Origin: Lactobacillales bacterium
Lineage (GTDB): Bacteria; Bacillota; Bacilli; Lactobacillales; Streptococcaceae
Length of the DNA: 64,000 bases
Direction of reading: 5' to 3'
NCBI GenBank assembly: GCA_031261705.1
Contig: JAISJD010000050.1
Location: 1-64,000 of the forward strand
Shown here: positions 1-64,000 of the stretch, in pieces
How the letters are laid out: each line of letters begins with the position of its first letter
Position numbering within the stretch: the stretch's first letter is position 1
The notes under the pieces: model-generated
The model's database searches: none
Told to the model about the DNA's origin: nothing
Seen by the model: only the letters and a program-made list of their open reading frames with translations
Position numbers and translations under genes: made by a program

Positions 1-72
1 TTTCATTCTAACAGAGATTTTTATGCTTTTTTTCTGTATGTTCAAAATAAAGTGATATTGAAAAACAGAAAA

Positions 73-161
73 GGTGTGAGAACACATTTGTGTCACCCAC
101 ACCAAATATTCTAGAGCCCTAAAAACGTGTATTCAGATTTTTACCTGAGTACACGTTTTTC
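73..161 (-). terminator. Tandem hairpins after ribF
   Basis: The first is an 11-base-pair stem (121-131 pairing with 150-160) whose arms end in A5/T5, so it can end transcription from either side. Just beyond it, GGTGTG at 73-78 pairs with CACACC at 98-103 and is followed on the minus strand by a short T run. Together they would end the truB-ribF transcript. Confidence 0.75.
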
Positions 162-163
162 TA

Positions 164-1102
164 TTATTCAATGACAAAATTCTCCGTAATCAATTCATCC
201 GACTTCAATTGATCAACTAATGCGTCTACTCCGTCAAATTTCACAAAGCCACGAATGAAATGAACCCACTCAACCGTTGCCGCTTCCCCATAAATATCCT
301 CATGAAAATCAAGAATATAAACTTCAAGCGTTTTCGGACGTCCTTCCCCAAAGGTTTCATTGTGACCAATAGAAGCCATGCCCTTATACCAATGCCCATT
401 GACAAAGAAACGAACCACATAAACACCAATAGCAGGCAGACGGACAAAGCTTGGGACTTCAATATTCGCAGTCGGAAAACCAAGCAATCTTCCTCTAGCA
501 TCGCCATGTACCACAACACCGCTTGTTTCATACCGATATCCAAGTAGCTCATTTGCTCCTTCAATATCCCCACTATCTAATTTTTCTCGAATCCTAGTAG
601 AGCTGACTTTTTCTTGTTCTTCACTAAATTCTGGCACCGTAATCACATCAAAACGACCCTTGGCATATTCTGGTAATTTCTCCACATTTGCCACTTCTTT
701 CTTACCAAATGTATAATCAAATCCTGTAACCACAGCTTTCGCATGTAACTGAACGATATATTGCTCCACAAATTCTTGGGGCTTCAAGCTGGCAAAGCTA
801 GAGGTAAAATCCACTATGTAGTAAATATCTACTCCATTTTTTTCCATTAAGCATGCCTTTTTTTCTGGTGTGTTTAACGGTTGTAAAACTTCAGTATTCA
901 CCTTGTTAAAAACAATGGACGGGTGCTGATTAAACGTCATTAAGGCTAATTTAACTCCACGCACGTCCGCTAATTTTCTTCCAGTTTGAATAACTTCCTG
1001 ATGCCCTCGATGCACACCGTCAAAATAGCCCAATACAAGCACGACATCCTCTTTGAAAATTTGTTCCTCCAAATAAGGATGATGCAAATGAATGGTCAAC
1101 AT
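164..1102 (-). CDS. ribF: Bifunctional riboflavin kinase / FAD synthetase
   Basis: Makes FMN from riboflavin and ATP, then adenylates FMN to FAD, in the cytoplasm. The N-terminal nucleotidyltransferase half shows GYFDGVHRGH at about residues 25-34 and SSTR at about 167-170. The C-terminal kinase half starts near GRLLGFPTAN at about 204-213. About 312 residues is the usual length. It follows truB by a short gap, the common Firmicutes order. The ATG at 1102 is chosen; a GTG nine bases upstream is also open. The leader just before the start resembles that of truB (both contain AAATGAGTGAAGAA). Family assignment is secure. Confidence 0.95.
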   Translation of the reverse strand: MLTIHLHHPYLEEQIFKEDVVLVLGYFDGVHRGHQEVIQTGRKLADVRGVKLALMTFNQHPSIVFNKVNTEVLQPLNTPEKKACLMEKNGVDIYYIVDFTSSFASLKPQEFVEQYIVQLHAKAVVTGFDYTFGKKEVANVEKLPEYAKGRFDVITVPEFSEEQEKVSSTRIREKLDSGDIEGANELLGYRYETSGVVVHGDARGRLLGFPTANIEVPSFVRLPAIGVYVVRFFVNGHWYKGMASIGHNETFGEGRPKTLEVYILDFHEDIYGEAATVEWVHFIRGFVKFDGVDALVDQLKSDELITENFVIE

Positions 1103-1121
1103 GTTCTTCACTCATTTCTTT

Positions 1122-2057
1122 CTACAAATTTATTTCTAAATCATTTCGGAGCACTTTACTCGGCTTCCAGATTCCATTTTTATCAGGGTGTTCCATATAT
1201 AAACTTACAACTTTTTCTTGATAAAATAAAGCAACTAATGTAGAAATATCTGATGAAATTCCCAGTTCTTTAGCTGGAAGTCGCGCGCCATTTTTTACTT
1301 GACGATAGAGTTCATTCGATAAATCAATTCTCGGAAAATCAGCTATACCTCTCTCAATTGGCAACAGAGCAGAAGCAATGTCTCCATTTTCCATTAATTC
1401 TTGTACTTCCTGTAAGGTTAGAGACATTGACCGGTCTAATCCTGCGGCTTTTGTTCGTGTTAACTCAGACATATGTGCTGGAAGTCCCACCTTTAGACCA
1501 GTATCAACAGAAAGTGTCCGAACATAAGTCCCTTTCCCACAAACTACTTTAAAACGCCAAGATTGTATGCCCTCTTTCTCATGAAAAACAGGTTCACTCG
1601 TCCGTTCAAAGCTATAGATTTCCGCTGTCCTAATAGGTCTTTCAACCGTTTCACCATTACGAGCATATTCATATAGGCGCCTTCCATTGACCTTTACCGC
1701 AGAAAACATTGGAGGAATTTGTGTAACTGTTCCTGTCATTTCACTCATTGCTTGGTCAATTTGTTCTGTAGTTAGTGGTTCCTTCATAAAAACTTTTTCG
1801 ACTACTTCCCCTGAAGCGTCCTCTGTTGTCGTTGAAAAGCCCAAAGTAATCTCACCCTCGTATGTTTTCCCAGAATCCACCATGTACTCAATCACTTTTG
1901 TTCCTTTTCCGATACAAATAGGTAAGACACCTGCAACATCTGGATCTAGCGTGCCACCGTGTCCAATTTTTTTCGTTTGTAAAATTTTACGCAGTTTAAA
2001 AACACAGTCATGACTTGTCATGCCACGTTCTTTCCACAGAGGTAAAATTCCGTCCAT
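1122..2057 (-). CDS. truB: tRNA pseudouridine(55) synthase TruB
   Basis: Isomerises U55 in the T loop of tRNAs. The catalytic motif GHGGTLDP lies at about residues 32-39, with Asp38 as the nucleophile, followed by GVLPICIGKGTKV. The start MDGILPLWKERG is the usual beginning of the Lactobacillales proteins, so the ATG at 2057 is preferred over a GTG at 2066. The C-terminal part would be the small RNA-binding extension. It lies directly upstream of ribF and directly downstream of the broken sir2 gene, whose last stop codon abuts the alternative GTG. Confidence 0.95.
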   Translation of the reverse strand: MDGILPLWKERGMTSHDCVFKLRKILQTKKIGHGGTLDPDVAGVLPICIGKGTKVIEYMVDSGKTYEGEITLGFSTTTEDASGEVVEKVFMKEPLTTEQIDQAMSEMTGTVTQIPPMFSAVKVNGRRLYEYARNGETVERPIRTAEIYSFERTSEPVFHEKEGIQSWRFKVVCGKGTYVRTLSVDTGLKVGLPAHMSELTRTKAAGLDRSMSLTLQEVQELMENGDIASALLPIERGIADFPRIDLSNELYRQVKNGARLPAKELGISSDISTLVALFYQEKVVSLYMEHPDKNGIWKPSKVLRNDLEINL

Positions 2058-2066
2058 TTTCTTCAC

Positions 2067-2787
2067 TCATTTCTCAGTCATTCTGTTAGCTATTATATCA
2101 TAAGAGGGCGGCAATCTTCTGAAAAATTTCTTTTGCATTCCCAATATAGGAGCAGCTTGGTCGCGTAATAGAGACCGCTTCCTCATTAATGACCAATACT
2201 TCTGCATTTCTTGCGCATAATCTAGTAAACCGGCAAAGGGATAAACCTTAAAACTCGTGCCAACTATAACAATGAGCGTTGTCGCTTCCACATGTTGAAT
2301 TGCTTGCACTATTCTTTTTGTGAAATCGGTTCCTCGTAAAGAACAATATCTGGGCGCAACACGCCACCGCAAGCTCATACAAATGATAGTGAAACGTTAA
2401 AAACTTATATTCACTCAACAAGAACTGGGCAAGATAATGTAATAAATAAATTTGCTGATTACCTCAATCAAGCAAGATGGTTGATCACCCCATTGATTAC
2501 CCCAAACGTTTTTCATGAAAAAAGCGCCTCTCGATTTCTTATCGAGAATTGCTTGAAACGTTGATAAATCAGACTTATTCACATTTTTAGAATTATAAAT
2601 CTTACGGGCTTTCTCAAGAACGTTCGACTTAACAAATATTCCGGAGAGTCAATCCCATGGTAAACGCCTGTTATCGTTTGATAATCTGGAATTCCAGACA
2701 ATGTAGAAACTCCTGCTCCAGTTAAAAAAGTGACTTACTCGGCAGACAAAATTTTTCCACTGTTTCTTGCGCCGTGAATTGATTCAT
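2067..2787 (-). pseudogene. Decayed Sir2-type NAD-dependent protein deacylase
   Basis: Sirtuin signatures are present in order but in different reading frames. A start with a good Shine-Dalgarno (GGAGGAAG) at 2787 reads 21 codons and stops. One frame over comes TGAGVSTLSGIPDYQT, the Rossmann NAD-binding motif (about 2690-2740). CGGVLRPDIVLYEE, the zinc-ribbon end, lies near 2320-2370 and soon hits a stop. The C-terminal part, with LIVIVGTSFKVYPFAG, lies in another frame ending at 2067. Part of the middle (about 2380-2600) has little recognisable sirtuin sequence. The family call is firm and the gene is clearly non-functional as read. Confidence 0.85.
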
Positions 2788-2835
2788 TTTACTTCCTCCA
2801 AACTAAATCTTTTCATTTATACTTTAAATTTTACC

Positions 2836-2872
2836 TATGAAAAAAACACAAAGCAAGTTTCGCCTTGTGTTT
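2836..2872 (-). terminator. Terminator after the PFL/hypothetical unit
   Basis: A nine-base-pair stem (2846-2854 with 2862-2870) is followed on the minus strand by seven T. It would end the transcript of the ACT-domain, PFL and 130-residue genes. Confidence 0.75.
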
Positions 2873-2879
2873 GATTGTT

Positions 2880-3272
2880 TTACAAAAATTGTTCTCTCGT
2901 GTGTGTCGCATAAGGCTCCCAGAAATCCTTTAAGATAAAAAAAGAAAGCTCCTGCCTATCTGTTAATGAAAACTTTGGAAGCTCGGGAAGTTCATCATCT
3001 TCAAAGAAAAAAGTATCTGCCTGTTCAATACAAATGGTACCGATTAATTCTAGCATCAGTCCTCTTTTCTTCTCAAAGTAAATATAACCCACCGCATCCA
3101 CAAATCTATCTGGTAAGCACAATCCATACCCCTGTAACTCCGTATTGAAAATACTAAGTCCGTCCGGTAAAATAATAAATTTATTGACTAAATCAACAGT
3201 CATCCATTTTGATACTTGACCAAAATCAATAATATCTAATTCAGTTCGAGGATTATGGTTCCCAAAATACAT
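2880..3272 (-). CDS. Hypothetical protein, 130 residues
   Basis: Not recognised. A soluble, acidic protein without signal peptide or membrane segment, with an acidic FFFEDDELPELP stretch near residues 88-99 and several aromatic residues. It follows the PFL-family gene by 17 bases, has a G-rich Shine-Dalgarno (GGGGGAAA) before the ATG, and is followed by a terminator, so it is the last gene of that transcript. The conserved pair upstream does not reveal its role. Confidence 0.6.
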   Translation of the reverse strand: MYFGNHNPRTELDIIDFGQVSKWMTVDLVNKFIILPDGLSIFNTELQGYGLCLPDRFVDAVGYIYFEKKRGLMLELIGTICIEQADTFFFEDDELPELPKFSLTDRQELSFFILKDFWEPYATHTREQFL

Positions 3273-3289
3273 CTAAGTTTCCCCCACTT

Positions 3290-4633
3290 CTAATTCTTAA
3301 AACTATGAATTGGCGCTGGAATATGCCCACCACGCAAAATAAAATCAGTGGATAATTTTTTATTTACCTTCATTACAGGTGCCGTACCGAGCAACCCACC
3401 AAACTCCACTTGGTCACCCACCGTTGTTCCCTTTGCTGGAATAATACGAACAGCTGTTGTTTTTTGGTTAATGACCCCAATTGCCGCTTCATCCGCAATC
3501 ATTGCTGCAATGGATTCCGCAGGTGTTTCTCCAGGAATCGCAATCATATCCAAGCCAACTGAACAAATAGCAGTCATTGCTTCTAATTTTTCTAAATTAA
3601 GCGTCCCCGCATTCACTGCGTCAATCATTCCCGCATCCTCCGACACTGGAATAAATGCGCCAGATAAACCTCCAACATGATTACAAGCCATAACGCCACC
3701 TTTTTTCACCGCATCATTTAGTAAAGCAAGTGCCGCTGTCGTACCATGAGTGCCGACCTGCTCTAAGCCCATTTCTTCTAAAATATGTGCCACCGAGTCG
3801 CCAACTGCTGGCGTAGGGGCTAAACTAAGGTCAACAATGCCAAATGGTACATCTAATCTAGCAGAAGCAATCCGTCCAACCATTTGACCCATACGAGTAA
3901 TTTTAAACGCTGTTTTCTTTACAGTTTCAGCGACCACATCAAAGGGTTCGCCTTTGACCTTTTCAAGTGCACGCTTCACCACACCTGGCCCAGAAACCCC
4001 GACATTGATAACAACATCCGCTTCCCCAACCCCATGAAAAGCGCCTGCCATGAACGGATTATCCTCTACTGCATTGGCAAACACGACGAGCTTTGCGCAA
4101 CCCATATCGCTTAATGCAGCTGTTTCTTTGATGACATTCCCCATATCACGCACCGCATCCATGTTAATCCCTGCTTTTGTAGAGCCAACATTGACTGAAG
4201 AGCAGACAAAATCCGTTTCCGCTAGAGCTTGTGGAATAGAATCAATTAAAATCTTATCCCCTTTTTGGTAACCTTTTTGCACAAGAGCAGTAAAGCCGCC
4301 GATGAAATTAACGCCAATTTTTTTCGCAGCTTTATCTAAAACTTTTGCAAAGGGGAGATAATCTGTCGCATCTGTTGCCGCACCAATAATCGAAATTGGG
4401 GTGACGGAAACACGCTTATTGATGATTGGAATCCCAAATTCTGTTTCAATTTGTTCTCCAACTTCAACAAGATTTTTAGCTTTTGTCGTCACCTTTTGAT
4501 AAATTTTTTCACATGCTTTATCAATATCTGGGTCAATACAGTCGAGAAGCGAAATGCCCATGGTGATTGTCCGAATATCAAGTTTTTCTTCTTCAATCAT
4601 CCGAATTGTTTCTAAAATCTGATTGGTTTCCAT
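3290..4633 (-). CDS. PFL-family protein (UPF0210 / DUF711)
   Basis: A 447-residue member of a widespread conserved family of unknown function, structurally related to glycyl-radical enzymes such as pyruvate formate-lyase. Recognised from its start ([13 protein letters not shown]), the central [18 protein letters not shown], and the C-terminal [12 protein letters not shown] do not see the glycyl-radical loop of true PFLs, so radical chemistry should not be assumed. It is preceded by a strong Shine-Dalgarno (GGGAGGGAAACG) and lies 12 bases after an ACT-domain gene, a gene pair conserved in many Firmicutes. Confidence 0.9.
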
Positions 4634-4645
4634 TCGTTTCCCTCC

Positions 4646-4912
4646 CTATAATTTGTGCATCGCATCAAAAATTGCTTCGTTTTGAATGCTAATTTTTAAT
4701 CCCAATTCATCGCCTAAATCACTTAGTTCTTTACGAACTGCTACAAAATCGTGATTTTCACCTAATTCAAGTAACATCATCATTGTGAAAAAATCATCTA
4801 AAATGGTTTGTGATACATCCACAATATTGATATTTAGCTCTGCCAGCTTCACACTGACATCTGCAATGATTCCAACCTTGTCTTTTCCAATTACGGTTAA
4901 TACTGCTCGCAT
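4646..4912 (-). CDS. ACT-domain protein (UPF0237)
   Basis: An 88-residue single ACT domain, starting MRAVLTVIGKDKVGIIADVSVKLAELNINIVDVSQ, the family's typical beta-alpha-beta opening. ACT domains bind small ligands, usually amino acids, and regulate partner enzymes. Standing alone and directly before the PFL-family gene, it probably regulates that protein, though no ligand is known from the sequence. It is the first gene of a three-gene minus-strand unit with a recognisable promoter upstream. Confidence 0.88.
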   Translation of the reverse strand: MRAVLTVIGKDKVGIIADVSVKLAELNINIVDVSQTILDDFFTMMMLLELGENHDFVAVRKELSDLGDELGLKISIQNEAIFDAMHKL

Positions 4913-4954
4913 AAAAACTCCTCCAATTTATCTATCGTTTTTTAGGTTTCATCT

Positions 4955-4982
4955 ATTATCGCATGTTTTGAGTGATTTTCAA
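4955..4982 (-). promoter_or_regulatory. Promoter of the ACT/PFL operon
   Basis: On the minus strand, TTGAAA (4977-4982) and GATAAT (4955-4960) are separated by 16 bases, close to the sigma-A consensus and about 45 bases before the start codon. Confidence 0.55.
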
Positions 4983-5027
4983 ATAAATTTCTGAATTATT
5001 AGATATTTTTATTCTCCTATTGACGTG

Positions 5028-5036
5028 TGTTATAAT
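5028..5036 (+). promoter_or_regulatory. Extended -10 promoter of the prenyltransferase gene
   Basis: TGTTATAAT is a perfect extended -10 element 37 bases before the start at 5073. The -35 region is weak, which is normal for extended -10 promoters. Confidence 0.6.
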
Positions 5037-5072
5037 TTTCAAGGACAAATTATTATTACTGGGGGAATTTGA

Positions 5073-6020
5073 ATGAGTTTTCAAACATTTTTAAGATTTA
5101 TCCGGATAGAAACCAACCTTGCCAGCGCATTTCCTGCAATTTTAGGTTTTTTATTCTCTATCTACTATTTTCATGAATTTTCTTGGAAGGTATCTATTTT
5201 GTACTTTATCGCATTAATGCTCGTGGCAGCTTTTGTCACTGGGTGGAATAACGTCATGGACTTCCGCTTAGCAAAAGATGAGGAGTATCGTGACAAGCAT
5301 AATCTGCTCAGCACCGAACACATTTCTCAAAAATTAGCGTTTACCGTACTTGGTGTGATGATTAGTGTTGCGTTAATCATTGGGATTGCTTTGATTTTCA
5401 TGACGAATCTGCTGTTATTACCTATCGGAGGCGTTTGTGTATTAGTCACGATTTTTTACACATTTAGTCCCTTTGCCTTTTCCAGAATGCCACTTGGGGA
5501 ACTTTTAGCGGGCTTTGTTGAAGGATTGGGCGCTTTCTTTCTAGCTGTTTTTGTTAACACCTGGGATAAAGAATTTATGGTGCTTGATGTGGATTGGAGC
5601 ACTTGGAATTACTCCTTGCATGGAAATATTTTATTATTTATTACCGTTATTTTAAGCGGTATTGCTTGCGTAGTCTTTAATTTCAACATTATGTTAGCAG
5701 ACAATATTTGTGACCTGGACCAAGATGTGAAAAATGAGCGGTACACGTTACCTTACTATTTAGGAAAAAAAAACGCGTTAAAACTCTTTCACTTCATGTA
5801 CTGGTTGCCTTATTGCACCGTAACACTTTCAGTCATTCTTGGTTTTCTTCCATTGACTGCTTTGATTGTTTGGTTAACAGTACCATTGATTAAAAAGAAT
5901 GTTGACATTTTTAGTAAAGAACAGATTAAATCAAAAACGTTCATCCGTGCGATTCAAAACTTACAAATTTTTGAGGGCGCTTGGATTATTGGAATGCTTT
6001 TAGGTATTATTTTTATGTGA
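5073..6020 (+). CDS. menA: UbiA-family prenyltransferase, probable 1,4-dihydroxy-2-naphthoate polyprenyltransferase
   Basis: An integral membrane enzyme of 315 residues with eight or nine hydrophobic helices. Both Asp-rich motifs of the UbiA family are visible: NNVMDFRLAKD (about residues 58-68) and DNICDLDQDVKNERYTLP (about 210-227), which bind Mg-prenyl diphosphate. The second, with its YTLP tail, resembles MenA-type enzymes that attach a polyprenyl chain to dihydroxynaphthoate to make demethylmenaquinone. No other men gene is in the window, so MenA specificity is inferred from the family. It stands alone between its own promoter and a terminator. Confidence 0.8.
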   Translation: MSFQTFLRFIRIETNLASAFPAILGFLFSIYYFHEFSWKVSILYFIALMLVAAFVTGWNNVMDFRLAKDEEYRDKHNLLSTEHISQKLAFTVLGVMISVALIIGIALIFMTNLLLLPIGGVCVLVTIFYTFSPFAFSRMPLGELLAGFVEGLGAFFLAVFVNTWDKEFMVLDVDWSTWNYSLHGNILLFITVILSGIACVVFNFNIMLADNICDLDQDVKNERYTLPYYLGKKNALKLFHFMYWLPYCTVTLSVILGFLPLTALIVWLTVPLIKKNVDIFSKEQIKSKTFIRAIQNLQIFEGAWIIGMLLGIIFM

Positions 6021-6023
6021 TTT

Positions 6024-6064
6024 AAAGAACCAGCCCTCTCTTAACGAAAGTGGCTGGTTTCTTT
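6024..6064 (+). terminator. Bidirectional terminator
   Basis: AAAGAACCAGCC (6024-6035) pairs with GGCTGGTTTCTTT (6052-6064). The A-rich left arm and T-rich right arm serve both the prenyltransferase gene and the convergent gene ending at 6064. Confidence 0.85.
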
Positions 6065-6588
6065 TATTTTTTAAAATGATTAAAATCAATAATATTATCA
6101 GGTAATCCTTGCTTTTCCTCAGCTTCCAGTTGAGTAATCACATCAATTAGCTCATTTTTTGCTAGCTCAAAGGATTTTTTATCTTCCTCTTCCTCCGCAC
6201 AAATTAGAAGCTCGCCCAATTCTTCTGAGGCGTCCCCATAGATTCCACTTTCCGTGCCAAGTACTTCTGGATAAGTTGCGGAATTAACAGCTAGATTGGT
6301 CCGAATTCCTAAAAGCTCAAAGTCATCCTGCTCCACATTTTCGATAATTTCAGACTCAAACTCATCCATGAGTACTGCAAAATCCATTAATGAAAAGGTA
6401 TCTAAAAGAATATAGTTTTCAACCTTTCCCAATGTTTCTTGAAAGGCAAGCATAACCTTTTTTTCCATTGTTTTTTTGAGCTTTCCTTCTTTCGTAAGAA
6501 ACCTTTGCCCAACTTGAAACATGACTAAAATAGTAGATTGATTAAAATCTCTTTCAAAAGTAAAATTAAAATGAATGTTCTGACTCAT
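6064..6588 (-). CDS. Hypothetical protein, acidic, 174 residues
   Basis: Not recognised. A soluble acidic protein with a long Glu-rich C-terminal third (AEEEEDKK near residues 130-140). The start at 6588 is chosen because GGGGGA sits at the right distance, and because this ATG overlaps the stop of the upstream methyltransferase by four bases (ATGA). That points to translational coupling, and to a possible link with the methyltransferase. The convergent terminator lies at its end. Confidence 0.65.
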   Translation of the reverse strand: MSQNIHFNFTFERDFNQSTILVMFQVGQRFLTKEGKLKKTMEKKVMLAFQETLGKVENYILLDTFSLMDFAVLMDEFESEIIENVEQDDFELLGIRTNLAVNSATYPEVLGTESGIYGDASEELGELLICAEEEEDKKSFELAKNELIDVITQLEAEEKQGLPDNIIDFNHFKK

Positions 6589-7199
6589 CTTTTTTTCCCC
6601 CAATTCAATTGAATTTGTAGCTTCAGCTTTGTCTTCGGATTAACCTTAAAGCCTGCTTCGTTCATTAACTGTCTGATTTCCTTTGGCCGATAAACCTTTA
6701 CATCGCCTTCCTTATTAAACTTATCAATATAAAAATTATAAAAAGGAAGTACAAGTGAAGGAATATGAATTTCAGCGATTAATAGCTTTCCACCCGGTTT
6801 TAACACTCGATAAGCTTCTTTTAAAAATTCCTCTGGATGTGGAAAATGATGAAAAGAGGCACTACAAATGATTTGGTCAAACGTTCCACTATCAAAAGGA
6901 AGGTGTTCAGCATTCCCCTGTACAAACGAAAATTCCGGATAACGACTTTCCGCCATTTTTATCATCTCATCCGATAAATCGATCCCTGCTCCAATAAATT
7001 TAGGATTCTTTTCAGATAACATAGATAGGAGCTTTCCATTTGCACAGCCCACATCGAGAACGACCTCGCTAGGAGTAAGATTTAACTCCTCTACAATCGT
7101 TTTTTTAAACGGAAATGAAAAGAGACCATCCAAACTTTTATCAAATTTATTAGCAATTTTATTGTAATGTGTTCGAGAAAGTGAAATATAATCTTTCAT
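6585..7199 (-). CDS. Class I SAM-dependent methyltransferase
   Basis: About 204 residues. The SAM-binding motif I VLDVGCANGKLL lies at about residues 46-57, an acidic GIDLSDEMIKMA follows, and the post-II region reads FDQIICSASFHHFPHPEEFLKEAYRVLKPGG, typical of the UbiE/Methyltransf_11 group acting on small molecules. The substrate is unknown. The menA-like gene nearby makes a menaquinone role tempting, but this protein lacks the fuller UbiE pattern and is transcribed separately. The ATG at 7199 has a well-placed AAAGGAAA; an ATG nine bases upstream has no room for one. Confidence 0.85.
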   Translation of the reverse strand: MKDYISLSRTHYNKIANKFDKSLDGLFSFPFKKTIVEELNLTPSEVVLDVGCANGKLLSMLSEKNPKFIGAGIDLSDEMIKMAESRYPEFSFVQGNAEHLPFDSGTFDQIICSASFHHFPHPEEFLKEAYRVLKPGGKLLIAEIHIPSLVLPFYNFYIDKFNKEGDVKVYRPKEIRQLMNEAGFKVNPKTKLKLQIQLNWGKKR

Positions 7200-7313
7200 G
7201 AATATCATTTTCCTTTCTTTGTCTAATAATTATAGTTTATTATAACATGAAAGCTTTCTAAATTATCCACTCTCCTGCTTATTTTTTTTAAAAGATGATG
7301 ACGGTTCAACTGC

Positions 7314-7342
7314 TTGAGCAAACAATTTTTATTTGTTATGAT
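7314..7342 (+). promoter_or_regulatory. Promoter of the MBL-fold hydrolase gene
   Basis: TTGAGC (7314-7319) and TATGAT (7337-7342) lie 17 bases apart, 79 bases before the start codon. Confidence 0.6.
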
Positions 7343-7421
7343 TTGATTGGGAGCGCTCTATTTTTCAGAAAAGTTTTATCAATCAACCTTAGGAAAGCTT
7401 TGTCATTAAGGGGGAAGACAG

Positions 7422-8123
7422 ATGCGAATCACAAGCCATGGAAACATTCATCAAATTACCTTTTTACCCTATATTTTTCCAGTTAACAGTTATATTTACG
7501 AGGAAGAAACAACATTAACGTTAATAGATATTGGTACCTCTTCCTTATGTAAACCAATCGTACAGCTAAGTAGAGAATTGAAAAAGCCAGTAACGACCAT
7601 TCTTTTTACGCACCCACATTCAGACCATATCGCTGGACTGGACAAAATAATGGATTCTTTTCCAGATGCAAAGGTCTATGTCTCAGAGCGAGATGCCCCA
7701 TTATTAGAAGGCGATTTTTCACTTAAAACAACAGAAGAACAAACAAAAATCAAAGGTGGCTTTACAGAAGTAAAAACCACACCTGACTTTTTAATGAAAG
7801 AAAATGATACAATCGGTTCTTTAACTGTCCTTGCAGCACCAGGGCACACGCCAGGTTCTCTAGCATTTTACGATAAAAAATCGGGCATTTTAATTGTTGG
7901 AGATGCCTTACAAGTAAAGGGCGGAGTCGCTGTTGCAGGAGACACACGTCTCTTCTTCCCATTTCCAGCCTTTGCTACATGGAGCAAAAATGAAGCAGTC
8001 AAAAGTGCCAAAAAGCTCTCTAACTTAAAAATTCGTCTACTAGCAACCGGGCACGGAGACATGCTTGAAGACCCTAAAGAATTGATATTAAATGCCATCG
8101 CACGCGCCGAAGCAAATTTATAA
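7422..8123 (+). CDS. MBL-fold metallo-hydrolase
   Basis: A 233-residue cytoplasmic metallo-beta-lactamase-fold protein. The metal-binding motif HPHSDH lies at residues 64-69. GHTPGS, GDAL and GHGD follow in the order expected for the other zinc ligands. It resembles glyoxalase-II-like and thioesterase-like hydrolases, but the substrate cannot be told. The start has an excellent Shine-Dalgarno (AAGGGGGAAG). Single-gene unit with its own promoter and a terminator shared with the convergent sugar island. Confidence 0.85.
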   Translation: MRITSHGNIHQITFLPYIFPVNSYIYEEETTLTLIDIGTSSLCKPIVQLSRELKKPVTTILFTHPHSDHIAGLDKIMDSFPDAKVYVSERDAPLLEGDFSLKTTEEQTKIKGGFTEVKTTPDFLMKENDTIGSLTVLAAPGHTPGSLAFYDKKSGILIVGDALQVKGGVAVAGDTRLFFPFPAFATWSKNEAVKSAKKLSNLKIRLLATGHGDMLEDPKELILNAIARAEANL

Positions 8124-8168
8124 AATGAAAATTTCGAGGGATAACGGTAGAGAACTCCCTGATAACAC

Positions 8169-8213
8169 CATGAGCAGCTGAGGATGATACCCCAGTTGCT
8201 CATGATGATTTTT
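8169..8213. terminator. Bidirectional terminator ending the sugar island
   Basis: CATGAGCAGCTG (8169-8180) pairs with CAGTTGCTCATG (8193-8204). A T run follows on the plus strand and an A/T-rich flank lies on the other side. It separates the MBL-fold gene from the convergent glucosyltransferase gene. Confidence 0.75.
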
Positions 8214-11200
8214 TAATTTTCTGCTATTAATTGTACATCATCCATAAGCAAAGTTGTTCCTCCTGGTGAATCAACGTAAAAACCAACATCAATATTCCCA
8301 GTAGTAACAGTTACATCTTTTACTTTAATATAGTGCCAAATCCCATCATTTTCAATATTCACATACTTCCCATTAGAAGAATCATACTTATCTACTTCCA
8401 TACGAGCAGTATTTGCTTGAGTATTTGATAATTTCACCCATGCACTTATCTCATATTTTTTATCCTTATTAACTTTTAATTGTTGATGGATACTTTGCTT
8501 ATAGGCGCTAGATGCGTGAAAATAAGCTCTTTGCCGGCCCTCTTTTGCTGCCTCAGGTGGATTCGTTCCTACTCCGGAATCCACACCAAATGCAGCATTT
8601 TGTCCTTCTGGATGCCATTCACTCCAATTATTTGATTGATCCGTTGTTCGTTCAAAATTACCATCATCTAAAAGATTCTTTTCTGATTCAACTGGCCCAG
8701 ATAGTTCTTGTTTTGAAATTAAAAAGCGATCAATATTTACATTGCCTGTCACTGTATCATTTTTTGAGACAATCAAAGTATTTTTTCCCTTTTGTAGATT
8801 AACTTTTATCTGATTATCTTTCCAAATATTCCAATTTTGTTCAGGTGATGGAATAGATAAGGAAGATGGATTTCCATCATTCACTTGAAGTGCTATTGTC
8901 TGTGTGCTTCCTGTACCATTTGCAACACGAGTATTTAACGTATATTCTCCTTCTTCAGGTATATCAACATTAAACTTAAGCTGATTATTATTTTGTGCTA
9001 GAGATTCGACAAATCCTGTACCACTATAAAACCAATGATTATTATTTGTTGATAAATCATCAGATAATTGGCTGTTCTCTGCTTCCACTTTAATCACTTC
9101 TGGTGTGTCCTTAAGAGTAATTTTGTTTAGCTTAACAGCGCTAGCTTCATCTTCATTATCCTCTAAAACTTGATAGCTAATTACGTTTTTTCCTGCAGAA
9201 AGTGATACATTTTCATTTTGTTCTGAAAAGTCTGTTGAGGGTTTTAAAATTGTTTGCTTAGAAAAGTGACCATTGACAAATATACTCAATGTTTGATTTT
9301 TTTCCGATTCATTTTTATAAGCTAGTTGAATTTTATAATCTCCCTGACTTTTCACAGTTGGATAAAGAGTAACACCTGCACCATCATTATTAAATTGTCC
9401 TACTGAATTATCAATAATAATTGGTTGTTCTTCTTTGCTATTAGCAAATGGTGAAGCTTTCGTCATTTCATACGTCATTTGCTCTGGTATTTCTTGCTGA
9501 CCACTTGTTTGAATAGTCCTATCTTGTGTGGACTGAGCAGGTACTTTGACATAGGTTACAGCACCATGAACATCTTTTCCTACAGCAAATCCCAAACTTT
9601 GAGATTGCTCTAATTCGCTTAAGCTTCCTTGCTGTTCTATGACTTGCTCATTACTCATAACTGTTTGTGCAGCTTCTCCATGAAGTTGAATAATATAAGA
9701 GGTTGTATCGCTTTGAAAACTTCCTTCTTTTCCTTTGATAGTGAAAGAAGTTCCCTCTTCATTTTTTAATACCTCTAATGTTTGTTTAGAGTAATCATTT
9801 TCTTCGTAGTTATAAGTTTTTCCGTCATCATCATAAAGAGTAAAAGTAGTTTGATTCGTAGTAGGAAATGTATCCAAATATATAGTGTCAACTTGTTTCT
9901 CGTCCGTATAATTTTGTGGTTGTTGAATTGGTGTAATCGTTCCTTGTTTAACAAACATCGGTGTATCAGACCAGTTATCTGTATTCACTGAATAATGAAT
10001 CGTCTGATTCCCTTCGTACACATCTCCCCGAACATAATCAATCCAGTTTCCTTCTGGTAAATAAATTTCTTTGTTTTTCTGGTTCTTTTCTAAAATGGGT
10101 GCTACTAAGAAATTATCTCCAAACATCCATTGATTAGTTAAATTAGCAACATTTTCATCTTTTGGATAATCAAAGGTTAACGGACGAACCAATCCAACAC
10201 CAGAATCATAAGCCATTCGTTCATAGGTATATAGATATGGCATCATGGAATAGCGCCATAAAATACTACTTTTTGCCATTTCCTCAGCTGTAGAACCATA
10301 ATACCAAGGTTGTCGTTGCTGATTCAAATTTCCATGAACACGAAAAATCGGTACCAAGGAACTGAATGCCATCCACCGAGCATAGAGCTCTGGATCAGGA
10401 TTTAAAATTTGCCCACTATTTGCATTAAATCCACCAGTATCCATCCCCCATTTATTTTGACCTAAATTAATTGTCGAAAGCATGGTACTCGGTTGCTCTT
10501 TAACACCGTTTGCCCAATCTATGACATCTCCCTTTTCCCATTGAACACCGATATCCCCTGACCAAATAGAAGTAGCATATCTTTGTGCTCCTGGATAGAA
10601 TGTTCTAGCTGTTTGCCAGACTCTTTGTTGATTATTTGTATGTTGCCGTTGTCCTTCATAAAGTGCTTGAGAGCTATTCGTTGTTGTAAAATTACCAAAC
10701 CAGTATTGTGCAGAACCAGAAGATACCTTATCTGTCTCATCATTCCACCAGCCAGCAATTCCTTTATCAAATGAATCCTGAGAATGTTGCCACCACCATT
10801 GACGTTCCTCTGCCTTATAAGGATCAATACTTTGTACTGTAACAGGAATAAAATAATCTTTATAAGGATTATGCCCAGGATAGAAGAAACCATTGGCAGT
10901 TGCTTCCTGTCCTTGTTCTGTCACAGTTCCATCTTCCAATTGAGTAACAATTCTCGGTTTTGTAATTCCAATCATATGGATGCCTAGTTCATCCATATCA
11001 CTTTTTAATTTTCCATTTGAGGCAGAAGGAAAATTATCAGTATTCCACTTAAACTCTCCATAATCTGCTCCATGAGCTTTATCTCCATAAAATTTCCAAT
11101 CATAGTCAAAAGCATACGAATCAATCGGAATACTCTTTGCACGATAATCCGCTACCATCTCTCTAAATTCCGTTTCATTGATTCCCCATTCAAAATTAGA

Positions 11201-12157
11201 AAAACCTAGACCCCATTTAGGCAACATTGGTGTTTTTCCCGTCACTTTTGCATACGCCCGCATGATTTGTTTTGGTTGTCCTGTCATTAAATAAAGTTCT
11301 ACATTTTCCTTCGAATAACGCCGTCCCTCCTGTATGTCATCACCATAATAAAACTCTAATTTCTCGCTAGACGCTTCAGAAAACGGATAGCCTCCGTCAC
11401 TATCTACTAATATTCCATAACCATTCGTTGACCACATGAATGGTCCACCAGCATTTCCTTGCTCCCCTGCCTGTACCGTTTTATTTGCATCACTCGTGTT
11501 GTCACGCTGTATTCCTAAATCGCCATTGCTAAAACTGATGCCATAAGCACCATAGATATGATCCTCTTGTCCCCTAATAAAACGGACACCGCCAGCAAAT
11601 ATCCCACCGGTAGTTGGTTCACTAAGCAAGACATTATCCGCATTATCCTTGAGAGTCATTCTAGCAGGTGTTTTACTGATTTCTAACGTACATTCTGATG
11701 TTTTTATAGAAATTAAATCATTTGTTTGATTCACCTCAGCACTTATCATAGAAAATGTAGCATTAGGGTCTACCATTGGTGTTGCGGGGCTATTTTCTAT
11801 GTTTTTCGGTCGTAAATTAATTTTCAACAAATTATTTTCCAGAGGATTAATTTCCAAATAATCAAATTCCTGTGTATTATTTGTACTGATTTTCAAAGTA
11901 ATTTGTTGATCTGTAATTACGACATCCGTAACATTTCCTAGCCCCGATTGGTCACTTAATTGTTTATATTCCTTCTTTGTCAACTTAGGAACAGTTGCTT
12001 TCTCCTGTTCCTTTGATAACTCCTCTTTATTTTCTTCTTGTTGTAAATCAGGAGTCACAGATTCTCCAAAAGTAAAGATTATATTTGTTGAAAAAGTTCC
12101 GAGAATAACAGTAGCTATTGTTATCCCTGAAAGGATAGATTTTACATAAGATTTCAT
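8213..12157 (-). CDS. Secreted GH31 6-alpha-glucosyltransferase (CtsZ-like)
   Basis: About 1314 residues with a signal peptide (hydrophobic 6-30). Family knowledge: CtsZ transfers glucose from the non-reducing end of maltooligosaccharides to form an alpha-1,6 cap, the first step of cycloalternan synthesis. Seen here: GH31 catalytic domain (about 240-720) with WWNDETDKVSSG (nucleophile Asp473) and WSGDIGVQW (acid/base Asp535), RVHGNLNQQRQPWYYG, and a DUF5110-like YDDDG strand near 770. Two CBM35-like domains follow (about 900-1165), then a C-terminal CBM61/CBM4-like module ending SPGGTTLLMDD. The order and motifs match the Bacillus globisporus CtsZ as I remember it. No cell-wall anchor is seen. 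The start at 12157 is favoured by spacing to GGAGG; an ATG at 12163 is possible. Last gene of the island. Confidence 0.88.
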   Translation of the reverse strand: MKSYVKSILSGITIATVILGTFSTNIIFTFGESVTPDLQQEENKEELSKEQEKATVPKLTKKEYKQLSDQSGLGNVTDVVITDQQITLKISTNNTQEFDYLEINPLENNLLKINLRPKNIENSPATPMVDPNATFSMISAEVNQTNDLISIKTSECTLEISKTPARMTLKDNADNVLLSEPTTGGIFAGGVRFIRGQEDHIYGAYGISFSNGDLGIQRDNTSDANKTVQAGEQGNAGGPFMWSTNGYGILVDSDGGYPFSEASSEKLEFYYGDDIQEGRRYSKENVELYLMTGQPKQIMRAYAKVTGKTPMLPKWGLGFSNFEWGINETEFREMVADYRAKSIPIDSYAFDYDWKFYGDKAHGADYGEFKWNTDNFPSASNGKLKSDMDELGIHMIGITKPRIVTQLEDGTVTEQGQEATANGFFYPGHNPYKDYFIPVTVQSIDPYKAEERQWWWQHSQDSFDKGIAGWWNDETDKVSSGSAQYWFGNFTTTNSSQALYEGQRQHTNNQQRVWQTARTFYPGAQRYATSIWSGDIGVQWEKGDVIDWANGVKEQPSTMLSTINLGQNKWGMDTGGFNANSGQILNPDPELYARWMAFSSLVPIFRVHGNLNQQRQPWYYGSTAEEMAKSSILWRYSMMPYLYTYERMAYDSGVGLVRPLTFDYPKDENVANLTNQWMFGDNFLVAPILEKNQKNKEIYLPEGNWIDYVRGDVYEGNQTIHYSVNTDNWSDTPMFVKQGTITPIQQPQNYTDEKQVDTIYLDTFPTTNQTTFTLYDDDGKTYNYEENDYSKQTLEVLKNEEGTSFTIKGKEGSFQSDTTSYIIQLHGEAAQTVMSNEQVIEQQGSLSELEQSQSLGFAVGKDVHGAVTYVKVPAQSTQDRTIQTSGQQEIPEQMTYEMTKASPFANSKEEQPIIIDNSVGQFNNDGAGVTLYPTVKSQGDYKIQLAYKNESEKNQTLSIFVNGHFSKQTILKPSTDFSEQNENVSLSAGKNVISYQVLEDNEDEASAVKLNKITLKDTPEVIKVEAENSQLSDDLSTNNNHWFYSGTGFVESLAQNNNQLKFNVDIPEEGEYTLNTRVANGTGSTQTIALQVNDGNPSSLSIPSPEQNWNIWKDNQIKVNLQKGKNTLIVSKNDTVTGNVNIDRFLISKQELSGPVESEKNLLDDGNFERTTDQSNNWSEWHPEGQNAAFGVDSGVGTNPPEAAKEGRQRAYFHASSAYKQSIHQQLKVNKDKKYEISAWVKLSNTQANTARMEVDKYDSSNGKYVNIENDGIWHYIKVKDVTVTTGNIDVGFYVDSPGGTTLLMDDVQLIAEN

Positions 12158-12207
12158 TCGCATTCCCTCCTTTTCCTCCTTATTTTTCTTATCCTATTCA
12201 TCCCCAT

Positions 12208-12241
12208 GAAAGAGAAGAGAATTTCCCCTCTCTCCTCTTTC
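12208..12241 (-). other. Intercistronic hairpin between the two secreted GH31 genes
   Basis: A 13-base-pair stem (12208-12220 with 12229-12241, one G-U pair) with an eight-base loop and no T run. It lies just before the Shine-Dalgarno of the downstream gene and may stabilise or process the shared mRNA. Confidence 0.6.
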
Positions 12242-12256
12242 GATTAACATTCCTAT

Positions 12257-15200
12257 TTATTTTTTCAATAATAAATTATCAAAGTTTATTCCTGTATGGG
12301 CATCATTGCCAAAGCTTACTGAAACGTTGTTTTGCCCATTTACTAAAGTTACTGGAACTTCCACTGTTGACCAAGTATCCCAGTTACTTGTTTTAGGAAA
12401 ATCAACTTTTTGTTCTTGTCCATTAATGGAAATATTTCTTGAGGCTGCTTCAGTACCCGCACTATAACGTAATACTAATTTATAGTTTCCAGCTTTTGCT
12501 GCCACTTCAAAATTAACTGAAGAACCTAGTTGATCAAAACCTGCAATAAACCCTTTCCCAGTATATCCTGGATGATCGTTTGCCCCTTGTACATCATTTA
12601 GTTCAGCAAATTCAGCTTCATAAGCTGCATGATTTGTTCCTAATAAGTGAACAATTTGCTCTTCTTGACTTCCTTCAACTTTAACATAAGTTAGATTTTG
12701 CTCTTTATCAAAATAATAACCTGTCGTTGCGGCATTAAAATCTGCCAAATCTTCGCATTTTGTAACTGTCTTATTCCCAATTTTCACTTGTTCAGGTTCA
12801 TTAGTAAATAATTGTAAAGTGACTTTCTCACCTATATCTGGAACCGTAACATCCACTTTCTCATTTTCATAATCTTCATTCATTGTAATATTTTGTGTCT
12901 TTTTACCATGAACATCATCATAAAATTGATAGCTACTTTCTCCATTAGGATACATACGGAAAGTTAAGTTTTGATAGCTGTCTAGCTTATTTCCAACATT
13001 TTTACCAAGTTGATACTCATCAGTTAAATTCATCGGGATAATTGCTCCGGATTTAACAAAAACAGGCATCGTGTCAATATCAGCATAATAGTTAAACGTT
13101 TTACCCCCTAAATGTGTTCCGCCATTCCATAAATCAATCCATTCTCCTTCTGGTAAATAAATGTCTTTTTCTCTTTGACCATCATTAACAATTGGTGCAA
13201 CAAGTAAATCATCCCCAAACATATATTGTTGATCTAATTGAAGAGTGTTTTTATCATCTGGATAATCCATAACCATTGGACGCATCATAGATTTTCCGTT
13301 ATCAGCAGTTTGTTTTGCTGCTGTGTAAATATATGGCAATAAATTCATACGTGTGTAAAAATATTTTTGAAAATTAGGGATAATTGATTGGTCGCCTGTC
13401 CGACTAGCAGCATTCCATGGGGAACGCTCTTCACTTGGAGAAGGATCAGACTTCTCAGAATGAAATTGCATTACAGGAGCAAAAGCAGCCATTTGAACTG
13501 AACGTTTATACAATTCTGAACTTGGATAATTTCCAGTAAATCCAGCTAAGTCCCAAGTCCAATAGGAAACACCTGATACAGCTGCACTTAATCCCGCTTT
13601 TACCGATGATCTGAAAGAAGCAAAATCAGAACGTTGATCCCCTGACCAATAAATTCCTGATGTTTGAGCCCCAGTTGTTCCAGATCGACTAAACGACACA
13701 GCGTTCTCACTAGCATCATCACTAAAAGTAGACGTCTTCGCAAAATCAAAATAAGTTGAAATATATTTATTTGGATAAAGGTTTCTCATCTCAAGTGATT
13801 TTTTGCCATTATAAAACGTTGCATCACGTCCCCACAACATTTCTCCACCATCTGTTTTGAAACCGTCAATACCAATATCATCAAGCAAATATTTTCGTTG
13901 TGAAGTCCACCAATCCACTGCGGCAGGATTAGTAAAATCTAATAAAATCCCATTCCCAAACCACTGACCTTGTGGGATACGATAAAGACTATCATCTTTA
14001 TTCACTGCACCATATTTTTGTTGAATCATATATTCCTTATCGTAATCTTTCTGTACATAAGGTTCTTCATCTTTTAATGCCGGAATTTGCCATAAGATTA
14101 AGTTCATTCCCGCATCATGTACGCTTTGAACCATTTTTTTTGGATCCTTCCATTTGCCATTAAAAGTGAAATCATCATAAGAGAAGATTCCGCCATTTTG
14201 TTTTGGTGTATAAGTTGCACCGTTCCAAATATAAAAAGTTTGTTCATCACTCCACTGTTCGAGCACAAATCCAGTCGCTGGAATATTGGATTGTTTTGCG
14301 TTATTTAATGCCTGTTGAACATCCTCATCTCGATCCCACTCATTTGCTGACATCCAAAGTCCGAATGCCCATTTTGGAAGTAAGGTTGTTTTTCCAGATA
14401 AACTTGTATAATTTTTTACAATATCATTTTGATTTTCTCCACTAATGATATAGTAATCCAACATACGATTCTTCTCACCATCATTATCTAATAAAAAACT
14501 GTATTTATCTCCAGCTTTTGATGCTAATTGAAATTGAGAATGAAAATCTGAATTAATAAACATTCCATATTTTTCACTACTAACAAAAAACGGAATAGCT
14601 AAATAAGTTCGTTTAGCTTCAGCTTGTGTTTGATACTCATTGTAAACATAAGTATCTACATCATTTCCACGCTGATTCAGCGAATCATAGCGTTCTCCAA
14701 ATCCATAAAATGCCTCATCTTCAGGTGTTTGGAAATTATTTTGAAATTGATTTACTACTGTTTGACCGTCTGTTAACCAGCCTAAACGTTGATTGTCATT
14801 ATATTCCGAGGTTAGCAATGTACCGTCTGCTTTATAAACTGACATACGATAAGGATTCTTTTGAACAACTACTTTCAATTTCTCAGTGGAAATAGTTAAT
14901 TCGCTATCAGTTTCAGCTAAATTGTAAATTGCTTTTCCTTCATGGCCTTTTTCATTCCCAGTTGGCGATAACTCGACACGGAAAATATCTTTGTCTTCAA
15001 ATGACAAATACACTTTTGGATTAAAATTGTTATTCGTAGCTGTTAAATCCAGTTCCACTTGTTTTTGATTATCCGCTACGCTATTAACATTTTGAGCATA
15101 TTCCCAGTCAGTTACTGCAAAAGAGAATGACTCGCTTGAAATCGGCGATTGATTATTGACTGATGCTTTAATCGTATAAGAAATCTTGTCTCCTTTTTGG

Positions 15201-15541
15201 AAAGAACCTAAGTTTACTTTCCAGTAAGTATTATTTCCGGAATTATAGTCATAGTCAGCTGTAACGTTAGGCTGGGACTGATCATTTTTACTCCATTCAA
15301 TCCAGATATTTTGACCTGCTTCAATTGGCCAGGTTGTAATATGCAGCCATACATCCTCTCCTGCTTTAGGATCTCTAGGACATCTTTCAGTAGGTTGAAC
15401 TGAATAGAGATCGTCATCTCCATAAGGTGCATGCCAAACTCCTTCTATTGCATAAGCTAACGAGCTAAATCCAAAAGCAGTTCCCACTAGGCAAATGCAC
15501 AAAAACGAAGTCATTATTTTATTCTTTACTTTTTTTCCCAT
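12257..15541 (-). CDS. Secreted GH31 3-alpha-isomaltosyltransferase / cycloalternan-forming enzyme (CtsY/CAFE-like)
   Basis: 1094 residues, essentially the length I recall for CtsY of Bacillus globisporus (1093). Signal peptide cleaved near AYA-31; the mature start IEGVWHAPYG closely matches the IDGVYHAPYG start I recall for that enzyme. The family moves an isomaltosyl unit to the 3-position and closes two units into the ring (cycloalternan). Seen here: N-terminal beta domains, GFGERYDSLNQRGN near 280, GFKTDGGEM (nucleophile Asp564), YWSGDQRSDF (acid/base Asp635), and a C-terminal CBM35 (about 965-1094). It shares long motifs with the cytoplasmic GH31 upstream, its probable hydrolytic counterpart. 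No wall anchor is seen. It is preceded by a 514-base gap, so it may have its own promoter. Confidence 0.9.
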   Translation of the reverse strand: MGKKVKNKIMTSFLCICLVGTAFGFSSLAYAIEGVWHAPYGDDDLYSVQPTERCPRDPKAGEDVWLHITTWPIEAGQNIWIEWSKNDQSQPNVTADYDYNSGNNTYWKVNLGSFQKGDKISYTIKASVNNQSPISSESFSFAVTDWEYAQNVNSVADNQKQVELDLTATNNNFNPKVYLSFEDKDIFRVELSPTGNEKGHEGKAIYNLAETDSELTISTEKLKVVVQKNPYRMSVYKADGTLLTSEYNDNQRLGWLTDGQTVVNQFQNNFQTPEDEAFYGFGERYDSLNQRGNDVDTYVYNEYQTQAEAKRTYLAIPFFVSSEKYGMFINSDFHSQFQLASKAGDKYSFLLDNDGEKNRMLDYYIISGENQNDIVKNYTSLSGKTTLLPKWAFGLWMSANEWDRDEDVQQALNNAKQSNIPATGFVLEQWSDEQTFYIWNGATYTPKQNGGIFSYDDFTFNGKWKDPKKMVQSVHDAGMNLILWQIPALKDEEPYVQKDYDKEYMIQQKYGAVNKDDSLYRIPQGQWFGNGILLDFTNPAAVDWWTSQRKYLLDDIGIDGFKTDGGEMLWGRDATFYNGKKSLEMRNLYPNKYISTYFDFAKTSTFSDDASENAVSFSRSGTTGAQTSGIYWSGDQRSDFASFRSSVKAGLSAAVSGVSYWTWDLAGFTGNYPSSELYKRSVQMAAFAPVMQFHSEKSDPSPSEERSPWNAASRTGDQSIIPNFQKYFYTRMNLLPYIYTAAKQTADNGKSMMRPMVMDYPDDKNTLQLDQQYMFGDDLLVAPIVNDGQREKDIYLPEGEWIDLWNGGTHLGGKTFNYYADIDTMPVFVKSGAIIPMNLTDEYQLGKNVGNKLDSYQNLTFRMYPNGESSYQFYDDVHGKKTQNITMNEDYENEKVDVTVPDIGEKVTLQLFTNEPEQVKIGNKTVTKCEDLADFNAATTGYYFDKEQNLTYVKVEGSQEEQIVHLLGTNHAAYEAEFAELNDVQGANDHPGYTGKGFIAGFDQLGSSVNFEVAAKAGNYKLVLRYSAGTEAASRNISINGQEQKVDFPKTSNWDTWSTVEVPVTLVNGQNNVSVSFGNDAHTGINFDNLLLKK

Positions 15542-16055
15542 TCTATCATCTCTTTCTCGTTTTATAATCTAAGGATTGTCTGTCATAAAGAGGATTCTTT
15601 CTAAAAATTATTTATTTGTAGCATTTAATTGAGTTGTATTCTTGATACAGTTCTTTTTATCTTTGAAATTACAGCAAATAATTTCCCAACTCTATTTTAT
15701 TTAAATTTTCAGATAATTCTCGACAAAATATGTAGAAAAATATCATTCATTTATGTCTGCAACAAAATATTAGAATATACTCTTTATGATAATAAATACT
15801 GATAGTTTCTTCTTTGATTACCATTTCCTTTCCTTATTTATTTTTACATTGAAATGCTCTAAACAATCGTTTATTCACCTCAAAATTAGTTACTTAGAAA
15901 AATTTTATTTAATGAATACCTCCTCTCCTTTTTTTGATTTTCCTAAGCAACTTATATTATAAAGAGCAAATACTATATTTTTTTTGATATTTCTTAACTG
16001 ACACTTGAAACAACTTTTTTCAATTATTAAATACATCATCCTCTCTTATCCCAAA
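15542..16055 (-). promoter_or_regulatory. 514-base AT-rich leader before the secreted GH31 genes
   Basis: No credible gene. On the minus strand the best sigma-A match is TTGTCG-17-TAAATA near 15694-15722, with only modest similarity. TAAACAATCGTTTA at 15860-15873 is an imperfect palindrome with LacI-operator flavour, but it lacks the GTAAARCGTTT seen at the regulator's own promoter. The length suggests a separate promoter or leader for the export-enzyme pair. Confidence 0.35.
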
Positions 16056-19000
16056 CTAAACTTCAATCAATTCAACCTCGATTTCAAAATCCACACCTGT
16101 TACATGAACGCAACTTTCCTCTTTCTTCTCAACGATCACATGAATAGTATTCCCTAAATAATCATCAATCTCTGTCTCAAATGAAGATTTCGCTACCACA
16201 AGAAGCTTCATATTTTGATAATTTTCTAAATCATTGCCAATAAACGTTCCAAGGTTCTTTTCTTTTCCAAGATTCAGTGGAATCACTGAATTTTCTTTGA
16301 TGAACACTGGAATTGAGTCCATTGCTGCTTCTGTAATTATTTCTTGACCGCCTTCTTTGACTTCTTTCGTCCAAAAATCAACCCATTGCCCTTCAGGTAG
16401 ACGTACATTTCTTCGTACAGCACCTTCTTTAATAATTGGAGCAACTAATAGATTTTCGCCAAACATATATTGGTCGTAGGTTCCAAGAAAGTCATCCACT
16501 GAATATTCTAAGACCATTGCTTTCATTAATGGTTGATAATTTATAACTGAACGTTTTGACTGCCAATAAATATAAGGCAGAAGATTCATTCGGATATTCG
16601 CAAATTTTCGATAAATGGAAATTGCCTCCTTATTGTTTGTTCTTTCGGCAATATTCCAAGGCGTACGATCTTGATTAAACTCTCCTTTACTTTCTGCATG
16701 GTATTGCATAATTGGACAAAACGTTGCCATTTGTGCAGATCGAATAAACAACTCCGCAGTTGGAATATCGCCATTGAAACCGCCTAAATCCCACCCCCAG
16801 AAAATAACTCCGCTCATCCCAGCATTAATTCCTGCCTTTAAAGACCGCTGGAAAGCATCAAAGGTTGACCGTTCATCTCCTGCCCAGTGCGCTGGAAATT
16901 GTTGACAGCCTGTATAGCCAGAACGACTAAAGGTAATTCCCTTGTTTTGTTTAGCAAATTGATAATAAGAATGAATATACTCATTTGGGTACTGATTTCT
17001 CATAGTCGCACCAGTTTTCCCGTTGCTAAACTGAACATTCTGACCGAATACCATTTCTCCACCGTCCGTCTTAAAACCGTCCACTCCAATATCTAACAAA
17101 TATTGGCGTTTATTAAACCACCACTTTTTCGCCTCTTCATTTGTAAAATCAAGTAATAAGCTATCTGTATACCAATTTTCAGGAATACGATAAGGGGAAC
17201 CATCTTCATTTTTTACTGCATAGCCTTTTTTAAGCATATACGCTTCATCTCTATCTTTTAGAGGATGACGTTGTTGATTTAGATATTTTTCAATGGGTAC
17301 CTGCCATAAAATAAATTTCAATCCATTTTTATGACAATCCTCCACCAATTTCTTCGGATTTGGCCAACGTCCCCATTCTGGAAAATAGACTTGGTCGTAG
17401 GAATAACTTTCCTCTGGGTCAATCAAAGAGTATTGGGCATCATTCCACATGTAATAAGTCGCTTCATCACTCCATTGCTCGAGTACGATAACTGTTGCAG
17501 GAATCTGTAAATCATTCGTCTTTTCAATTTCCCTTCTGACAATGCTATCCCTATCCCAATTATTTGAAGACATCCACGGACCTAACGCCCAGACTGGGAG
17601 CATTGCTGGTTGACCACTTTTTGTGATAAATTGACCAACCATCTCTTTTATTGTTCCCGTAAACAAAACAAAGTTAAATTGAGGTTTCCCAGCTTCAAAT
17701 ATCACGGTAATGGAAACTTGACCACTCTTGGTATTTTGTAAATCAAATTTCGTATAGTTTTCAGTTTCAACAAAAATACCGTAGCTTTGATTTGTAACAA
17801 AATAAGGCATTGGCATATATGTTTTTGTTCCTTGATCACGATATTGGTTATAAACAAAACAGTCAATAATATTTCCTGTTTGATTTATTTCATTGTAACG
17901 TTCACCAAATCCAAAATAGCTCGCCTTTTCCGAATCCAGATAATTCATCGTAAAACTTGAAATTCCTTGACCCAACAGACCGCTAATTACAAACGGCTTT
18001 TCTTTTACCAAATGAATTTCTTGATTTCGGTAATTTAATGCAAACGTCTCCACATCTAAGTAAATCCATGCAGTATTTATCTTTTGATTTTCTATGGCAG
18101 GCTCCACTTGTGTAAGAAAAAATTCATTTTCAGCCATCAAAAGAAAAAGAGGTGCGACAGAATTTACTATTTGAAACACATTGCTATCCGAGGTTGACCC
18201 AAGAAATTCTATTTTTTCGACGTTCCAAAGCTCACTAAGTTCTAAAATATAATTTTCTGATTTAAACGTTTCAGTTGAAAAATAATAGTTTTCTTGATTC
18301 ATTGAAGCATTTGATAAAATCGTAAAACGAAAAATATTTTGAACCTCATCAACTAATTGTCCTTCAAAAACTTCTTCCCCAATATGAAGATAAGGTACAT
18401 TTTCTGTGCCAAGTACTTGAACATTTATATCAAAATATTGGTGAGTCAACGGATAATGTGGCAACCGCTCACAGAACAAGGTTTCATACACATTTCCATT
18501 CCCAAGAGGTTTATGAATAAACTCTACTGGTTGATTCCCGATTTTTTCTGCCATATATCCTTGTAGCAATTGAATCAATTCACAGGCAATAAAATTTTTT
18601 TCGGGAGCATTCAATGCTTTATCTAAGTATAATTTTGATTTTTCTAATTCAAATTTCTCTGTAAAATAGATTCCTAATAAAGCAAGATTCATTGGTTCTT
18701 CACTATTTTTAGAAACTAACTCTTCTTGTGCTGAAACCACAATCAAATCCTCTGGTGCAAAGACACCAAAAGGTAAAACACCCAATAGCTCGTCAAAAGT
18801 GACAGCCATTGTAGATTGTTTTCCTACTAAACTTCCACCTTTAATCATATGGTCGAAAAGATAGTCCCGAATTTGTGTCATTGTTTGTTGCAGCTGTTGA
18901 TAGCCAAAGTTATTCTTAATTTCTTGTAAGCAGGCATAATAGTTCGTTAAATTTGAAGTATAAATATCCATTTCCTCTCCAAATAAGTTTGCTTGTGAAT

Positions 19001-19220
19001 CAGACCAATGATTCGTGATGAATTGAATAATTTCTTTATCTTTCTCTGTAATATCCATTTGAAGCTGAGCCTTTAAATATAGATAAAACGATAAAATCGG
19101 TAACTCAGCGGTTTCAAGACAAAATTTATCCAGCGCATTAACTGCTTCTGACGCCTTACCAGACTTTATTAAATTTAAAATTTCAAAAAGTTCTACAACA
19201 TTGTTCGTTATTTCTCGCAT
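16056..19220 (-). CDS. Cytoplasmic GH31, probable cycloalternan-degrading enzyme (CADE-like)
   Basis: 1054 residues without a signal peptide. The catalytic half is a clear paralogue of the secreted isomaltosyltransferase: GFGERYNEINQTGN near 438, LEQWSDEATYYMWN near 580, GFKTDGGEM (nucleophile Asp719) and HWAGDERSTF (acid/base Asp782). In Listeria and Trueperella such a paralogue hydrolyses the alpha-1,3 bonds of cycloalternan, and that role is inferred here from cytoplasmic location and operon context. Residues 1-260 are a helical extension not normally part of GH31, and there is no C-terminal CBM35. The gene follows the binding-protein gene after a terminator-like hairpin; its Shine-Dalgarno is AAGGAGC. 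Confidence 0.82.
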   Translation of the reverse strand: MREITNNVVELFEILNLIKSGKASEAVNALDKFCLETAELPILSFYLYLKAQLQMDITEKDKEIIQFITNHWSDSQANLFGEEMDIYTSNLTNYYACLQEIKNNFGYQQLQQTMTQIRDYLFDHMIKGGSLVGKQSTMAVTFDELLGVLPFGVFAPEDLIVVSAQEELVSKNSEEPMNLALLGIYFTEKFELEKSKLYLDKALNAPEKNFIACELIQLLQGYMAEKIGNQPVEFIHKPLGNGNVYETLFCERLPHYPLTHQYFDINVQVLGTENVPYLHIGEEVFEGQLVDEVQNIFRFTILSNASMNQENYYFSTETFKSENYILELSELWNVEKIEFLGSTSDSNVFQIVNSVAPLFLLMAENEFFLTQVEPAIENQKINTAWIYLDVETFALNYRNQEIHLVKEKPFVISGLLGQGISSFTMNYLDSEKASYFGFGERYNEINQTGNIIDCFVYNQYRDQGTKTYMPMPYFVTNQSYGIFVETENYTKFDLQNTKSGQVSITVIFEAGKPQFNFVLFTGTIKEMVGQFITKSGQPAMLPVWALGPWMSSNNWDRDSIVRREIEKTNDLQIPATVIVLEQWSDEATYYMWNDAQYSLIDPEESYSYDQVYFPEWGRWPNPKKLVEDCHKNGLKFILWQVPIEKYLNQQRHPLKDRDEAYMLKKGYAVKNEDGSPYRIPENWYTDSLLLDFTNEEAKKWWFNKRQYLLDIGVDGFKTDGGEMVFGQNVQFSNGKTGATMRNQYPNEYIHSYYQFAKQNKGITFSRSGYTGCQQFPAHWAGDERSTFDAFQRSLKAGINAGMSGVIFWGWDLGGFNGDIPTAELFIRSAQMATFCPIMQYHAESKGEFNQDRTPWNIAERTNNKEAISIYRKFANIRMNLLPYIYWQSKRSVINYQPLMKAMVLEYSVDDFLGTYDQYMFGENLLVAPIIKEGAVRRNVRLPEGQWVDFWTKEVKEGGQEIITEAAMDSIPVFIKENSVIPLNLGKEKNLGTFIGNDLENYQNMKLLVVAKSSFETEIDDYLGNTIHVIVEKKEESCVHVTGVDFEIEVELIEV

Positions 19221-19235
19221 TCTTATAGCTCCTTA

Positions 19236-19295
19236 TAAAAAAACATTCAGGCACTCCACGTTGAAATATTCTTCTCATGGTATACCTGAATGTCA
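19236..19295 (-). terminator. Terminator-like attenuator between binding-protein and GH31 genes
   Basis: On the minus strand ACATTCAGG (19285-19293) pairs with CCTGAATGT (19243-19251) and is followed by seven T, then by the Shine-Dalgarno of the next gene. It probably lets the importer genes, especially the binding protein, be expressed above the downstream enzymes. Confidence 0.7.
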
Positions 19296-19312
19296 AACTT
19301 CTTTTTTAGTTA

Positions 19313-20557
19313 TTATTCAAATTGTTTTTGTAATTTTTCTAGTGCTTCTTTTGCAGTTTCTTTTCCAAGTAAAACATTTTGAAATTCTTGGTCTGCAGCA
19401 TCACTTAATTTTGCCCAATTATCTGTAACAGGTGGTAAAATTAAGTAATCTAATGAATTAAACACTGCTTGACGATTTTCTGGTGGTGTTTGTTTCAAGT
19501 AAGTATCTAAGATAGTCTTATCATTAGAAATTGGCAAATTCCAAGAGTTATCTACACGAATTTTAGCTGCTTCTTCCCCAATACTCATGAATTTAGAAAA
19601 TTTATAGGCGGCATCTGCTTCCTTCGTTTCTTTTGAAACAACTAAACCTTCCGCAAAGAAATGCGTTGCTTTTTGAGTATTTCCAGCTTCTACTTGAATA
19701 TCCCAATTAAACGGTGCATCTTTAAATTGACCAAACATCCAAATACCTGTATGAACCATGCCGAGTTGACCATTCATAAATAAATCCTCTGATTTTTGAC
19801 CAGACATTTCGGCAGGACTTGGAGAAACCTTGTACTTGTCTACTAAATCTACCATGTGTTGCAACGCTTCAACATTCTTTGAACTATCAATTGTCAATTT
19901 GCCTTTTTCATCATAAATTTGTCCGCCATTTTGAGCCGCAACCTTGAAAAATTCATTCATTGTAACTGGTGAGTAAGTACCGTAAATATTTTCCTTTGTA
20001 TTTGTTAATTTCTCTGCTGCTTCAATCTCATCTTCCCATTTCCAATCCTCTGCAGGATAGCTAATTCCAGCCTTATCAAACATATCTTTATTGTAAATTG
20101 TCACTACATTTGAGAAGCTTTCAGTTAACCCAAGCTGTTTCCCTTTATATTTATAGGCATCAAAAGCCTTCGTATTTACCTTTGATAAATCTAAATCTTT
20201 ATCTTTTTCAACTCTATCCGTTAAATCTAACAGTTTTCCTTTATTCGCATAAGAAACAAAATTTTCATAATTCATTTCAAAAACATCCGGTGCTTTTCCA
20301 CCAGCTAATAGCGTTTGAAGTTTCGTAAAATACGTATCAAAAGGTGCCATTTCAACATTTACTTTTATTGTTGGATTTTCTTCTTCAAATGCTTTGACCA
20401 TTTCATTCAATTGCTTTTCAAAGTCTGGAGTTGCTGAGTAACTAAAATACTTGATTTCTGTTTTTTCATTGTCATCGCTTGCTTCTTTTTTTGACCCGCA
20501 ACCAGCTAAGCCCAATAATCCTACCGCTGCTGCTCCTACTAACATCCATTTCTTCAT
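19313..20557 (-). CDS. Sugar ABC transporter substrate-binding lipoprotein
   Basis: 414 residues. Signal peptide with lipobox LAGC (Cys20), so it would be anchored to the outer face of the membrane. The mature start (IKYFSYSATPDFEKQLNEMVKAFEEENPTIKV) is typical of family 1 (MalE/MsmE-like) oligosaccharide-binding proteins. It is followed by the hairpin attenuator and preceded by both permeases with good ribosome sites, so it is part of one importer. By context the ligand is cycloalternan or a related alpha-glucan oligosaccharide; this is inference. Confidence 0.9.
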   Translation of the reverse strand: MKKWMLVGAAAVGLLGLAGCGSKKEASDDNEKTEIKYFSYSATPDFEKQLNEMVKAFEEENPTIKVNVEMAPFDTYFTKLQTLLAGGKAPDVFEMNYENFVSYANKGKLLDLTDRVEKDKDLDLSKVNTKAFDAYKYKGKQLGLTESFSNVVTIYNKDMFDKAGISYPAEDWKWEDEIEAAEKLTNTKENIYGTYSPVTMNEFFKVAAQNGGQIYDEKGKLTIDSSKNVEALQHMVDLVDKYKVSPSPAEMSGQKSEDLFMNGQLGMVHTGIWMFGQFKDAPFNWDIQVEAGNTQKATHFFAEGLVVSKETKEADAAYKFSKFMSIGEEAAKIRVDNSWNLPISNDKTILDTYLKQTPPENRQAVFNSLDYLILPPVTDNWAKLSDAADQEFQNVLLGKETAKEALEKLQKQFE

Positions 20558-20579
20558 AATAAATCCCCTCCAAAGTTTT

Positions 20580-21398
20580 TTATTCTTTCATTCCGCTCAT
20601 CGTCATTCCTTGAATGAAATATTTTTGAGCGAAAAGATAAACCGCAAGTATTGGAATTACACTGATGACTACCGCAGCCATAAATAAATTCCAGTTTGTT
20701 GTCCGTTGACCTTGTAGCATAGCAAGTCCGAGTGGCAAGGTCGCCATTTCACGACTACTTGATATAATCAAAGGCCATAAATAATTATTCCACGATTGCA
20801 TAAAAGTAAAGATAGATAAAGTCGCAAGTGTTGGCTTCATAAGCGGAAGCATCACCTTAAAACAAACGGTAAAGTGGTTTGCACCGTCCATAAATGCAGC
20901 TTCCTCTAATTCTTTTGGAATGGAAAGAAAGGCTTGCCTCATCAAAAATACACCGAACACTGCAAAAATATTTGGTAGTATCAAGCCTTGGTAAGAATCT
21001 AACCAGCCAAGATTTTTTAATAAAATAAACTGTGGAATCATGATAACCTGTGTTGGAATCATCTGTGTTGCCAAGTACAATAAGAAGATTTGATCTCTTC
21101 CTTTGAAATGTAGCCTAGAAAACGCATAGGCGGACATAGTTGCCACTAGAATAGTTCCAAGAGTCGTGAGCACTGCTACAATCACCGAGTTCAATAAGAA
21201 TCGTAGCATTGGAAATTTATCGACTACCTCCCGATAATTATCAAATGTCACTGGGTCAGGAATAAATTTTGGTGGAAAAACCATTGTTGCTCCGCCATCC
21301 TTCAATGAGGTAGAAACCATCCAGATGAATGGAAGAATCATGATGAAACTTCCAGCAATCAATATAGCGTATCTTCCAACTTTTTTTACTATTTTCAT
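20580..21398 (-). CDS. Sugar ABC transporter permease (MalG/MsmG type)
   Basis: 272 residues with six predicted membrane helices. The EAA loop that docks the ATPase is visible as EELEEAAFMDGANHFTVCFKVMLPLMKP (about 165-192). It ends in QKYFIQGMTMSGMKE, the usual tail of the second permease of carbohydrate importers (CUT1 group). Two bases from the other permease gene. Confidence 0.92.
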   Translation of the reverse strand: MKIVKKVGRYAILIAGSFIMILPFIWMVSTSLKDGGATMVFPPKFIPDPVTFDNYREVVDKFPMLRFLLNSVIVAVLTTLGTILVATMSAYAFSRLHFKGRDQIFLLYLATQMIPTQVIMIPQFILLKNLGWLDSYQGLILPNIFAVFGVFLMRQAFLSIPKELEEAAFMDGANHFTVCFKVMLPLMKPTLATLSIFTFMQSWNNYLWPLIISSSREMATLPLGLAMLQGQRTTNWNLFMAAVVISVIPILAVYLFAQKYFIQGMTMSGMKE

Positions 21399-21399
21399 A

Positions 21400-22269
21400 T
21401 TAGTTATTTCTCCCTTCTCCCCACATTTGTACTAGTGAGACAATGAAGATGATTAGGAATAGAATCCAACTCATTGCTGAAGCTTTACCCATTTCAAAAT
21501 AATTAAAGGCTGAATTGTAAATATTTTGTACCATAACCGTTGTAGAATTTCCGGGTCCGCCACCTGTCATAATATTTACCTGGTCAAATACTTGGAACGA
21601 GTTAATCAGGCTAATCATTGACACGAAAAATGTCGTCGGTTTTAACATTGGAAGTGTGATACTCCAAAATTGATGCCAACCATTTGCCCCATCAATTGAG
21701 GAAGCTTCATATAACGACGGTGAAATTCCTTGTAAGCCTCCCAGATAAAGCACCATGATAAAACCAATATCCTTCCAAACAGAAGTAATAATCACGGCAA
21801 TCATAGCCGTTTTAGGATCTGTCAACCAACTAGGTCCATGAATCCCAATCAAAGAAAGGAAATAATTAATAAGTCCATATTGTGGGTTGAACAACCATTT
21901 CCAAACGAGAGAAACTGCTACCCAGCTTGTTACTACTGGCAAGAAATAAATCCCTCGAAATAATGTTTTTCCAACAAGCTTAGAATTTAAAAGTAAGGCA
22001 ATCATTAACCCAATAATCATGACGCAAGGCAGATAGCCAACAATAAATAGCACTGTATTTTTCAACCCAGCCCAGAATGTCGCATCTTTAAAAAGGTCTG
22101 TATAATTTTTTATTCCTATAAAATTCATTGGGTTTAATAAATCCCAATCCGTAAAACTTATGACTAAGGAAGAGATAATAGGAAACGCAATAAAAGTTAA
22201 AAATCCGAGTAAACTTGGTCCTAAAAATATCAGTACCCAAAGTCGATTATTTTTCTTTGAACCAACCAT
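21400..22269 (-). CDS. Sugar ABC transporter permease (MalF/MsmF type)
   Basis: 289 residues with six membrane helices and the EAA loop SLYEASSIDGANGWHQFWSITLPMLKP near 195-220. Partner of the downstream permease. The ATG at 22269 is chosen because AAGGAGGG sits just before it; a longer reading upstream overlaps the ATPase gene and lacks a ribosome site. It starts two bases after the ATPase stop. Confidence 0.92.
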   Translation of the reverse strand: MVGSKKNNRLWVLIFLGPSLLGFLTFIAFPIISSLVISFTDWDLLNPMNFIGIKNYTDLFKDATFWAGLKNTVLFIVGYLPCVMIIGLMIALLLNSKLVGKTLFRGIYFLPVVTSWVAVSLVWKWLFNPQYGLINYFLSLIGIHGPSWLTDPKTAMIAVIITSVWKDIGFIMVLYLGGLQGISPSLYEASSIDGANGWHQFWSITLPMLKPTTFFVSMISLINSFQVFDQVNIMTGGGPGNSTTVMVQNIYNSAFNYFEMGKASAMSWILFLIIFIVSLVQMWGEGRNN

Positions 22270-22270
22270 G

Positions 22271-23392
22271 TTATCCCTCCTTAGTAGAAAGCAAAATGTT
22301 TTCTTCTGTTTCCTTATCAAAGAAACTTACCTTATTCATATCAAAAGCAAATTGAATACTTTCTCCCGGTTTTTTGAAATCTCTGGCATCAACTTTTGAA
22401 ACAAATTCAGTTTCTCCAAGTGTGGCGTAGATAATCGTTTCTGCCCCGAGTAATTCAGAAACCATTACCTTTGAGTGAACAACGGAATCATTAAAGGTTT
22501 CAATCGCAATTTGTTCTGACTTAATATCTTCGGGTCGAATCCCTAATGTGACTTCTTTTCCGTCATAACCCAAAGCTAGTAATCGTTTCATGTACCCTTC
22601 TGGAATTTTCAACTTCACCCCTTCTTCATTTTCAGCATAACCATTCTTGATTGTTACTTTGAAAAAATTCATCGCCGGACTACCAATGAAACCAGCCACA
22701 AATAAATTTTTAGGGTTATTATAAAGCTCTTGCGGAGTACCAATCTGTTGAATTTTTCCACTATTCATAATAACAATGCGGTCTGCTAGGGTCATTGCTT
22801 CCGTTTGGTCATGAGTAACATAAATTGTTGTTGAACCAATCCGTCTATGGAGCTTAGCGATTTCAGCACGCATAGATACCCGAAGCTTAGCATCCAGATT
22901 AGATAGAGGTTCATCCATTAAAAAGACTTTGGCATCACGTACCATGGCTCGTCCCATTGCCACACGTTGCCGTTGCCCACCTGATAATTCACCTGGTTTT
23001 CGTTTTAAATATTCTTCTAAGCCAAGAACCTTAGAAGCTTCCTCCACTCTTCGTTTAATTTCATCTTTTGGATATTTTCTTAATTTCAATCCAAACGCAA
23101 TATTTTCAAAAACAGTCATATGCGGATAAAGTGCATAATTTTGAAAAACCATGGCAATTTCTCTATTTTTAGGAGCTACATCATTCATTATCTTCCCATC
23201 AATACTAAATTCTCCACCTGAAATTTCTTCTAGCCCTGCAATCATTCGAAGTGTCGTTGATTTTCCACAGCCTGAGGGGCCCACAAACACGATAAACTCT
23301 TTCTCCTGCACTTCTAAATTAAAATCTTTCACCGAATATTCAGGGTTGTTTGGATATTTTTTATCTACATGTGATAATTTCATTTCAACCAT
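22271..23392 (-). CDS. Sugar ABC transporter ATP-binding protein (MsmK/UgpC type)
   Basis: 373 residues. Walker A GPSGCGKST, Q-loop FQNYALYPHMTV, signature LSGGQRQRVAMGRAMVR, Walker B VFLMDEPLSNLDAKL and switch His in YVTHDQTEAM, followed by the C-terminal TOBE/MalK regulatory domain. Many lactic acid bacteria share one MsmK among several importers; here the ATPase sits inside the operon, so it is probably dedicated. The start at 23392 follows AAGGAGG and overlaps the end of the GH31 gene by eight bases. Confidence 0.92.
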   Translation of the reverse strand: MVEMKLSHVDKKYPNNPEYSVKDFNLEVQEKEFIVFVGPSGCGKSTTLRMIAGLEEISGGEFSIDGKIMNDVAPKNREIAMVFQNYALYPHMTVFENIAFGLKLRKYPKDEIKRRVEEASKVLGLEEYLKRKPGELSGGQRQRVAMGRAMVRDAKVFLMDEPLSNLDAKLRVSMRAEIAKLHRRIGSTTIYVTHDQTEAMTLADRIVIMNSGKIQQIGTPQELYNNPKNLFVAGFIGSPAMNFFKVTIKNGYAENEEGVKLKIPEGYMKRLLALGYDGKEVTLGIRPEDIKSEQIAIETFNDSVVHSKVMVSELLGAETIIYATLGETEFVSKVDARDFKKPGESIQFAFDMNKVSFFDKETEENILLSTKEG

Positions 23393-25649
23393 GATTTTCC
23401 TCCTTAAAATTTTCAACATACGCTAATTCAAGTAGCATTTCTAGTAAGTCTCCAGAAACAAGGCTGAGTAACTCATTCAAGCGTTTGCCATAATTTTTTT
23501 CCTGTTTGAACACTTCGATTATTTTTTCTTTAAGCTGATAGTCTATTTCTGCTTGATTCAAGCGCTTAAAAAGCTCAGCTGAAATATCAACTTTCTTATC
23601 TAACGTTATATTTTTTAATGAAAATTCATTGAAACTATTTTCTGATTTCATTTCAACTGTTGAACCTGAACCAATGAGTTCAAATATATGAGTTCTTTTG
23701 CTCGGAATAATATGATATGGATCAAAAATTTCTAATTTTAGCTGTTTCTTTTCCCAATCCAAGCAAACTACTGTCTCCGCCCGATGTCCGTTGCTATCCT
23801 CAATTAATTTAAATTGATTAGATTTTCCTAAAAAGATTTTCCAGTTCAAATGAAGAGGTAGCTGCGTTGCTTTCGTTACTGTGGGAGTTGCATCTAGCGG
23901 AAGAATTGCTCCAGATTTTGCAAAAACTGGCATTTCATCCTTTCTTCGATAAATTTTCATCTTCGTGTTTCCTTCATAGGTCATTCCAGAAAATAAATCA
24001 TACCAACTCCCAGTTGGAAACCAAACTTCCACACAACCTAATTTTGTTTGATGATTAGTATGCTGTGTAATGGGTGAAACGATTAATTCACTTCCAAATT
24101 GATATTCATTTTTCGCTTCATATGCTTTTTCATTCTCACTATCAAGATAGTACATGGGCAAAATTAGTGGAATCCCGTCATCATGATTTCTAACATTCAT
24201 CGTATAGAGATAAGGAATCATCGCATGACGAAACTGCATGATTTGACTCATCGCTTTCTCTGTTTCTAAGGAAAATGCCCAGGGTTCCTTGCTATTAAAT
24301 GAACTTGCGCTACTATGCAATCGATTAATTGGACTAAAAACACCAAATTGTAGCCACCTTAATGACAATTCTTCATCTGAATACCCTTTCATATGTCCGC
24401 CGATATCATGACTCCACCAGCTATAACCAATATTAGAAGCTGTTGCAGTGAAATATGGTTGAAAATCAAGCGATTCCCAAGTAACAATAGTATCTCCAGA
24501 AAAACCAATCGGATACCTATGACTTCCAGCACCGGCATATCTCGATAAAATCAATCCTGCTTCATTTCGCTCTTGATTATCTAGGTAATGATAAAAATTC
24601 AATGCCCATAATGGATCAACACCCGTTGAATTACTTTGATTTCCTTGCTGCCAATCAATCCACCAAAAATCCACTCCCTCATCTTCAAGAGGATGATGAA
24701 CCTCATCAAAATACGCTTCTCTAAAATCTTTGTTATTAAAATCAAACAAAGCTGGCTCTTCGAGTGAAACGTTTAACTTTAAACGTGAAGAAATTCGTTC
24801 ATAAGCATCTTCAAAAGCTCTGATTCCATCTGCCGGATGTACATTAAGGGTTGTTTTTAGTCCTAAATCATGTAATTTTTTCAAAAATCTTTCTGGCTTT
24901 GGAAAGAACTCCCTATTCCATGAATAACCCGTCCAGCCACTTCCAAACCGTTCTGGAATCTCTCTTTTATGCCAGTCCATATCAATCACACTAACCGATA
25001 ACGGCACTTTTTTTTTCTTAAACTTATTCATTAACTCAAGATAAGTTTCCTCTGTATAAGGCCAAAATCTACTCCACCAGTTTCCCAAAGCATATCTAGG
25101 AATTATCGGAACCGCACCAGTGAGTTTATAATAATCTTTTAAAGCTCGTCTATACTCATGACGATAGCCAAAGAAATATAAATCTTTTCCTGTTGATTGG
25201 TTCTCTGCAAATTCACCATTTTCTAATTGAAGATAGGAGCCTGAATCATCTAATATCGAAAAGCCCCCTCGAGAAATAATTCCATCCTCAAGCTCGGTCT
25301 TTCCGTCAATCCCGTCAAGTGTTTGGGTCGTTCCTTTTAAAGTCTCTATCTCATCTCCATAGGTCCAACGGTTGTTATAATCTGAAAGATTAGCTTTCAT
25401 TTCTACAAATAAGCTACTAGGTGAGAATTCTCCATATTTATAGTACAAATGTAGCTGACTCGTAATAATCTGAATGCCCATTTCATCTTCCAGTAAGTCA
25501 AAATTTGTTGAAGAAAATTGGCGATTTTGAATTATTTGCGTTTTCTCATCAATAAAATTTCCATTTTTTTCATATTCCATTCGGATCAAACTATCGGTCA
25601 ATACAGTGAAACGATAATCCTTTCCTTTTATAACTTGTGTCTTTTCCAT
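23385..25649 (-). CDS. Cytoplasmic GH31 alpha-glucosidase
   Basis: 754 residues, no signal peptide. Nucleophile in WWIDWQQG (Asp332) and acid/base in IGFSGDTIVTW (Asp386), followed by SWWSHDIGGHMKGY, all GH31 hallmarks. It resembles the intracellular alpha-glucosidases of Listeria and lactobacilli found next to alpha-glucan importers. In this island it probably hydrolyses the linear products, such as isomaltose or nigerose-linked units, left when the ring is opened; the linkage preference cannot be read from sequence. An ATG at 25649 four bases after the LacI stop is chosen. The ORF opens six codons earlier at a GTG. Confidence 0.87.
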   Translation of the reverse strand: MEKTQVIKGKDYRFTVLTDSLIRMEYEKNGNFIDEKTQIIQNRQFSSTNFDLLEDEMGIQIITSQLHLYYKYGEFSPSSLFVEMKANLSDYNNRWTYGDEIETLKGTTQTLDGIDGKTELEDGIISRGGFSILDDSGSYLQLENGEFAENQSTGKDLYFFGYRHEYRRALKDYYKLTGAVPIIPRYALGNWWSRFWPYTEETYLELMNKFKKKKVPLSVSVIDMDWHKREIPERFGSGWTGYSWNREFFPKPERFLKKLHDLGLKTTLNVHPADGIRAFEDAYERISSRLKLNVSLEEPALFDFNNKDFREAYFDEVHHPLEDEGVDFWWIDWQQGNQSNSTGVDPLWALNFYHYLDNQERNEAGLILSRYAGAGSHRYPIGFSGDTIVTWESLDFQPYFTATASNIGYSWWSHDIGGHMKGYSDEELSLRWLQFGVFSPINRLHSSASSFNSKEPWAFSLETEKAMSQIMQFRHAMIPYLYTMNVRNHDDGIPLILPMYYLDSENEKAYEAKNEYQFGSELIVSPITQHTNHQTKLGCVEVWFPTGSWYDLFSGMTYEGNTKMKIYRRKDEMPVFAKSGAILPLDATPTVTKATQLPLHLNWKIFLGKSNQFKLIEDSNGHRAETVVCLDWEKKQLKLEIFDPYHIIPSKRTHIFELIGSGSTVEMKSENSFNEFSLKNITLDKKVDISAELFKRLNQAEIDYQLKEKIIEVFKQEKNYGKRLNELLSLVSGDLLEMLLELAYVENFKEENHG

Positions 25650-25653
25650 AGTC

Positions 25654-26670
25654 TCACTCTCCCACACTTCTCACCGAATTTCTTTCAATTATTGTTCCTT
25701 GAATAAAGAATTTTTCTTTGAATTTCTTTGGGTCTTTGCATTGAATGGCACTCATTAATACCTCAATGGATTTTTCCCCTTTTTCTTTTTGATTTAACTC
25801 AACTGTTGTCAATTGTGGGTCTAAAAAGGAAGCAAAGAAAGAATTATCAAAGCTTATAATTGATTTTCCTTGAATCCCATTTTTCTTCCAAGCAGTCATA
25901 AGATTTCCAGCGAGTAAATCTGAATTAGCAAGAACTGCGGTGTATTCATCAAAGCGAGACACCATGTTTTCTAACTCATTCTCATCAAAAAACAGTGTTT
26001 GAGGAACTGATAGCTGACTTTCCTCCAAAGCTTTTTTATATCCAGTAAAACGCTCATGGATTACACCAATCGTATCTTTTCCCAAGCTAGGTGAAAAAAC
26101 TGCAATTTTTTTATGTCCTTTTCCAATAACATAGCTTGTTGCAAGATAGCTTAGCTCTGCATCATTGTTATAAACATAGTATCTTGGGTATTTCATTCCT
26201 TTTTGTTCTCTTGAAGAGTATGTATCGACAAAAACTATAGGCGCCTTAATGAGTTCACATAATTCATCATGAATCGACTGAATAGCACCAATAACGATAC
26301 ACCCATCAAAAGTCCAGTTTTGTTGAATGCTCTGAATATCTGAAATATCCGAAAATCCATGAACCAAAATAAACTTCTTATTTCTTTTGCTAGCTTTTTC
26401 AATTCCTGTTAGGATATCTGAAAGAAATGGATCACTAAAATCCACCTCATCTTTCGGAGAAAAATACAGGATACCAACCATTCCTGAGTGCATATTGACT
26501 AATGAACGTGCATTCAGATTAGGAGAATAATTATATTTTTCTACCACTGCATGAATTTTATCAATCGTTTGCTGTGTCGCCTTGTTAGGCTTGTCATTCA
26601 GCACATTAGAAACAGTAGCAATACTCACGCCTGCCTCTCGTGCAATTTCCTTTATCGTTATATTTTTCAT
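25654..26670 (-). CDS. LacI-family transcriptional regulator
   Basis: 338 residues. Helix-turn-helix and hinge: ITIKEIAREAGVSIATVSNVLND, then YNYSPNLNARSLV, followed by a periplasmic-binding-protein-like ligand domain. First gene of the sugar island, so its own expression is tied to the genes it probably controls. Two near-identical palindromes, GTAAARCGTTT, flank its promoter. In Listeria and Arthrobacter cycloalternan loci the regulators I recall are ROK or other types, so LacI control would be a difference. The inducer is not known from the sequence. Confidence 0.9.
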   Translation of the reverse strand: MKNITIKEIAREAGVSIATVSNVLNDKPNKATQQTIDKIHAVVEKYNYSPNLNARSLVNMHSGMVGILYFSPKDEVDFSDPFLSDILTGIEKASKRNKKFILVHGFSDISDIQSIQQNWTFDGCIVIGAIQSIHDELCELIKAPIVFVDTYSSREQKGMKYPRYYVYNNDAELSYLATSYVIGKGHKKIAVFSPSLGKDTIGVIHERFTGYKKALEESQLSVPQTLFFDENELENMVSRFDEYTAVLANSDLLAGNLMTAWKKNGIQGKSIISFDNSFFASFLDPQLTTVELNQKEKGEKSIEVLMSAIQCKDPKKFKEKFFIQGTIIERNSVRSVGE

Positions 26671-26685
26671 CTTTTCATCTCCCGA

Positions 26686-26741
26686 GTAAAACGTTTAACC
26701 ACTTGTATAATACTCCCTCTCTTCTACTTTGTAAAGCGTTT
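26686..26741 (-). promoter_or_regulatory. Promoter and two operator-like palindromes of the sugar island
   Basis: TTTACA (26730-26735) and TATTAT (26707-26712) are spaced 17 bases. GTAAAGCGTTT (26731-26741) covers the -35, and GTAAAACGTTTAAC (26686-26699) covers the start of the transcript. Both share GTAAARCGTTT in the same direction with centres 45 bases apart, as expected for LacI-type repression. A CcpA (cre) role is less likely because the fit to the cre consensus is poor. Confidence 0.7.
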
Positions 26742-26880
26742 CCATAATAAAATATGATTTATTATTGAAATTTAATAAACTATTCATTTGAAAAGTCAAT
26801 TCATGGATAACGAATCATGATTTTACTTAATGTCAAAAATAGCTTATATATTAAAGTATAAAAAATGAAGAGTGTGGAAT

Positions 26881-27147
26881 ATGAACAGTAAAAAGCATAT
26901 TTCTACCTTTGAAACAACCCTAGCAATAATTCCCTATTATTACTTGCCTAGGATAAAGATGGTAACACTACCTACAAATTGGAATCTATTTTTTGATTTA
27001 AGAAATATTTCAGTAATCATGATTACTTTTCAAAATGAATATTCTAACAAATGGAAGAACGTAAATTTAAGTCAAATGGTCGTAAGTTCGTACAGTCTAT
27101 TTTTACTAACGACACTCTTTTATTTTATAGCTCTTGAATTTATATAA
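26881..27147 (+). CDS. Possible small membrane protein, uncertain
   Basis: An 88-residue reading frame with one hydrophobic C-terminal segment. The ribosome site is poor, there is no neighbour in the same direction, and nothing in it is recognisable. It may not be a gene; it is listed because the region otherwise has no explanation. Confidence 0.2.
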   Translation: MNSKKHISTFETTLAIIPYYYLPRIKMVTLPTNWNLFFDLRNISVIMITFQNEYSNKWKNVNLSQMVVSSYSLFLLTTLFYFIALEFI

Positions 27148-27192
27148 AAATCGCAAATATCTTAAAAGTAGGGAAGAAAATTCCTCGCTTTT

Positions 27193-27513
27193 TTACAATA
27201 TTTTCATCTTTATCCTTGTGCCGTTAATCAATACGACAATCAGAGAAATCACCAATACAACACATACATAATAACCAATCAAATAAGTTTCTAAAGCAAA
27301 TTGCCACTCGAATTTATAGAGAAAGCACCAAAAAAGTAGAAAGAAAAACGAGGCTAAATAAATTTGAAAGATTCTCCTTCTTCTAAAATTTAGAAGAACA
27401 ATTGCTAAAAACAAAAGAACTAAAAGAATCAAAATCGTCATTGGATATTGAGTCAATTGCCAACCATTTATCTTCCCAATCTCAAATGTTTCAATAGACC
27501 CATGTTTCCCCAT
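27193..27513 (-). CDS. Hypothetical membrane protein, 106 residues
   Basis: Not recognised. Three hydrophobic segments separated by short charged loops (FRRRR near residue 45). The sequence ends in a basic tail. No good Shine-Dalgarno before the ATG, so the start is uncertain. It lies between the sugar island and radC. Confidence 0.4.
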   Translation of the reverse strand: MGKHGSIETFEIGKINGWQLTQYPMTILILLVLLFLAIVLLNFRRRRIFQIYLASFFFLLFWCFLYKFEWQFALETYLIGYYVCVVLVISLIVVLINGTRIKMKIL

Positions 27514-27650
27514 TGGTAAAAATAAGGAAGTAAACTAACAATAAATCCCTCACATTTTTCACTAGATTACTTCCATTCCCCTAAAAAACTTATCCAACAT
27601 ACCTCTCAACTAACTGATAAATTTCAGTCCCCATACTCGTCCATTTCCCC

Positions 27651-28358
27651 CTATTTCCCGTCAAAAAATTTCCCTTCCTCACGCATACTAAAATAGCTCT
27701 CTTTGCCAATCACGAGGTGGTCTAATAGTGGAATCCCGACAGCCTCTCCCGCCTCCGCAATTTTCTTTGTTATCGCGTAATCATTTTTGGAGGGTTCTCG
27801 ATTTCCAGAAGGGTGGTTATGGGCTACGATAATGCTTGCTGCTGAAAACTTGACCGCATCCCGATAAATTTCTCTAGGGTGAGCAATCGAATGATTTAGG
27901 GAACCAACAAACAACGTCTTTTGCCGAATAATTTGATTTTTCGTATTTAAAAAAATAGCAATAAAATGTTCTTGAGGATAGTCCTTTAACTCCTGAATTA
28001 ATCGTTGCCCTAAAGAATAACTTGAGCAAACCTTCTCCCCAAACTCTTGATTGGCAAGCTGGATTCTTCGACCAAATTCAATCACTGCCTTTAGCTCGAT
28101 AGACTTGGCTTTCCCAATCCCCTTAATCGCTTGAAATTCTTCCAGACTTGCGCTTTTAAACGCATAAAGATTAGGAAAAACTTCTAAAACTCGTTGCGCC
28201 AAAGCATACACGGATTCCTCTTTTGTTCCCGTTCGTAAAATAAGTGCCAATAATTCTTGATTACTAAGCATTTTTTCCCCGTATTTTTCCATACGTTCTC
28301 TCGGAAGATACGCCGATTCTTCTTCATAAACCTCATACATCTGATTTTTTTGCAACAT
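27651..28358 (-). CDS. radC: RadC family protein (JAMM/MPN domain)
   Basis: 235 residues. An N-terminal helix-hairpin-helix region (GIGKAKSIELKAVIEFGRR) is followed by a C-terminal metal-binding JAMM motif HNHPSGNREPSKND near residues 179-192. Widely annotated as a DNA repair protein, although the biochemical role is unsettled. It has a strong Shine-Dalgarno (AAAGGAGGAG) and lies 58 bases after folC, a usual neighbour in this group. Confidence 0.93.
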   Translation of the reverse strand: MLQKNQMYEVYEEESAYLPRERMEKYGEKMLSNQELLALILRTGTKEESVYALAQRVLEVFPNLYAFKSASLEEFQAIKGIGKAKSIELKAVIEFGRRIQLANQEFGEKVCSSYSLGQRLIQELKDYPQEHFIAIFLNTKNQIIRQKTLFVGSLNHSIAHPREIYRDAVKFSAASIIVAHNHPSGNREPSKNDYAITKKIAEAGEAVGIPLLDHLVIGKESYFSMREEGKFFDGK

Positions 28359-28416
28359 AAAAACTCCTCCTTTTACGCCTATACTAATATAGTACGCAAA
28401 AAGAGAAGTAAAATTT

Positions 28417-29718
28417 TTATTTATTCATTTCTATAAAAAATTCACGAACTTGGGAAACAAAATAAAGTGAACCGGTGATAAGTAGCACGTCATCACCTTT
28501 CATTTTTTCTAAAATATCGCCAATGCCAAACTGCCAGATAGAAACAAATTCTACCCCGTCATGCTCCAAATAAGAAATTTCAGATAAATCCAAGGCTTTT
28601 GGATAATCAAAGCTGGTAATGTTCAAATGCACATTTTTAACTTCTGTTAACATCTCAACCATATTATCTATATCTTTGGTTTTCAAAGCGGAAAATAAAA
28701 CTTGTAGCTGTCTATTCCCAAACTCAGACTTAATATTTTCGACCAAGCGTGACATTGCGTGACCATTATGCGCTCCGTCCAAAATAATCAATGGTTTCTT
28801 ACTTATCCTTTCCATACGTGCGGGCCAAAATGCTTTTTTCATTCCTTGTTCGATAATTTCTTTGGTAAGCACTAGTTTCTCTTGTTTAGCAAAAAGGGAA
28901 GCTAGCTCCATTGCCATTCCAGCATTTTCCGTTTGATGACGGCCAATCATAGAAATTTTGATATTTTCTAAGCTGAAATCTTTATTCTTAAATGAAAAAA
29001 TTTCGCCCCAATTTTCATCTGGATGAACATATTTCACCTCGTACTCCTTTTGAAAACGAAAGAGTGAGCTATTCTTTTCTTTGGCAGTGTCCTCAATGAC
29101 AGCTAATGCCTCTGGAACGATATTCCCCGTCACCACAGGAACTCCCACTTTGATGATTCCCGCTTTTTGTGCCGCAATTTCTTCAATAGTATCGCCTAAA
29201 ATATCTTGATGGTCTAAACCAATTGTCGTAATTCCAGTCAATACAGGAGAAATCACATTTGTACTATCAAGAAGTCCTCCCAGACCAACTTCGATAATCG
29301 CAACATCTACTTTTTCTTGTTCAAAATAATCGAATGCCATTGCTGTAATCAACTCAAATTCTGTAATCCCATAAACTGCGTCATCCGCATCCATCTCAGC
29401 CACAATCTTTTGATATTTTTCTGTATAAGCGACTAAATCTTTGTCTGAAATTCCCTTTCCGTCAATACTAATTCGCTCGTTGAACATTTCGATATAAGGT
29501 GAGGTAAAAGTTCCTACCTTTAGACCAAGCTCTGTTAAAATTGCACGTAGAAAGGTAACCGTTGAGCCTTTCCCATTTGTCCCAGCAATATGAATAGTTT
29601 GAATCTTATTTTCGGGATTTCCCACTCGTTCAAGTAAACTTTCTATTCTAATCAGTCCCGGACGACTGCCAAATTTTAATCGACCATGTATCCAGTCTAA
29701 CGCTTCTTCAATTGTCAT
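28417..29718 (-). CDS. folC: Folylpolyglutamate synthase / dihydrofolate synthase
   Basis: 433 residues, Mur-ligase fold. The ATP loop GTNGKGSTVTFLR lies near residues 47-59, then TSPYIEMFNERISIDG and AIIEVGLGGLLDSTN, typical of FolC. Adds glutamates to folates so that they are retained in the cell. Preceded by a small membrane-protein gene rather than the valS often found here in relatives. Confidence 0.95.
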   Translation of the reverse strand: MTIEEALDWIHGRLKFGSRPGLIRIESLLERVGNPENKIQTIHIAGTNGKGSTVTFLRAILTELGLKVGTFTSPYIEMFNERISIDGKGISDKDLVAYTEKYQKIVAEMDADDAVYGITEFELITAMAFDYFEQEKVDVAIIEVGLGGLLDSTNVISPVLTGITTIGLDHQDILGDTIEEIAAQKAGIIKVGVPVVTGNIVPEALAVIEDTAKEKNSSLFRFQKEYEVKYVHPDENWGEIFSFKNKDFSLENIKISMIGRHQTENAGMAMELASLFAKQEKLVLTKEIIEQGMKKAFWPARMERISKKPLIILDGAHNGHAMSRLVENIKSEFGNRQLQVLFSALKTKDIDNMVEMLTEVKNVHLNITSFDYPKALDLSEISYLEHDGVEFVSIWQFGIGDILEKMKGDDVLLITGSLYFVSQVREFFIEMNK

Positions 29719-29734
29719 CTCTTCATCCTACTTT

Positions 29735-29950
29735 CTACATTCCAATACTAAGATAAATTATACCATTTTTCATGAGTAACGGATAAAAAAGAGGAAAGGT
29801 TTCTATTCGCTTAACTTGCTTCAACTTTTGAGCATGTGTAAAAAATAATCTAGGAATTATCAATAATACTAGCAAAGCAAGGATAGAGAAAATAAAGTTT
29901 AGCTTAAAAAATTCAACAGGCCCTCCAAAAGTACCGTACATGAGTGCCAT
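29735..29950 (-). CDS. Small hypothetical membrane protein, 71 residues
   Basis: One strong hydrophobic segment (FSILALLVLLIIPRLFF), then a basic stretch. GAAGGGAAG stands at a good distance before the ATG. Not recognised; it ends 16 bases before folC and could be co-transcribed with it. Confidence 0.45.
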   Translation of the reverse strand: MALMYGTFGGPVEFFKLNFIFSILALLVLLIIPRLFFTHAQKLKQVKRIETFPLFYPLLMKNGIIYLSIGM

Positions 29951-30257
29951 AAATTATCTTCCCTTCAAGTTTCTCTCCTAAAAAAATAAAGCAACAAGCT
30001 AATAGCAATCAATATCACTCCGTTGCTTAAGTAAACAACACTAACAGCACTAATATTCTTATTTTTTTAATAAATCTAAATTCCGAACCTTTTCCTACTC
30101 CTGACATTCTAATCTAGTCAAATATTTCCCAAAGATTGATACCTTTTCACTATCAAAAGATACGCCCTCATTCTGCTAAATCTATTGGGAAAGGATAGAA
30201 GTTTACAAAATAATGAATAAAAAATCATTTAACAATTTTAATTCACTTTTTCGATTA
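29951..30257. other. Gap without a recognisable gene
   Basis: AT-rich. On the minus strand a short frame near 29962-30060 without a clear start encodes a hydrophobic stretch (VILIAISLLLYFF) and may be a remnant or a very small membrane peptide. Nothing else seen. Confidence 0.4.
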
Positions 30258-30295
30258 AAAAACAGATAAAGCAATCAAATGCCTTATCTGCTATT
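30258..30295 (-). terminator. Terminator of the amino-acid ABC operon
   Basis: CAGATAAAGC (30263-30272) pairs with GCCTTATCTG (30281-30290) and is followed on the minus strand by six T. Confidence 0.8.
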
Positions 30296-30308
30296 CACTA
30301 CTTACCTT

Positions 30309-31043
30309 TTATAAAACTTTTGAAAGAAAATCAATCGTTCGTTGTTCTTTTGCGTATTGGAACACTTCTTCAGGCGTTCCCTCTTCGACAATATAACCGC
30401 CGTCCATGAATAGCACTCGATTGGCAACCTCTTTAGCAAAGCCCATTTCATGGGTAACAATCACCATAGTCATACCATTTTCAGCCAAATCTTGCATAAC
30501 ACTTAGGACTTCTCCCACCATTTCTGGATCAAGTGCTGAGGTAGGTTCATCAAAAAGCATAACGTCCGGCTTCATGGCTAAGGCTCTCGCTATCGCAATC
30601 CGTTGCTGTTGTCCACCGGAAAGGCTCATTGGATATGCGTCTGCCTTATCAGCCAATCCCACTCGTTCAAGGAGAGCCTGAGCCACTCGTTCTGCTTCCT
30701 CCTCTTGCTCTTTTTTCACTTTTTTAGGCGCCAGCTTCAAATTTTCTTTGACGGTCATATTTGGAAAAAGATTAAATTGTTGAAAAACCATCCCCATTTT
30801 TTCACGTAGCTTAAAAATATCCACCTTTTTATCGGTAATGTCAGTATTTTCAAAGATAACTTCGCCGCTTGTAGGTGTTTCTAAAAGATTCAACGTACGT
30901 AGAAAAGTGGACTTTCCTGAACCAGAAGGACCAATCACAACAACGACTTCTCCTTCTTTGATTTGAGTATTAATATTCTTTAACACTTCATTTTCTCCGA
31001 AAGATTTCTTCAAATCCTTCACTTCAATCATTGTCTTAGCCAT
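30309..31043 (-). CDS. Polar amino-acid ABC transporter ATP-binding protein (GlnQ/ArtP type)
   Basis: 244 residues. Walker [11 protein letters not shown]-loop [12 protein letters not shown], signature [14 protein letters not shown], Walker [17 protein letters not shown] and switch [11 protein letters not shown], the pattern of the polar amino-acid uptake group. Energises uptake together with the permease and the lipoprotein upstream. The ATG at 31043 has GGAGG in front; an upstream ATG at 31061 does not. Confidence 0.92.
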
Positions 31044-31064
31044 AGTGCTCGTTTCCTCCATTTA

Positions 31065-31754
31065 CTATTTTGAATAGCCCTTCTCTAATTTCTTTTCTAA
31101 AATTTTCAATAAACGGCTGGTAATAAACGTCATCACAAAATAAAACAATCCAGCAAATAATAACGGTGTTAGCGATTGATAAGTGACGGTTGTTACAGCT
31201 TTTGTTCCATAATATAACTCAAAAACTCCAAATCCTGCCAAAAGAGAAGAATCCTTAATGACGGTGATAAATTCATTCCCTAAGGCTGGTAAGACATTTC
31301 TAGCCGCTTGTGGCAAAATAACGTAGCGCATCGTTTGTGTAGGACGTAAGCCCAAAGATGAAGCTGCTTCATTTTGTCCAATGTTCACCGCATTAATTCC
31401 TCCACGGATAATTTCTGCAACATAGGCTCCAGAGTTCATTGAAAGGGCAATAACCCCAGTCAAGAGCAATGAAAAATCAATCTTTAGTACACCCATTGTA
31501 ATCGTTGGTGCCGTCAACTTCACAATAACAAAAGCGATTGAAAGTTGAAGTAGCATAGGTGTCCCACGTAAAATTTCAATATAAACATTTGCAATAGTTT
31601 TCAGTACAACATTTTTGGAAAGTTTGCATAATGCCATAATAGTTCCTATAATTACTCCGAAAAATACAACCAAAAAGGAAATCAAGACGGTAACGACTGC
31701 CCCATCTACAAAATATGGAAGATACTTCGGAAGAAATGAAAATGAATAATTCAA
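31065..31754 (-). CDS. Polar amino-acid ABC transporter permease
   Basis: 229 residues with five or so membrane helices. The docking loop EAASSLGLRPTQTMRYVILPQAARNVLPALGNEFI (about 134-168) is the hallmark of the His/Glu/Gln permease family. The start is a TTG at 31754 with GAGGG eight bases before it. One permease gene suggests a homodimer. The substrate may be glutamine, cystine or another polar amino acid; sequence does not decide. Confidence 0.92.
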   Translation of the reverse strand: MNYSFSFLPKYLPYFVDGAVVTVLISFLVVFFGVIIGTIMALCKLSKNVVLKTIANVYIEILRGTPMLLQLSIAFVIVKLTAPTITMGVLKIDFSLLLTGVIALSMNSGAYVAEIIRGGINAVNIGQNEAASSLGLRPTQTMRYVILPQAARNVLPALGNEFITVIKDSSLLAGFGVFELYYGTKAVTTVTYQSLTPLLFAGLFYFVMTFITSRLLKILEKKLEKGYSK

Positions 31755-31802
31755 TGTTTGTTCCCTCGTTTTCTATAATATAATGATTGGTTTCTCTCAC
31801 AC

Positions 31803-31832
31803 AAAAAGCAACTAGCGCACCACCAGTTGCCC
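31803..31832 (-). terminator. Attenuator-like hairpin after the binding-protein gene
   Basis: GCAACT (31808-31813) pairs with AGTTGC (31825-31830) and five T follow on the minus strand. It sits between the lipoprotein gene and the permease and would keep binding-protein mRNA in excess. Confidence 0.6.
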
Positions 31833-31849
31833 TTGTTCATTTGAATTGC

Positions 31850-32662
31850 TTACTTATTTTTTTCAGCTAAATCATAGTTATTTTGAACGAACTCATCAAT
31901 TTTTCCTTCTGATTTTAGCTTTTTAATCACTTCATTTACCTTTTTCAATAAATCGCCACTATCTTTTGGCATAGCTACAGCAAATGCGTCATCTTCACTC
32001 GATTTCAGCTCAATATCCGCAAAAGCTAAATCTGGATTTGATTGAATAAAGGCTTTTCCAATTGCTTCTTCAAGCACCAAGCCATTAATTTGTCCCGCTT
32101 TTAGAGAATTAATTAAGTTAGGTACTGTGTCCATATTTACCGCATTCGCTTTTGGTAGCTGTTCTTCAATGACTTCTGCTTGGATAGATCCTTGTTGCGC
32201 ACCAACTTTTTGTCCGTCAAAAGCGGCTATAGAGTTGTATTTAGCTAGATCTGCTTTTTTCACGATTAATTTTTGCACAGAAGCGTAATAGGTTTCACTG
32301 AAATCAAAGGTTTTCTTTCTATCTGGTCTAGCAGAAATTCCTGAGAGAACCATATCTGCTTTTCCACTTTGTAGCGCATTTAATACAGAATTGAAGTCCA
32401 TATTGTTAACTTCCACTTTTACACCAAGTTCTTTCCCTATTGCATTTGCTAAATCAATATCTGATCCGACAATTTTATTTTTCCCATCCTCTAAAATCTG
32501 AAATTCAAATGGTGGGAAATCAGCGGATGTTGCCACGACTAAAGTTCCTTTATCTTTTATCTGTTTGGTGTAGTAATCTTCAGCTTTCTTATCATCCCCA
32601 CAACCTGATAATAATAAAAGTCCTGAGAAAACCACGGCTAAACTAAGTAATAATTTCTTCAT
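31850..32662 (-). CDS. Amino-acid ABC transporter substrate-binding lipoprotein (family 3)
   Basis: About 270 residues. Signal peptide with lipobox LSGC (Cys21). The mature part reads GTLVVATSADFPPFEF near 40-55, then GSDIDLANAIGKELG and LSGISARPDRKKTFDFSETYY, typical of the bacterial family 3 solute-binding proteins (glutamine/cystine/arginine binders). First gene of the three-gene importer. The ATG at 32662 follows AAAGGGG; a TTG two codons upstream is possible. Confidence 0.92.
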   Translation of the reverse strand: MKKLLLSLAVVFSGLLLLSGCGDDKKAEDYYTKQIKDKGTLVVATSADFPPFEFQILEDGKNKIVGSDIDLANAIGKELGVKVEVNNMDFNSVLNALQSGKADMVLSGISARPDRKKTFDFSETYYASVQKLIVKKADLAKYNSIAAFDGQKVGAQQGSIQAEVIEEQLPKANAVNMDTVPNLINSLKAGQINGLVLEEAIGKAFIQSNPDLAFADIELKSSEDDAFAVAMPKDSGDLLKKVNEVIKKLKSEGKIDEFVQNNYDLAEKNK

Positions 32663-32802
32663 ATTCAATAATCCCCTTTAACATCAATCATGTTTTTTTA
32701 TTTCAATAATTTCTAATAAATAGAGCTTATCACAGAATATACAATAAATAAAGTAAAAATACATATTTTTGAATATTATTTCTAAATTTATTCGTATTTA
32801 AG

Positions 32803-32844
32803 AAAAAAAACACTAAATATACAAATTAATCTGCATATTTAGTG
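32803..32844 (-). terminator. Terminator of the fatty-acid operon
   Basis: CACTAAATAT (32811-32820) pairs with ATATTTAGTG (32835-32844), and eight T follow on the minus strand. It ends the fab/acc transcript after accA. Confidence 0.88.
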
Positions 32845-32861
32845 AATTATTCATTGCTATT

Positions 32862-33650
32862 TTAGAACTTACGAAAGCGTTCATATCTTTGATTTATCAA
32901 CTCTTCACTTGTCATTTTTGACAAACCGTGTAATTCTTTGATAAGCTTTTTATGCAAAATATGATTGATTTCTGCTTGTTCTAATGTTTTTTCTCCAGAT
33001 GTTTCTGGAATAATTTTATCAATAACACCCATTTCAAGTAATTCAGGCGCTGTAATTTTCATCAAGTCCGCCGCTTCATGCGCCCGACTGCTATCTTTCC
33101 ATAAAATCGACGCAAAGCCTTCTGGTGAAAGAATCGCATACATTGAATGTTCCATCATCCACACTTGGTTGCCGACAGCAAGTGCAAGTGCTCCACCAGA
33201 GCCGCCTTCCCCAATAATTATTGAAATAATGGGCACGGTTAATCCGCTCATCTCTACTAGGTTGTGTGCGATTGCTTCCCCTTGTCCACGTTCTTCCGCA
33301 CCAACACCGCTGTAAGCTCCTGCAGTATTGATAAACGTAATAACTGGACGGTTAAATTTTTCCGCCTGTTTCATCAAGCGTAACGCCTTCCTGTACCCCT
33401 CTGGATGTGGTTGTCCGAAGTTCCGATTTAAATTTTCATTCAAATTACGTCCCTTTTGAATCCCAATCACTGTAACAGGTCGACCATCAAGTGAAGCAAT
33501 CCCACCTACAACCGCACTATCATCACGAAAATTACGGTCGCCGTGAAATTCGATAAAATCATCAAAAATTGTATAAAAATATTCTAAACTCGTGAATCTC
33601 TTTTGGGAACGAGCTAATTGAACAATGTCATTGGCTGTTTTTTCTGTCAT
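32862..33650 (-). CDS. accA: Acetyl-CoA carboxylase carboxyltransferase subunit alpha
   Basis: Transfers the carboxyl group from carboxy-biotin to acetyl-CoA, as a heterotetramer with AccD. About 262 residues. Seen: [11 protein letters not shown] near 35, [12 protein letters not shown], and [32 protein letters not shown], the crotonase-fold oxyanion region. The ATG at 33650 overlaps the accD stop by four bases (ATGA), a sign of coupled synthesis of the two subunits. Last gene of the fatty-acid operon. Confidence 0.96.
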
Positions 33651-34522
33651 GCCTTGCTCCACCCTTCCCCAACATGTAATTTAATAATTGTAGATAATCG
33701 CTGTTTCATTTCTGGTCGGGGAATAATTGCATCAACAAACCCATGCTCTAATAAAAACTCAGCTTTTTGAAAATTCTCTGGTAAGTCCGTTTTCATGGTC
33801 TGCTCTATCACACGACGTCCAGCAAAACCAACCAATGTTTGTGGTTCCGCCAAAATAATGTCGCCCTCCATTGCAAAACTTGCAGTCACTCCACCAGTTG
33901 TTGGATCTGTTAAAACAGTGATATACAATAAGCCAGCCTCACTATGTTTACGCACAGCTGCTGATACCTTCGCCATTTGCATAAGAGATAAGATTCCCTC
34001 CTGCATGCGCGCACCACCAGATGCGGTAAATAAAATCACTGGTAACTTTTGACTTGTTGCTTCTTCAAACAAACAAGTTAATTTTTCCCCTACAATTGTT
34101 CCCATACTTCCCATAATGAAGTTTGAATCCATTATCCCAATTGCGATTGGTGTCCCATTTAACGCCGCTTTCCCCGTCAAGACAGCTTCATCTAGTCCTG
34201 TCCGCTCTTTCATCAGTGATAACTTCTCTTGGTACTCAGGGAAATTCAAGGGGTCGACAGTTTTTAAATCATTATTCCATTCTTCAAAACTTTTTTCGTC
34301 AACCACCAAAGATAACCGTTCCCAAGCACCAAGTCGAAAGTTATATGAACAATAAGGACAAACTTTTTCCACACCTAAGTCTTTCAGATAAATCACTTGC
34401 TTACAGTTTGGGCATTTAGCAAAGAGTTCGTCTGGGACTTCTGGAGGCATCACTGTTTTGTCATTAATCGCACGGTTGGGATTAATGCGAATATAATTCT
34501 TTTTCTTCTTAAATAACGCCAT
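33647..34522 (-). CDS. accD: Acetyl-CoA carboxylase carboxyltransferase subunit beta
   Basis: 291 residues. An N-terminal zinc ribbon with CPNC (about 37-40) and CPYC (about 56-59) precedes the crotonase-fold core with [12 protein letters not shown] and [13 protein letters not shown]. Partner of AccA, whose start overlaps its stop. Usual length for the family. Confidence 0.96.
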
Positions 34523-34594
34523 TGAAGCCTATCCCCTTTTTTAACAAAGTTAAGACGAATATTTATCATTAATTTTATTCGTCATACTAGCCTT

Positions 34595-35959
34595 TTATTT
34601 CCCCTGAGGCTTCCAATTTGGAAGAAATTTTTCCATTAAGAAACTTGTATCATAATCACCAGTAATAATATTTTGGTCGGCAATTAAATCCATTTGAAAT
34701 TCAGTATTGGTTACTACGCCCTCTACTTCCATTTCATAAAGCGCGCGTTGCATTTTCATCAGTGCATCAAAGCGATTTTCACCGTGAACAATGATTTTTG
34801 CAATCATAGAATCATAAAATGGTGGAATCGTATAGCCTTGATACATTGCTGAATCAACACGTAGCCCCGGCCCACCACTAGGTAAGAAAAGTTCTTCTAC
34901 TTTTCCAGGTGACGGTGCAAAATGAAAGGCTGGATTTTCAGCATTAATTCGACATTCAATCGCATGCCCGGTAAATTCGATTTCATCTTGCATTTTACTT
35001 AGCTTTTCGCCGAAAGCAATGCGAATTTGTTCTTTTACAATATCCACCCCTGTGACAAATTCAGTTACGGGGTGTTCTACTTGTACCCGAGTATTCATTT
35101 CCATAAAATAGAAATTTCCATCTTGGAAAAGAAACTCAATCGTTCCAGCATTTTCATAGCCAACATGTTCTGCTGCTTTTCTTGCTGCTTCCCCAAGCTC
35201 TGCACGTTTTGTCGCACCAATAGCTACGGATGGAGATTCTTCAAGCACTTTTTGGTTATTTCTTTGCAAGGAACAATCACGTTCTCCTAGGTGAATCACA
35301 TTTCCAAAAGAGTCGCCTAAAATTTGAACCTCAATATGTCGAGCGGGGTAAATCACTTTCTCGATGTACATTGCTCCATTACCAAATGCTGCTTTGGCTT
35401 CTTGCTGTGCATTGGTGAATAAACTTGGAAGTTCGGCTGATGAAGTCACTTTCCTTATTCCCTTACCACCGCCACCAGCAGAAGCTTTTAGCATGACTGG
35501 GTAACCAATTTCGTTTGCAATTTCAAGTGCTTCCTCAACAGTTTGTACTTCTCCGTCACTTCCTGGAATGACTGGTACCCCCGCTTTTATCATTTCTGCA
35601 CGAGCATTGATTTTATCGCCCATTTTGTCCATGATTTCTGCACTAGGTCCGATAAATTTAATATTTAATTCCTCACACATAGTGACAAATCGTGAATTTT
35701 CAGAAAGGAACCCAAAACCTGGGTGAATCGCTTCAGCTTTTGTTGCCAGAGCAGCACTTAGGATATTCGTGATATTTAAATAAGAATCTGCAGCTTTCGC
35801 AGGACCAATACAAACAGCTTCATCCGCTAGTTGTGTATGAAGAGCATCTTTATCCGCTTCCGAATAGACTGCGACTGTTTGAATTCCTAATTCTCTTGCC
35901 GCACGAATGACACGAACAGCAATTTCCCCACGATTGGCGATTAATATTTTATTAAACAT
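34595..35959 (-). CDS. accC: Acetyl-CoA carboxylase biotin carboxylase subunit
   Basis: 454 residues, ATP-grasp fold. ATP-dependent carboxylation of biotin on AccB. MFNKILIANRGEIAVRVIRA at the start, the glycine-rich KASAGGGGKGIRKV near 162, and FYFMEMNTRVQVEHPVTE near 285 are diagnostic. The ATG at 35959 lies ten bases after the fabZ stop; an in-frame GTG directly after that stop is less likely. Confidence 0.96.
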   Translation of the reverse strand: MFNKILIANRGEIAVRVIRAARELGIQTVAVYSEADKDALHTQLADEAVCIGPAKAADSYLNITNILSAALATKAEAIHPGFGFLSENSRFVTMCEELNIKFIGPSAEIMDKMGDKINARAEMIKAGVPVIPGSDGEVQTVEEALEIANEIGYPVMLKASAGGGGKGIRKVTSSAELPSLFTNAQQEAKAAFGNGAMYIEKVIYPARHIEVQILGDSFGNVIHLGERDCSLQRNNQKVLEESPSVAIGATKRAELGEAARKAAEHVGYENAGTIEFLFQDGNFYFMEMNTRVQVEHPVTEFVTGVDIVKEQIRIAFGEKLSKMQDEIEFTGHAIECRINAENPAFHFAPSPGKVEELFLPSGGPGLRVDSAMYQGYTIPPFYDSMIAKIIVHGENRFDALMKMQRALYEMEVEGVVTNTEFQMDLIADQNIITGDYDTSFLMEKFLPNWKPQGK

Positions 35960-35968
35960 TCTCTTCAC

Positions 35969-36391
35969 CTACCCAATCATGAATGTCAATTCAGCTTCAG
36001 CAACTTTTTTACCGTCTACATAGGCAATTCCTTTTCCTATACCAGCTACTTTTCTTACTTTCAAAATTTCAACTTCTAATTGTAATGTATCGCCGGGAAC
36101 CACTTTCTTACGGAATTTTGCTTTATCAATTCCGCCAAAGTAAGCTGTTTTCCCCTTAAATTCATCCATCCCCAGTAAAGCAACTGCTCCAGCTTGTGCC
36201 AATGCTTCGATAATCAGCACACCCGGCATTACAGGCTCTTGTGGAAAATGTCCGTTAAAAAATTCTTCATTCGCTGTAACATTTTTGCGTGCAACTACCT
36301 TTTCGCCCGGAACTAATTCTAAAACTCGATCAATTAATAAAAATGGGTAACGATGTGGAATAGTTGCTTTAATTTCATTAATATCCATCAT
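35969..36391 (-). CDS. fabZ: 3-hydroxyacyl-ACP dehydratase FabZ
   Basis: 140 residues, hot-dog fold. Dehydrates 3-hydroxyacyl-ACP to trans-2-enoyl-ACP. [12 protein letters not shown] near 12-23 and the active-site region [22 protein letters not shown] near 47-68. Its place between accB and accC is the common Lactobacillales order. Two adjacent ATGs (36391, 36388) are possible starts. Confidence 0.95.
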
Positions 36392-36397
36392 GACAGG

Positions 36398-36868
36398 CTA
36401 CACTCCCTTAACACGGAATAGAGGGTCGCCAATCCCTACTACTTGTTCATTTTCGACTAATACTTCCATAATTTCCCCAGAAATATCAGACGGTACTTCA
36501 TTCATCATCTTCATCGCTTCAACGATACAAACTGTTTCACCCTCACTAACCTTATCACCAACCTTTACAAATGCTGGCTTTTCAGGTGCAGGTTGCAAGT
36601 AAACTACTCCAACGATTGGCGAAGTAATTAGCTCGCCAACTGCTTCAACGACTACTTCTTCCGTTGTAACTGAAGTAGAGGTCCCCTCAACAACAGGCGG
36701 TGTTGGTGTACTTGGAGCAACTTGAGCAACAGCGACTGGTTGAGTTACTCGACCATAAGTCTCATTTTTGCTCAAATAAATCTCAAAGTCACCCTTACGT
36801 AAATCAAATTCACGCAAGCTAGACCCATCAAATTGAGACACTAACTCTTTTACTTCTTGGATATTCAT
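36398..36868 (-). CDS. accB: Biotin carboxyl carrier protein of acetyl-CoA carboxylase
   Basis: 156 residues. A short N-terminal helix-rich part, a Pro/Thr/Val-rich linker (about 42-75), then the biotinyl domain with VEAMKMMNEV, where Lys120 is the biotin attachment site. Start overlaps the fabF stop by four bases (ATGA). Confidence 0.95.
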   Translation of the reverse strand: MNIQEVKELVSQFDGSSLREFDLRKGDFEIYLSKNETYGRVTQPVAVAQVAPSTPTPPVVEGTSTSVTTEEVVVEAVGELITSPIVGVVYLQPAPEKPAFVKVGDKVSEGETVCIVEAMKMMNEVPSDISGEIMEVLVENEQVVGIGDPLFRVKGV

Positions 36869-38103
36869 ACTTCTTCACTCCATTTCTTTAAGCAAATGAC
36901 TGCATTGTGCCCACCAAATCCTAGTGAATTACTGATAGCATAGTCAAATTTATGATCTACGCCTTCTCCCTTAACAACGTGAATATTCATATCATCATCT
37001 AATTCTTTTGTCCCTGCTGTTCCTGGAACAAATTGATGTTGTAAAGCATTTAAAGTAGCAATTGCTTCAATCCCGCCAGCTGCACCAAGTAAGTGACCAG
37101 TTAGAGATTTTGTTGAAGAAACCAACACATTTTCGTCTTGACCGAAAACTGTTTCGATTGCTTTACTTTCACCTTTTTCGTTTGCTTGTGTGCTTGTACC
37201 GTGCGCATTAATATACCCAATATCGCTTGGTTGAAGTCCTGCTTCATCAAGTGCTAGTTGCATCGCTTTAGCCGCACCACTTCCGTCAGGGATTGGAGAA
37301 GTCATATGGTAAGCATCACAGTTTGAACCGTAACCAACCACTTCTCCTAAGATATTTGCGCCACGTGCTTGCGCATGTTCTAAAGATTCTAAAACGAAAA
37401 CACCTGCACCTTCTCCCATGACAAATCCATTTCTTTCTTTGTCAAATGGAATAGAAGCATGTAAGGGGTTGGTCGAATCTGAAAGAGCGGTTAATGAAGC
37501 AAACCCAGCAATCCCGATTTTTGTAATTGAAGCTTCTGTTCCTCCTGCAACAATCACATCTGAATAGCCAAATTTAATATTACGATAAGCTTCTCCGATA
37601 GAGTTTGTTGCGGAAGCGCAGGCTGTAACAATTGCTGTACAAATTCCCTTTGCACCTAAACGTAAAGCAATATTTCCCGCAGCCATATTAACAATAGACA
37701 TTGGAATAAATAATGGTGCAACACGTTGAGGTCCACGATCATTCATACGTGTTACTTGATCTTGAATGGTTTGCAAACCACCAATCCCACTTCCAACGAT
37801 TACACCAAAGCGGTCATGATTGATTTTTTCTAAATCAAGACCAGACATATTTACGGCTTCTAATGCCGCATAGATTCCATACAATGAAAATAAATCCATA
37901 CGTTTGGCATCTTTTTTTACAAAATATTTATCAAAAGGGAAATCTTTCACTTCACCAGCCACGCTGATACCAGTTTCAGATGCGTCAATTTTTGTTATTG
38001 AACCGATTCCGACTTTTCCTGTGTGTAGGCTTTCCCAAAATTCATTTGCATCATTTCCAATTGGGGAAGTAACCCCGTAACCAGTGATAACTACTCGATT
38101 CAT
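36865..38103 (-). CDS. fabF: Beta-ketoacyl-ACP synthase II
   Basis: 412 residues. Elongating condensing enzyme. The active-site Cys lies in TACASATNSIGEAYR near 163, and the two catalytic His in NAHGTSTQANEKGE and KSLTGHLLGAAGG. Start RVVITGYGVTSPIGND is typical. Central member of the elongation block fabK-fabD-fabG-fabF. Confidence 0.96.
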   Translation of the reverse strand: MNRVVITGYGVTSPIGNDANEFWESLHTGKVGIGSITKIDASETGISVAGEVKDFPFDKYFVKKDAKRMDLFSLYGIYAALEAVNMSGLDLEKINHDRFGVIVGSGIGGLQTIQDQVTRMNDRGPQRVAPLFIPMSIVNMAAGNIALRLGAKGICTAIVTACASATNSIGEAYRNIKFGYSDVIVAGGTEASITKIGIAGFASLTALSDSTNPLHASIPFDKERNGFVMGEGAGVFVLESLEHAQARGANILGEVVGYGSNCDAYHMTSPIPDGSGAAKAMQLALDEAGLQPSDIGYINAHGTSTQANEKGESKAIETVFGQDENVLVSSTKSLTGHLLGAAGGIEAIATLNALQHQFVPGTAGTKELDDDMNIHVVKGEGVDHKFDYAISNSLGFGGHNAVICLKKWSEEV

Positions 38104-38121
38104 CTCTTATCTCCGTTCTTT

Positions 38122-38859
38122 TTAAGCATTCATAACTAAGCCGCCGTCCACATTGATTACTTGACCAGTAATATATGGATTTTGAGCCAAGAATAACGCA
38201 ACATTCGCAACATCTTCCGTTGAACCAAATCTCTTCATTGGAATACTTGCATTCATTTGTTCTTTTATTTTATCTGACAAGACTTCTGTCATTTCTGTTT
38301 CAATAAATCCTGGTGCAATTGCATTCACAGTAATTCCACGTGCGGCAACTTCACGAGCGACTGATTTAGTAAACCCAATTACGCCCGCCTTACTTGCAGC
38401 ATAGTTTGCTTGACCAATATTCCCGATTAAGCCAACAACACTTGATAAATTAATAATTGCCCCACTACGACGTTTCATCATTAATTTAACCAGTTGCTGT
38501 GTCATATTAAACGTTCCCGTTAAATTGACTTGTAAAACAGAATTAAAATCATCTTCACTCATGCGAAGTAGCAATTTATCATTGGTAATCCCTGCATTAT
38601 TCACAAGAATATCTATTGCCCCAAGTTTTTCTTCTGCTTCTTTAATCATTTCACCAGCGGATTGAAAGCTTGCAATATCGCCAACAACACCAATAGCCTT
38701 CACGCCTAAATCGGTTAGTTCTGTTAAAAATTCGGCAGAAATTTCTTTCCGTCCATTGATGACAACATTTGCCCCAGCTTTCGCAAAAGCGATAGCAATG
38801 GATTTCCCAATTCCACGAGTTGAGCCCGTGATGAACACATTTTTCCCAGTAACTGTCAT
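38122..38859 (-). CDS. fabG: 3-oxoacyl-ACP reductase FabG
   Basis: 245 residues, short-chain dehydrogenase. Cofactor motif ITGSTRGIGKSIA at 9-21, NNAG near 87, catalytic Ser in NLSSVVG, and YAASKAG (Tyr-x3-Lys) near 152-158. It reduces 3-ketoacyl-ACP with NADPH. Two bases from the fabD stop. Confidence 0.96.
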   Translation of the reverse strand: MTVTGKNVFITGSTRGIGKSIAIAFAKAGANVVINGRKEISAEFLTELTDLGVKAIGVVGDIASFQSAGEMIKEAEEKLGAIDILVNNAGITNDKLLLRMSEDDFNSVLQVNLTGTFNMTQQLVKLMMKRRSGAIINLSSVVGLIGNIGQANYAASKAGVIGFTKSVAREVAARGITVNAIAPGFIETEMTEVLSDKIKEQMNASIPMKRFGSTEDVANVALFLAQNPYITGQVINVDGGLVMNA

Positions 38860-38861
38860 TT

Positions 38862-39797
38862 TTACACCTGTGCCTCTTCTAATAATTGTACCGCATTCGT
38901 GAGAGTTTTAACATCCTCAACACGTGCAGTTTTTAATGTTTTGTCAATCTTTTTCAAAAAACCAGTTAAAACTTTTCCGGGACCGATTTCTATAAAGGTA
39001 TCCGCACCCATTTCTTTCATTGTTTCGATACTATCTGAAAAATGAACGGCAGACATCACTTGTTTTCCAAGCAATTCTTTAATTTCTTCATCCTTCATTG
39101 GTTGTGCTGTTGTGTTACTAATCACCGATACTTCGAGTGGTTGGAAATCAATAGTTTTTAATTCATCCACTAATTTTTTTGAAGCTGGTTCAAGTAAAGC
39201 TGTATGGAAAGGCCCACTTACATTTAGCGGAATCATTCGTTTCACACCAGCCTCTGTTAAAAGAGCCATAGCAGAATCTACTGCTTCCACTTCCCCACCA
39301 ATCACGATTTGTTGTGGAGTATTATAGTTTGCTGGGGAAACAATTCCCTTTTCACTCATCTTTTTACATGCTTCTTCAATGATAGCACGGTCAGCATTCA
39401 TTACAGCCACCATTTTCCCTGTACCAGTAGGAGCCGCTTCGGTCATGTATTTTCCACGTTTTGCTACAAGAGATACCCCTTCTTTAAAAGATAAAGCACC
39501 ACTAGCAACAAGTGCAGAATACTCCCCTAGGCTAAGGCCTGCTACTACATCAGGTTTAAACCCTTTTTCTTGTAATAAACGATAAAAGGCAATACTTACT
39601 GTGAGAATTGCTGGTTGTGTGTACTCTGTTTGATTTAACTTGTCTTCATCATGAAAGATTAAATCAGCCATATCATACCCTAATACTTCACTTGCTTGAT
39701 TGAACGTATCACGGACAATTTCTTCAGTATCATAAAGTTCTTTTCCCATACCGACATATTGTGCCCCTTGACCACTAAATAAAAATGCTGTTTTCAT
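38862..39797 (-). CDS. fabD: Malonyl-CoA:ACP transacylase
   Basis: 311 residues. FLFSGQGAQYVGMGKEL at the start, GLSLGEYSALVASG with the nucleophilic Ser near 91, and GPFHTALL with the catalytic His near 200. It loads malonyl groups on ACP for elongation. Confidence 0.96.
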   Translation of the reverse strand: MKTAFLFSGQGAQYVGMGKELYDTEEIVRDTFNQASEVLGYDMADLIFHDEDKLNQTEYTQPAILTVSIAFYRLLQEKGFKPDVVAGLSLGEYSALVASGALSFKEGVSLVAKRGKYMTEAAPTGTGKMVAVMNADRAIIEEACKKMSEKGIVSPANYNTPQQIVIGGEVEAVDSAMALLTEAGVKRMIPLNVSGPFHTALLEPASKKLVDELKTIDFQPLEVSVISNTTAQPMKDEEIKELLGKQVMSAVHFSDSIETMKEMGADTFIEIGPGKVLTGFLKKIDKTLKTARVEDVKTLTNAVQLLEEAQV

Positions 39798-39815
39798 AAG
39801 TCCCTCACTTATCTG

Positions 39816-40778
39816 TTAGATATTAGCCCAACGTTTTGCTTCCTTGGCAATGACTTCGTGACATTCGGAATATAATGATTGAATAATTTCTGAAGCTGTT
39901 TCCTCTTTTTTCACTAAGCCTGCACTTTGACCAGCCATGACAGAGCCATTATCCATATCTCCGTCAACTACCGCTAGTCTTAAAGCACCACGTCCTAATT
40001 CTTCAAACACTTCTAAGTCTGGATTTTCTTCTTTTAGCGCAGCCTTTTCTTGTTTGTCAAACTCACGAGTTAATTTATTTTTCAGCGCACGGACAGGATG
40101 ACCAAAATGTTGGCTTGTAACCACTGTATCAATATCACGCGCTTTAATAATTTTATTTTTATAATTTTGATGTGCATTACTTTCTTTTGCGACAACAAAA
40201 CGAGTACCTACTTGAACTGCTTCTGCTCCTAACATAAAGGCAGCAGCCATTCCACGTCCATCTGCAATTCCTCCAGCAGCAATGACTGGAATATTTACTG
40301 CATCTACTATTTGTGGGACAAGTGTCATAGTCGTAAGTTTCCCAATATGACCCCCGGCTTCCATTCCTTCAACAACGACCGCATCTGCGCCAATTTTTTC
40401 CATGCGTAGTGCTAGAGCAACAGAAGGAACTACTGGGATTACTTTGATATTTGCTTCTTTAAAACGAGACATGTACTTAGAAGGATTCCCTGCGCCAGTC
40501 GTTACAACTTTCACGCCTTCTTCAATGACTAAATCTACAATATCTTCTACAAATGGAGATAAAAGCATGATATTCACACCAAATGGCTTATCAGTGGTTG
40601 CTTTAATCTTACGAATTTGTTCTTGAACAACTTCCTTTGGTGCATTCCCGCCACCAATAAGTCCAAGACCACCCGCACGACTTACTGCTCCTGCTAAATC
40701 AGCATCTGCAATCCATGCCATCCCCCCTTGAAAAATCGGGTATTCTATTCCTAATAAATCAACAATTTTTGAATTCAT
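39816..40778 (-). CDS. fabK: Enoyl-ACP reductase II, flavoprotein
   Basis: 320 residues. FMN-dependent TIM barrel that reduces enoyl-ACP with NADH. YPIFQGGMAWIADADLAGAVSRAGGLG at the start, VVVEGMEAGGHIGK near 137, AAGGIADGRG near 175 and GTRFV are the FabK/nitronate-monooxygenase pattern. Position between acpP and fabD supports FabK. No FabI gene lies in the window. The ATG at 40778 has GAGGAAG in front. A more distant homologue is encoded at 42979. Confidence 0.93.
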   Translation of the reverse strand: MNSKIVDLLGIEYPIFQGGMAWIADADLAGAVSRAGGLGLIGGGNAPKEVVQEQIRKIKATTDKPFGVNIMLLSPFVEDIVDLVIEEGVKVVTTGAGNPSKYMSRFKEANIKVIPVVPSVALALRMEKIGADAVVVEGMEAGGHIGKLTTMTLVPQIVDAVNIPVIAAGGIADGRGMAAAFMLGAEAVQVGTRFVVAKESNAHQNYKNKIIKARDIDTVVTSQHFGHPVRALKNKLTREFDKQEKAALKEENPDLEVFEELGRGALRLAVVDGDMDNGSVMAGQSAGLVKKEETASEIIQSLYSECHEVIAKEAKRWANI

Positions 40779-40825
40779 AACGAACTTCCTCATCTTTTAT
40801 TCTTTCTAAGTATTCTACTACTGAT

Positions 40826-40893
40826 AAAAAAGGCTAAGGAAATTCCCTAGCCTTTTTTCTTCAAAGCCTCAGTTGAACAAAAAAGCTTTGAAG
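40826..40893 (-). terminator. Tandem hairpins between acpP and fabK
   Basis: On the minus strand the first hairpin pairs 40885-40893 with 40859-40867 (CTTCAAAGC/GCTTTGAAG). Next comes a stronger stem of AAGGCTAGGG type (about 40842-40854 with 40830-40840) followed by six T. These look like a partial terminator that would keep acpP mRNA more abundant than the genes downstream. Confidence 0.7.
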
Positions 40894-40913
40894 AAGTGGG
40901 CTTTTTAACCTAA

Positions 40914-41135
40914 TTAAGCTAATTGTTTTTCAACATAAGTAACTAAATCTTGAACAGTGTTTAAACCGTCTTCAGATTCAATTTTAACATCTAATTCATC
41001 TTCGATTTCGTTGATGATTTGGAATAAATCTAGTGAATCTGCATCTAAGGCTTCAAAAGTTGTTGTTAATTCAACTTCTTCAGGTTCTTTTCCTAATTCT
41101 TCTACAATAATTGCTTTAATTTTTTCGAATACCAT
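40914..41135 (-). CDS. acpP: Acyl carrier protein
   Basis: 73 residues, very acidic. The 4'-phosphopantetheine site is Ser34 in DADSLDLF. The strong ribosome site (GGAGG) fixes the ATG at 41135; a longer reading upstream has no such site. It follows fabH and is followed by hairpins that likely raise its relative expression. Confidence 0.95.
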
Positions 41136-41184
41136 TAAATATTCCTCCAATGAATTTTTTTGATTAATATATGTGAACAAAATT

Positions 41185-42162
41185 TTAAATAGTGATGAGG
41201 AGCGTTCCCCACGTTAAGCCACCACCAAAACCTGTTAGCACCAATTTTTGATTAGAACCAATTTTGATGGTTCCTTGTTCTACTGCTTCTGATAGTAAAA
41301 TCGGAATCGTCGCTGCACTTGTATTTCCGTATTTTTCTATATTTGTTAAAAATTTTGCACGATCTGCTTTAATTTTCCGTGCCATTTTATCTATAATACG
41401 GATATTTGCTTGATGAAGCAAGTAATAATCTATATTTTCTGGAAGTTCTTCTGCGATAGCCAATGTTTCCAAGATGTTTTTAGGTACATCTCGTACCGCA
41501 AAATCAAAGATTTCCCGTCCATCCATGTGTAAGTAGCGATCATCTGCTAAATTTTCACTAAATGGGCTGTGAGGATTTGTTTGACTTGCTGATAATCCAT
41601 GTCCCCGAACACCGTCTGCTTGCAGTTTTTCAGCTTGAATATGTTTTTGAACATCTGCTTCAAGAACCACGCCACCTGCTCCGTCTCCGAACAATACTGC
41701 GGTAGAACGATCGTTCCAATCAACAATCTTAGAAAGAACTTCTCCACCAATCACGATTCCCTTTTTGTAAACACCACTTTGGACAAGCTTTTCACCTGTA
41801 CTAAGCGCATAAATAAAGCCAGAACATGCTGCATTGATATCAAACGCCATTGCATTCACTGCACCAATATTTCCTTGCACTAGGCAAGAAGTTGAAGGAG
41901 TAGCTGAATCAGGGGTTAGGGTTGCTACAATAATAAAATCAAGCTCTTCTGCAGAAAGTCCAGATTTCTCAAGTAACTGTTTTGCTACCTGTGTACATAA
42001 ATCAGAGGTGTTCTCTGAAGTTGTAATGTGGCGAGCATGGATTCCTGTTCGTGAACTAATCCATTCATCACTTGTTTCCATGATTTCTGCTAAATCATCA
42101 TTTGTGACAACACGCTCAGGTACATAATGGGCAGTTGCCGTAATTTTTCCGAATTGTGTCAT
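41185..42162 (-). CDS. fabH: Beta-ketoacyl-ACP synthase III
   Basis: 325 residues. Starts fatty-acid synthesis by condensing acyl-CoA with malonyl-ACP. Catalytic Cys113 in [11 protein letters not shown], His in [11 protein letters not shown], and Asn in [19 protein letters not shown] near 37 binds CoA. Second gene of the operon, 13 bases after fabT. Confidence 0.96.
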
Positions 42163-42175
42163 TATCTTACTCCAA

Positions 42176-42616
42176 TTATTTGAATTGTTCGAGATACCCG
42201 TGAAGATTTTTCAATGCCTTCAGCAAAGCATCGGATTGTTCCTCATCCATATCTCGCAAAATATTTTTCACCATTTCTCGATGAAAATGTTGATGCACGC
42301 GATAAACTAGCTTTCCTCTATTGGTTAAGCCTAGCTTTACCACACGACGATCATCCTCTGAGCGAAGACGTTCGACATAGCCTTTTTTCACAAGATTATT
42401 CACCGCAACCGTCAATGTGCCAACAGTCACCATTAACTCTTTTGCCACTTCCGAGGAGGCTTTTTTCCGATATAAGCCAATTGCCTCTATCGTGTGCATT
42501 TCCTTGATTGAAATATCGCTAAATTTTGAACGTTGTAGCTCTGATTCCTCAATAATTAAGATGTCGTTAAACACACTAACAAGATAATCATTAATTGTTT
42601 CAATATCTGGATTCAT
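42176..42616 (-). CDS. fabT: MarR-family regulator of fatty-acid synthesis
   Basis: About 146 residues. The winged helix reads [45 protein letters not shown], the typical FabT/MarR wing. FabT binds long-chain acyl-ACP and then represses the fab operon. Here it is the first gene of that operon, and its promoter carries three FabT-like palindromes, so it should be autoregulated. The ATG at 42616 follows GGAAGG; the in-frame upstream start is less well placed. Confidence 0.93.
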
Positions 42617-42649
42617 CAGCGCCACCTTCCACTACGATTAAAAATCAAC

Positions 42650-42698
42650 TTTTTGATAGTCAATTCATTTGATTATCAAAAACTTTGATAATCAAACT
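42650..42698 (-). promoter_or_regulatory. Three tandem FabT-type operators
   Basis: Three TTTGATnATCAAA-like palindromes are centred at 42690, 42674 and 42658, exactly 16 bases apart. The first also fits AGTTTGATTATCAAAG, the published FabT box as I remember it. The third has one half-site change (GTCAA). The first overlaps the -10 element and the others cover the start of the transcript. Confidence 0.8.
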
Positions 42699-42724
42699 AT
42701 ATCTAATTTCAGGAAAACTTGCAA
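42696..42724 (-). promoter_or_regulatory. Promoter of the fatty-acid operon
   Basis: TTGCAA (42719-42724) and TATAGT (42696-42701), 17 bases apart on the minus strand, upstream of fabT. Confidence 0.75.
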
Positions 42725-42823
42725 GACTTTTCTTACAAAATTAAACTTTCCTTTTATTTCGTTCCATTATCTGTGAAATTATCACATTTTTCATTCAGCT
42801 GAAATTCATTTAAAAAGAAAAGA

Positions 42824-42880
42824 TTGACAGAATTTTGAATCTTCTATATCATCTAAATTAGTTTGAACATCAAACTAATT
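42824..42880 (+). promoter_or_regulatory. Promoter and FabT-type operator of the divergent gene
   Basis: TTGACA (42824-42829) and TATCAT (42847-42852) lie 17 bases apart. A perfect 11-base inverted repeat with a three-base spacer spans 42856-42880; its core AGTTTGAACATCAAACT is a FabT-type box. It covers the expected transcription start. Confidence 0.8.
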
Positions 42881-42978
42881 TCGTAGAAAACTATTGATAA
42901 ACAAGCAGAAGAGAGCTTTTTCTCTTCTAATCTCTAAGATGAATACTCATCTTAAACTTATTCTAAGGAGAAAACAAA

Positions 42979-44037
42979 ATGACTTTTAAACCATTAACCA
43001 TTGACAACCTCGTTGCCAAAGTACCAATCATTCAAGGAGGCATGGGGATTGGCATTAGCCTACATCGTCTTGCTGGTTCAGTCGCTCGTGAAGGTGGAGT
43101 TGGCATTCTTTCCACCGCTCAAATTGGTTACCAGAGAGATGATTTTGAAAAAAGTTCTTTACGTGCAAATTTTGAAGCAATCAAAACGCAATTTGAAGAA
43201 GCAAAAAGAATCGCAAAAGGAGGAATTGTTGGTTTTAACGTCATGGTTGCGTCTTTTCAATACGAAAAAATCGTAAAGCGCTGTGTTGAAGTTGGCGCAG
43301 ATGTCATTATTTCTGGTGCAGGACTGCCAGTCAATCTTCCAGAATTAGTTGAGGGAAGTAAGACCAAAATTGCTCCAATCGTTTCAAGTGCGAAAGGCGC
43401 AAAGGTATTGTTAAAAACATGGGCAAAAAGATATAGCCGAACTGCCGACTTTGTAGTAATTGAAGGTCCAAAAGCTGGCGGACACTTGGGGTTTAAAGCC
43501 GATGAAATTCAACAGTCTATCGAAAAAATGGATGATGAAGTCGTACAAATTGTTGAAACGGTAAAAGGTTTTGCCGACCAATTCGGAAAAGAGGTTCCAG
43601 TGGTTTTCGCAGGAGGAGTATTTACAAAAGAAGATATTGCTCACTATGTCTCTCTCGGTTGTTCCGGAGTGCAAATGGCAACACGTTTTGTCGGAACCGA
43701 AGAATGTGACGCCCCAGATGATTTTAAGCAACGCTACCTCGACGCTAAGGAAGAAGATATTGAAATCATCAAATCGCCCGTTGGCATGCCTGGACGTGCT
43801 ATTAAAAATGTTTTTAGTGAAGTGATTAAGGAGAAACAAATTCCGATTGCGAAATGTCGTAATTGCTTAAGCTACAAGCATTGTGACCGTGAAACCATTC
43901 CTTATTGTATCTCGGAAGCTTTACTGAACGCAGTCAATCATGAAACCGATATGGCACTTCTGTTTGCAGGGGCTAATGTCTATCGTGTCAATGAAATTAC
44001 AAACGTCAAATCAATTATTGACGAGTTAATGGAATAG
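42979..44037 (+). CDS. Nitronate monooxygenase / FabK-like flavoprotein
   Basis: 352 residues. FMN TIM barrel: IIQGGMGIGISLHRLAGSVAREGGVG at the start, VIEGPKAGGHLGF near 156, VVFAGGVFTKED near 207, GVQMATRFVGTEE near 231. The C-terminal CRNCLSYKHCDRETIPYC, with four Cys, is usual in the Firmicutes nitronate-monooxygenase branch and absent from the FabK upstream. It may detoxify nitronates or act as a second enoyl reductase; the FabT-type operator at its promoter argues for a lipid link. Single-gene unit with its own terminator. Confidence 0.85.
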   Translation: MTFKPLTIDNLVAKVPIIQGGMGIGISLHRLAGSVAREGGVGILSTAQIGYQRDDFEKSSLRANFEAIKTQFEEAKRIAKGGIVGFNVMVASFQYEKIVKRCVEVGADVIISGAGLPVNLPELVEGSKTKIAPIVSSAKGAKVLLKTWAKRYSRTADFVVIEGPKAGGHLGFKADEIQQSIEKMDDEVVQIVETVKGFADQFGKEVPVVFAGGVFTKEDIAHYVSLGCSGVQMATRFVGTEECDAPDDFKQRYLDAKEEDIEIIKSPVGMPGRAIKNVFSEVIKEKQIPIAKCRNCLSYKHCDRETIPYCISEALLNAVNHETDMALLFAGANVYRVNEITNVKSIIDELME

Positions 44038-44048
44038 AAAGATTTGTC

Positions 44049-44082
44049 CACCAATTTTGTTTAGTCAGAATTGGTGTTTTTT
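44049..44082 (+). terminator. Terminator of the divergent flavoprotein gene
   Basis: CACCAATT (44049-44056) pairs with AATTGGTG (44069-44076), followed by a T run. Confidence 0.85.
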
Positions 44083-44158
44083 ATTTTTGTGCCTCAATCT
44101 ATTGTAATTTCGTTATTTTATTGATAAAATTTGAATGTTGAGGATAATTCTTCTTTTT

Positions 44159-44246
44159 GGAAGGGTGGCAGAGCGGTAATGCACCGGACTCGAAATCCGG
44201 CGAACGGTCGAAAGGTCGTGCGCGGGTTCAAATCCCGTCCCTTCCT
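44159..44246 (+). tRNA. tRNA-Ser (anticodon CGA)
   Basis: Acceptor GGAAGGG pairs with CCCTTCC; D stem GCA/TGC; anticodon stem CCGGA/TCCGG perfect with loop CTCGAAA, giving anticodon CGA; a long variable arm as in class II tRNAs; T arm GCGGG/CCCGT with TTCAAAT. It reads UCG codons. CCA is not encoded, and the discriminator base would be T where serine tRNAs normally have G. Confidence 0.9.
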
Positions 44247-44264
44247 TACTTTATTACACTACGA

Positions 44265-44306
44265 AAAGTATTTAATGTCTTTTTTAAGATATTAAATACT
44301 TTTTTT
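44265..44306 (+). terminator. Terminator after tRNA-Ser
   Basis: AAAGTATTTAAT (44265-44276) pairs with ATTAAATACTTT (44291-44302), then more T. Confidence 0.8.
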
Positions 44307-44309
44307 ATC

Positions 44310-44333
44310 AAAAAAAGCCCAACCAATCAGGCT
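44310..44333 (-). terminator. Terminator of the TetR gene
   Basis: On the minus strand AGCC/GGCT (44330-44333 with 44316-44319) precedes a run of seven T. The stem is short. Confidence 0.55.
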
Positions 44334-44350
44334 GAGCAGTTTTAAAATTC

Positions 44351-44920
44351 TTATTCAATATGAATTGGATTAGGATTTTTCAAGACCATATCAATCGTAT
44401 CTTCAATTGTCGTAATTAATTGTTCTTGAGTTGGGTGAATAATCCCTGATGTAGTTAAAACAGCCAGACCCGTTACAACAACCCATGTACGTACGTGTAA
44501 AGCATCAATATGTTGCTCATCCACATTTGCATATTTCTCTGAACCCTTGACCATATTATGGTAGTTTTCAAATGAAGCATCGTACATCTTTTGTCCACAA
44601 CCATATTCTTCTACATATAATGCTTGGAATAAACGTTTATTATCATTTGCAAAATTAATAAAGTTCAATCCAAGATCTACTAAAGGATCCCCTGTGACTT
44701 TCTTAGGAAAAATTCCTGTAAATAACTGCTCAAAAATTTCGTCAAGCACGGTATTTTTCAAATCATCCATATTTTTAAACTCTAAATAAATTGGTTGAGT
44801 TGAAATGCCCATTTGCTTAGCAATATTTCTTGCAGTAAATTTTGAGAAACCTTCCTTCTCCACTAGCTCATGTGCAGCTTGTAGAATTTGTTCTCTCGTG
44901 TAGACCTTTTTTCTTACCAA
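44351..44920 (-). CDS. TetR-family transcriptional regulator
   Basis: 189 residues. Helix-turn-helix near 10-55: YTREQILQAAHELVEKEGFSKFTARNIAKQMGISTQPIYLEFKNMDDL. The ligand domain is of the short TetR_C type, with no clue to the inducer. The start is a TTG at 44920 with AGGAGG eight bases before it. The divergent neighbour is the secreted sortase-fold gene, a possible target. Confidence 0.88.
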   Translation of the reverse strand: MVRKKVYTREQILQAAHELVEKEGFSKFTARNIAKQMGISTQPIYLEFKNMDDLKNTVLDEIFEQLFTGIFPKKVTGDPLVDLGLNFINFANDNKRLFQALYVEEYGCGQKMYDASFENYHNMVKGSEKYANVDEQHIDALHVRTWVVVTGLAVLTTSGIIHPTQEQLITTIEDTIDMVLKNPNPIHIE

Positions 44921-45348
44921 TTTCTTCGCCTCCTACCTTCTTAAATAACTTCATTAATATTCTACCATGTTTTTTTATGGAATGATAGTATGTTTTTTTA
45001 ATTTTTTTATTCTTAATTATGGTAGAGATTATTTTCTAAATGTAATTACTTTTAGAGTTATTTATATTACAAATTTTCAATCATTTATCGAGTAATAAAA
45101 AACATAAGTTATAAAATTTTTCTTCTTCTTTCTAAGTTGTAAAGAAAAATGCTCTAATTTTCCTTTCAAAAATTATATTTTATGAAGAAAATTATGATAA
45201 AACTCACCAAAAGTTGTTGTACCAATATTGTATACGATTTACAAGTCTAAATGGCTGTTCTTTTCGGTTTCCATACAACCGGGAAAAAAGGTTCTGTCCT
45301 ATCATTATCTCATAAGCAAAAGAAAAAATTTGAAGGGTTCGTAAAAAA
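44921..45348. promoter_or_regulatory. 428-base divergent intergenic region
   Basis: AT-rich, no gene seen. TCTACCAT (44961-44968) and ATGGTAGA (45019-45026) form an inverted repeat, and ATGTTTTTTTA occurs twice between them. These might be operator parts for the TetR regulator. A weak ribosome site (AAGGG) lies before the sortase-fold gene. Confidence 0.35.
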
Positions 45349-46128
45349 ATGAAAAAAAGTTTATTTATTAAAATCGCACTTACTGCTATTGTTAGCACAA
45401 GTTTGGCAGGTTTAATCTATGACAATGTGGAAGCAAGTGCTGAACATAAATTACAACAGGAAGAAGCAAGTGTAAAAGTTGTAAAAGAGAAAACACCAAA
45501 GAAAAGTTCCATCAAATTTGAAGAACCAAATGAAGTAAAAAAAGAGGCAAAGGCATCAGAATCAGTGAATATGGCAGCTTCTACCGCTTCTGCAGAACAA
45601 TCGACTGTTGCTACACCAGCTCCACAAACTCAAGCTTCAACTAGTTCATCTGTAACAGATAGCAATTCAGCAGCCACTTCATATACAACGTCAACACCAC
45701 AACCAACATTACAACCAGATACAATGTATATCGCAGGTACTGCTATTGCCTATGCAAATGGTGGGCAAGGAAGTGGGCAAGCAATAATTGACAGCAATCC
45801 AAATGGAATCATTTCAACTTGGGGTGGTGCTCCTACTCAATCAGGAACAGATGGCATGAACACACATTTCATCGGGCATAATGTCGGCGCCTTTACTTGT
45901 CTTTTATCTGTGGGCAACGGCTCACAAATTGTTGTTACAGACGGAAATGATACGCCAACAACTTATATTGTTAACTCTGAAGCAACAGTCGATACAAATG
46001 GTATAGACCTTAGCACAGGCCAAAATCTATGGAGTCAAATTACAGGCACTGCTGGTGGTGAACGTATCACCTTGCAAACATGCCTTAATTCTACACAACG
46101 CTTAATCGTCTTTGCTCAAGCGGCTTAA
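45349..46128 (+). CDS. Secreted sortase-fold protein
   Basis: 259 residues. Signal peptide (about 1-30), then a charged helical stretch and a Ser/Thr/Ala/Pro-rich linker to about residue 125. The C-terminal domain looks like a sortase: THFIGHNVGAF supplies His177, ERITLQTC supplies the TLxTC Cys245, and RLIVFAQ the Arg251. It ends three residues after that motif, with no C-terminal membrane segment. A classical housekeeping sortase has its anchor before a short linker; here the signal appears cleavable, so it may be released or wall-bound. The enzyme activity is not proven by the motifs alone. Confidence 0.78.
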   Translation: MKKSLFIKIALTAIVSTSLAGLIYDNVEASAEHKLQQEEASVKVVKEKTPKKSSIKFEEPNEVKKEAKASESVNMAASTASAEQSTVATPAPQTQASTSSSVTDSNSAATSYTTSTPQPTLQPDTMYIAGTAIAYANGGQGSGQAIIDSNPNGIISTWGGAPTQSGTDGMNTHFIGHNVGAFTCLLSVGNGSQIVVTDGNDTPTTYIVNSEATVDTNGIDLSTGQNLWSQITGTAGGERITLQTCLNSTQRLIVFAQAA

Positions 46129-46131
46129 AAT

Positions 46132-46176
46132 AAAAAAGATAGACTTTCCAACTAATGTTGTGAGTCTATCTTTTTT
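46132..46176. terminator. Bidirectional terminator
   Basis: AAAAAAGATAGACT (46132-46145) pairs with AGTCTATCTTTTTT (46163-46176). It serves the sortase-fold gene and the small convergent gene. Confidence 0.9.
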
Positions 46177-46354
46177 CTTCTTTCTTTTTCAAATCCAAAC
46201 AATAGATAAATAACCAGACACTCGTTCCAATTATACTGCCTACAAAATTTCCGTAACTCTGACGAGTGATAAGATAAACGGTCAATACCACCATCGCCCA
46301 TGCAGTATATTTCAATATTAGTAAAATAAACTCTTGAACTTTTTCTCTTTCCAA
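46166..46354 (-). CDS. Small membrane protein, 62 residues
   Basis: Two hydrophobic segments (FILLILKYTAWAMVVLTVYLI and VGSIIGTSVWLFIYCL) between charged ends. The TTG start at 46354 has GGAAG nine bases upstream, while an overlapping frame (GTG start) would need a start inside that ribosome site. Not recognised. Confidence 0.55.
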   Translation of the reverse strand: MEREKVQEFILLILKYTAWAMVVLTVYLITRQSYGNFVGSIIGTSVWLFIYCLDLKKKEEKR

Positions 46355-46437
46355 ACTCGTTCACTTCCTTATCTTAAGCATACACTTTCAAAGGAGGGAA
46401 GTAAACTTGATTTTCAATGAGAACTTCTATTAAGCAA

Positions 46438-46475
46438 AAAAGTCATGACTGCCGTTAAAAGTAATCATGACTTTA
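46438..46475 (-). terminator. Terminator of metNIQ
   Basis: AAAGTCATGA (46439-46448) pairs with TCATGACTTT (46465-46474); on the minus strand the stem runs into six T. Confidence 0.8.
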
Positions 46476-46480
46476 GTAAC

Positions 46481-47347
46481 TTATTTTGCATCAGCGGCTA
46501 CTGGTTTAACAGAACCGTTCCATTTTTCTAAAATCCAGTCTTGTACTTCTTTTTCATGAAGCACTTCAACCAATGTTTTAATAGCCTTACTGTCTTTATC
46601 TTCATCGCGAACGGCAATGATATTTACGTAAGGAGTATTATCTTTTTCAAGTAACACCGCATCTTTCAATGGATTCAAACCCGCTGCATAAGCAAAGTTA
46701 CCGTTGATAGCAACTAATGGTGCTTCTTCATTTTCATAAGCAGTTGTTAAAACTTCTGGATTCAATGTGTGATTGAATTTCAAGTTTTTCGGATTTTTTG
46801 TAATATCCTCAAAAGTTGCCGTTTCTAAATCTACACCGTCTTTCACTTCTACCAAGCCTGCATCTTTAAGAATTGTAATAATACGTCCCCAGTCAGAAGA
46901 AGAGTTTGACGTGATAACTGTTGAGCCATCTTTTAAATCTTTGATGTCCTTAATTGATTTAGAATATAAGCCCATTGGTTCCACGTGAATTGCCCCAGCA
47001 TTCGCAAACTTATAATCATTTTCCTTCACTTGTTGATTGAAATAAGGGATATGTTGGAAATAGTTCGCTGAAATATCTCCTTCTGCTAATGCTTTATTTG
47101 GAAGAATATAGTCACTAAAGACTTTCACTTCTAAATTAACGCCCTTTTCTTTCAAAAGAGGTTTTACATGTTCTAAAATTTCTGCATGTGGCGTTGCTGA
47201 TGCCCCTACGATTAATGTAGAATCAGAATCCGCTTTTTTCGTTGAACTTGTTGTATCTTTTGATTTACTTGACCCGCACGCAGATAAGGCAATCACCGAG
47301 ACTGCTAATAAAGAAAGTAATCCAACAAATTTTTTATTCAATTTCAT
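46481..47347 (-). CDS. metQ: Methionine ABC transporter substrate-binding lipoprotein
   Basis: 288 residues. Lipobox LSAC (Cys24), then a Ser/Lys/Thr-rich linker and the NlpA/MetQ domain: IVGASATPHAEILEHVKPLLKEKG, GDISANYFQHIPYFN, GAIHVEPMGLYS. Binds methionine outside the cell for the MetNI complex. Third gene of the operon headed by the Met T-box. Good Shine-Dalgarno (GGAGG). Confidence 0.93.
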   Translation of the reverse strand: MKLNKKFVGLLSLLAVSVIALSACGSSKSKDTTSSTKKADSDSTLIVGASATPHAEILEHVKPLLKEKGVNLEVKVFSDYILPNKALAEGDISANYFQHIPYFNQQVKENDYKFANAGAIHVEPMGLYSKSIKDIKDLKDGSTVITSNSSSDWGRIITILKDAGLVEVKDGVDLETATFEDITKNPKNLKFNHTLNPEVLTTAYENEEAPLVAINGNFAYAAGLNPLKDAVLLEKDNTPYVNIIAVRDEDKDSKAIKTLVEVLHEKEVQDWILEKWNGSVKPVAADAK

Positions 47348-47372
47348 GTTAATTCCTCCAATTTTTTTATTT

Positions 47373-48065
47373 TTATATTCGTTTATCTGAGCGCTTCACA
47401 AGCGTATCTCCGACAAATTGAATGATAAATACCATAATTAAAATAATGACTGTTGCAACGACTACTACCGAGTAATTACTCAATGAGTAGCCCTGTTGGT
47501 ATGCATAACCACCAAGACCACCACCACCGACAACACCACCCATAGCCGTATAGCCAATCATAGATACCGAGGTAATCGTCACGCCAGAAAGTAATGCCGG
47601 TAAGCTTTCAGGTAACAATACCTTGAGAATTTTCTCAGATAAACTTGCACCCATCGCATCTGCTGCTTCAAGTACACCTGAATCTACTTCACGAAAGGCA
47701 ACTTCTACTAATCGAGCATAAAAAGGTGTTGCGCTAACAATCAACGATGGAATCACTGATTTTGCCCCAATCATTGTCCCTACCAATGCTTTTGTAAACG
47801 GAATCAAAAGCACGAGTAAAATAATGTACGGAATCGAACGACAAATATTACTTACAATAGAAATAATTGAATAAGCGATTTTGCCGCCCATCGTCTTTCT
47901 ACGGCTCAATGTGTAAAGCAATAATCCAAGGATAAATCCAAGAATAATCGTAAATATCATTGAAATAACCGCCATATATAAGGTATCTATCGTTGCCTGT
48001 TTTATTTCCAGCCAGTTCACCTTGTTAAAATCTAGGTAGCGTTCCACAAATGTCTTATCTCCCAT
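47373..48065 (-). CDS. metI: Methionine ABC transporter permease
   Basis: 230 residues, five membrane helices. The docking loop ADAMGASLSEKILKVLLPESLPALLSGVTIT near 135-165 and the later TAMGGVVGGGGLGGYAYQQGY are typical of MetI. Starts inside the end of metN (11-base overlap). Confidence 0.94.
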   Translation of the reverse strand: MGDKTFVERYLDFNKVNWLEIKQATIDTLYMAVISMIFTIILGFILGLLLYTLSRRKTMGGKIAYSIISIVSNICRSIPYIILLVLLIPFTKALVGTMIGAKSVIPSLIVSATPFYARLVEVAFREVDSGVLEAADAMGASLSEKILKVLLPESLPALLSGVTITSVSMIGYTAMGGVVGGGGLGGYAYQQGYSLSNYSVVVVATVIILIMVFIIQFVGDTLVKRSDKRI

Positions 48066-49095
48066 GACGTGTCACCTCCACTTCGACTCCTTGAGATTTC
48101 ACATAGTTTAGAGCATGATCAATCTCATCAAGTTCACCAGTGACAATAACAACTAGAGTGCCAATTCCACCATCTTTGGTCTGCTTCAAATGTCCTTGAA
48201 GTACATTGATGTCTACCTTGTATTGACGGATAGTTTGTGAAATAACAGGTTCGTTCGCATGTTCGCCATTGAATAACAGACTAGCGACAACCCCATTAGG
48301 ATTTTCACTAATGACCTTACCAAGTAATTCTTGTGTTTCTACTTGTTCGGGGTCTAAATCTTGTTGCACAAATTTCTTTGTTGTTACTGTTTTCGGACGT
48401 TGGAAAATTTCTAAGACTTCGCCCTCTTCAATCACTTTTCCTTGTTCCATGACTGCCACTTTATTCGCGATTTTACGAATCACGTGCATTTCATGCGTAA
48501 TAAGCACCACCGTTAGCCCAAGTTCCTTATTGATTTTTAACAATAAATCAAGCACTTCATCCGTTGTTTGTGGATCTAATGCACTAGTAGATTCATCGCT
48601 AAGTAAAATTTCTGGATTATTGGCAAGCGCACGCGCAATCCCTACACGTTGCTTTTGTCCGCCTGAAAGCTGCGTTGGATACGCATCCCCACGGCCATCT
48701 AAACCAACTAATTTTAATAATTCTTCGGCACGTTGCACGCGTTTTTCTTTTGGTACCCCCGCAAATTCTAATGGTAACTGAATATTTTCAGAAACCGTTC
48801 GCGACCACAACAAGTTAAAATGTTGAAAAATCATGCCAATTTTTTTACGAAAATTCCGTAATTCCTTACGTTTCATTTGTGCAACATCTTCGCCAGAGAT
48901 TATGACTTCCCCGTGGCTTGGTATTTCCAGTCCATTTAACAAACGAACTAAAGTACTTTTCCCTGCACCTGAATAGCCAACGATTCCGTATATATCTCCT
49001 TTTTCGATTGTTAAATCCACCCCATCAATCGCTTTTACCAAACCAGATTTTGTATGAAACTCTTTTTCAATTTGCTTTAATTCAATTAAAGCCAC
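48055..49095 (-). CDS. metN: Methionine ABC transporter ATP-binding protein
   Basis: 346 residues. Walker A GYSGAGKST, signature LSGGQKQRVGIARAL, Walker B ILLSDESTSALDPQT, switch ITHEMHVI. The C-terminal 100 residues form the NIL domain that senses methionine in this transporter class. The start is a GTG with GAGGG upstream; the Met T-box leader precedes it. Confidence 0.94.
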   Translation of the reverse strand: MALIELKQIEKEFHTKSGLVKAIDGVDLTIEKGDIYGIVGYSGAGKSTLVRLLNGLEIPSHGEVIISGEDVAQMKRKELRNFRKKIGMIFQHFNLLWSRTVSENIQLPLEFAGVPKEKRVQRAEELLKLVGLDGRGDAYPTQLSGGQKQRVGIARALANNPEILLSDESTSALDPQTTDEVLDLLLKINKELGLTVVLITHEMHVIRKIANKVAVMEQGKVIEEGEVLEIFQRPKTVTTKKFVQQDLDPEQVETQELLGKVISENPNGVVASLLFNGEHANEPVISQTIRQYKVDINVLQGHLKQTKDGGIGTLVVIVTGELDEIDHALNYVKSQGVEVEVTRHGR

Positions 49096-49138
49096 CTAAA
49101 TCACCCTCTCACTACCTAACATTAAAAGGAACCAACAA

Positions 49139-49424
49139 AAAAGCTCCCGCCCCTTCTACACATAAAAATGTATAAATAGGACGAAAGCAAACCTTTCGTG
49201 ATACCACCTAAATTCATTACTCCCTCACAGAAGTAACCTTGCTCAGTATATTTACTGTGACGCTATAACGGGCGTTCCCGAAACAGGCTAATTATTCACC
49301 TGATTATTGCTGAAAGCCCATCTTCCAAAGTCATTTGTCATCCGTTCACACCACTAGGACTCTCTTTGCACAAATCAAACTTCGTACTTTTCTTTTCATC
49401 GCAATTCTTATTTAACTTTTGCTG
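49139..49424 (-). promoter_or_regulatory. Met T-box riboswitch before metNIQ
   Basis: On the minus strand the T-box GGTGGTATCACG (49198-49209) lies ahead of a strong terminator stem (49143-49162 with 49169-49188) and a T run. The likely specifier codon is ATG (49332-49334), in the stem I loop before GACTTTGG. Uncharged tRNA-Met would stabilise the antiterminator and turn on the importer. Confidence 0.88.
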
Positions 49425-49429
49425 CAATC

Positions 49430-49459
49430 AGTATAGCATGATTTTTTTTAGAATTGCAA
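49430..49459 (-). promoter_or_regulatory. Promoter of the Met T-box transcript
   Basis: TTGCAA (49454-49459) and TATACT (49430-49435), 18 bases apart. Confidence 0.65.
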
Positions 49460-49468
49460 TAGTTTCCC

Positions 49469-49804
49469 CTACACTAATTCACTTATTGGTGATAGAAGTT
49501 TTATATCAGCAAGCCAATTTTCATTTGCTTTGCAGCTATTTAGTAATTCTGGATTTGCTTCTGCCTCTTGGTTCACCGCTAGAATGACTCCATTTACAGG
49601 AGAGGCAAGCTCGCTCACTGCTTTTTCTGCTTCAAGCTCTGAGATAGCTTCCCCTTTTTTTACTGTTTTTCCAACAACAGGTAAACTAACGAAAGTAATA
49701 TCTCCTAAATCCTCTTGGAGCTGTTCACTAATACCAAAACGTGCCACATCACCCTCTACTTGAACCCACCATTCATCTTTTACAAATTTCTTCACATCAC
49801 TCAT
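49469..49804 (-). CDS. GcvH-like lipoyl-carrier protein
   Basis: 111 residues. The lipoyl-domain hairpin LEAEKAVSELASPVNGVI shows the attachment Lys61. No other glycine-cleavage genes lie in the window. In low-GC Gram-positives without that system, GcvH serves as a lipoyl relay to the 2-oxoacid dehydrogenases. It starts inside the stop of the ArsC/Spx-like gene (ATGA overlap). Confidence 0.88.
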   Translation of the reverse strand: MSDVKKFVKDEWWVQVEGDVARFGISEQLQEDLGDITFVSLPVVGKTVKKGEAISELEAEKAVSELASPVNGVILAVNQEAEANPELLNSCKANENWLADIKLLSPISELV

Positions 49805-50166
49805 GCGCCAAACACCTCTTCATAATTTGCTTCTTTGAAACCAATCGCTACTAATTTATCCCCTTCTATAAAAAGAGGACGCTTAATCAGCATACCATCT
49901 GTGGCGAGTAATTCTGCAGCCTCTTTATCAGATAAATCAGCAACCTTATCTTTCAACCCTAATTCACGGTATTTCATACCAGACGTATTAAAGAATTTTT
50001 TCTTAGGAAAATTTCCCTGTTCCATCCAGCCGTATAAGTTTTGAGCTGTTGGTGGTGTCGTTTTTAAATCAATCGCTTGATACTCCACCCCGTTAGTGTC
50101 TAACCATTTTTTCGCTTTCTGACAGGTACTACACTTTGGGTACCAATAAAAAATATTCTGACTCAT
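49801..50166 (-). CDS. ArsC/Spx-family protein
   Basis: About 121 residues, thioredoxin fold. FYWYPKCSTCQKAKKWL puts a CxxC pair at Cys12/Cys15, and LIKRPLFIEG carries the family's Arg-Pro. It could be an Spx-like redox regulator or a YffB-type reductase; the CxxC is compatible with both, and a separate housekeeping spx may exist elsewhere. The ATG at 50166 is preceded by GAGAGGGGAAGAG. Confidence 0.85.
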   Translation of the reverse strand: MSQNIFYWYPKCSTCQKAKKWLDTNGVEYQAIDLKTTPPTAQNLYGWMEQGNFPKKKFFNTSGMKYRELGLKDKVADLSDKEAAELLATDGMLIKRPLFIEGDKLVAIGFKEANYEEVFGA

Positions 50167-50252
50167 TTCTCTTCCCCTCTCATTCATACCAATAACCTAT
50201 CCCCTATTATAAACAAAAAATCGCCCCACTTAAAGAAAGTGAGACAACTTTT

Positions 50253-51470
50253 TTAATTTTCCATTGCTTTTAAGCGACGTTCTTGCCATAATTCATAGTC
50301 CGTCTTTTTCTGATACCGCATGGAAAGGATTAATCCAATCCCGATTAAGTTCCCCACAAGAGAAGTTCCCCCTTGCGAAATAAATGGTAACGGAATCCCT
50401 GTTAATGGCAGTAAACCAATGTTGGCACCAATATTTTCAAAGACATGGAACAAAATCATCATGATAATTCCTGTCGCAATATACGTATAAAATTCATTAT
50501 TCGTATCGAAGGTTACCCGTATCATGCGATAAATCAAGATGAAATAAAGCAAGATAATAAAGGTACTTCCAACAAACCCAAAGTTTTCAGCAGGTACGGT
50601 AAAAATCATATCTGACTCACGAACGGGGATATAAATCGTCGAGACGTTAAACCCTTTTCCGAACAAACCACCTGAAGCAATCGCAAGTAGCCCCTGTGAT
50701 TGTTGGAAAGAGCTTTTAGATGTATCATGGAAAGGATCTAGCCACGCATCAATCCGCGCAAACTGATACGCTCTCACACCAATTTTTCCTAAAATTTCCC
50801 GACCCACATCGGTCATTACTAGATAGATGATAAACGCACCGAGTAAAAAGACCGTTAGTATCAATGGAATTAGTATCTTCCATGAAATCCCAGATAGCAA
50901 CATAACTCCACCGAGAATAGCAATAAACACCAGCATAGTTCCAAAGTCATCTTGTAATTTAATCAAAATGACAATGGGAAGAGTAACTACAAGCATTTTC
51001 CCAATCAACAGAAAATCTGATTTTACAGTTCGATTCGTATAGGTGCTATTGTGCATCGTGACAACATAAGCAAGCATAAGAATATAGGCAATCTTCATCA
51101 ACTCAGACGGTTGAAAAAGTGAAGTGCTACCGATTGCTACCCAGTTTCTCGAACCAGTCGCTGCTACCATAGCGGGATTATTAAAATACAGAGGTAGAAC
51201 CATCAGTACAAGTCCGATACCATAAAAGACCGGTGTAAGCTTCCAGAGAACTTTTGAGCTGAAGTGCATCACCACAATAACGGCAAGCGCACCAACCAAT
51301 AACCATGTCCCTTGCCGCAACATTTCACGAGGAATCGACCTTAATTCTCCCGGTTCATGCGAAAAAGCCACATAAACAGACAGCATACCAATCACGCTTA
51401 ATAAAAATACTGGGAGAATCACCCCGTAGTCAATTCGACTATCTATTTGATTTATTCGTTTCTTTTCCAT
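50253..51470 (-). CDS. rodA: Rod-shape determining protein RodA (SEDS family)
   Basis: 405 residues, about ten membrane helices. SEDS peptidoglycan glycosyltransferase of the elongation machinery. ATGSRNWVAIGSTSLFQPSELMKI near 110-133, DDFGTMLVFIAILGG near 175 and TGIPLPFISQGGTSL near 355 are diagnostic. Assigned RodA rather than FtsW from its distance to the division cluster and its N-terminus; moderate confidence between the two. Confidence 0.9.
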   Translation of the reverse strand: MEKKRINQIDSRIDYGVILPVFLLSVIGMLSVYVAFSHEPGELRSIPREMLRQGTWLLVGALAVIVVMHFSSKVLWKLTPVFYGIGLVLMVLPLYFNNPAMVAATGSRNWVAIGSTSLFQPSELMKIAYILMLAYVVTMHNSTYTNRTVKSDFLLIGKMLVVTLPIVILIKLQDDFGTMLVFIAILGGVMLLSGISWKILIPLILTVFLLGAFIIYLVMTDVGREILGKIGVRAYQFARIDAWLDPFHDTSKSSFQQSQGLLAIASGGLFGKGFNVSTIYIPVRESDMIFTVPAENFGFVGSTFIILLYFILIYRMIRVTFDTNNEFYTYIATGIIMMILFHVFENIGANIGLLPLTGIPLPFISQGGTSLVGNLIGIGLILSMRYQKKTDYELWQERRLKAMEN

Positions 51471-51643
51471 AATTCAACCCATTCCTGTTCAAAAATTCAA
51501 TCTATTCCCTATTATAGACATCTTCTACCATTTTTGAAAGTAACAATTCTAATTCATTGTCACATTTTATAAACTTTTAAATTTCAATTTTCGCTTTACA
51601 AGAATTAGAAGAATGTTTATAATAACATATGTAAGTTTATTTT

Positions 51644-51716
51644 GCTGACTTAGCTCAGTTGGTAGAGCAGCGCACTCGTAACGCGCAGGTCACAGGTTCG
51701 ATCCCTGCAGTCAGCA
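51644..51716 (+). tRNA. tRNA-Thr (anticodon CGT)
   Basis: Acceptor GCTGACT pairs with AGTCAGC; D arm TAGCTCAGTTGGTAGAGCA; anticodon loop CTCGTAA gives CGT; T arm CACAGGTTCGATCCCTGC. One A-C mismatch sits at the loop end of the anticodon stem. CCA is not encoded. Confidence 0.93.
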
Positions 51717-51725
51717 TAAATATAA

Positions 51726-51755
51726 CCCTAGGACTTTAGGTTCTGGGGCTTTTTC
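51726..51755 (+). terminator. Terminator after tRNA-Thr
   Basis: CCCTAGGAC (51726-51734) pairs with GTTCTGGGG (51740-51748), with three G-T pairs, followed by five T. Confidence 0.75.
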
Positions 51756-51867
51756 TTGAGTTTTCCAATCTTGAAGATTCCTTGATTGCCTAGTCTACGA
51801 CTACAGCGTATTTCTTCTCCCGCCCAATTTAACAAATAATAAATTAAAACCTAGTTCATTGACAAAA

Positions 51868-51914
51868 ATTCAAGGATTCAATCAATCATTCAAGAATCTT
51901 TGAATCAATTTTTT
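51868..51914 (+). terminator. Second hairpin downstream of tRNA-Thr
   Basis: ATTCAAGGATTC (51868-51879) pairs with GAATCTTTGAAT (51894-51905), followed by six T. It lies in an otherwise gene-free stretch and may be a back-up terminator. Confidence 0.55.
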
Positions 51915-51923
51915 CCAGTATTC

Positions 51924-51954
51924 AAAAAAACCTCACTACAAAATTGTAATGAGG
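51924..51954 (-). terminator. Terminator of the TIM-barrel-like gene
   Basis: CCTCACTAC (51931-51939) pairs with GTAATGAGG (51946-51954) with one wobble, and the minus strand continues into seven T. Confidence 0.8.
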
Positions 51955-51971
51955 ATACTTCAATAAATAAT

Positions 51972-52691
51972 TTATTTTCCCTTTCTTTGTTGCTCGCGGT
52001 AATGCCCCATTTTCTCAGCGAACCGTCTACGAGAGAAACCATCATCGGTGATGGTAATTGCATTGGCACCTGAACGAATGGTTTCTAAAATCTGTTCCTC
52101 ATTCTTACCACCAGAAGCGATAATCGCCATGTCGGGAAATTGTTTCCGAATTTTCTTCACTAACCTGGCTGTTTCTATCCCGGCTGCCACATTAAAAATT
52201 TGCACCCCTGCATCGACAAAATCTTGAAGCATCGAGTTATCATTTACCACTGTATAAATAATAGGCAAACGAACGCGTTTATCCACTTCTAAAACTGTTT
52301 CAAGATCAGTTGGTCCATTTAATACGACAGCTCTAGCTCCATGCTCTTCAGCAAATACTCCAAGTCGAGCGGAACGAACACCATTTGTCAATCCACCACC
52401 AATTCCCGCAAAAATAATACTTGACGTTGCAACCAAAGAAACCGCTTGCAATATTCTTGTGTTGGGTGTGTATGGATAAACATTTAAAATCGCATCTGCA
52501 TCTGTATTACTGATAACCGTCACATCATTAGAATACAAAATAGTCTTAATTAAACGTTTGTTCAAATAAAAACCCGTTGCATATTCCTTGATAATTTGTG
52601 GCATTTCCTCAATTGCATCTTCCAAATCAACATTTACAAACGGAATTGAGGTATTTCCTACCTTTGGAATCATTTCTTCGCTTTCTCCCAT
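51972..52691 (-). CDS. Conserved protein, TIM-barrel-like
   Basis: 239 residues, no signal or membrane segment. IIFAGIGGGLTNG, RAVVLNGPTDLETVLEVDKRVRLPIIYTVVNDN, and AAGIETARLVKKIRKQFPDMAIIASGGKNEEQILETIRSGANAITIT near 165-215 look like a phosphate-binding beta/alpha barrel of the HisA/NanE or ribulose-phosphate-epimerase kind. The substrate is not recognisable. Strong ribosome site (GGGAG). Confidence 0.6.
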   Translation of the reverse strand: MGESEEMIPKVGNTSIPFVNVDLEDAIEEMPQIIKEYATGFYLNKRLIKTILYSNDVTVISNTDADAILNVYPYTPNTRILQAVSLVATSSIIFAGIGGGLTNGVRSARLGVFAEEHGARAVVLNGPTDLETVLEVDKRVRLPIIYTVVNDNSMLQDFVDAGVQIFNVAAGIETARLVKKIRKQFPDMAIIASGGKNEEQILETIRSGANAITITDDGFSRRRFAEKMGHYREQQRKGK

Positions 52692-52791
52692 GTGCTCTCC
52701 CTCTCTTCATTCACTTTTGACTTCAAGCTTATTATATATCAAAACAAGAAAAAGACTCAACTTGATTCGCATGAATTTCACGCTTCACCTT

Positions 52792-52825
52792 AAAAAATCT
52801 CCACCACCTACTAAGGCAATGGAGA
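52792..52825 (-). terminator. Terminator of the pyruvate oxidase gene
   Basis: TCTCCA/TGGAGA stem around 52798-52825 with an internal loop, then six T on the minus strand. Confidence 0.6.
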
Positions 52826-52836
52826 ATGTTCGATGC

Positions 52837-54564
52837 TTATTTTAATAACTCAGTAAGTGCAGGCATGTCATGAACTTGATATTTTTCAGCAAATTCTTTG
52901 ATTTCTTCTGCTGAGAAAATAGCTGGGTCGATTTTCAATTGTTCCACTGGAAGAGGACGATAATCTTCAACCTTGCAATCAATGACAATCGGTTGGTCTG
53001 TCACTTTTCTAGCTTCTTCAAAAGCAAATTTTAATTCTTCCAAGTTCGTAGCAGTATAGGCTTTGGCACCCATTCCTTCTGCAACCTTGGCAAAATCAAC
53101 GTCCACAAGTGAAACACCAAATTTTGTTTGATGTGTATCTTCTTGTTCTGCTTCAATGAATCCAAGCGAACGATTCGTTAATATCACATTGATAATAGGT
53201 AAATGATATTGGGATTGCGTGATAATACCTTGGCACATCATAGCAAAACCACCATCTCCACTAAGTGTAAAGACTTGGTTATCTGGGTAGCTTAATTTTG
53301 CCGCAATTCCTCCAGGTACTGCATTTCCCATAGTTGCAAACCAACCAGAAGTGGCAAATTTTTGTTTCCCATTCATATTCAAATGACGAATAGAATCAAC
53401 AGTTACATTTCCTACATCAGAGATAAAAATTGCATTTTCTTCCGCCATTTCATTAACTTGTGCATAAATTGGTTCGATACGAAGTGGGCTTTGTGTTGCT
53501 TCATCAAAGCTATGCATCCAAGCATCCCAATTTTTCTTATTTTCTTGATTGGCTGTAAACCACTTATCAGCAGGGCGTTTTTCTCCTTTAGCAATCATTT
53601 GACGCAAAGTTTCTTTTGCATCGCCCAAAATTGCCACGTCAACTTTATGACGACGTCCAAAGGTTGATTTATCAATATTCACATGAACGAATTTTGCATT
53701 AGGATTGAAAAATGCCATTGCAAATGGAAAATCACTTCCTGCAAAAAGAATATAGTCTGCTAATCTAACAGCTTCTACCCCCGGTTTTGTTGCTACACGA
53801 CCTGCTTGTCCCATCAAGTTTTCATAAGCATCTGGCACAATCCCCTTTGCTAAGGCTGACGCACCGATTGGCATAGAAAAGTGTTCTGAAAATTCTTTAA
53901 TAACATCTTCCGCACCTAGCAATCCACGACCAATATATAAATATGGACGTTCTGCGGTTTTAAGTAATTCTAACGCATCTTCAATATCTTTTTCATCAGG
54001 CATTAACATCGAAGTACGATAAGTATTCGCTGAAGAAATGAAAGTATCTGGAATTTCAACTGTTCCAAGATTTACTGGAATGGTCACAACTGCCACACCA
54101 TTATGTTGGTAAGCTTCTTTGATTGCATTATCCACTACGAGTGGCAATTGTTCCGCAGTCATCACTGTCCGATTATAAACAGAAACATCGGCAAACATAG
54201 GATTTTCATTTAACTCTTGAAAACCATATGTATTCATTAATTCTGTGCCTACTTGACCTAAAAGAGCAACAACTGGTACATGGTCCATTTGTGCATCGTA
54301 TAAGCCCTGAATCAAATGTGTTGCTCCAGGTCCTGCAGAACCAAAGACAACACCTACTTTTCCCGTTAATTTAGCATCTGTCACTGCTGCTAATGAACCA
54401 ACTTCCTCATGACGTACTTGAATATAGCGGATTTTCCCCTGTTCCGCATACAAAGCATCCATTGTGGAATTAAATGAGCCTCCGGGAATCCCATAAATAT
54501 GGTCTACTCCCCAGCTTTCTAAAACTTTTACCATTGCTTCACTTGCAGGTATTTTCTTTTCCAT
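52837..54564 (-). CDS. Pyruvate oxidase (TPP/FAD dependent)
   Basis: About 575 residues. Converts pyruvate, phosphate and oxygen to acetyl phosphate, CO2 and H2O2. IYGIPGGSFNSTMDAL with RHEEVGSLAAV near 50 (TPP Glu), FGSAGPGATHLIQGLYDAQMDHVPVVALLGQV, and the TPP motif SGDGGFAMMCQGIIT near 440 are clear. Acetolactate synthase is an alternative within the fold, but the pattern and length fit SpxB/Pox of lactic acid bacteria. ATG at 54564 is preferred; AGGAAG lies upstream. Confidence 0.9.
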   Translation of the reverse strand: MEKKIPASEAMVKVLESWGVDHIYGIPGGSFNSTMDALYAEQGKIRYIQVRHEEVGSLAAVTDAKLTGKVGVVFGSAGPGATHLIQGLYDAQMDHVPVVALLGQVGTELMNTYGFQELNENPMFADVSVYNRTVMTAEQLPLVVDNAIKEAYQHNGVAVVTIPVNLGTVEIPDTFISSANTYRTSMLMPDEKDIEDALELLKTAERPYLYIGRGLLGAEDVIKEFSEHFSMPIGASALAKGIVPDAYENLMGQAGRVATKPGVEAVRLADYILFAGSDFPFAMAFFNPNAKFVHVNIDKSTFGRRHKVDVAILGDAKETLRQMIAKGEKRPADKWFTANQENKKNWDAWMHSFDEATQSPLRIEPIYAQVNEMAEENAIFISDVGNVTVDSIRHLNMNGKQKFATSGWFATMGNAVPGGIAAKLSYPDNQVFTLSGDGGFAMMCQGIITQSQYHLPIINVILTNRSLGFIEAEQEDTHQTKFGVSLVDVDFAKVAEGMGAKAYTATNLEELKFAFEEARKVTDQPIVIDCKVEDYRPLPVEQLKIDPAIFSAEEIKEFAEKYQVHDMPALTELLK

Positions 54565-54734
54565 AAGTCCCACTTCCTAATCCATTTATTTTCTTGACAC
54601 ATAAATTATACGCTTTCGATTTCTAAAAATAAAATAATTGTAATTAACTATTTAATCGTATTTCCTAGTATTAGAAAGCCAAGTGAAAACAATAAAAAAA
54701 TCAACTATGACTGTTATTAAAAGAACATTAAAAA

Positions 54735-54764
54735 GAGAAACTAGACTAAAAAGCCTAATTTCTC
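54735..54764 (-). terminator. Terminator of ileS
   Basis: GAGAAACTAGAC (54735-54746) pairs with GCCTAATTTCTC (54753-54764) with one mismatch and a wobble, followed by five T on the minus strand. Confidence 0.75.
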
Positions 54765-54776
54765 CTCTCAACTTTT

Positions 54777-57566
54777 CTATTTATCAAAACCTTCTGCTAC
54801 TGCTTCTGAGAAGTCTTCTTCCAAAATAGCTGCACATGAATCACAAACATCATGTAAATGTGGGTTAGCATTTGTTCCAACACTTGTACGAACCGCACGA
54901 CAACGGACACAAGTTTCCCCTTGTGCATGTTCCACTTTAATTGCAGTATTGCCAAAAGTTTGTACACCTTCTGGAGCAACTCCTGTCGCAAGTTCAAAAT
55001 CTGAAACAATAAGAAGTTGTGCAACATCAGCGTCCAATGAAAGCAATAACGCACGAACTGCTTCTGACGGCCAAACCGTTACTTTTGCTTCCAAAGATTT
55101 ACCAATTAATTTTTCGTTACGAGCTTCTTCTAATGCTTTCAACACATCATCACGGAAAACAAGGAAAGAAGACCATTCTTCCATTAATACTGCTTCATCG
55201 TGATATTCTTCAAAACCAGGGAACTCAGCTAATTGAACATATTCTTCTTTTTCCTTTAATTCTGCCCAAATTTCTTCGGCAGTATGCGGAATGATTGGTG
55301 TCAATAATTTTGTCAATGCAACTAGAGTATCATAAAATACCGTTTGCATTGCTCGACGATTATGACTTGTTTCTGTTTCAATATAGACAACATCTTTCGC
55401 AAAATCTAAATAGAAAGCAGATAAATCAACTGTTAAGAAATTCACTACGGTTTTGTAGATACGAATGAAGTCATATTTATCATAACCATTTTCACGAATG
55501 TCTTTCACTACTTGATTCAAGCGAACCAACATGTATTTGTCTACAGAACGCAATTCATCATAAGCCACTTTGTCTTTTGTAGGGTTAAAATCCGTTGTAT
55601 TCGCAAGTAAGAAACGCATGGTATTGCGAATTTTACGATAGACTTCTGCCACTTGTCCGAGAATGTCCATAGACACACGTACGTCTGCTTCGGTATCGAC
55701 AGAGGCTACCCAAAGACGAAGAATATCTGCCCCATATTGCTTGATAACCTTATCAGGAGCGATAATGTTCCCAAGAGACTTACTCATTTTGCGTCCTTCG
55801 CCATCTAATGTGAAACCTTGAGATAAGACTGCTTTATATGGTGCAACTCCATTGATTGCCACAGAAGTTGTGATAGATGAGTTGAACCAACCACGATATT
55901 GGTCAGAACCTTCAAGATATAAGTCTGCTGGGAAAGTTAATTCTTCACGCTGACGTAAAACGGCTTCATGAGAAGAACCTGAATCAAACCAAACATCCAT
56001 AATATCTTTTTCTTTTGTAAAAGTTCCGTTTGGAGAATCTGGATGTGTAAAGTCTGCTGGTAATAAGTCTTTCGCTTCCCGTTCATACCAAACCTTTGAA
56101 CCTTCTTTTTCAAATAATTCAGCAACATGTTCAATGGTTTCAGGTGTGATAATAGCTTCGCCGTTTTCTGCATAGAAAATTGGAAGTGGTACACCCCAAG
56201 CACGTTGGCGAGAAATCACCCAATCACCACGGTCACGAATCATATTGTGTAACCGTTGTTGACCCCAAGGAATTAACCATTCCACCTCATCAACAGCTGC
56301 TAAAATATCTGCACGGAATTTGTCAATTGAGGCAAACCATTGTGCTGTTGCACGATAAATGACTGGTTTCTTAGTCCGCCAATCATGTGGGTAACTATGT
56401 GTAAAGAAGTCTAGTTTCAACAATGCGCCTTTTTCTTTTAATAAATCAGTGACAACTGAATTTGCTTTATCATAGAACATGCCTTCAAATCCTGGTGCTT
56501 CCGCTGTAAATACCCCACGAGCGTCTACTGGAGATAAAATATCTAAGCCATATTTTTTCCCAACGATATAATCATCTTCCCCATGTCCTGGAGCCGTATG
56601 AACTAAACCAGTCCCCGCTTCATCTGTTACATGATCTCCGACCATAACTAGACTTGTGCGATCATAGAACGGATGTTGGGCAGTCATGTATTCCATGTCT
56701 GAACCTTTTAAAGTTTGGATGATTTCATAATCTTTCCAACCGATTTCTTGGGCAACATCTACTAACATCTTCTTGGCAACCACAAATTTACGATTGCCTA
56801 CCTTTACGACAACATATTCAAAATCAGGATTCACAGAAATTCCTAAGTTTGCTGGCAAAGTCCAAGGAGTTGTTGTCCAAATCACTAGTTCAACATCATT
56901 TGATAAAATGCCTTTTCCATCAACTACTTTAAAAGCAACGAAAATTGACGGAGATTTTACATCTTTATATTCAATTTCTGCTTCTGCAAGAGAAGATTCA
57001 GAAGAAGGAGACCAATAAATAGGTTTCAACCCTTTATAGATATAGCCTTTATCAGCCATTTTCCCAAACAAGCGAATTTCAGCCGCTTCGTATGCTGGGT
57101 CCAAGGTTAAGTATGGATGTTCCCAATCCCCTGCAACTCCGAGACGTTTGAAATCTTCCCGTTGTTTATCCACTTGGCTTAACGCATATTTGCGACATTC
57201 TTCCAAGTAGTCGATTAAATCCATTTCTTTGCGTTTTACCCCTTTGTTAGCAAGTACCTGTTCAATTGGTAAACCATGAGTATCCCAGCCCGGAACATAA
57301 GGGGCACGAAAACCACTCATAGATTTTGAACGAACGATAATATCTTTTGAAATCTTATTTTGTGAATGTCCGATATGAATATTCCCATTGGCATAAGGAG
57401 GGCCGTCATGTAGAACAAATGAAGGTTTGCCGTCATTTAATTTTTGGCGACGTTCATAGATTTTTTCGTCCTCCCAATTTTTTTGCCAATCTGCTTCACG
57501 ATTTGGAAGATTCCCGCGCATTGGAAAGGCTGTTTTCCCCAAGTTTAATGTTTCTTTCATTTTCAT
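54777..57566 (-). CDS. ileS: Isoleucyl-tRNA synthetase
   Basis: 929 residues, class I synthetase. [13 protein letters not shown] (HIGH) near 56-68, [12 protein letters not shown], the editing domain, and KMSKSLGN near 600. The C-terminal zinc site is CVRCRAVR and CDSCAAIL near 890-910. Standard length for this bacterial type. Regulated by the Ile T-box upstream; follows divIVA in the usual order of the group. Confidence 0.97.
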
Positions 57567-57621
57567 TTAAAAATTTCCTCGCTTTCTAATTTTAACCATT
57601 AAATTCCGAATAAATGCTAAA

Positions 57622-57842
57622 AAGCCCCTACATCAATAAGACGTAGGGACGAAATTTCGTGTTACCACCCTTGTTTAGAGATTCATTCATCTCCCTCAAG
57701 TGATGAATATCGCCATCAACCGTTTTTACTTACTTTTCTTCAGCAAAAAATTCAATAGAGGATCTTCCATTTGTCAGTGTCTGCAAGGCTTCCACCATTT
57801 CCTTGCTCGCTTTAAAGAGTAACAAAAGTTTTTCTGTTCTAT
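57622..57842 (-). promoter_or_regulatory. Ile T-box riboswitch before ileS
   Basis: T-box AAGGGTGGTAACACG (57658-57672) on the minus strand; terminator stem GCCCCTACATC (57624-57634) with GACGTAGGGAC (57640-57650) and a T run. The likely specifier is ATC (57761-57763) in GGAAGATCCTC. The leader fills most of the 350 bases between divIVA and ileS. Confidence 0.88.
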
Positions 57843-57916
57843 CTTAGTGATAATTATTATGTGATGTTTGCACAGATTTCTTGTGCTCTAATCGCTGATT
57901 TTTCCTTGAATAAGAA

Positions 57917-58642
57917 TTATTCTTCTTCTGAGGTTGTGTCACTGGGTAATTCTTCCCAAGCTACTTCTACTGTTTCTGTAACTTCAGGTGAAATTTTTTC
58001 AACTGTGTCAACTACTTCAGATTTTACTTCGTTTTCTATATGATTGTCAAGGTCTTCATCTTTTGATAATACTTCTTTGATTACTGAATGACTATCTTCA
58101 ATGTAACTTGAAAATGGTTTTAATAATTCATCCCATTCGCCTGATTTCACTTGTTGCAATTGTGATTCTAACATTAGTGTTAGACGTTGGTGGAAGACAC
58201 GCGTTTTCTTCTTCAAATCATCTGTTTCAGTGGCTAATTTTTTCGCATCATCTGTTGCTTTCGTAATGATTTCAGATGCTTTTTGCTTTGCGTTACTGAC
58301 CATTTGATTTGAACGACCTTCTGCTATATTTGTTGTTTCAATTGCTTGTTGTTCAGCTGATTTCACAATTACATCTGCTTCATGTGTCGCATTTGATTTT
58401 ACTTTATCCGCCGTATCTTGAGCCACAATGATTGATTGGTTCAAGGCGTCTTTTAATTCATTGAAATATTCTAATTTTTCATTTGCATGTTTTAAACTTT
58501 TTTCTAATTCACGATTTTTTGTAGTTAAATCTTCATAATCACGGACAACTTGATCCAAGAAATCATCTACGTCATCTTGATTGTAACCGCGCATTTTTGT
58601 TTGAAATGTTTTATTTTGAATATCTAATGGAGTTAATGCCAT
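57917..58642 (-). CDS. divIVA: Cell-division protein DivIVA
   Basis: 241 residues. LTPLDIQNKTFQTKMRGYNQDDVDDFLDQVVRDYE at the start is the membrane-curvature-binding domain, followed by long coiled coils (about 35-165) and an acidic Val/Glu-rich tail. Marks poles and septa and recruits division and wall-synthesis proteins. Last gene of the division cluster before the ileS T-box. Confidence 0.95.
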   Translation of the reverse strand: MALTPLDIQNKTFQTKMRGYNQDDVDDFLDQVVRDYEDLTTKNRELEKSLKHANEKLEYFNELKDALNQSIIVAQDTADKVKSNATHEADVIVKSAEQQAIETTNIAEGRSNQMVSNAKQKASEIITKATDDAKKLATETDDLKKKTRVFHQRLTLMLESQLQQVKSGEWDELLKPFSSYIEDSHSVIKEVLSKDEDLDNHIENEVKSEVVDTVEKISPEVTETVEVAWEELPSDTTSEEE

Positions 58643-58661
58643 ATCAAGTCACCTCATCAAT

Positions 58662-59444
58662 TTATTTTCTTAACACACCGAGTGTGGTTTTTATCTTATC
58701 TTTTTTTGTTTTTCCTTCAATTTCTCGTAATTGGATACGTCCATAGCCACGTACAGACACAACATCTAATAAATCCACTTGAAAATCTGTCCGAGTTTCC
58801 TCTGTCCAATTAACCTTGACCTTACTTGCTTCAATAAGTTGTTTCGAGCGCTGTCTAGATATATTATACACGTTTGAGATTAAATTATCCAAACGTAAAC
58901 TACTTACCGTACTATTTTCAATAGACCATTCGTCTTTTGGTACGATAATTTCCATGTACTTTCGCTCTTCCAATCTAACAGATATTTTGCCAATTTTCTC
59001 TACCTGAGAAGTAACAAAATTTGCCGTTTCTTTTGCCAAGAAAATTTGCCAACGTTCTCCATTAGAAATAATATCACCGAAATAATCTCGTCGTATTCCA
59101 ACCGAGAGCAAGCTTCCTAGAATCTTCCCATGTCCCAAAGTTGCAAATTTCACAGGATAGACAATTTCATAGATAGAAATTTGAAAATCCTCTTGAGTTG
59201 GTTCAAAATAACTAGGGAAAATCAATGCTCGTTTTCTTTCAGCAGCTTCATAACCACCATAAAACTGAAAAGATAACTCTGAATTTTGTCGAACTAATGT
59301 CTCCAAGATGAACTGTTGCCTTGGGTCTAAAAATTCTGATAGATAGGGAGCATACTGACTATCCACTCGCTCTATCCATTCACCCACAGCATCAATAAAA
59401 GGATGTTCATCTTTGCGAAAATGCTGATAAACATTTGCATCCAT
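58662..59444 (-). CDS. ylmH: YlmH, S4-domain RNA-binding protein
   Basis: About 260 residues with an S4-like RNA-binding region SLRLDNLISNVYNISRQRSKQLIEASKVKVNW near 180-211. The family binds stalled 50S subunits carrying peptidyl-tRNA and acts in ribosome-associated quality control, which is known from Bacillus. It is part of the ylm group downstream of ftsZ. ATG at 59444 chosen; a TTG two codons earlier is possible. Confidence 0.93.
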   Translation of the reverse strand: MDANVYQHFRKDEHPFIDAVGEWIERVDSQYAPYLSEFLDPRQQFILETLVRQNSELSFQFYGGYEAAERKRALIFPSYFEPTQEDFQISIYEIVYPVKFATLGHGKILGSLLSVGIRRDYFGDIISNGERWQIFLAKETANFVTSQVEKIGKISVRLEERKYMEIIVPKDEWSIENSTVSSLRLDNLISNVYNISRQRSKQLIEASKVKVNWTEETRTDFQVDLLDVVSVRGYGRIQLREIEGKTKKDKIKTTLGVLRK

Positions 59445-59470
59445 AGACAACCATCCTTCCTAATTTTTGT

Positions 59471-59749
59471 TTAATAAAGTAACATACTTACAATTGTATT
59501 TAACCCTCTGTCTGCAAGTTGTAAAACAAATAACGCTACAAGAACAGAGAAATCAATCCCACCAATACTTAGTGGTAAACGTTCAAATAACTCAAGATAC
59601 GGACGAGTTATCTTTACAATAATCTGCCCTAACTTCGATTGATAAGCTCCTGGGAACCATGACAATAGTGCATAGATAACCAAGGCAACGGAATAAATAC
59701 TCACCAATTGAGCAATTAGGTTTAGCAATCTGAATATAAAATAATTCAT
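59471..59749 (-). CDS. ylmG: YggT-family membrane protein YlmG
   Basis: 92 residues with two hydrophobic segments (SIYSVALVIYALLSW and FSVLVALFVLQLA) and the conserved ITRPYLELFERLP between them. Small membrane protein of unclear function, nearly always next to sepF in Gram-positives. Confidence 0.93.
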   Translation of the reverse strand: MNYFIFRLLNLIAQLVSIYSVALVIYALLSWFPGAYQSKLGQIIVKITRPYLELFERLPLSIGGIDFSVLVALFVLQLADRGLNTIVSMLLY

Positions 59750-59802
59750 TTTTTCCTCCTAATATTTAGAGCTAAGTACAAGTCAAGCACTTTTTAAAGT
59801 GT

Positions 59803-60441
59803 TTAAAAATCAAAATTTTGTTCATGCAATAAGCTACGCGCCGTATCACCGTCAATTTCCATATTGGCTGGCGTACATAAGAAAATTTCATTTCCTACGC
59901 GTTGAATATCCCCGTCAACAGCAAAAACAATTCCCGTCAAAAAATCAATTACCCGTCTTGCGGCTCCTTCTTCCATTAAATGAAAATTCACTAATACCGC
60001 TTCATCACCAAGTACAAGTTTCCCAATCTCCATTGATTCAGAATAGACTCTAGGCTCTTTAATCGCAATTTTATGCGTAGATTTTGGAGCAGGTTCTGAA
60101 CGACGAGTTTGTGTCGTTGTACGTTGAGAAGTTGTTTGTTGTGTGGGATTATGCATAGAAACTACATTATCCTCAACAGGACGTTCTACTTTTGCAAATT
60201 TATGTGGTGCAGAAGTAGATTGAACTGGTCGACTTTGACGAGTAGTTGGGCGAGCTGCTGGTTGCGGACGGACTGGCCCTCTATTTTGTTGGTTTACTGT
60301 ACGGTAATTTGGTTGTTGCTGTACTGCCTTTTTAGGTGCAGGTTGTCGAACAGGTTCTCTATCTTCAAATTCTTCATAATCATCATAGTCATCCGCTAAG
60401 CCAAAGAAATTTGAAAAAGAAATCTTATCAAAGATTGACAT
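59803..60441 (-). CDS. sepF: Cell-division protein SepF
   Basis: 212 residues. N-terminal amphipathic helix MSIFDKISFSNFFGLADDY (membrane anchor), a Gln/Pro/Thr/Arg-rich linker (about 20-125), and the C-terminal DUF552 fold with YSESMEIGKLVLGDEAVLVNFHLM. Binds FtsZ and membrane and bends the division ring. The linker is longer than in Bacillus. Its ATG overlaps the ylmE stop by one base (TAATG). Confidence 0.95.
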   Translation of the reverse strand: MSIFDKISFSNFFGLADDYDDYEEFEDREPVRQPAPKKAVQQQPNYRTVNQQNRGPVRPQPAARPTTRQSRPVQSTSAPHKFAKVERPVEDNVVSMHNPTQQTTSQRTTTQTRRSEPAPKSTHKIAIKEPRVYSESMEIGKLVLGDEAVLVNFHLMEEGAARRVIDFLTGIVFAVDGDIQRVGNEIFLCTPANMEIDGDTARSLLHEQNFDF

Positions 60442-61130
60442 TAGTTACCCTCCTTGGAAATGTCTTGAAAAAATGCAGTTCCGATGCGGACGAATGTTGC
60501 ACCTTCCATGATTGCAATTGGAAAATCTTTACTCATACCCATGCTTAATTCTGTGCAAGGCGCATGAGCTAGCTTCAATTCGGCAATCTCGACTTGAAGT
60601 TGTTTTAATGTTGAAAAGTATAAATGGAGCTCGTCATCAGTAGCATCATAGGGTGCCATTGTCATTAAGCCAACAATGCGGATGTTTTCAAATTCTTTCA
60701 AGGAGTGAATGAAATCCTGCACTTCACCTATTGCAAAACCATGTTTGGTTACTTCCTTTGAAATATTCACTTCAACGAAACAATTGATTACCTTTTCTGC
60801 ACGTTTGTTAATTTCCGTAGCTAGCCGAAAACTATCCAGTGCATGAAAATAATCAATTTCGTTAATCACATTCTTCACCTTACGACGCTGAAGGTTTCCG
60901 ATAAGATGCCAAGTGATGTCTTCATTTGCAAGTGCTTGTTTTTTTTCTAACAGAAGCTCTGAACGATTTTCAGCTAAGTTTTTCATCCCTAAATGAACAA
61001 GCTCTAAAGCCACATCAGCGGTAACATATTTTGTTACCGCTAGAATGGTTACATCTTCAGGAAGACGATGTGCTTCTTTTGCAGCTTTTTTTACTTTTTC
61101 TTGGATATTCTTTACGTTGTCAGACAACAT
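60441..61130 (-). CDS. ylmE: PLP homeostasis protein (YggS/YlmE family)
   Basis: About 229 residues, alanine-racemase-like barrel without the C-terminal domain. ILAVTKYVTADVALELVHLGMKNLAENR near 27-54 carries the PLP Lys; WHLIGNLQRRKVKNV, VNISKEVTKHGF, and SMGMSKDFPIAIMEGATFVRIGTAFF near 190-215 bind the phosphate. Keeps free PLP in balance. ATG at 61130 with AAGGTG upstream is chosen over an earlier GTG. Confidence 0.94.
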   Translation of the reverse strand: MLSDNVKNIQEKVKKAAKEAHRLPEDVTILAVTKYVTADVALELVHLGMKNLAENRSELLLEKKQALANEDITWHLIGNLQRRKVKNVINEIDYFHALDSFRLATEINKRAEKVINCFVEVNISKEVTKHGFAIGEVQDFIHSLKEFENIRIVGLMTMAPYDATDDELHLYFSTLKQLQVEIAELKLAHAPCTELSMGMSKDFPIAIMEGATFVRIGTAFFQDISKEGN

Positions 61131-61142
61131 ATTCTTCACCTT

Positions 61143-62405
61143 TTAACGTTTGCGACGGAAGAATGGTGGTGTATTTAATTCATCATCGTTTTTAGGTGTT
61201 TCATCACGATGGAATGTGTCCAATTCTTTTTTCTCAACCGCTTCAAATTGTGTTTCTTCCACTTGCGGACGAACAGGTGATTCACGACGTAAATCCCAAT
61301 CGCCAAATGCGCTTGTTTCTTCTTCTTTTGGTTGTGGTTCTGGTTCGTAATGACGTTTCACAGGAGCAGCATTTTCACGAGTTGTCGTATGAGGTTGCGT
61401 TGCATGAGCATTTTCACGACGACTAGATGAACGTCCTTCTTTTTTAGAAGAATCAATCCCAGTCGCTACAACTGTTACACGAATTTCTCCTTCTTCCATG
61501 TCTTCATCAATAGAAGTACCAAGTAAGATGTTTACATCATTTCCAGCCGCTTGAGTAACAATTTCAGAGGCATCTTGTGCTTCTAATAAAGTCATATCTA
61601 AGCCACCAGTTACGTTTAAAAGAACATTTTCAGCACCATCAATAGAAGTTTCTAGTAATGGAGAAGAAATTGCTTTCTTTGTAGCGTCAATCACACGGTC
61701 TTCACCAGTTCCGACACCGATACCCATAAGTGCTGAGCCTTGGTTTGCCATAACTGTTTTTACATCAGCAAAGTCTAAGTTGATAAACCCTGGTGCTGTA
61801 ATTAAATCGGTAATTCCTTGAACGCCTTGACGTAATACATTATCTGCTTCACGCAACGCTTCGAGCATTGGCGTTTTCTTATCAACGATTTCAAGTAAGC
61901 GATTATTAGAAATAATTAGTAAAGTATCTACATTGTCTTTTAATTCAGCAATACCTTCTGCAGCGAAACGACTACGTTTTGGGCCTTCAAAACCAAACGG
62001 ACGAGTCACGACGCCAACTGTTAATGAACCTAATTGTTTTGAGATACGTGCAACGATTGGTGCAGCACCTGTACCAGTTCCACCACCCATACCAGCAGTG
62101 ATAAAGACCATGTCGGCTCCTTGTAAAGCTTCAGTTAATTGAGCTTCACTTTCTTCAGCAGCTTTTTGTCCAATTTCTGGTTGTGCGCCAGCACCTAAAC
62201 CACGAGTTAATTTAGGGCCTAATTGAATAATCGTTTCAGCCTTTGAGCTTTTTAATGCTTGTACATCAGTATTTGCAGCGATAAATTCAACGCCACTTAC
62301 ATTTTCTTCAATCATACGGTTGACAGCATTGCCACCGCCGCCACCGACACCAATGACTTTAATCACAGCGCCCGCGTTTAAATTATTATCAAATGAAATT
62401 TCCAT
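61143..62405 (-). CDS. ftsZ: Cell-division protein FtsZ
   Basis: 420 residues. GTPase motif [15 protein letters not shown] near 104-118, [15 protein letters not shown] at the start, and [16 protein letters not shown] variable acidic linker from about 325 leads to the conserved tail [14 protein letters not shown], which binds FtsA and SepF. Strong ribosome site (TAGGAGG). Confidence 0.97.
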
Positions 62406-62430
62406 TGTTCGTTTAGCCTCCTAGTTCGTC

Positions 62431-63774
62431 TTAATCAAAGATATTGTTTAAAAATCCTTTTGCCTTATCAAGTAAGCCAGGACCTTTTTCTTTTGGTTCT
62501 TCATAGTAGTCATCATAACCATAATCATCTGGTTTATAGTCTTCTTGAGGCACTTGTGAATAATTTGGAGCAGCTGATTGAGCAACTTGTGTCGGTTTTG
62601 GAATGGTCCGTTCGCCAGTAATTGCTCCTTTTGAGATATGGTAAATATCATTCAAGCTTGCAGCATATTCAACCAAGCTAATCACATTAGTAAATACTGG
62701 ATTTCTAAGACCCATGTGATTTGGTACAAATAGTTTCACATTGACATCTAAAATGTCTTGAGCTAGCTCAACAACACCTGGTAAGCTTGCACCACCACCA
62801 GTAAGAACAACGCCACCCGGTAAGTCTAGCGCATCAATATCACGCAACACTTCACGAGATTTTTGGAAAATTTGTTCTACACGAGCTTCGATAATTTCAG
62901 ATAGATATTTTTCATCAATTTTGATTGGTTCAGATTTCCCAATAACATCCACTGGAAATTCTTCATTTGAAGAAGTCCGTGATGGATAAGCATCCCCATA
63001 ATTTACTTTTAATGCTTCTGCATTATTAAATGAAGTATTTAAAACAACGGAAATATCCCGTGTGACGAATTCGCCACCTTCTGGATTCACATCAGTAAAT
63101 TTCAACTGTTTATCGTGCATAACCGCAGTCGTCGTTTGACCGCCACCCATGTCAATCACAGTTGTTCCAAAGTCACGTTCTCCATCAGATAAAATAGATT
63201 CAGTTAGCGCAAGTGGAGCAATGATTAACTCATCAAGTACCAAACCAGCTTTTTCAACTGTTGAAGTTAAGTTATGAACGATGGTTTTTGGACCAGTAAA
63301 CAATAATCCAAACATTTCTAAACGAACACCAATCATTCCACGTGGATCTTTGATTCCTTCAAAACCATCTACGGTAAACTCTTGCGGCAAAATGCTTACA
63401 ATTTGTCGTTCGGGAGGGACTGAACGTACTAATGCCGCTGAAGCAACATTGCGCACATCTTCATCTGTAATTTCTTTTGAATCACTGTTTACAGCAATCA
63501 TTCCTTGACAAGTTTCCACTTGTAAAAGATTTGCTGGTAAACCAACATTTACATTGGTGATTTTGATTCCTGCTTTTTCTTCTGCTTGTCTAATTGCACG
63601 TTGGATAGATTGGACTGTCTTGTCAATATCGACAATAATCCCGCGATTCAATCCTTCTGATTTTGCATTCCCAACGCCAATAATATTCATTTGGCCCTCG
63701 ATGTATTCAGCGACAACAACTTTTATAGATGTTGTGCCAATATCAAGTCCAGTGTAAAGACCTGTTTTTGCCAT
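62431..63774 (-). CDS. ftsA: Cell-division protein FtsA
   Basis: 447 residues, actin-like. GLYTGLDIGTTSIKVVVAEY at the start (phosphate 1), VIDMGGGQTTTAV near 205, LTGGGASLPGV near 335, and a C-terminal amphipathic helix LLDKAKGFLNNIFD. The linker before it is rich in Asp, Tyr, Pro and Gln. It anchors FtsZ to the membrane. 25 bases before ftsZ. Confidence 0.97.
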   Translation of the reverse strand: MAKTGLYTGLDIGTTSIKVVVAEYIEGQMNIIGVGNAKSEGLNRGIIVDIDKTVQSIQRAIRQAEEKAGIKITNVNVGLPANLLQVETCQGMIAVNSDSKEITDEDVRNVASAALVRSVPPERQIVSILPQEFTVDGFEGIKDPRGMIGVRLEMFGLLFTGPKTIVHNLTSTVEKAGLVLDELIIAPLALTESILSDGERDFGTTVIDMGGGQTTTAVMHDKQLKFTDVNPEGGEFVTRDISVVLNTSFNNAEALKVNYGDAYPSRTSSNEEFPVDVIGKSEPIKIDEKYLSEIIEARVEQIFQKSREVLRDIDALDLPGGVVLTGGGASLPGVVELAQDILDVNVKLFVPNHMGLRNPVFTNVISLVEYAASLNDIYHISKGAITGERTIPKPTQVAQSAAPNYSQVPQEDYKPDDYGYDDYYEEPKEKGPGLLDKAKGFLNNIFD

Positions 63775-63949
63775 GAATAAGGTTCCCTCCTGTATATTTT
63801 TTCTTCTAAATTAGTTAATTTTCAATAAGTCAATAATGATAGTCTCACTTCTTTTAAGTTTAACATAAAAACCGTAATTCTTGTATGTTTTTCTACTAAC
63901 ATTTTTAACTTTTACATGAATTTTCTTTACGTTTTCATTAAAAAAATGA

Positions 63950-64000
63950 TTACTCATCTGTTTCAGGAGAAATAGCCTCTTCGTCACTAGAAGATAGAGT
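63950..64000 (-). CDS. C-terminal end of a gene running off the window, probable divIB
   Basis: Sixteen codons ending in TAA read TLSSSDEEAISPETDE. Position before ftsA and the acidic Ser/Glu tail fit the C-terminus of a DivIB/FtsQ-like protein of this group. The rest lies beyond the window edge; 175 bases separate it from ftsA. Confidence 0.5.
   Translation of the reverse strand, partial: TLSSSDEEAISPETDE

Follow-up and report, generated by a model that had tools for sequence, protein, structure and literature searches.

The DNA analysed here is a 64,000-nucleotide stretch of a Lactobacillales bacterium contig (JAISJD010000050.1, positions 1 to 64,000; hereafter the window). On its plus strand, at 45349..46128, lies a gene with an ATG start and 259 codons plus stop that the open reading frame list and the Pfam family PF04203 identify as encoding a sortase-family protein (hereafter the window protein), which is very probably exported. 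This is no chance frame, because the same genome holds a paralog of 42% identity and 79 related loci lie in named genomes. Just downstream, a stem-loop followed by a T-rich tract (46132..46176, plus strand; −21 kcal/mol, z −6.5) forms a probable terminator, which a separate terminator scan with a loop limit of 8 missed. One flanking gene encodes a TetR-type regulator; on the opposite strand lie a MetQ-like lipoprotein gene and the genes of its transporter, named from their open reading frames. These neighbours are not informative and, together with the terminator right behind the gene, indicate a single-gene unit. The promoter scan returned 4 sites where 5.7 were expected, all on the minus strand, and we claim no promoter. 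No pilus gene, conserved partner or substrate gene was found beside it. Elsewhere, positions 8213-25667 of the window encode an ABC sugar transporter and a LacI-type regulator surrounded by four enzymes of glycoside hydrolase family 31, two of them very large and equipped with carbohydrate-binding modules; the family 31 assignments were confirmed by Pfam and the other names come from reading the open reading frames.

The window protein begins with an N-terminal export signal (residues 1–31, 45349..45441), recognised by its hydrophobicity and by the pattern of a possible cleavage site after A-S-A(31). Residues 32–124 form a linker that is 38% Ser/Thr/Pro overall but has two distinct parts: residues 32–68 (45442..45552) are Lys/Glu-rich (49% K/E, 16% S/T/P), whereas residues 69–124 (45553..45720) are Ser/Thr/Pro-rich (52% S/T/P). 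The original prediction of a long Ser/Thr/Pro linker of about 90 residues was therefore right about the length, and right about the composition for the second part only. The sortase domain, delimited by PF04203, AlphaFold2, Foldseek and VIA, was modelled as residues 118–259 (45700..46125), and the Pfam stretch within it covers residues 158–257. Its catalytic positions, on the plus strand like all these segments, are His177 (45877..45879), Cys245 (46081..46083) and Arg251 (46099..46101), the last being Asn in most relatives. All three residues of the predicted triad can be read from the DNA and sit at sortase triad positions, His177 and Cys245 by alignment and profile comparison and Arg251 by alignments.

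The domain matches PF04203 with 42.1 bits (E 8.4e-11, cut-off 26.6), and it stays above the cut-off in the whole-genome scan; the same model matches all 28 members of alignment A1 at E ≤ 0.01. The window protein alone has no sequence match in the PDB, and the family profile reaches sortases there only at E 0.004 or worse. AlphaFold2, given 72 relatives, modelled residues 118–259 with a pLDDT of 97.1 and a pTM of 0.91, and an Asn-type relative from Enterococcus raffinosus gave 96.7 and 0.91. A Foldseek search of the PDB with the model yielded 60 matches at E ≤ 0.001 (best E 6.1e-7), of which the best 50 are all sortases, from classes A, C and E. VIA-align placed 129 of 992 chains at Z ≥ 8, and again the best 50 are all sortases, including Corynebacterium diphtheriae SrtF at 13.5; the top scores, 15.7 to Streptococcus suis SrtC1 (rmsd 1.9 over 118 residues) and 14.8 to Listeria SrtA, we count as tied. 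The model and its structural matches give the eight-stranded sortase barrel, and the non-sortase fold for which the original prediction had allowed did not appear. The modelled fold does not single out a class. A profile comparison aligns the His and Cys of the window protein with those of six canonical sortases of the host genome. The observation that the protein ends right after its catalytic Arg is accurate, since eight residues follow Arg251, but the oddity attached to it falls away: such an end is probably ordinary for sortase domains.

The window protein has many relatives. Across 84,980 species, each represented by one genome, 79 loci were confirmed; they come from Enterococcus, Vagococcus, Pilibacter, Lactococcus, Lacticaseibacillus, Alkalibacillus, Clostridiaceae (some Clostridia) and termite-gut MAGs. 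The search pattern was built on the region of the catalytic His, which favours members that conserve it. Within the taxonomic family of the host, 15 of 196 genomes have a match, and a class-wide scan of 398 genomes found strong matches in only 5, a further 19 giving short matches (E 1e-5 to 1e-3) that we treated as ordinary sortases. Several insect- or termite-associated genomes (G949, G954 and G955) carry four or five copies each. The host genome has two, the second being the paralog (L010:1492-2286, minus strand), which has Asp at the catalytic Arg position and lies upstream of a Fer4_19 ferredoxin-like gene. Two members (L185, L186) reside on megaplasmids of about 0.9–1.2 Mb in Enterococcus raffinosus and E. 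gilvus. Two others, L056:450-8722 and L063:2249-4114, are lipoprotein-like and head pilus-type loci. A phage origin was considered and dropped: viral contigs gave nine pattern stretches and no confirmed relative, and searching phage records for the E. raffinosus domain gave none.

When 13 other Bacillota sortases are included in the tree, the 45 family rows group together as a single branch (support 100/99, bootstrap not settled), so that the phylogeny proposed as a check sets the window protein in a family apart from those 13. The Pfam and NCBIfam copies searched hold no name or model of its own for this family, and nothing on it was found in the available portions of the literature on replaced or missing sortase Arg, sortase classes, secreted sortases, class F, or ApbE with sortase. 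Rows identical over the last 130 residues were removed from the 91-row alignment used below; alignments A2 and A3 (71 of 81 rows kept, plus the window protein) left out three loci with partial N-termini, rows of at least 90% identity and loci L001-L038. Judged by sequence, the window protein is one member of a separate family that mostly has Asn for Arg, and itself belongs to the Arg-bearing minority.

Our preferred reading, which we hold to be rather more probable than not, is a surface-displayed cysteine transpeptidase or peptidase, sortase-like, with a putative substrate that differs from those of housekeeping sortases. The original prediction was instead of a protein secreted without a membrane anchor. 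Its hydrophobic stretch comprises residues 4–24 (21 residues), followed by V-E-A(29) and A-S-A(31). The peak 19-residue mean hydrophobicity is 2.02, compared with 1.66–2.29 in five exported proteins of the window and, just above it, 2.05–2.81 in six canonical sortases of the host genome. Export is very probable; the value, inside the signal-peptide range and a little under the canonical sortases, favours a cleavable signal, and an anchor-free protein is a possibility rather than a finding.

Full release, with cleavage after Ala31 and action on the surface of the producing cell or of other cells, is somewhat unlikely, though less so than the other alternatives. N-terminal hydrophobicity, resembling that of the other exported window proteins, and the A-x-A motif favour a cleavable signal, with residue 31 as a plausible end point; in Pilibacter L039, the nearest relative, A-Q-A stands at the corresponding site. 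An A/V-x-A motif after the hydrophobic core, by our own heuristic rule rather than a trained predictor, occurs in 27 of 88 family rows compared with 18.8 ± 2.9 in 200 shuffles (shuffle maximum 27). If the signal were cleaved and nothing bound the window protein to the wall, it would be released, which counts against display. However, by the same heuristic 61 of the 88 rows lack a site, and some relatives carry a lipobox or parts of a wall-binding type, so release is not the common design. Lipobox-like motifs were found in 3 of 88 members by a script rule and by eye also in L063, the motif of L062 sitting inside its hydrophobic core. Among ten members chosen for a full-length Pfam search, Ig-like families score over the cut-off in four (L042, L060, L074, L117), SH3 domains occur in two (L090, L076) and DUF5648 in one (L089); three (L061, L098, L113) have no second Pfam family over the cut-off. 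The conserved part is thus the catalytic domain, and the variable part the manner of holding it outside the cell. Such swapped N-terminal parts read more like cell-surface display than free release. Of the soluble transpeptidase in the original prediction we therefore keep the sortase fold with its three residues and not the solubility, since the lipobox, Ig-like, SH3b and DUF5648 parts of relatives point rather to display.

As the original prediction had it, no LPxTG substrate lies nearby: our own pattern scan found no C-terminus with an LPxTG-type sorting signal in window open reading frames of at least 60 amino acids, and the 14 PF00746 anchor-domain matches over the cut-off lie elsewhere in the host genome. 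That genome encodes seven other sortase proteins, including SrtA-, SrtC- and SrtD-like ones. Six of the seven canonical host sortases score top or above 100 bits with class C or D models, and the SrtA-like L001 reaches 68.7 bits, with class C. These seven sortases and 14 anchor-domain matches imply that LPxTG anchoring is already served in this genome. On host contig C29, a 596-amino-acid protein with two tandem sortase domains (L003:424-2211, minus strand) adjoins a gene ending in an LPQTSG-type signal.

A helper role in pilus or LPxTG machinery, for example as a specialised housekeeping sortase, seems improbable. L056 and L063, both from one termite-gut MAG and close to the window protein phylogenetically, are each followed directly by a class C type sortase gene, and in L056, which sits in a pilus operon, pilins follow. 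However, these are the only two members so placed among the neighbourhoods read, L056 has Leu at the Arg position, and around the window gene, which ends in a terminator of its own, there are no pilus genes.

We also doubt that the window protein simply belongs to class F. An Enterococcus raffinosus protein of 57% identity is annotated in RefSeq as 'class F sortase' (another relative is simply 'sortase'), so one family member is filed there, and the sortase fold is common to both. Weak NCBIfam matches among 72 members include class F in 42 (NF033748, best E 3.1e-6), class GN in 52 and YLP in 20, besides others. By contrast, the window protein itself matches none of the NCBIfam sortase models (class A, C, D, E and so on) at E ≤ 1, NF033748 (cut-off 166 bits) included, and in the genome search with NF033748 it was absent even at E ≤ 10. 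Class GN ('marine', TIGR03784) is the best-shared match, about as weak as class F: its best E is 7.9e-6, but the family scores far under the 158-bit cut-off. We compared class F through four class-F-like Bacillota proteins, which keep the Arg, have a long Cys-to-Arg stretch and group with other sortases, outside the window family. With SrtA and SrtC (classes A and C) the window protein shares the fold and the Cys, His and Arg positions; nevertheless, identity in the structural alignments is 18–24%, their family models do not match, and five residues separate Cys from Arg, compared with seven to eight or more in the class A and C enzymes of the host genome. The sequence comparisons lead us to treat it as a sortase of an unassigned family rather than to count it as established in class F.

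In known sortases the Arg equivalent to Arg251 stabilises substrate and intermediate, and this third catalytic residue is commonly taught as indispensable. The column of position 251 is Arg in all 13 other sortases. Of the 91 family rows, 73 carry Asn there and 15 Arg, while Leu, Asp and Glu occur once each. All 91 rows share Cys245, Glu238, Asp198, Tyr206, Thr157, Gly160 and Phe182. The same is true of His177, Asp168 and Thr172, although these three are partly built in by the His-region scan pattern. Five residues separate the Cys from position 251, ungapped in nearly all rows (seven in Alkalibacillus, six in L031). With Asn there in so many rows, and Asp in the host-genome paralog, the Arg is not essential within this family, which counts against our preferred reading. 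Asn for Arg has a precedent: PMC6998099, citing Malik and Kim 2019, reports it for actinobacterial class F enzymes.

In the family-only tree the window protein falls in a 15-row set of 14 Arg rows and one Leu row (support 96/98); the fifteenth Arg row, L031, is a long, distant branch. Adding an outgroup places the Arg-bearing rows in two separate branches, one of 8 rows and one of 5, bootstrap not settled. As the Arg rows form one branch in the first tree and two in the second, we make no claim for a single origin of the Arg, whether ancestral or regained.

The suggestion that the fold is catalytically reused, for example in a binding or scaffolding protein, is possible but quite unlikely and found no positive support: Asn, Asp, Leu or Glu replaces Arg in 76 of 91 rows, and Actinoplanes lacking all four sortases of class F, the class with Asn for Arg in actinobacteria, is reported to have shown no phenotype (the third residue of those four is not stated in the paper), but the window protein retains all three residues, and 91 of 91 rows keep Cys245 and, partly by construction, His177, which would be unexpected in a decayed enzyme.

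One limb of the Arg branch has a recurrent gene partner. In a subclade of 10 Arg rows (support 100/100), eight members lie downstream of a same-strand ApbE-family gene (L043, L073, L082, L084, L087, L089, L092, L095), identified by Pfam in four and by similarity in the remaining four. The gaps are −17 to 43 bases in seven; in L089 the gap is 761 bases, with a ChW-repeat gene between. L039:11583 and L081 are the subclade members without an ApbE neighbour, and none was found among the remaining 74 scanned family open reading frames (Fisher p 1e-9, the related genomes not being independent). ApbE attaches flavin to exported proteins. FMN_bind proteins, considered as its substrate, are present in only 3 of the 7 genomes searched, and we name no substrate. 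The ApbE gene of the host genome has no sortase beside it within the 3.8 kb read, and the accessible portions of literature naming ApbE and sortase showed no link between them. Neighbour clustering over 79 loci gave no family-wide operon partner; the clusters that recurred widely were general ones, transporters for example.

For the surface-displayed sortase that we favour, a mechanism can be proposed. The window protein would be exported, its sortase domain held outside the membrane on a spacer of about 90 residues that could reach into or through the cell wall. Cys245 would attack a surface protein or a secreted one at a peptide bond, assisted by His177 and Arg251, and form a thioester acyl-enzyme, from which the acyl group would pass to an amine or to water. 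Substrate and place of action would differ from those of the housekeeping sortases of the host genome. Most relatives would rely on Asn for the part that Arg plays here.

It is possible, and we put it forward tentatively, that the family constitutes an undescribed Bacillota sortase class, displayed outside the membrane on interchangeable spacers and having Cys-His-Asn as its usual active site. The window protein would belong to its Arg branch; in that branch, one limb would be paired with ApbE, and its possible task is the maturation or positioning of flavinylated surface proteins. The ApbE gene pair is a first lead to a substrate. As far as the alignments indicate, what emerges beyond the single protein is a sortase family, so far uncharacterised, that switches between Asn and Arg. 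Asn or Arg at one site, with Cys, His and Glu constant, amounts to a natural experiment on the role of the third residue, and the family suggests that Enterococcus and gut Lactobacillales may process surface proteins at a distance from the membrane.
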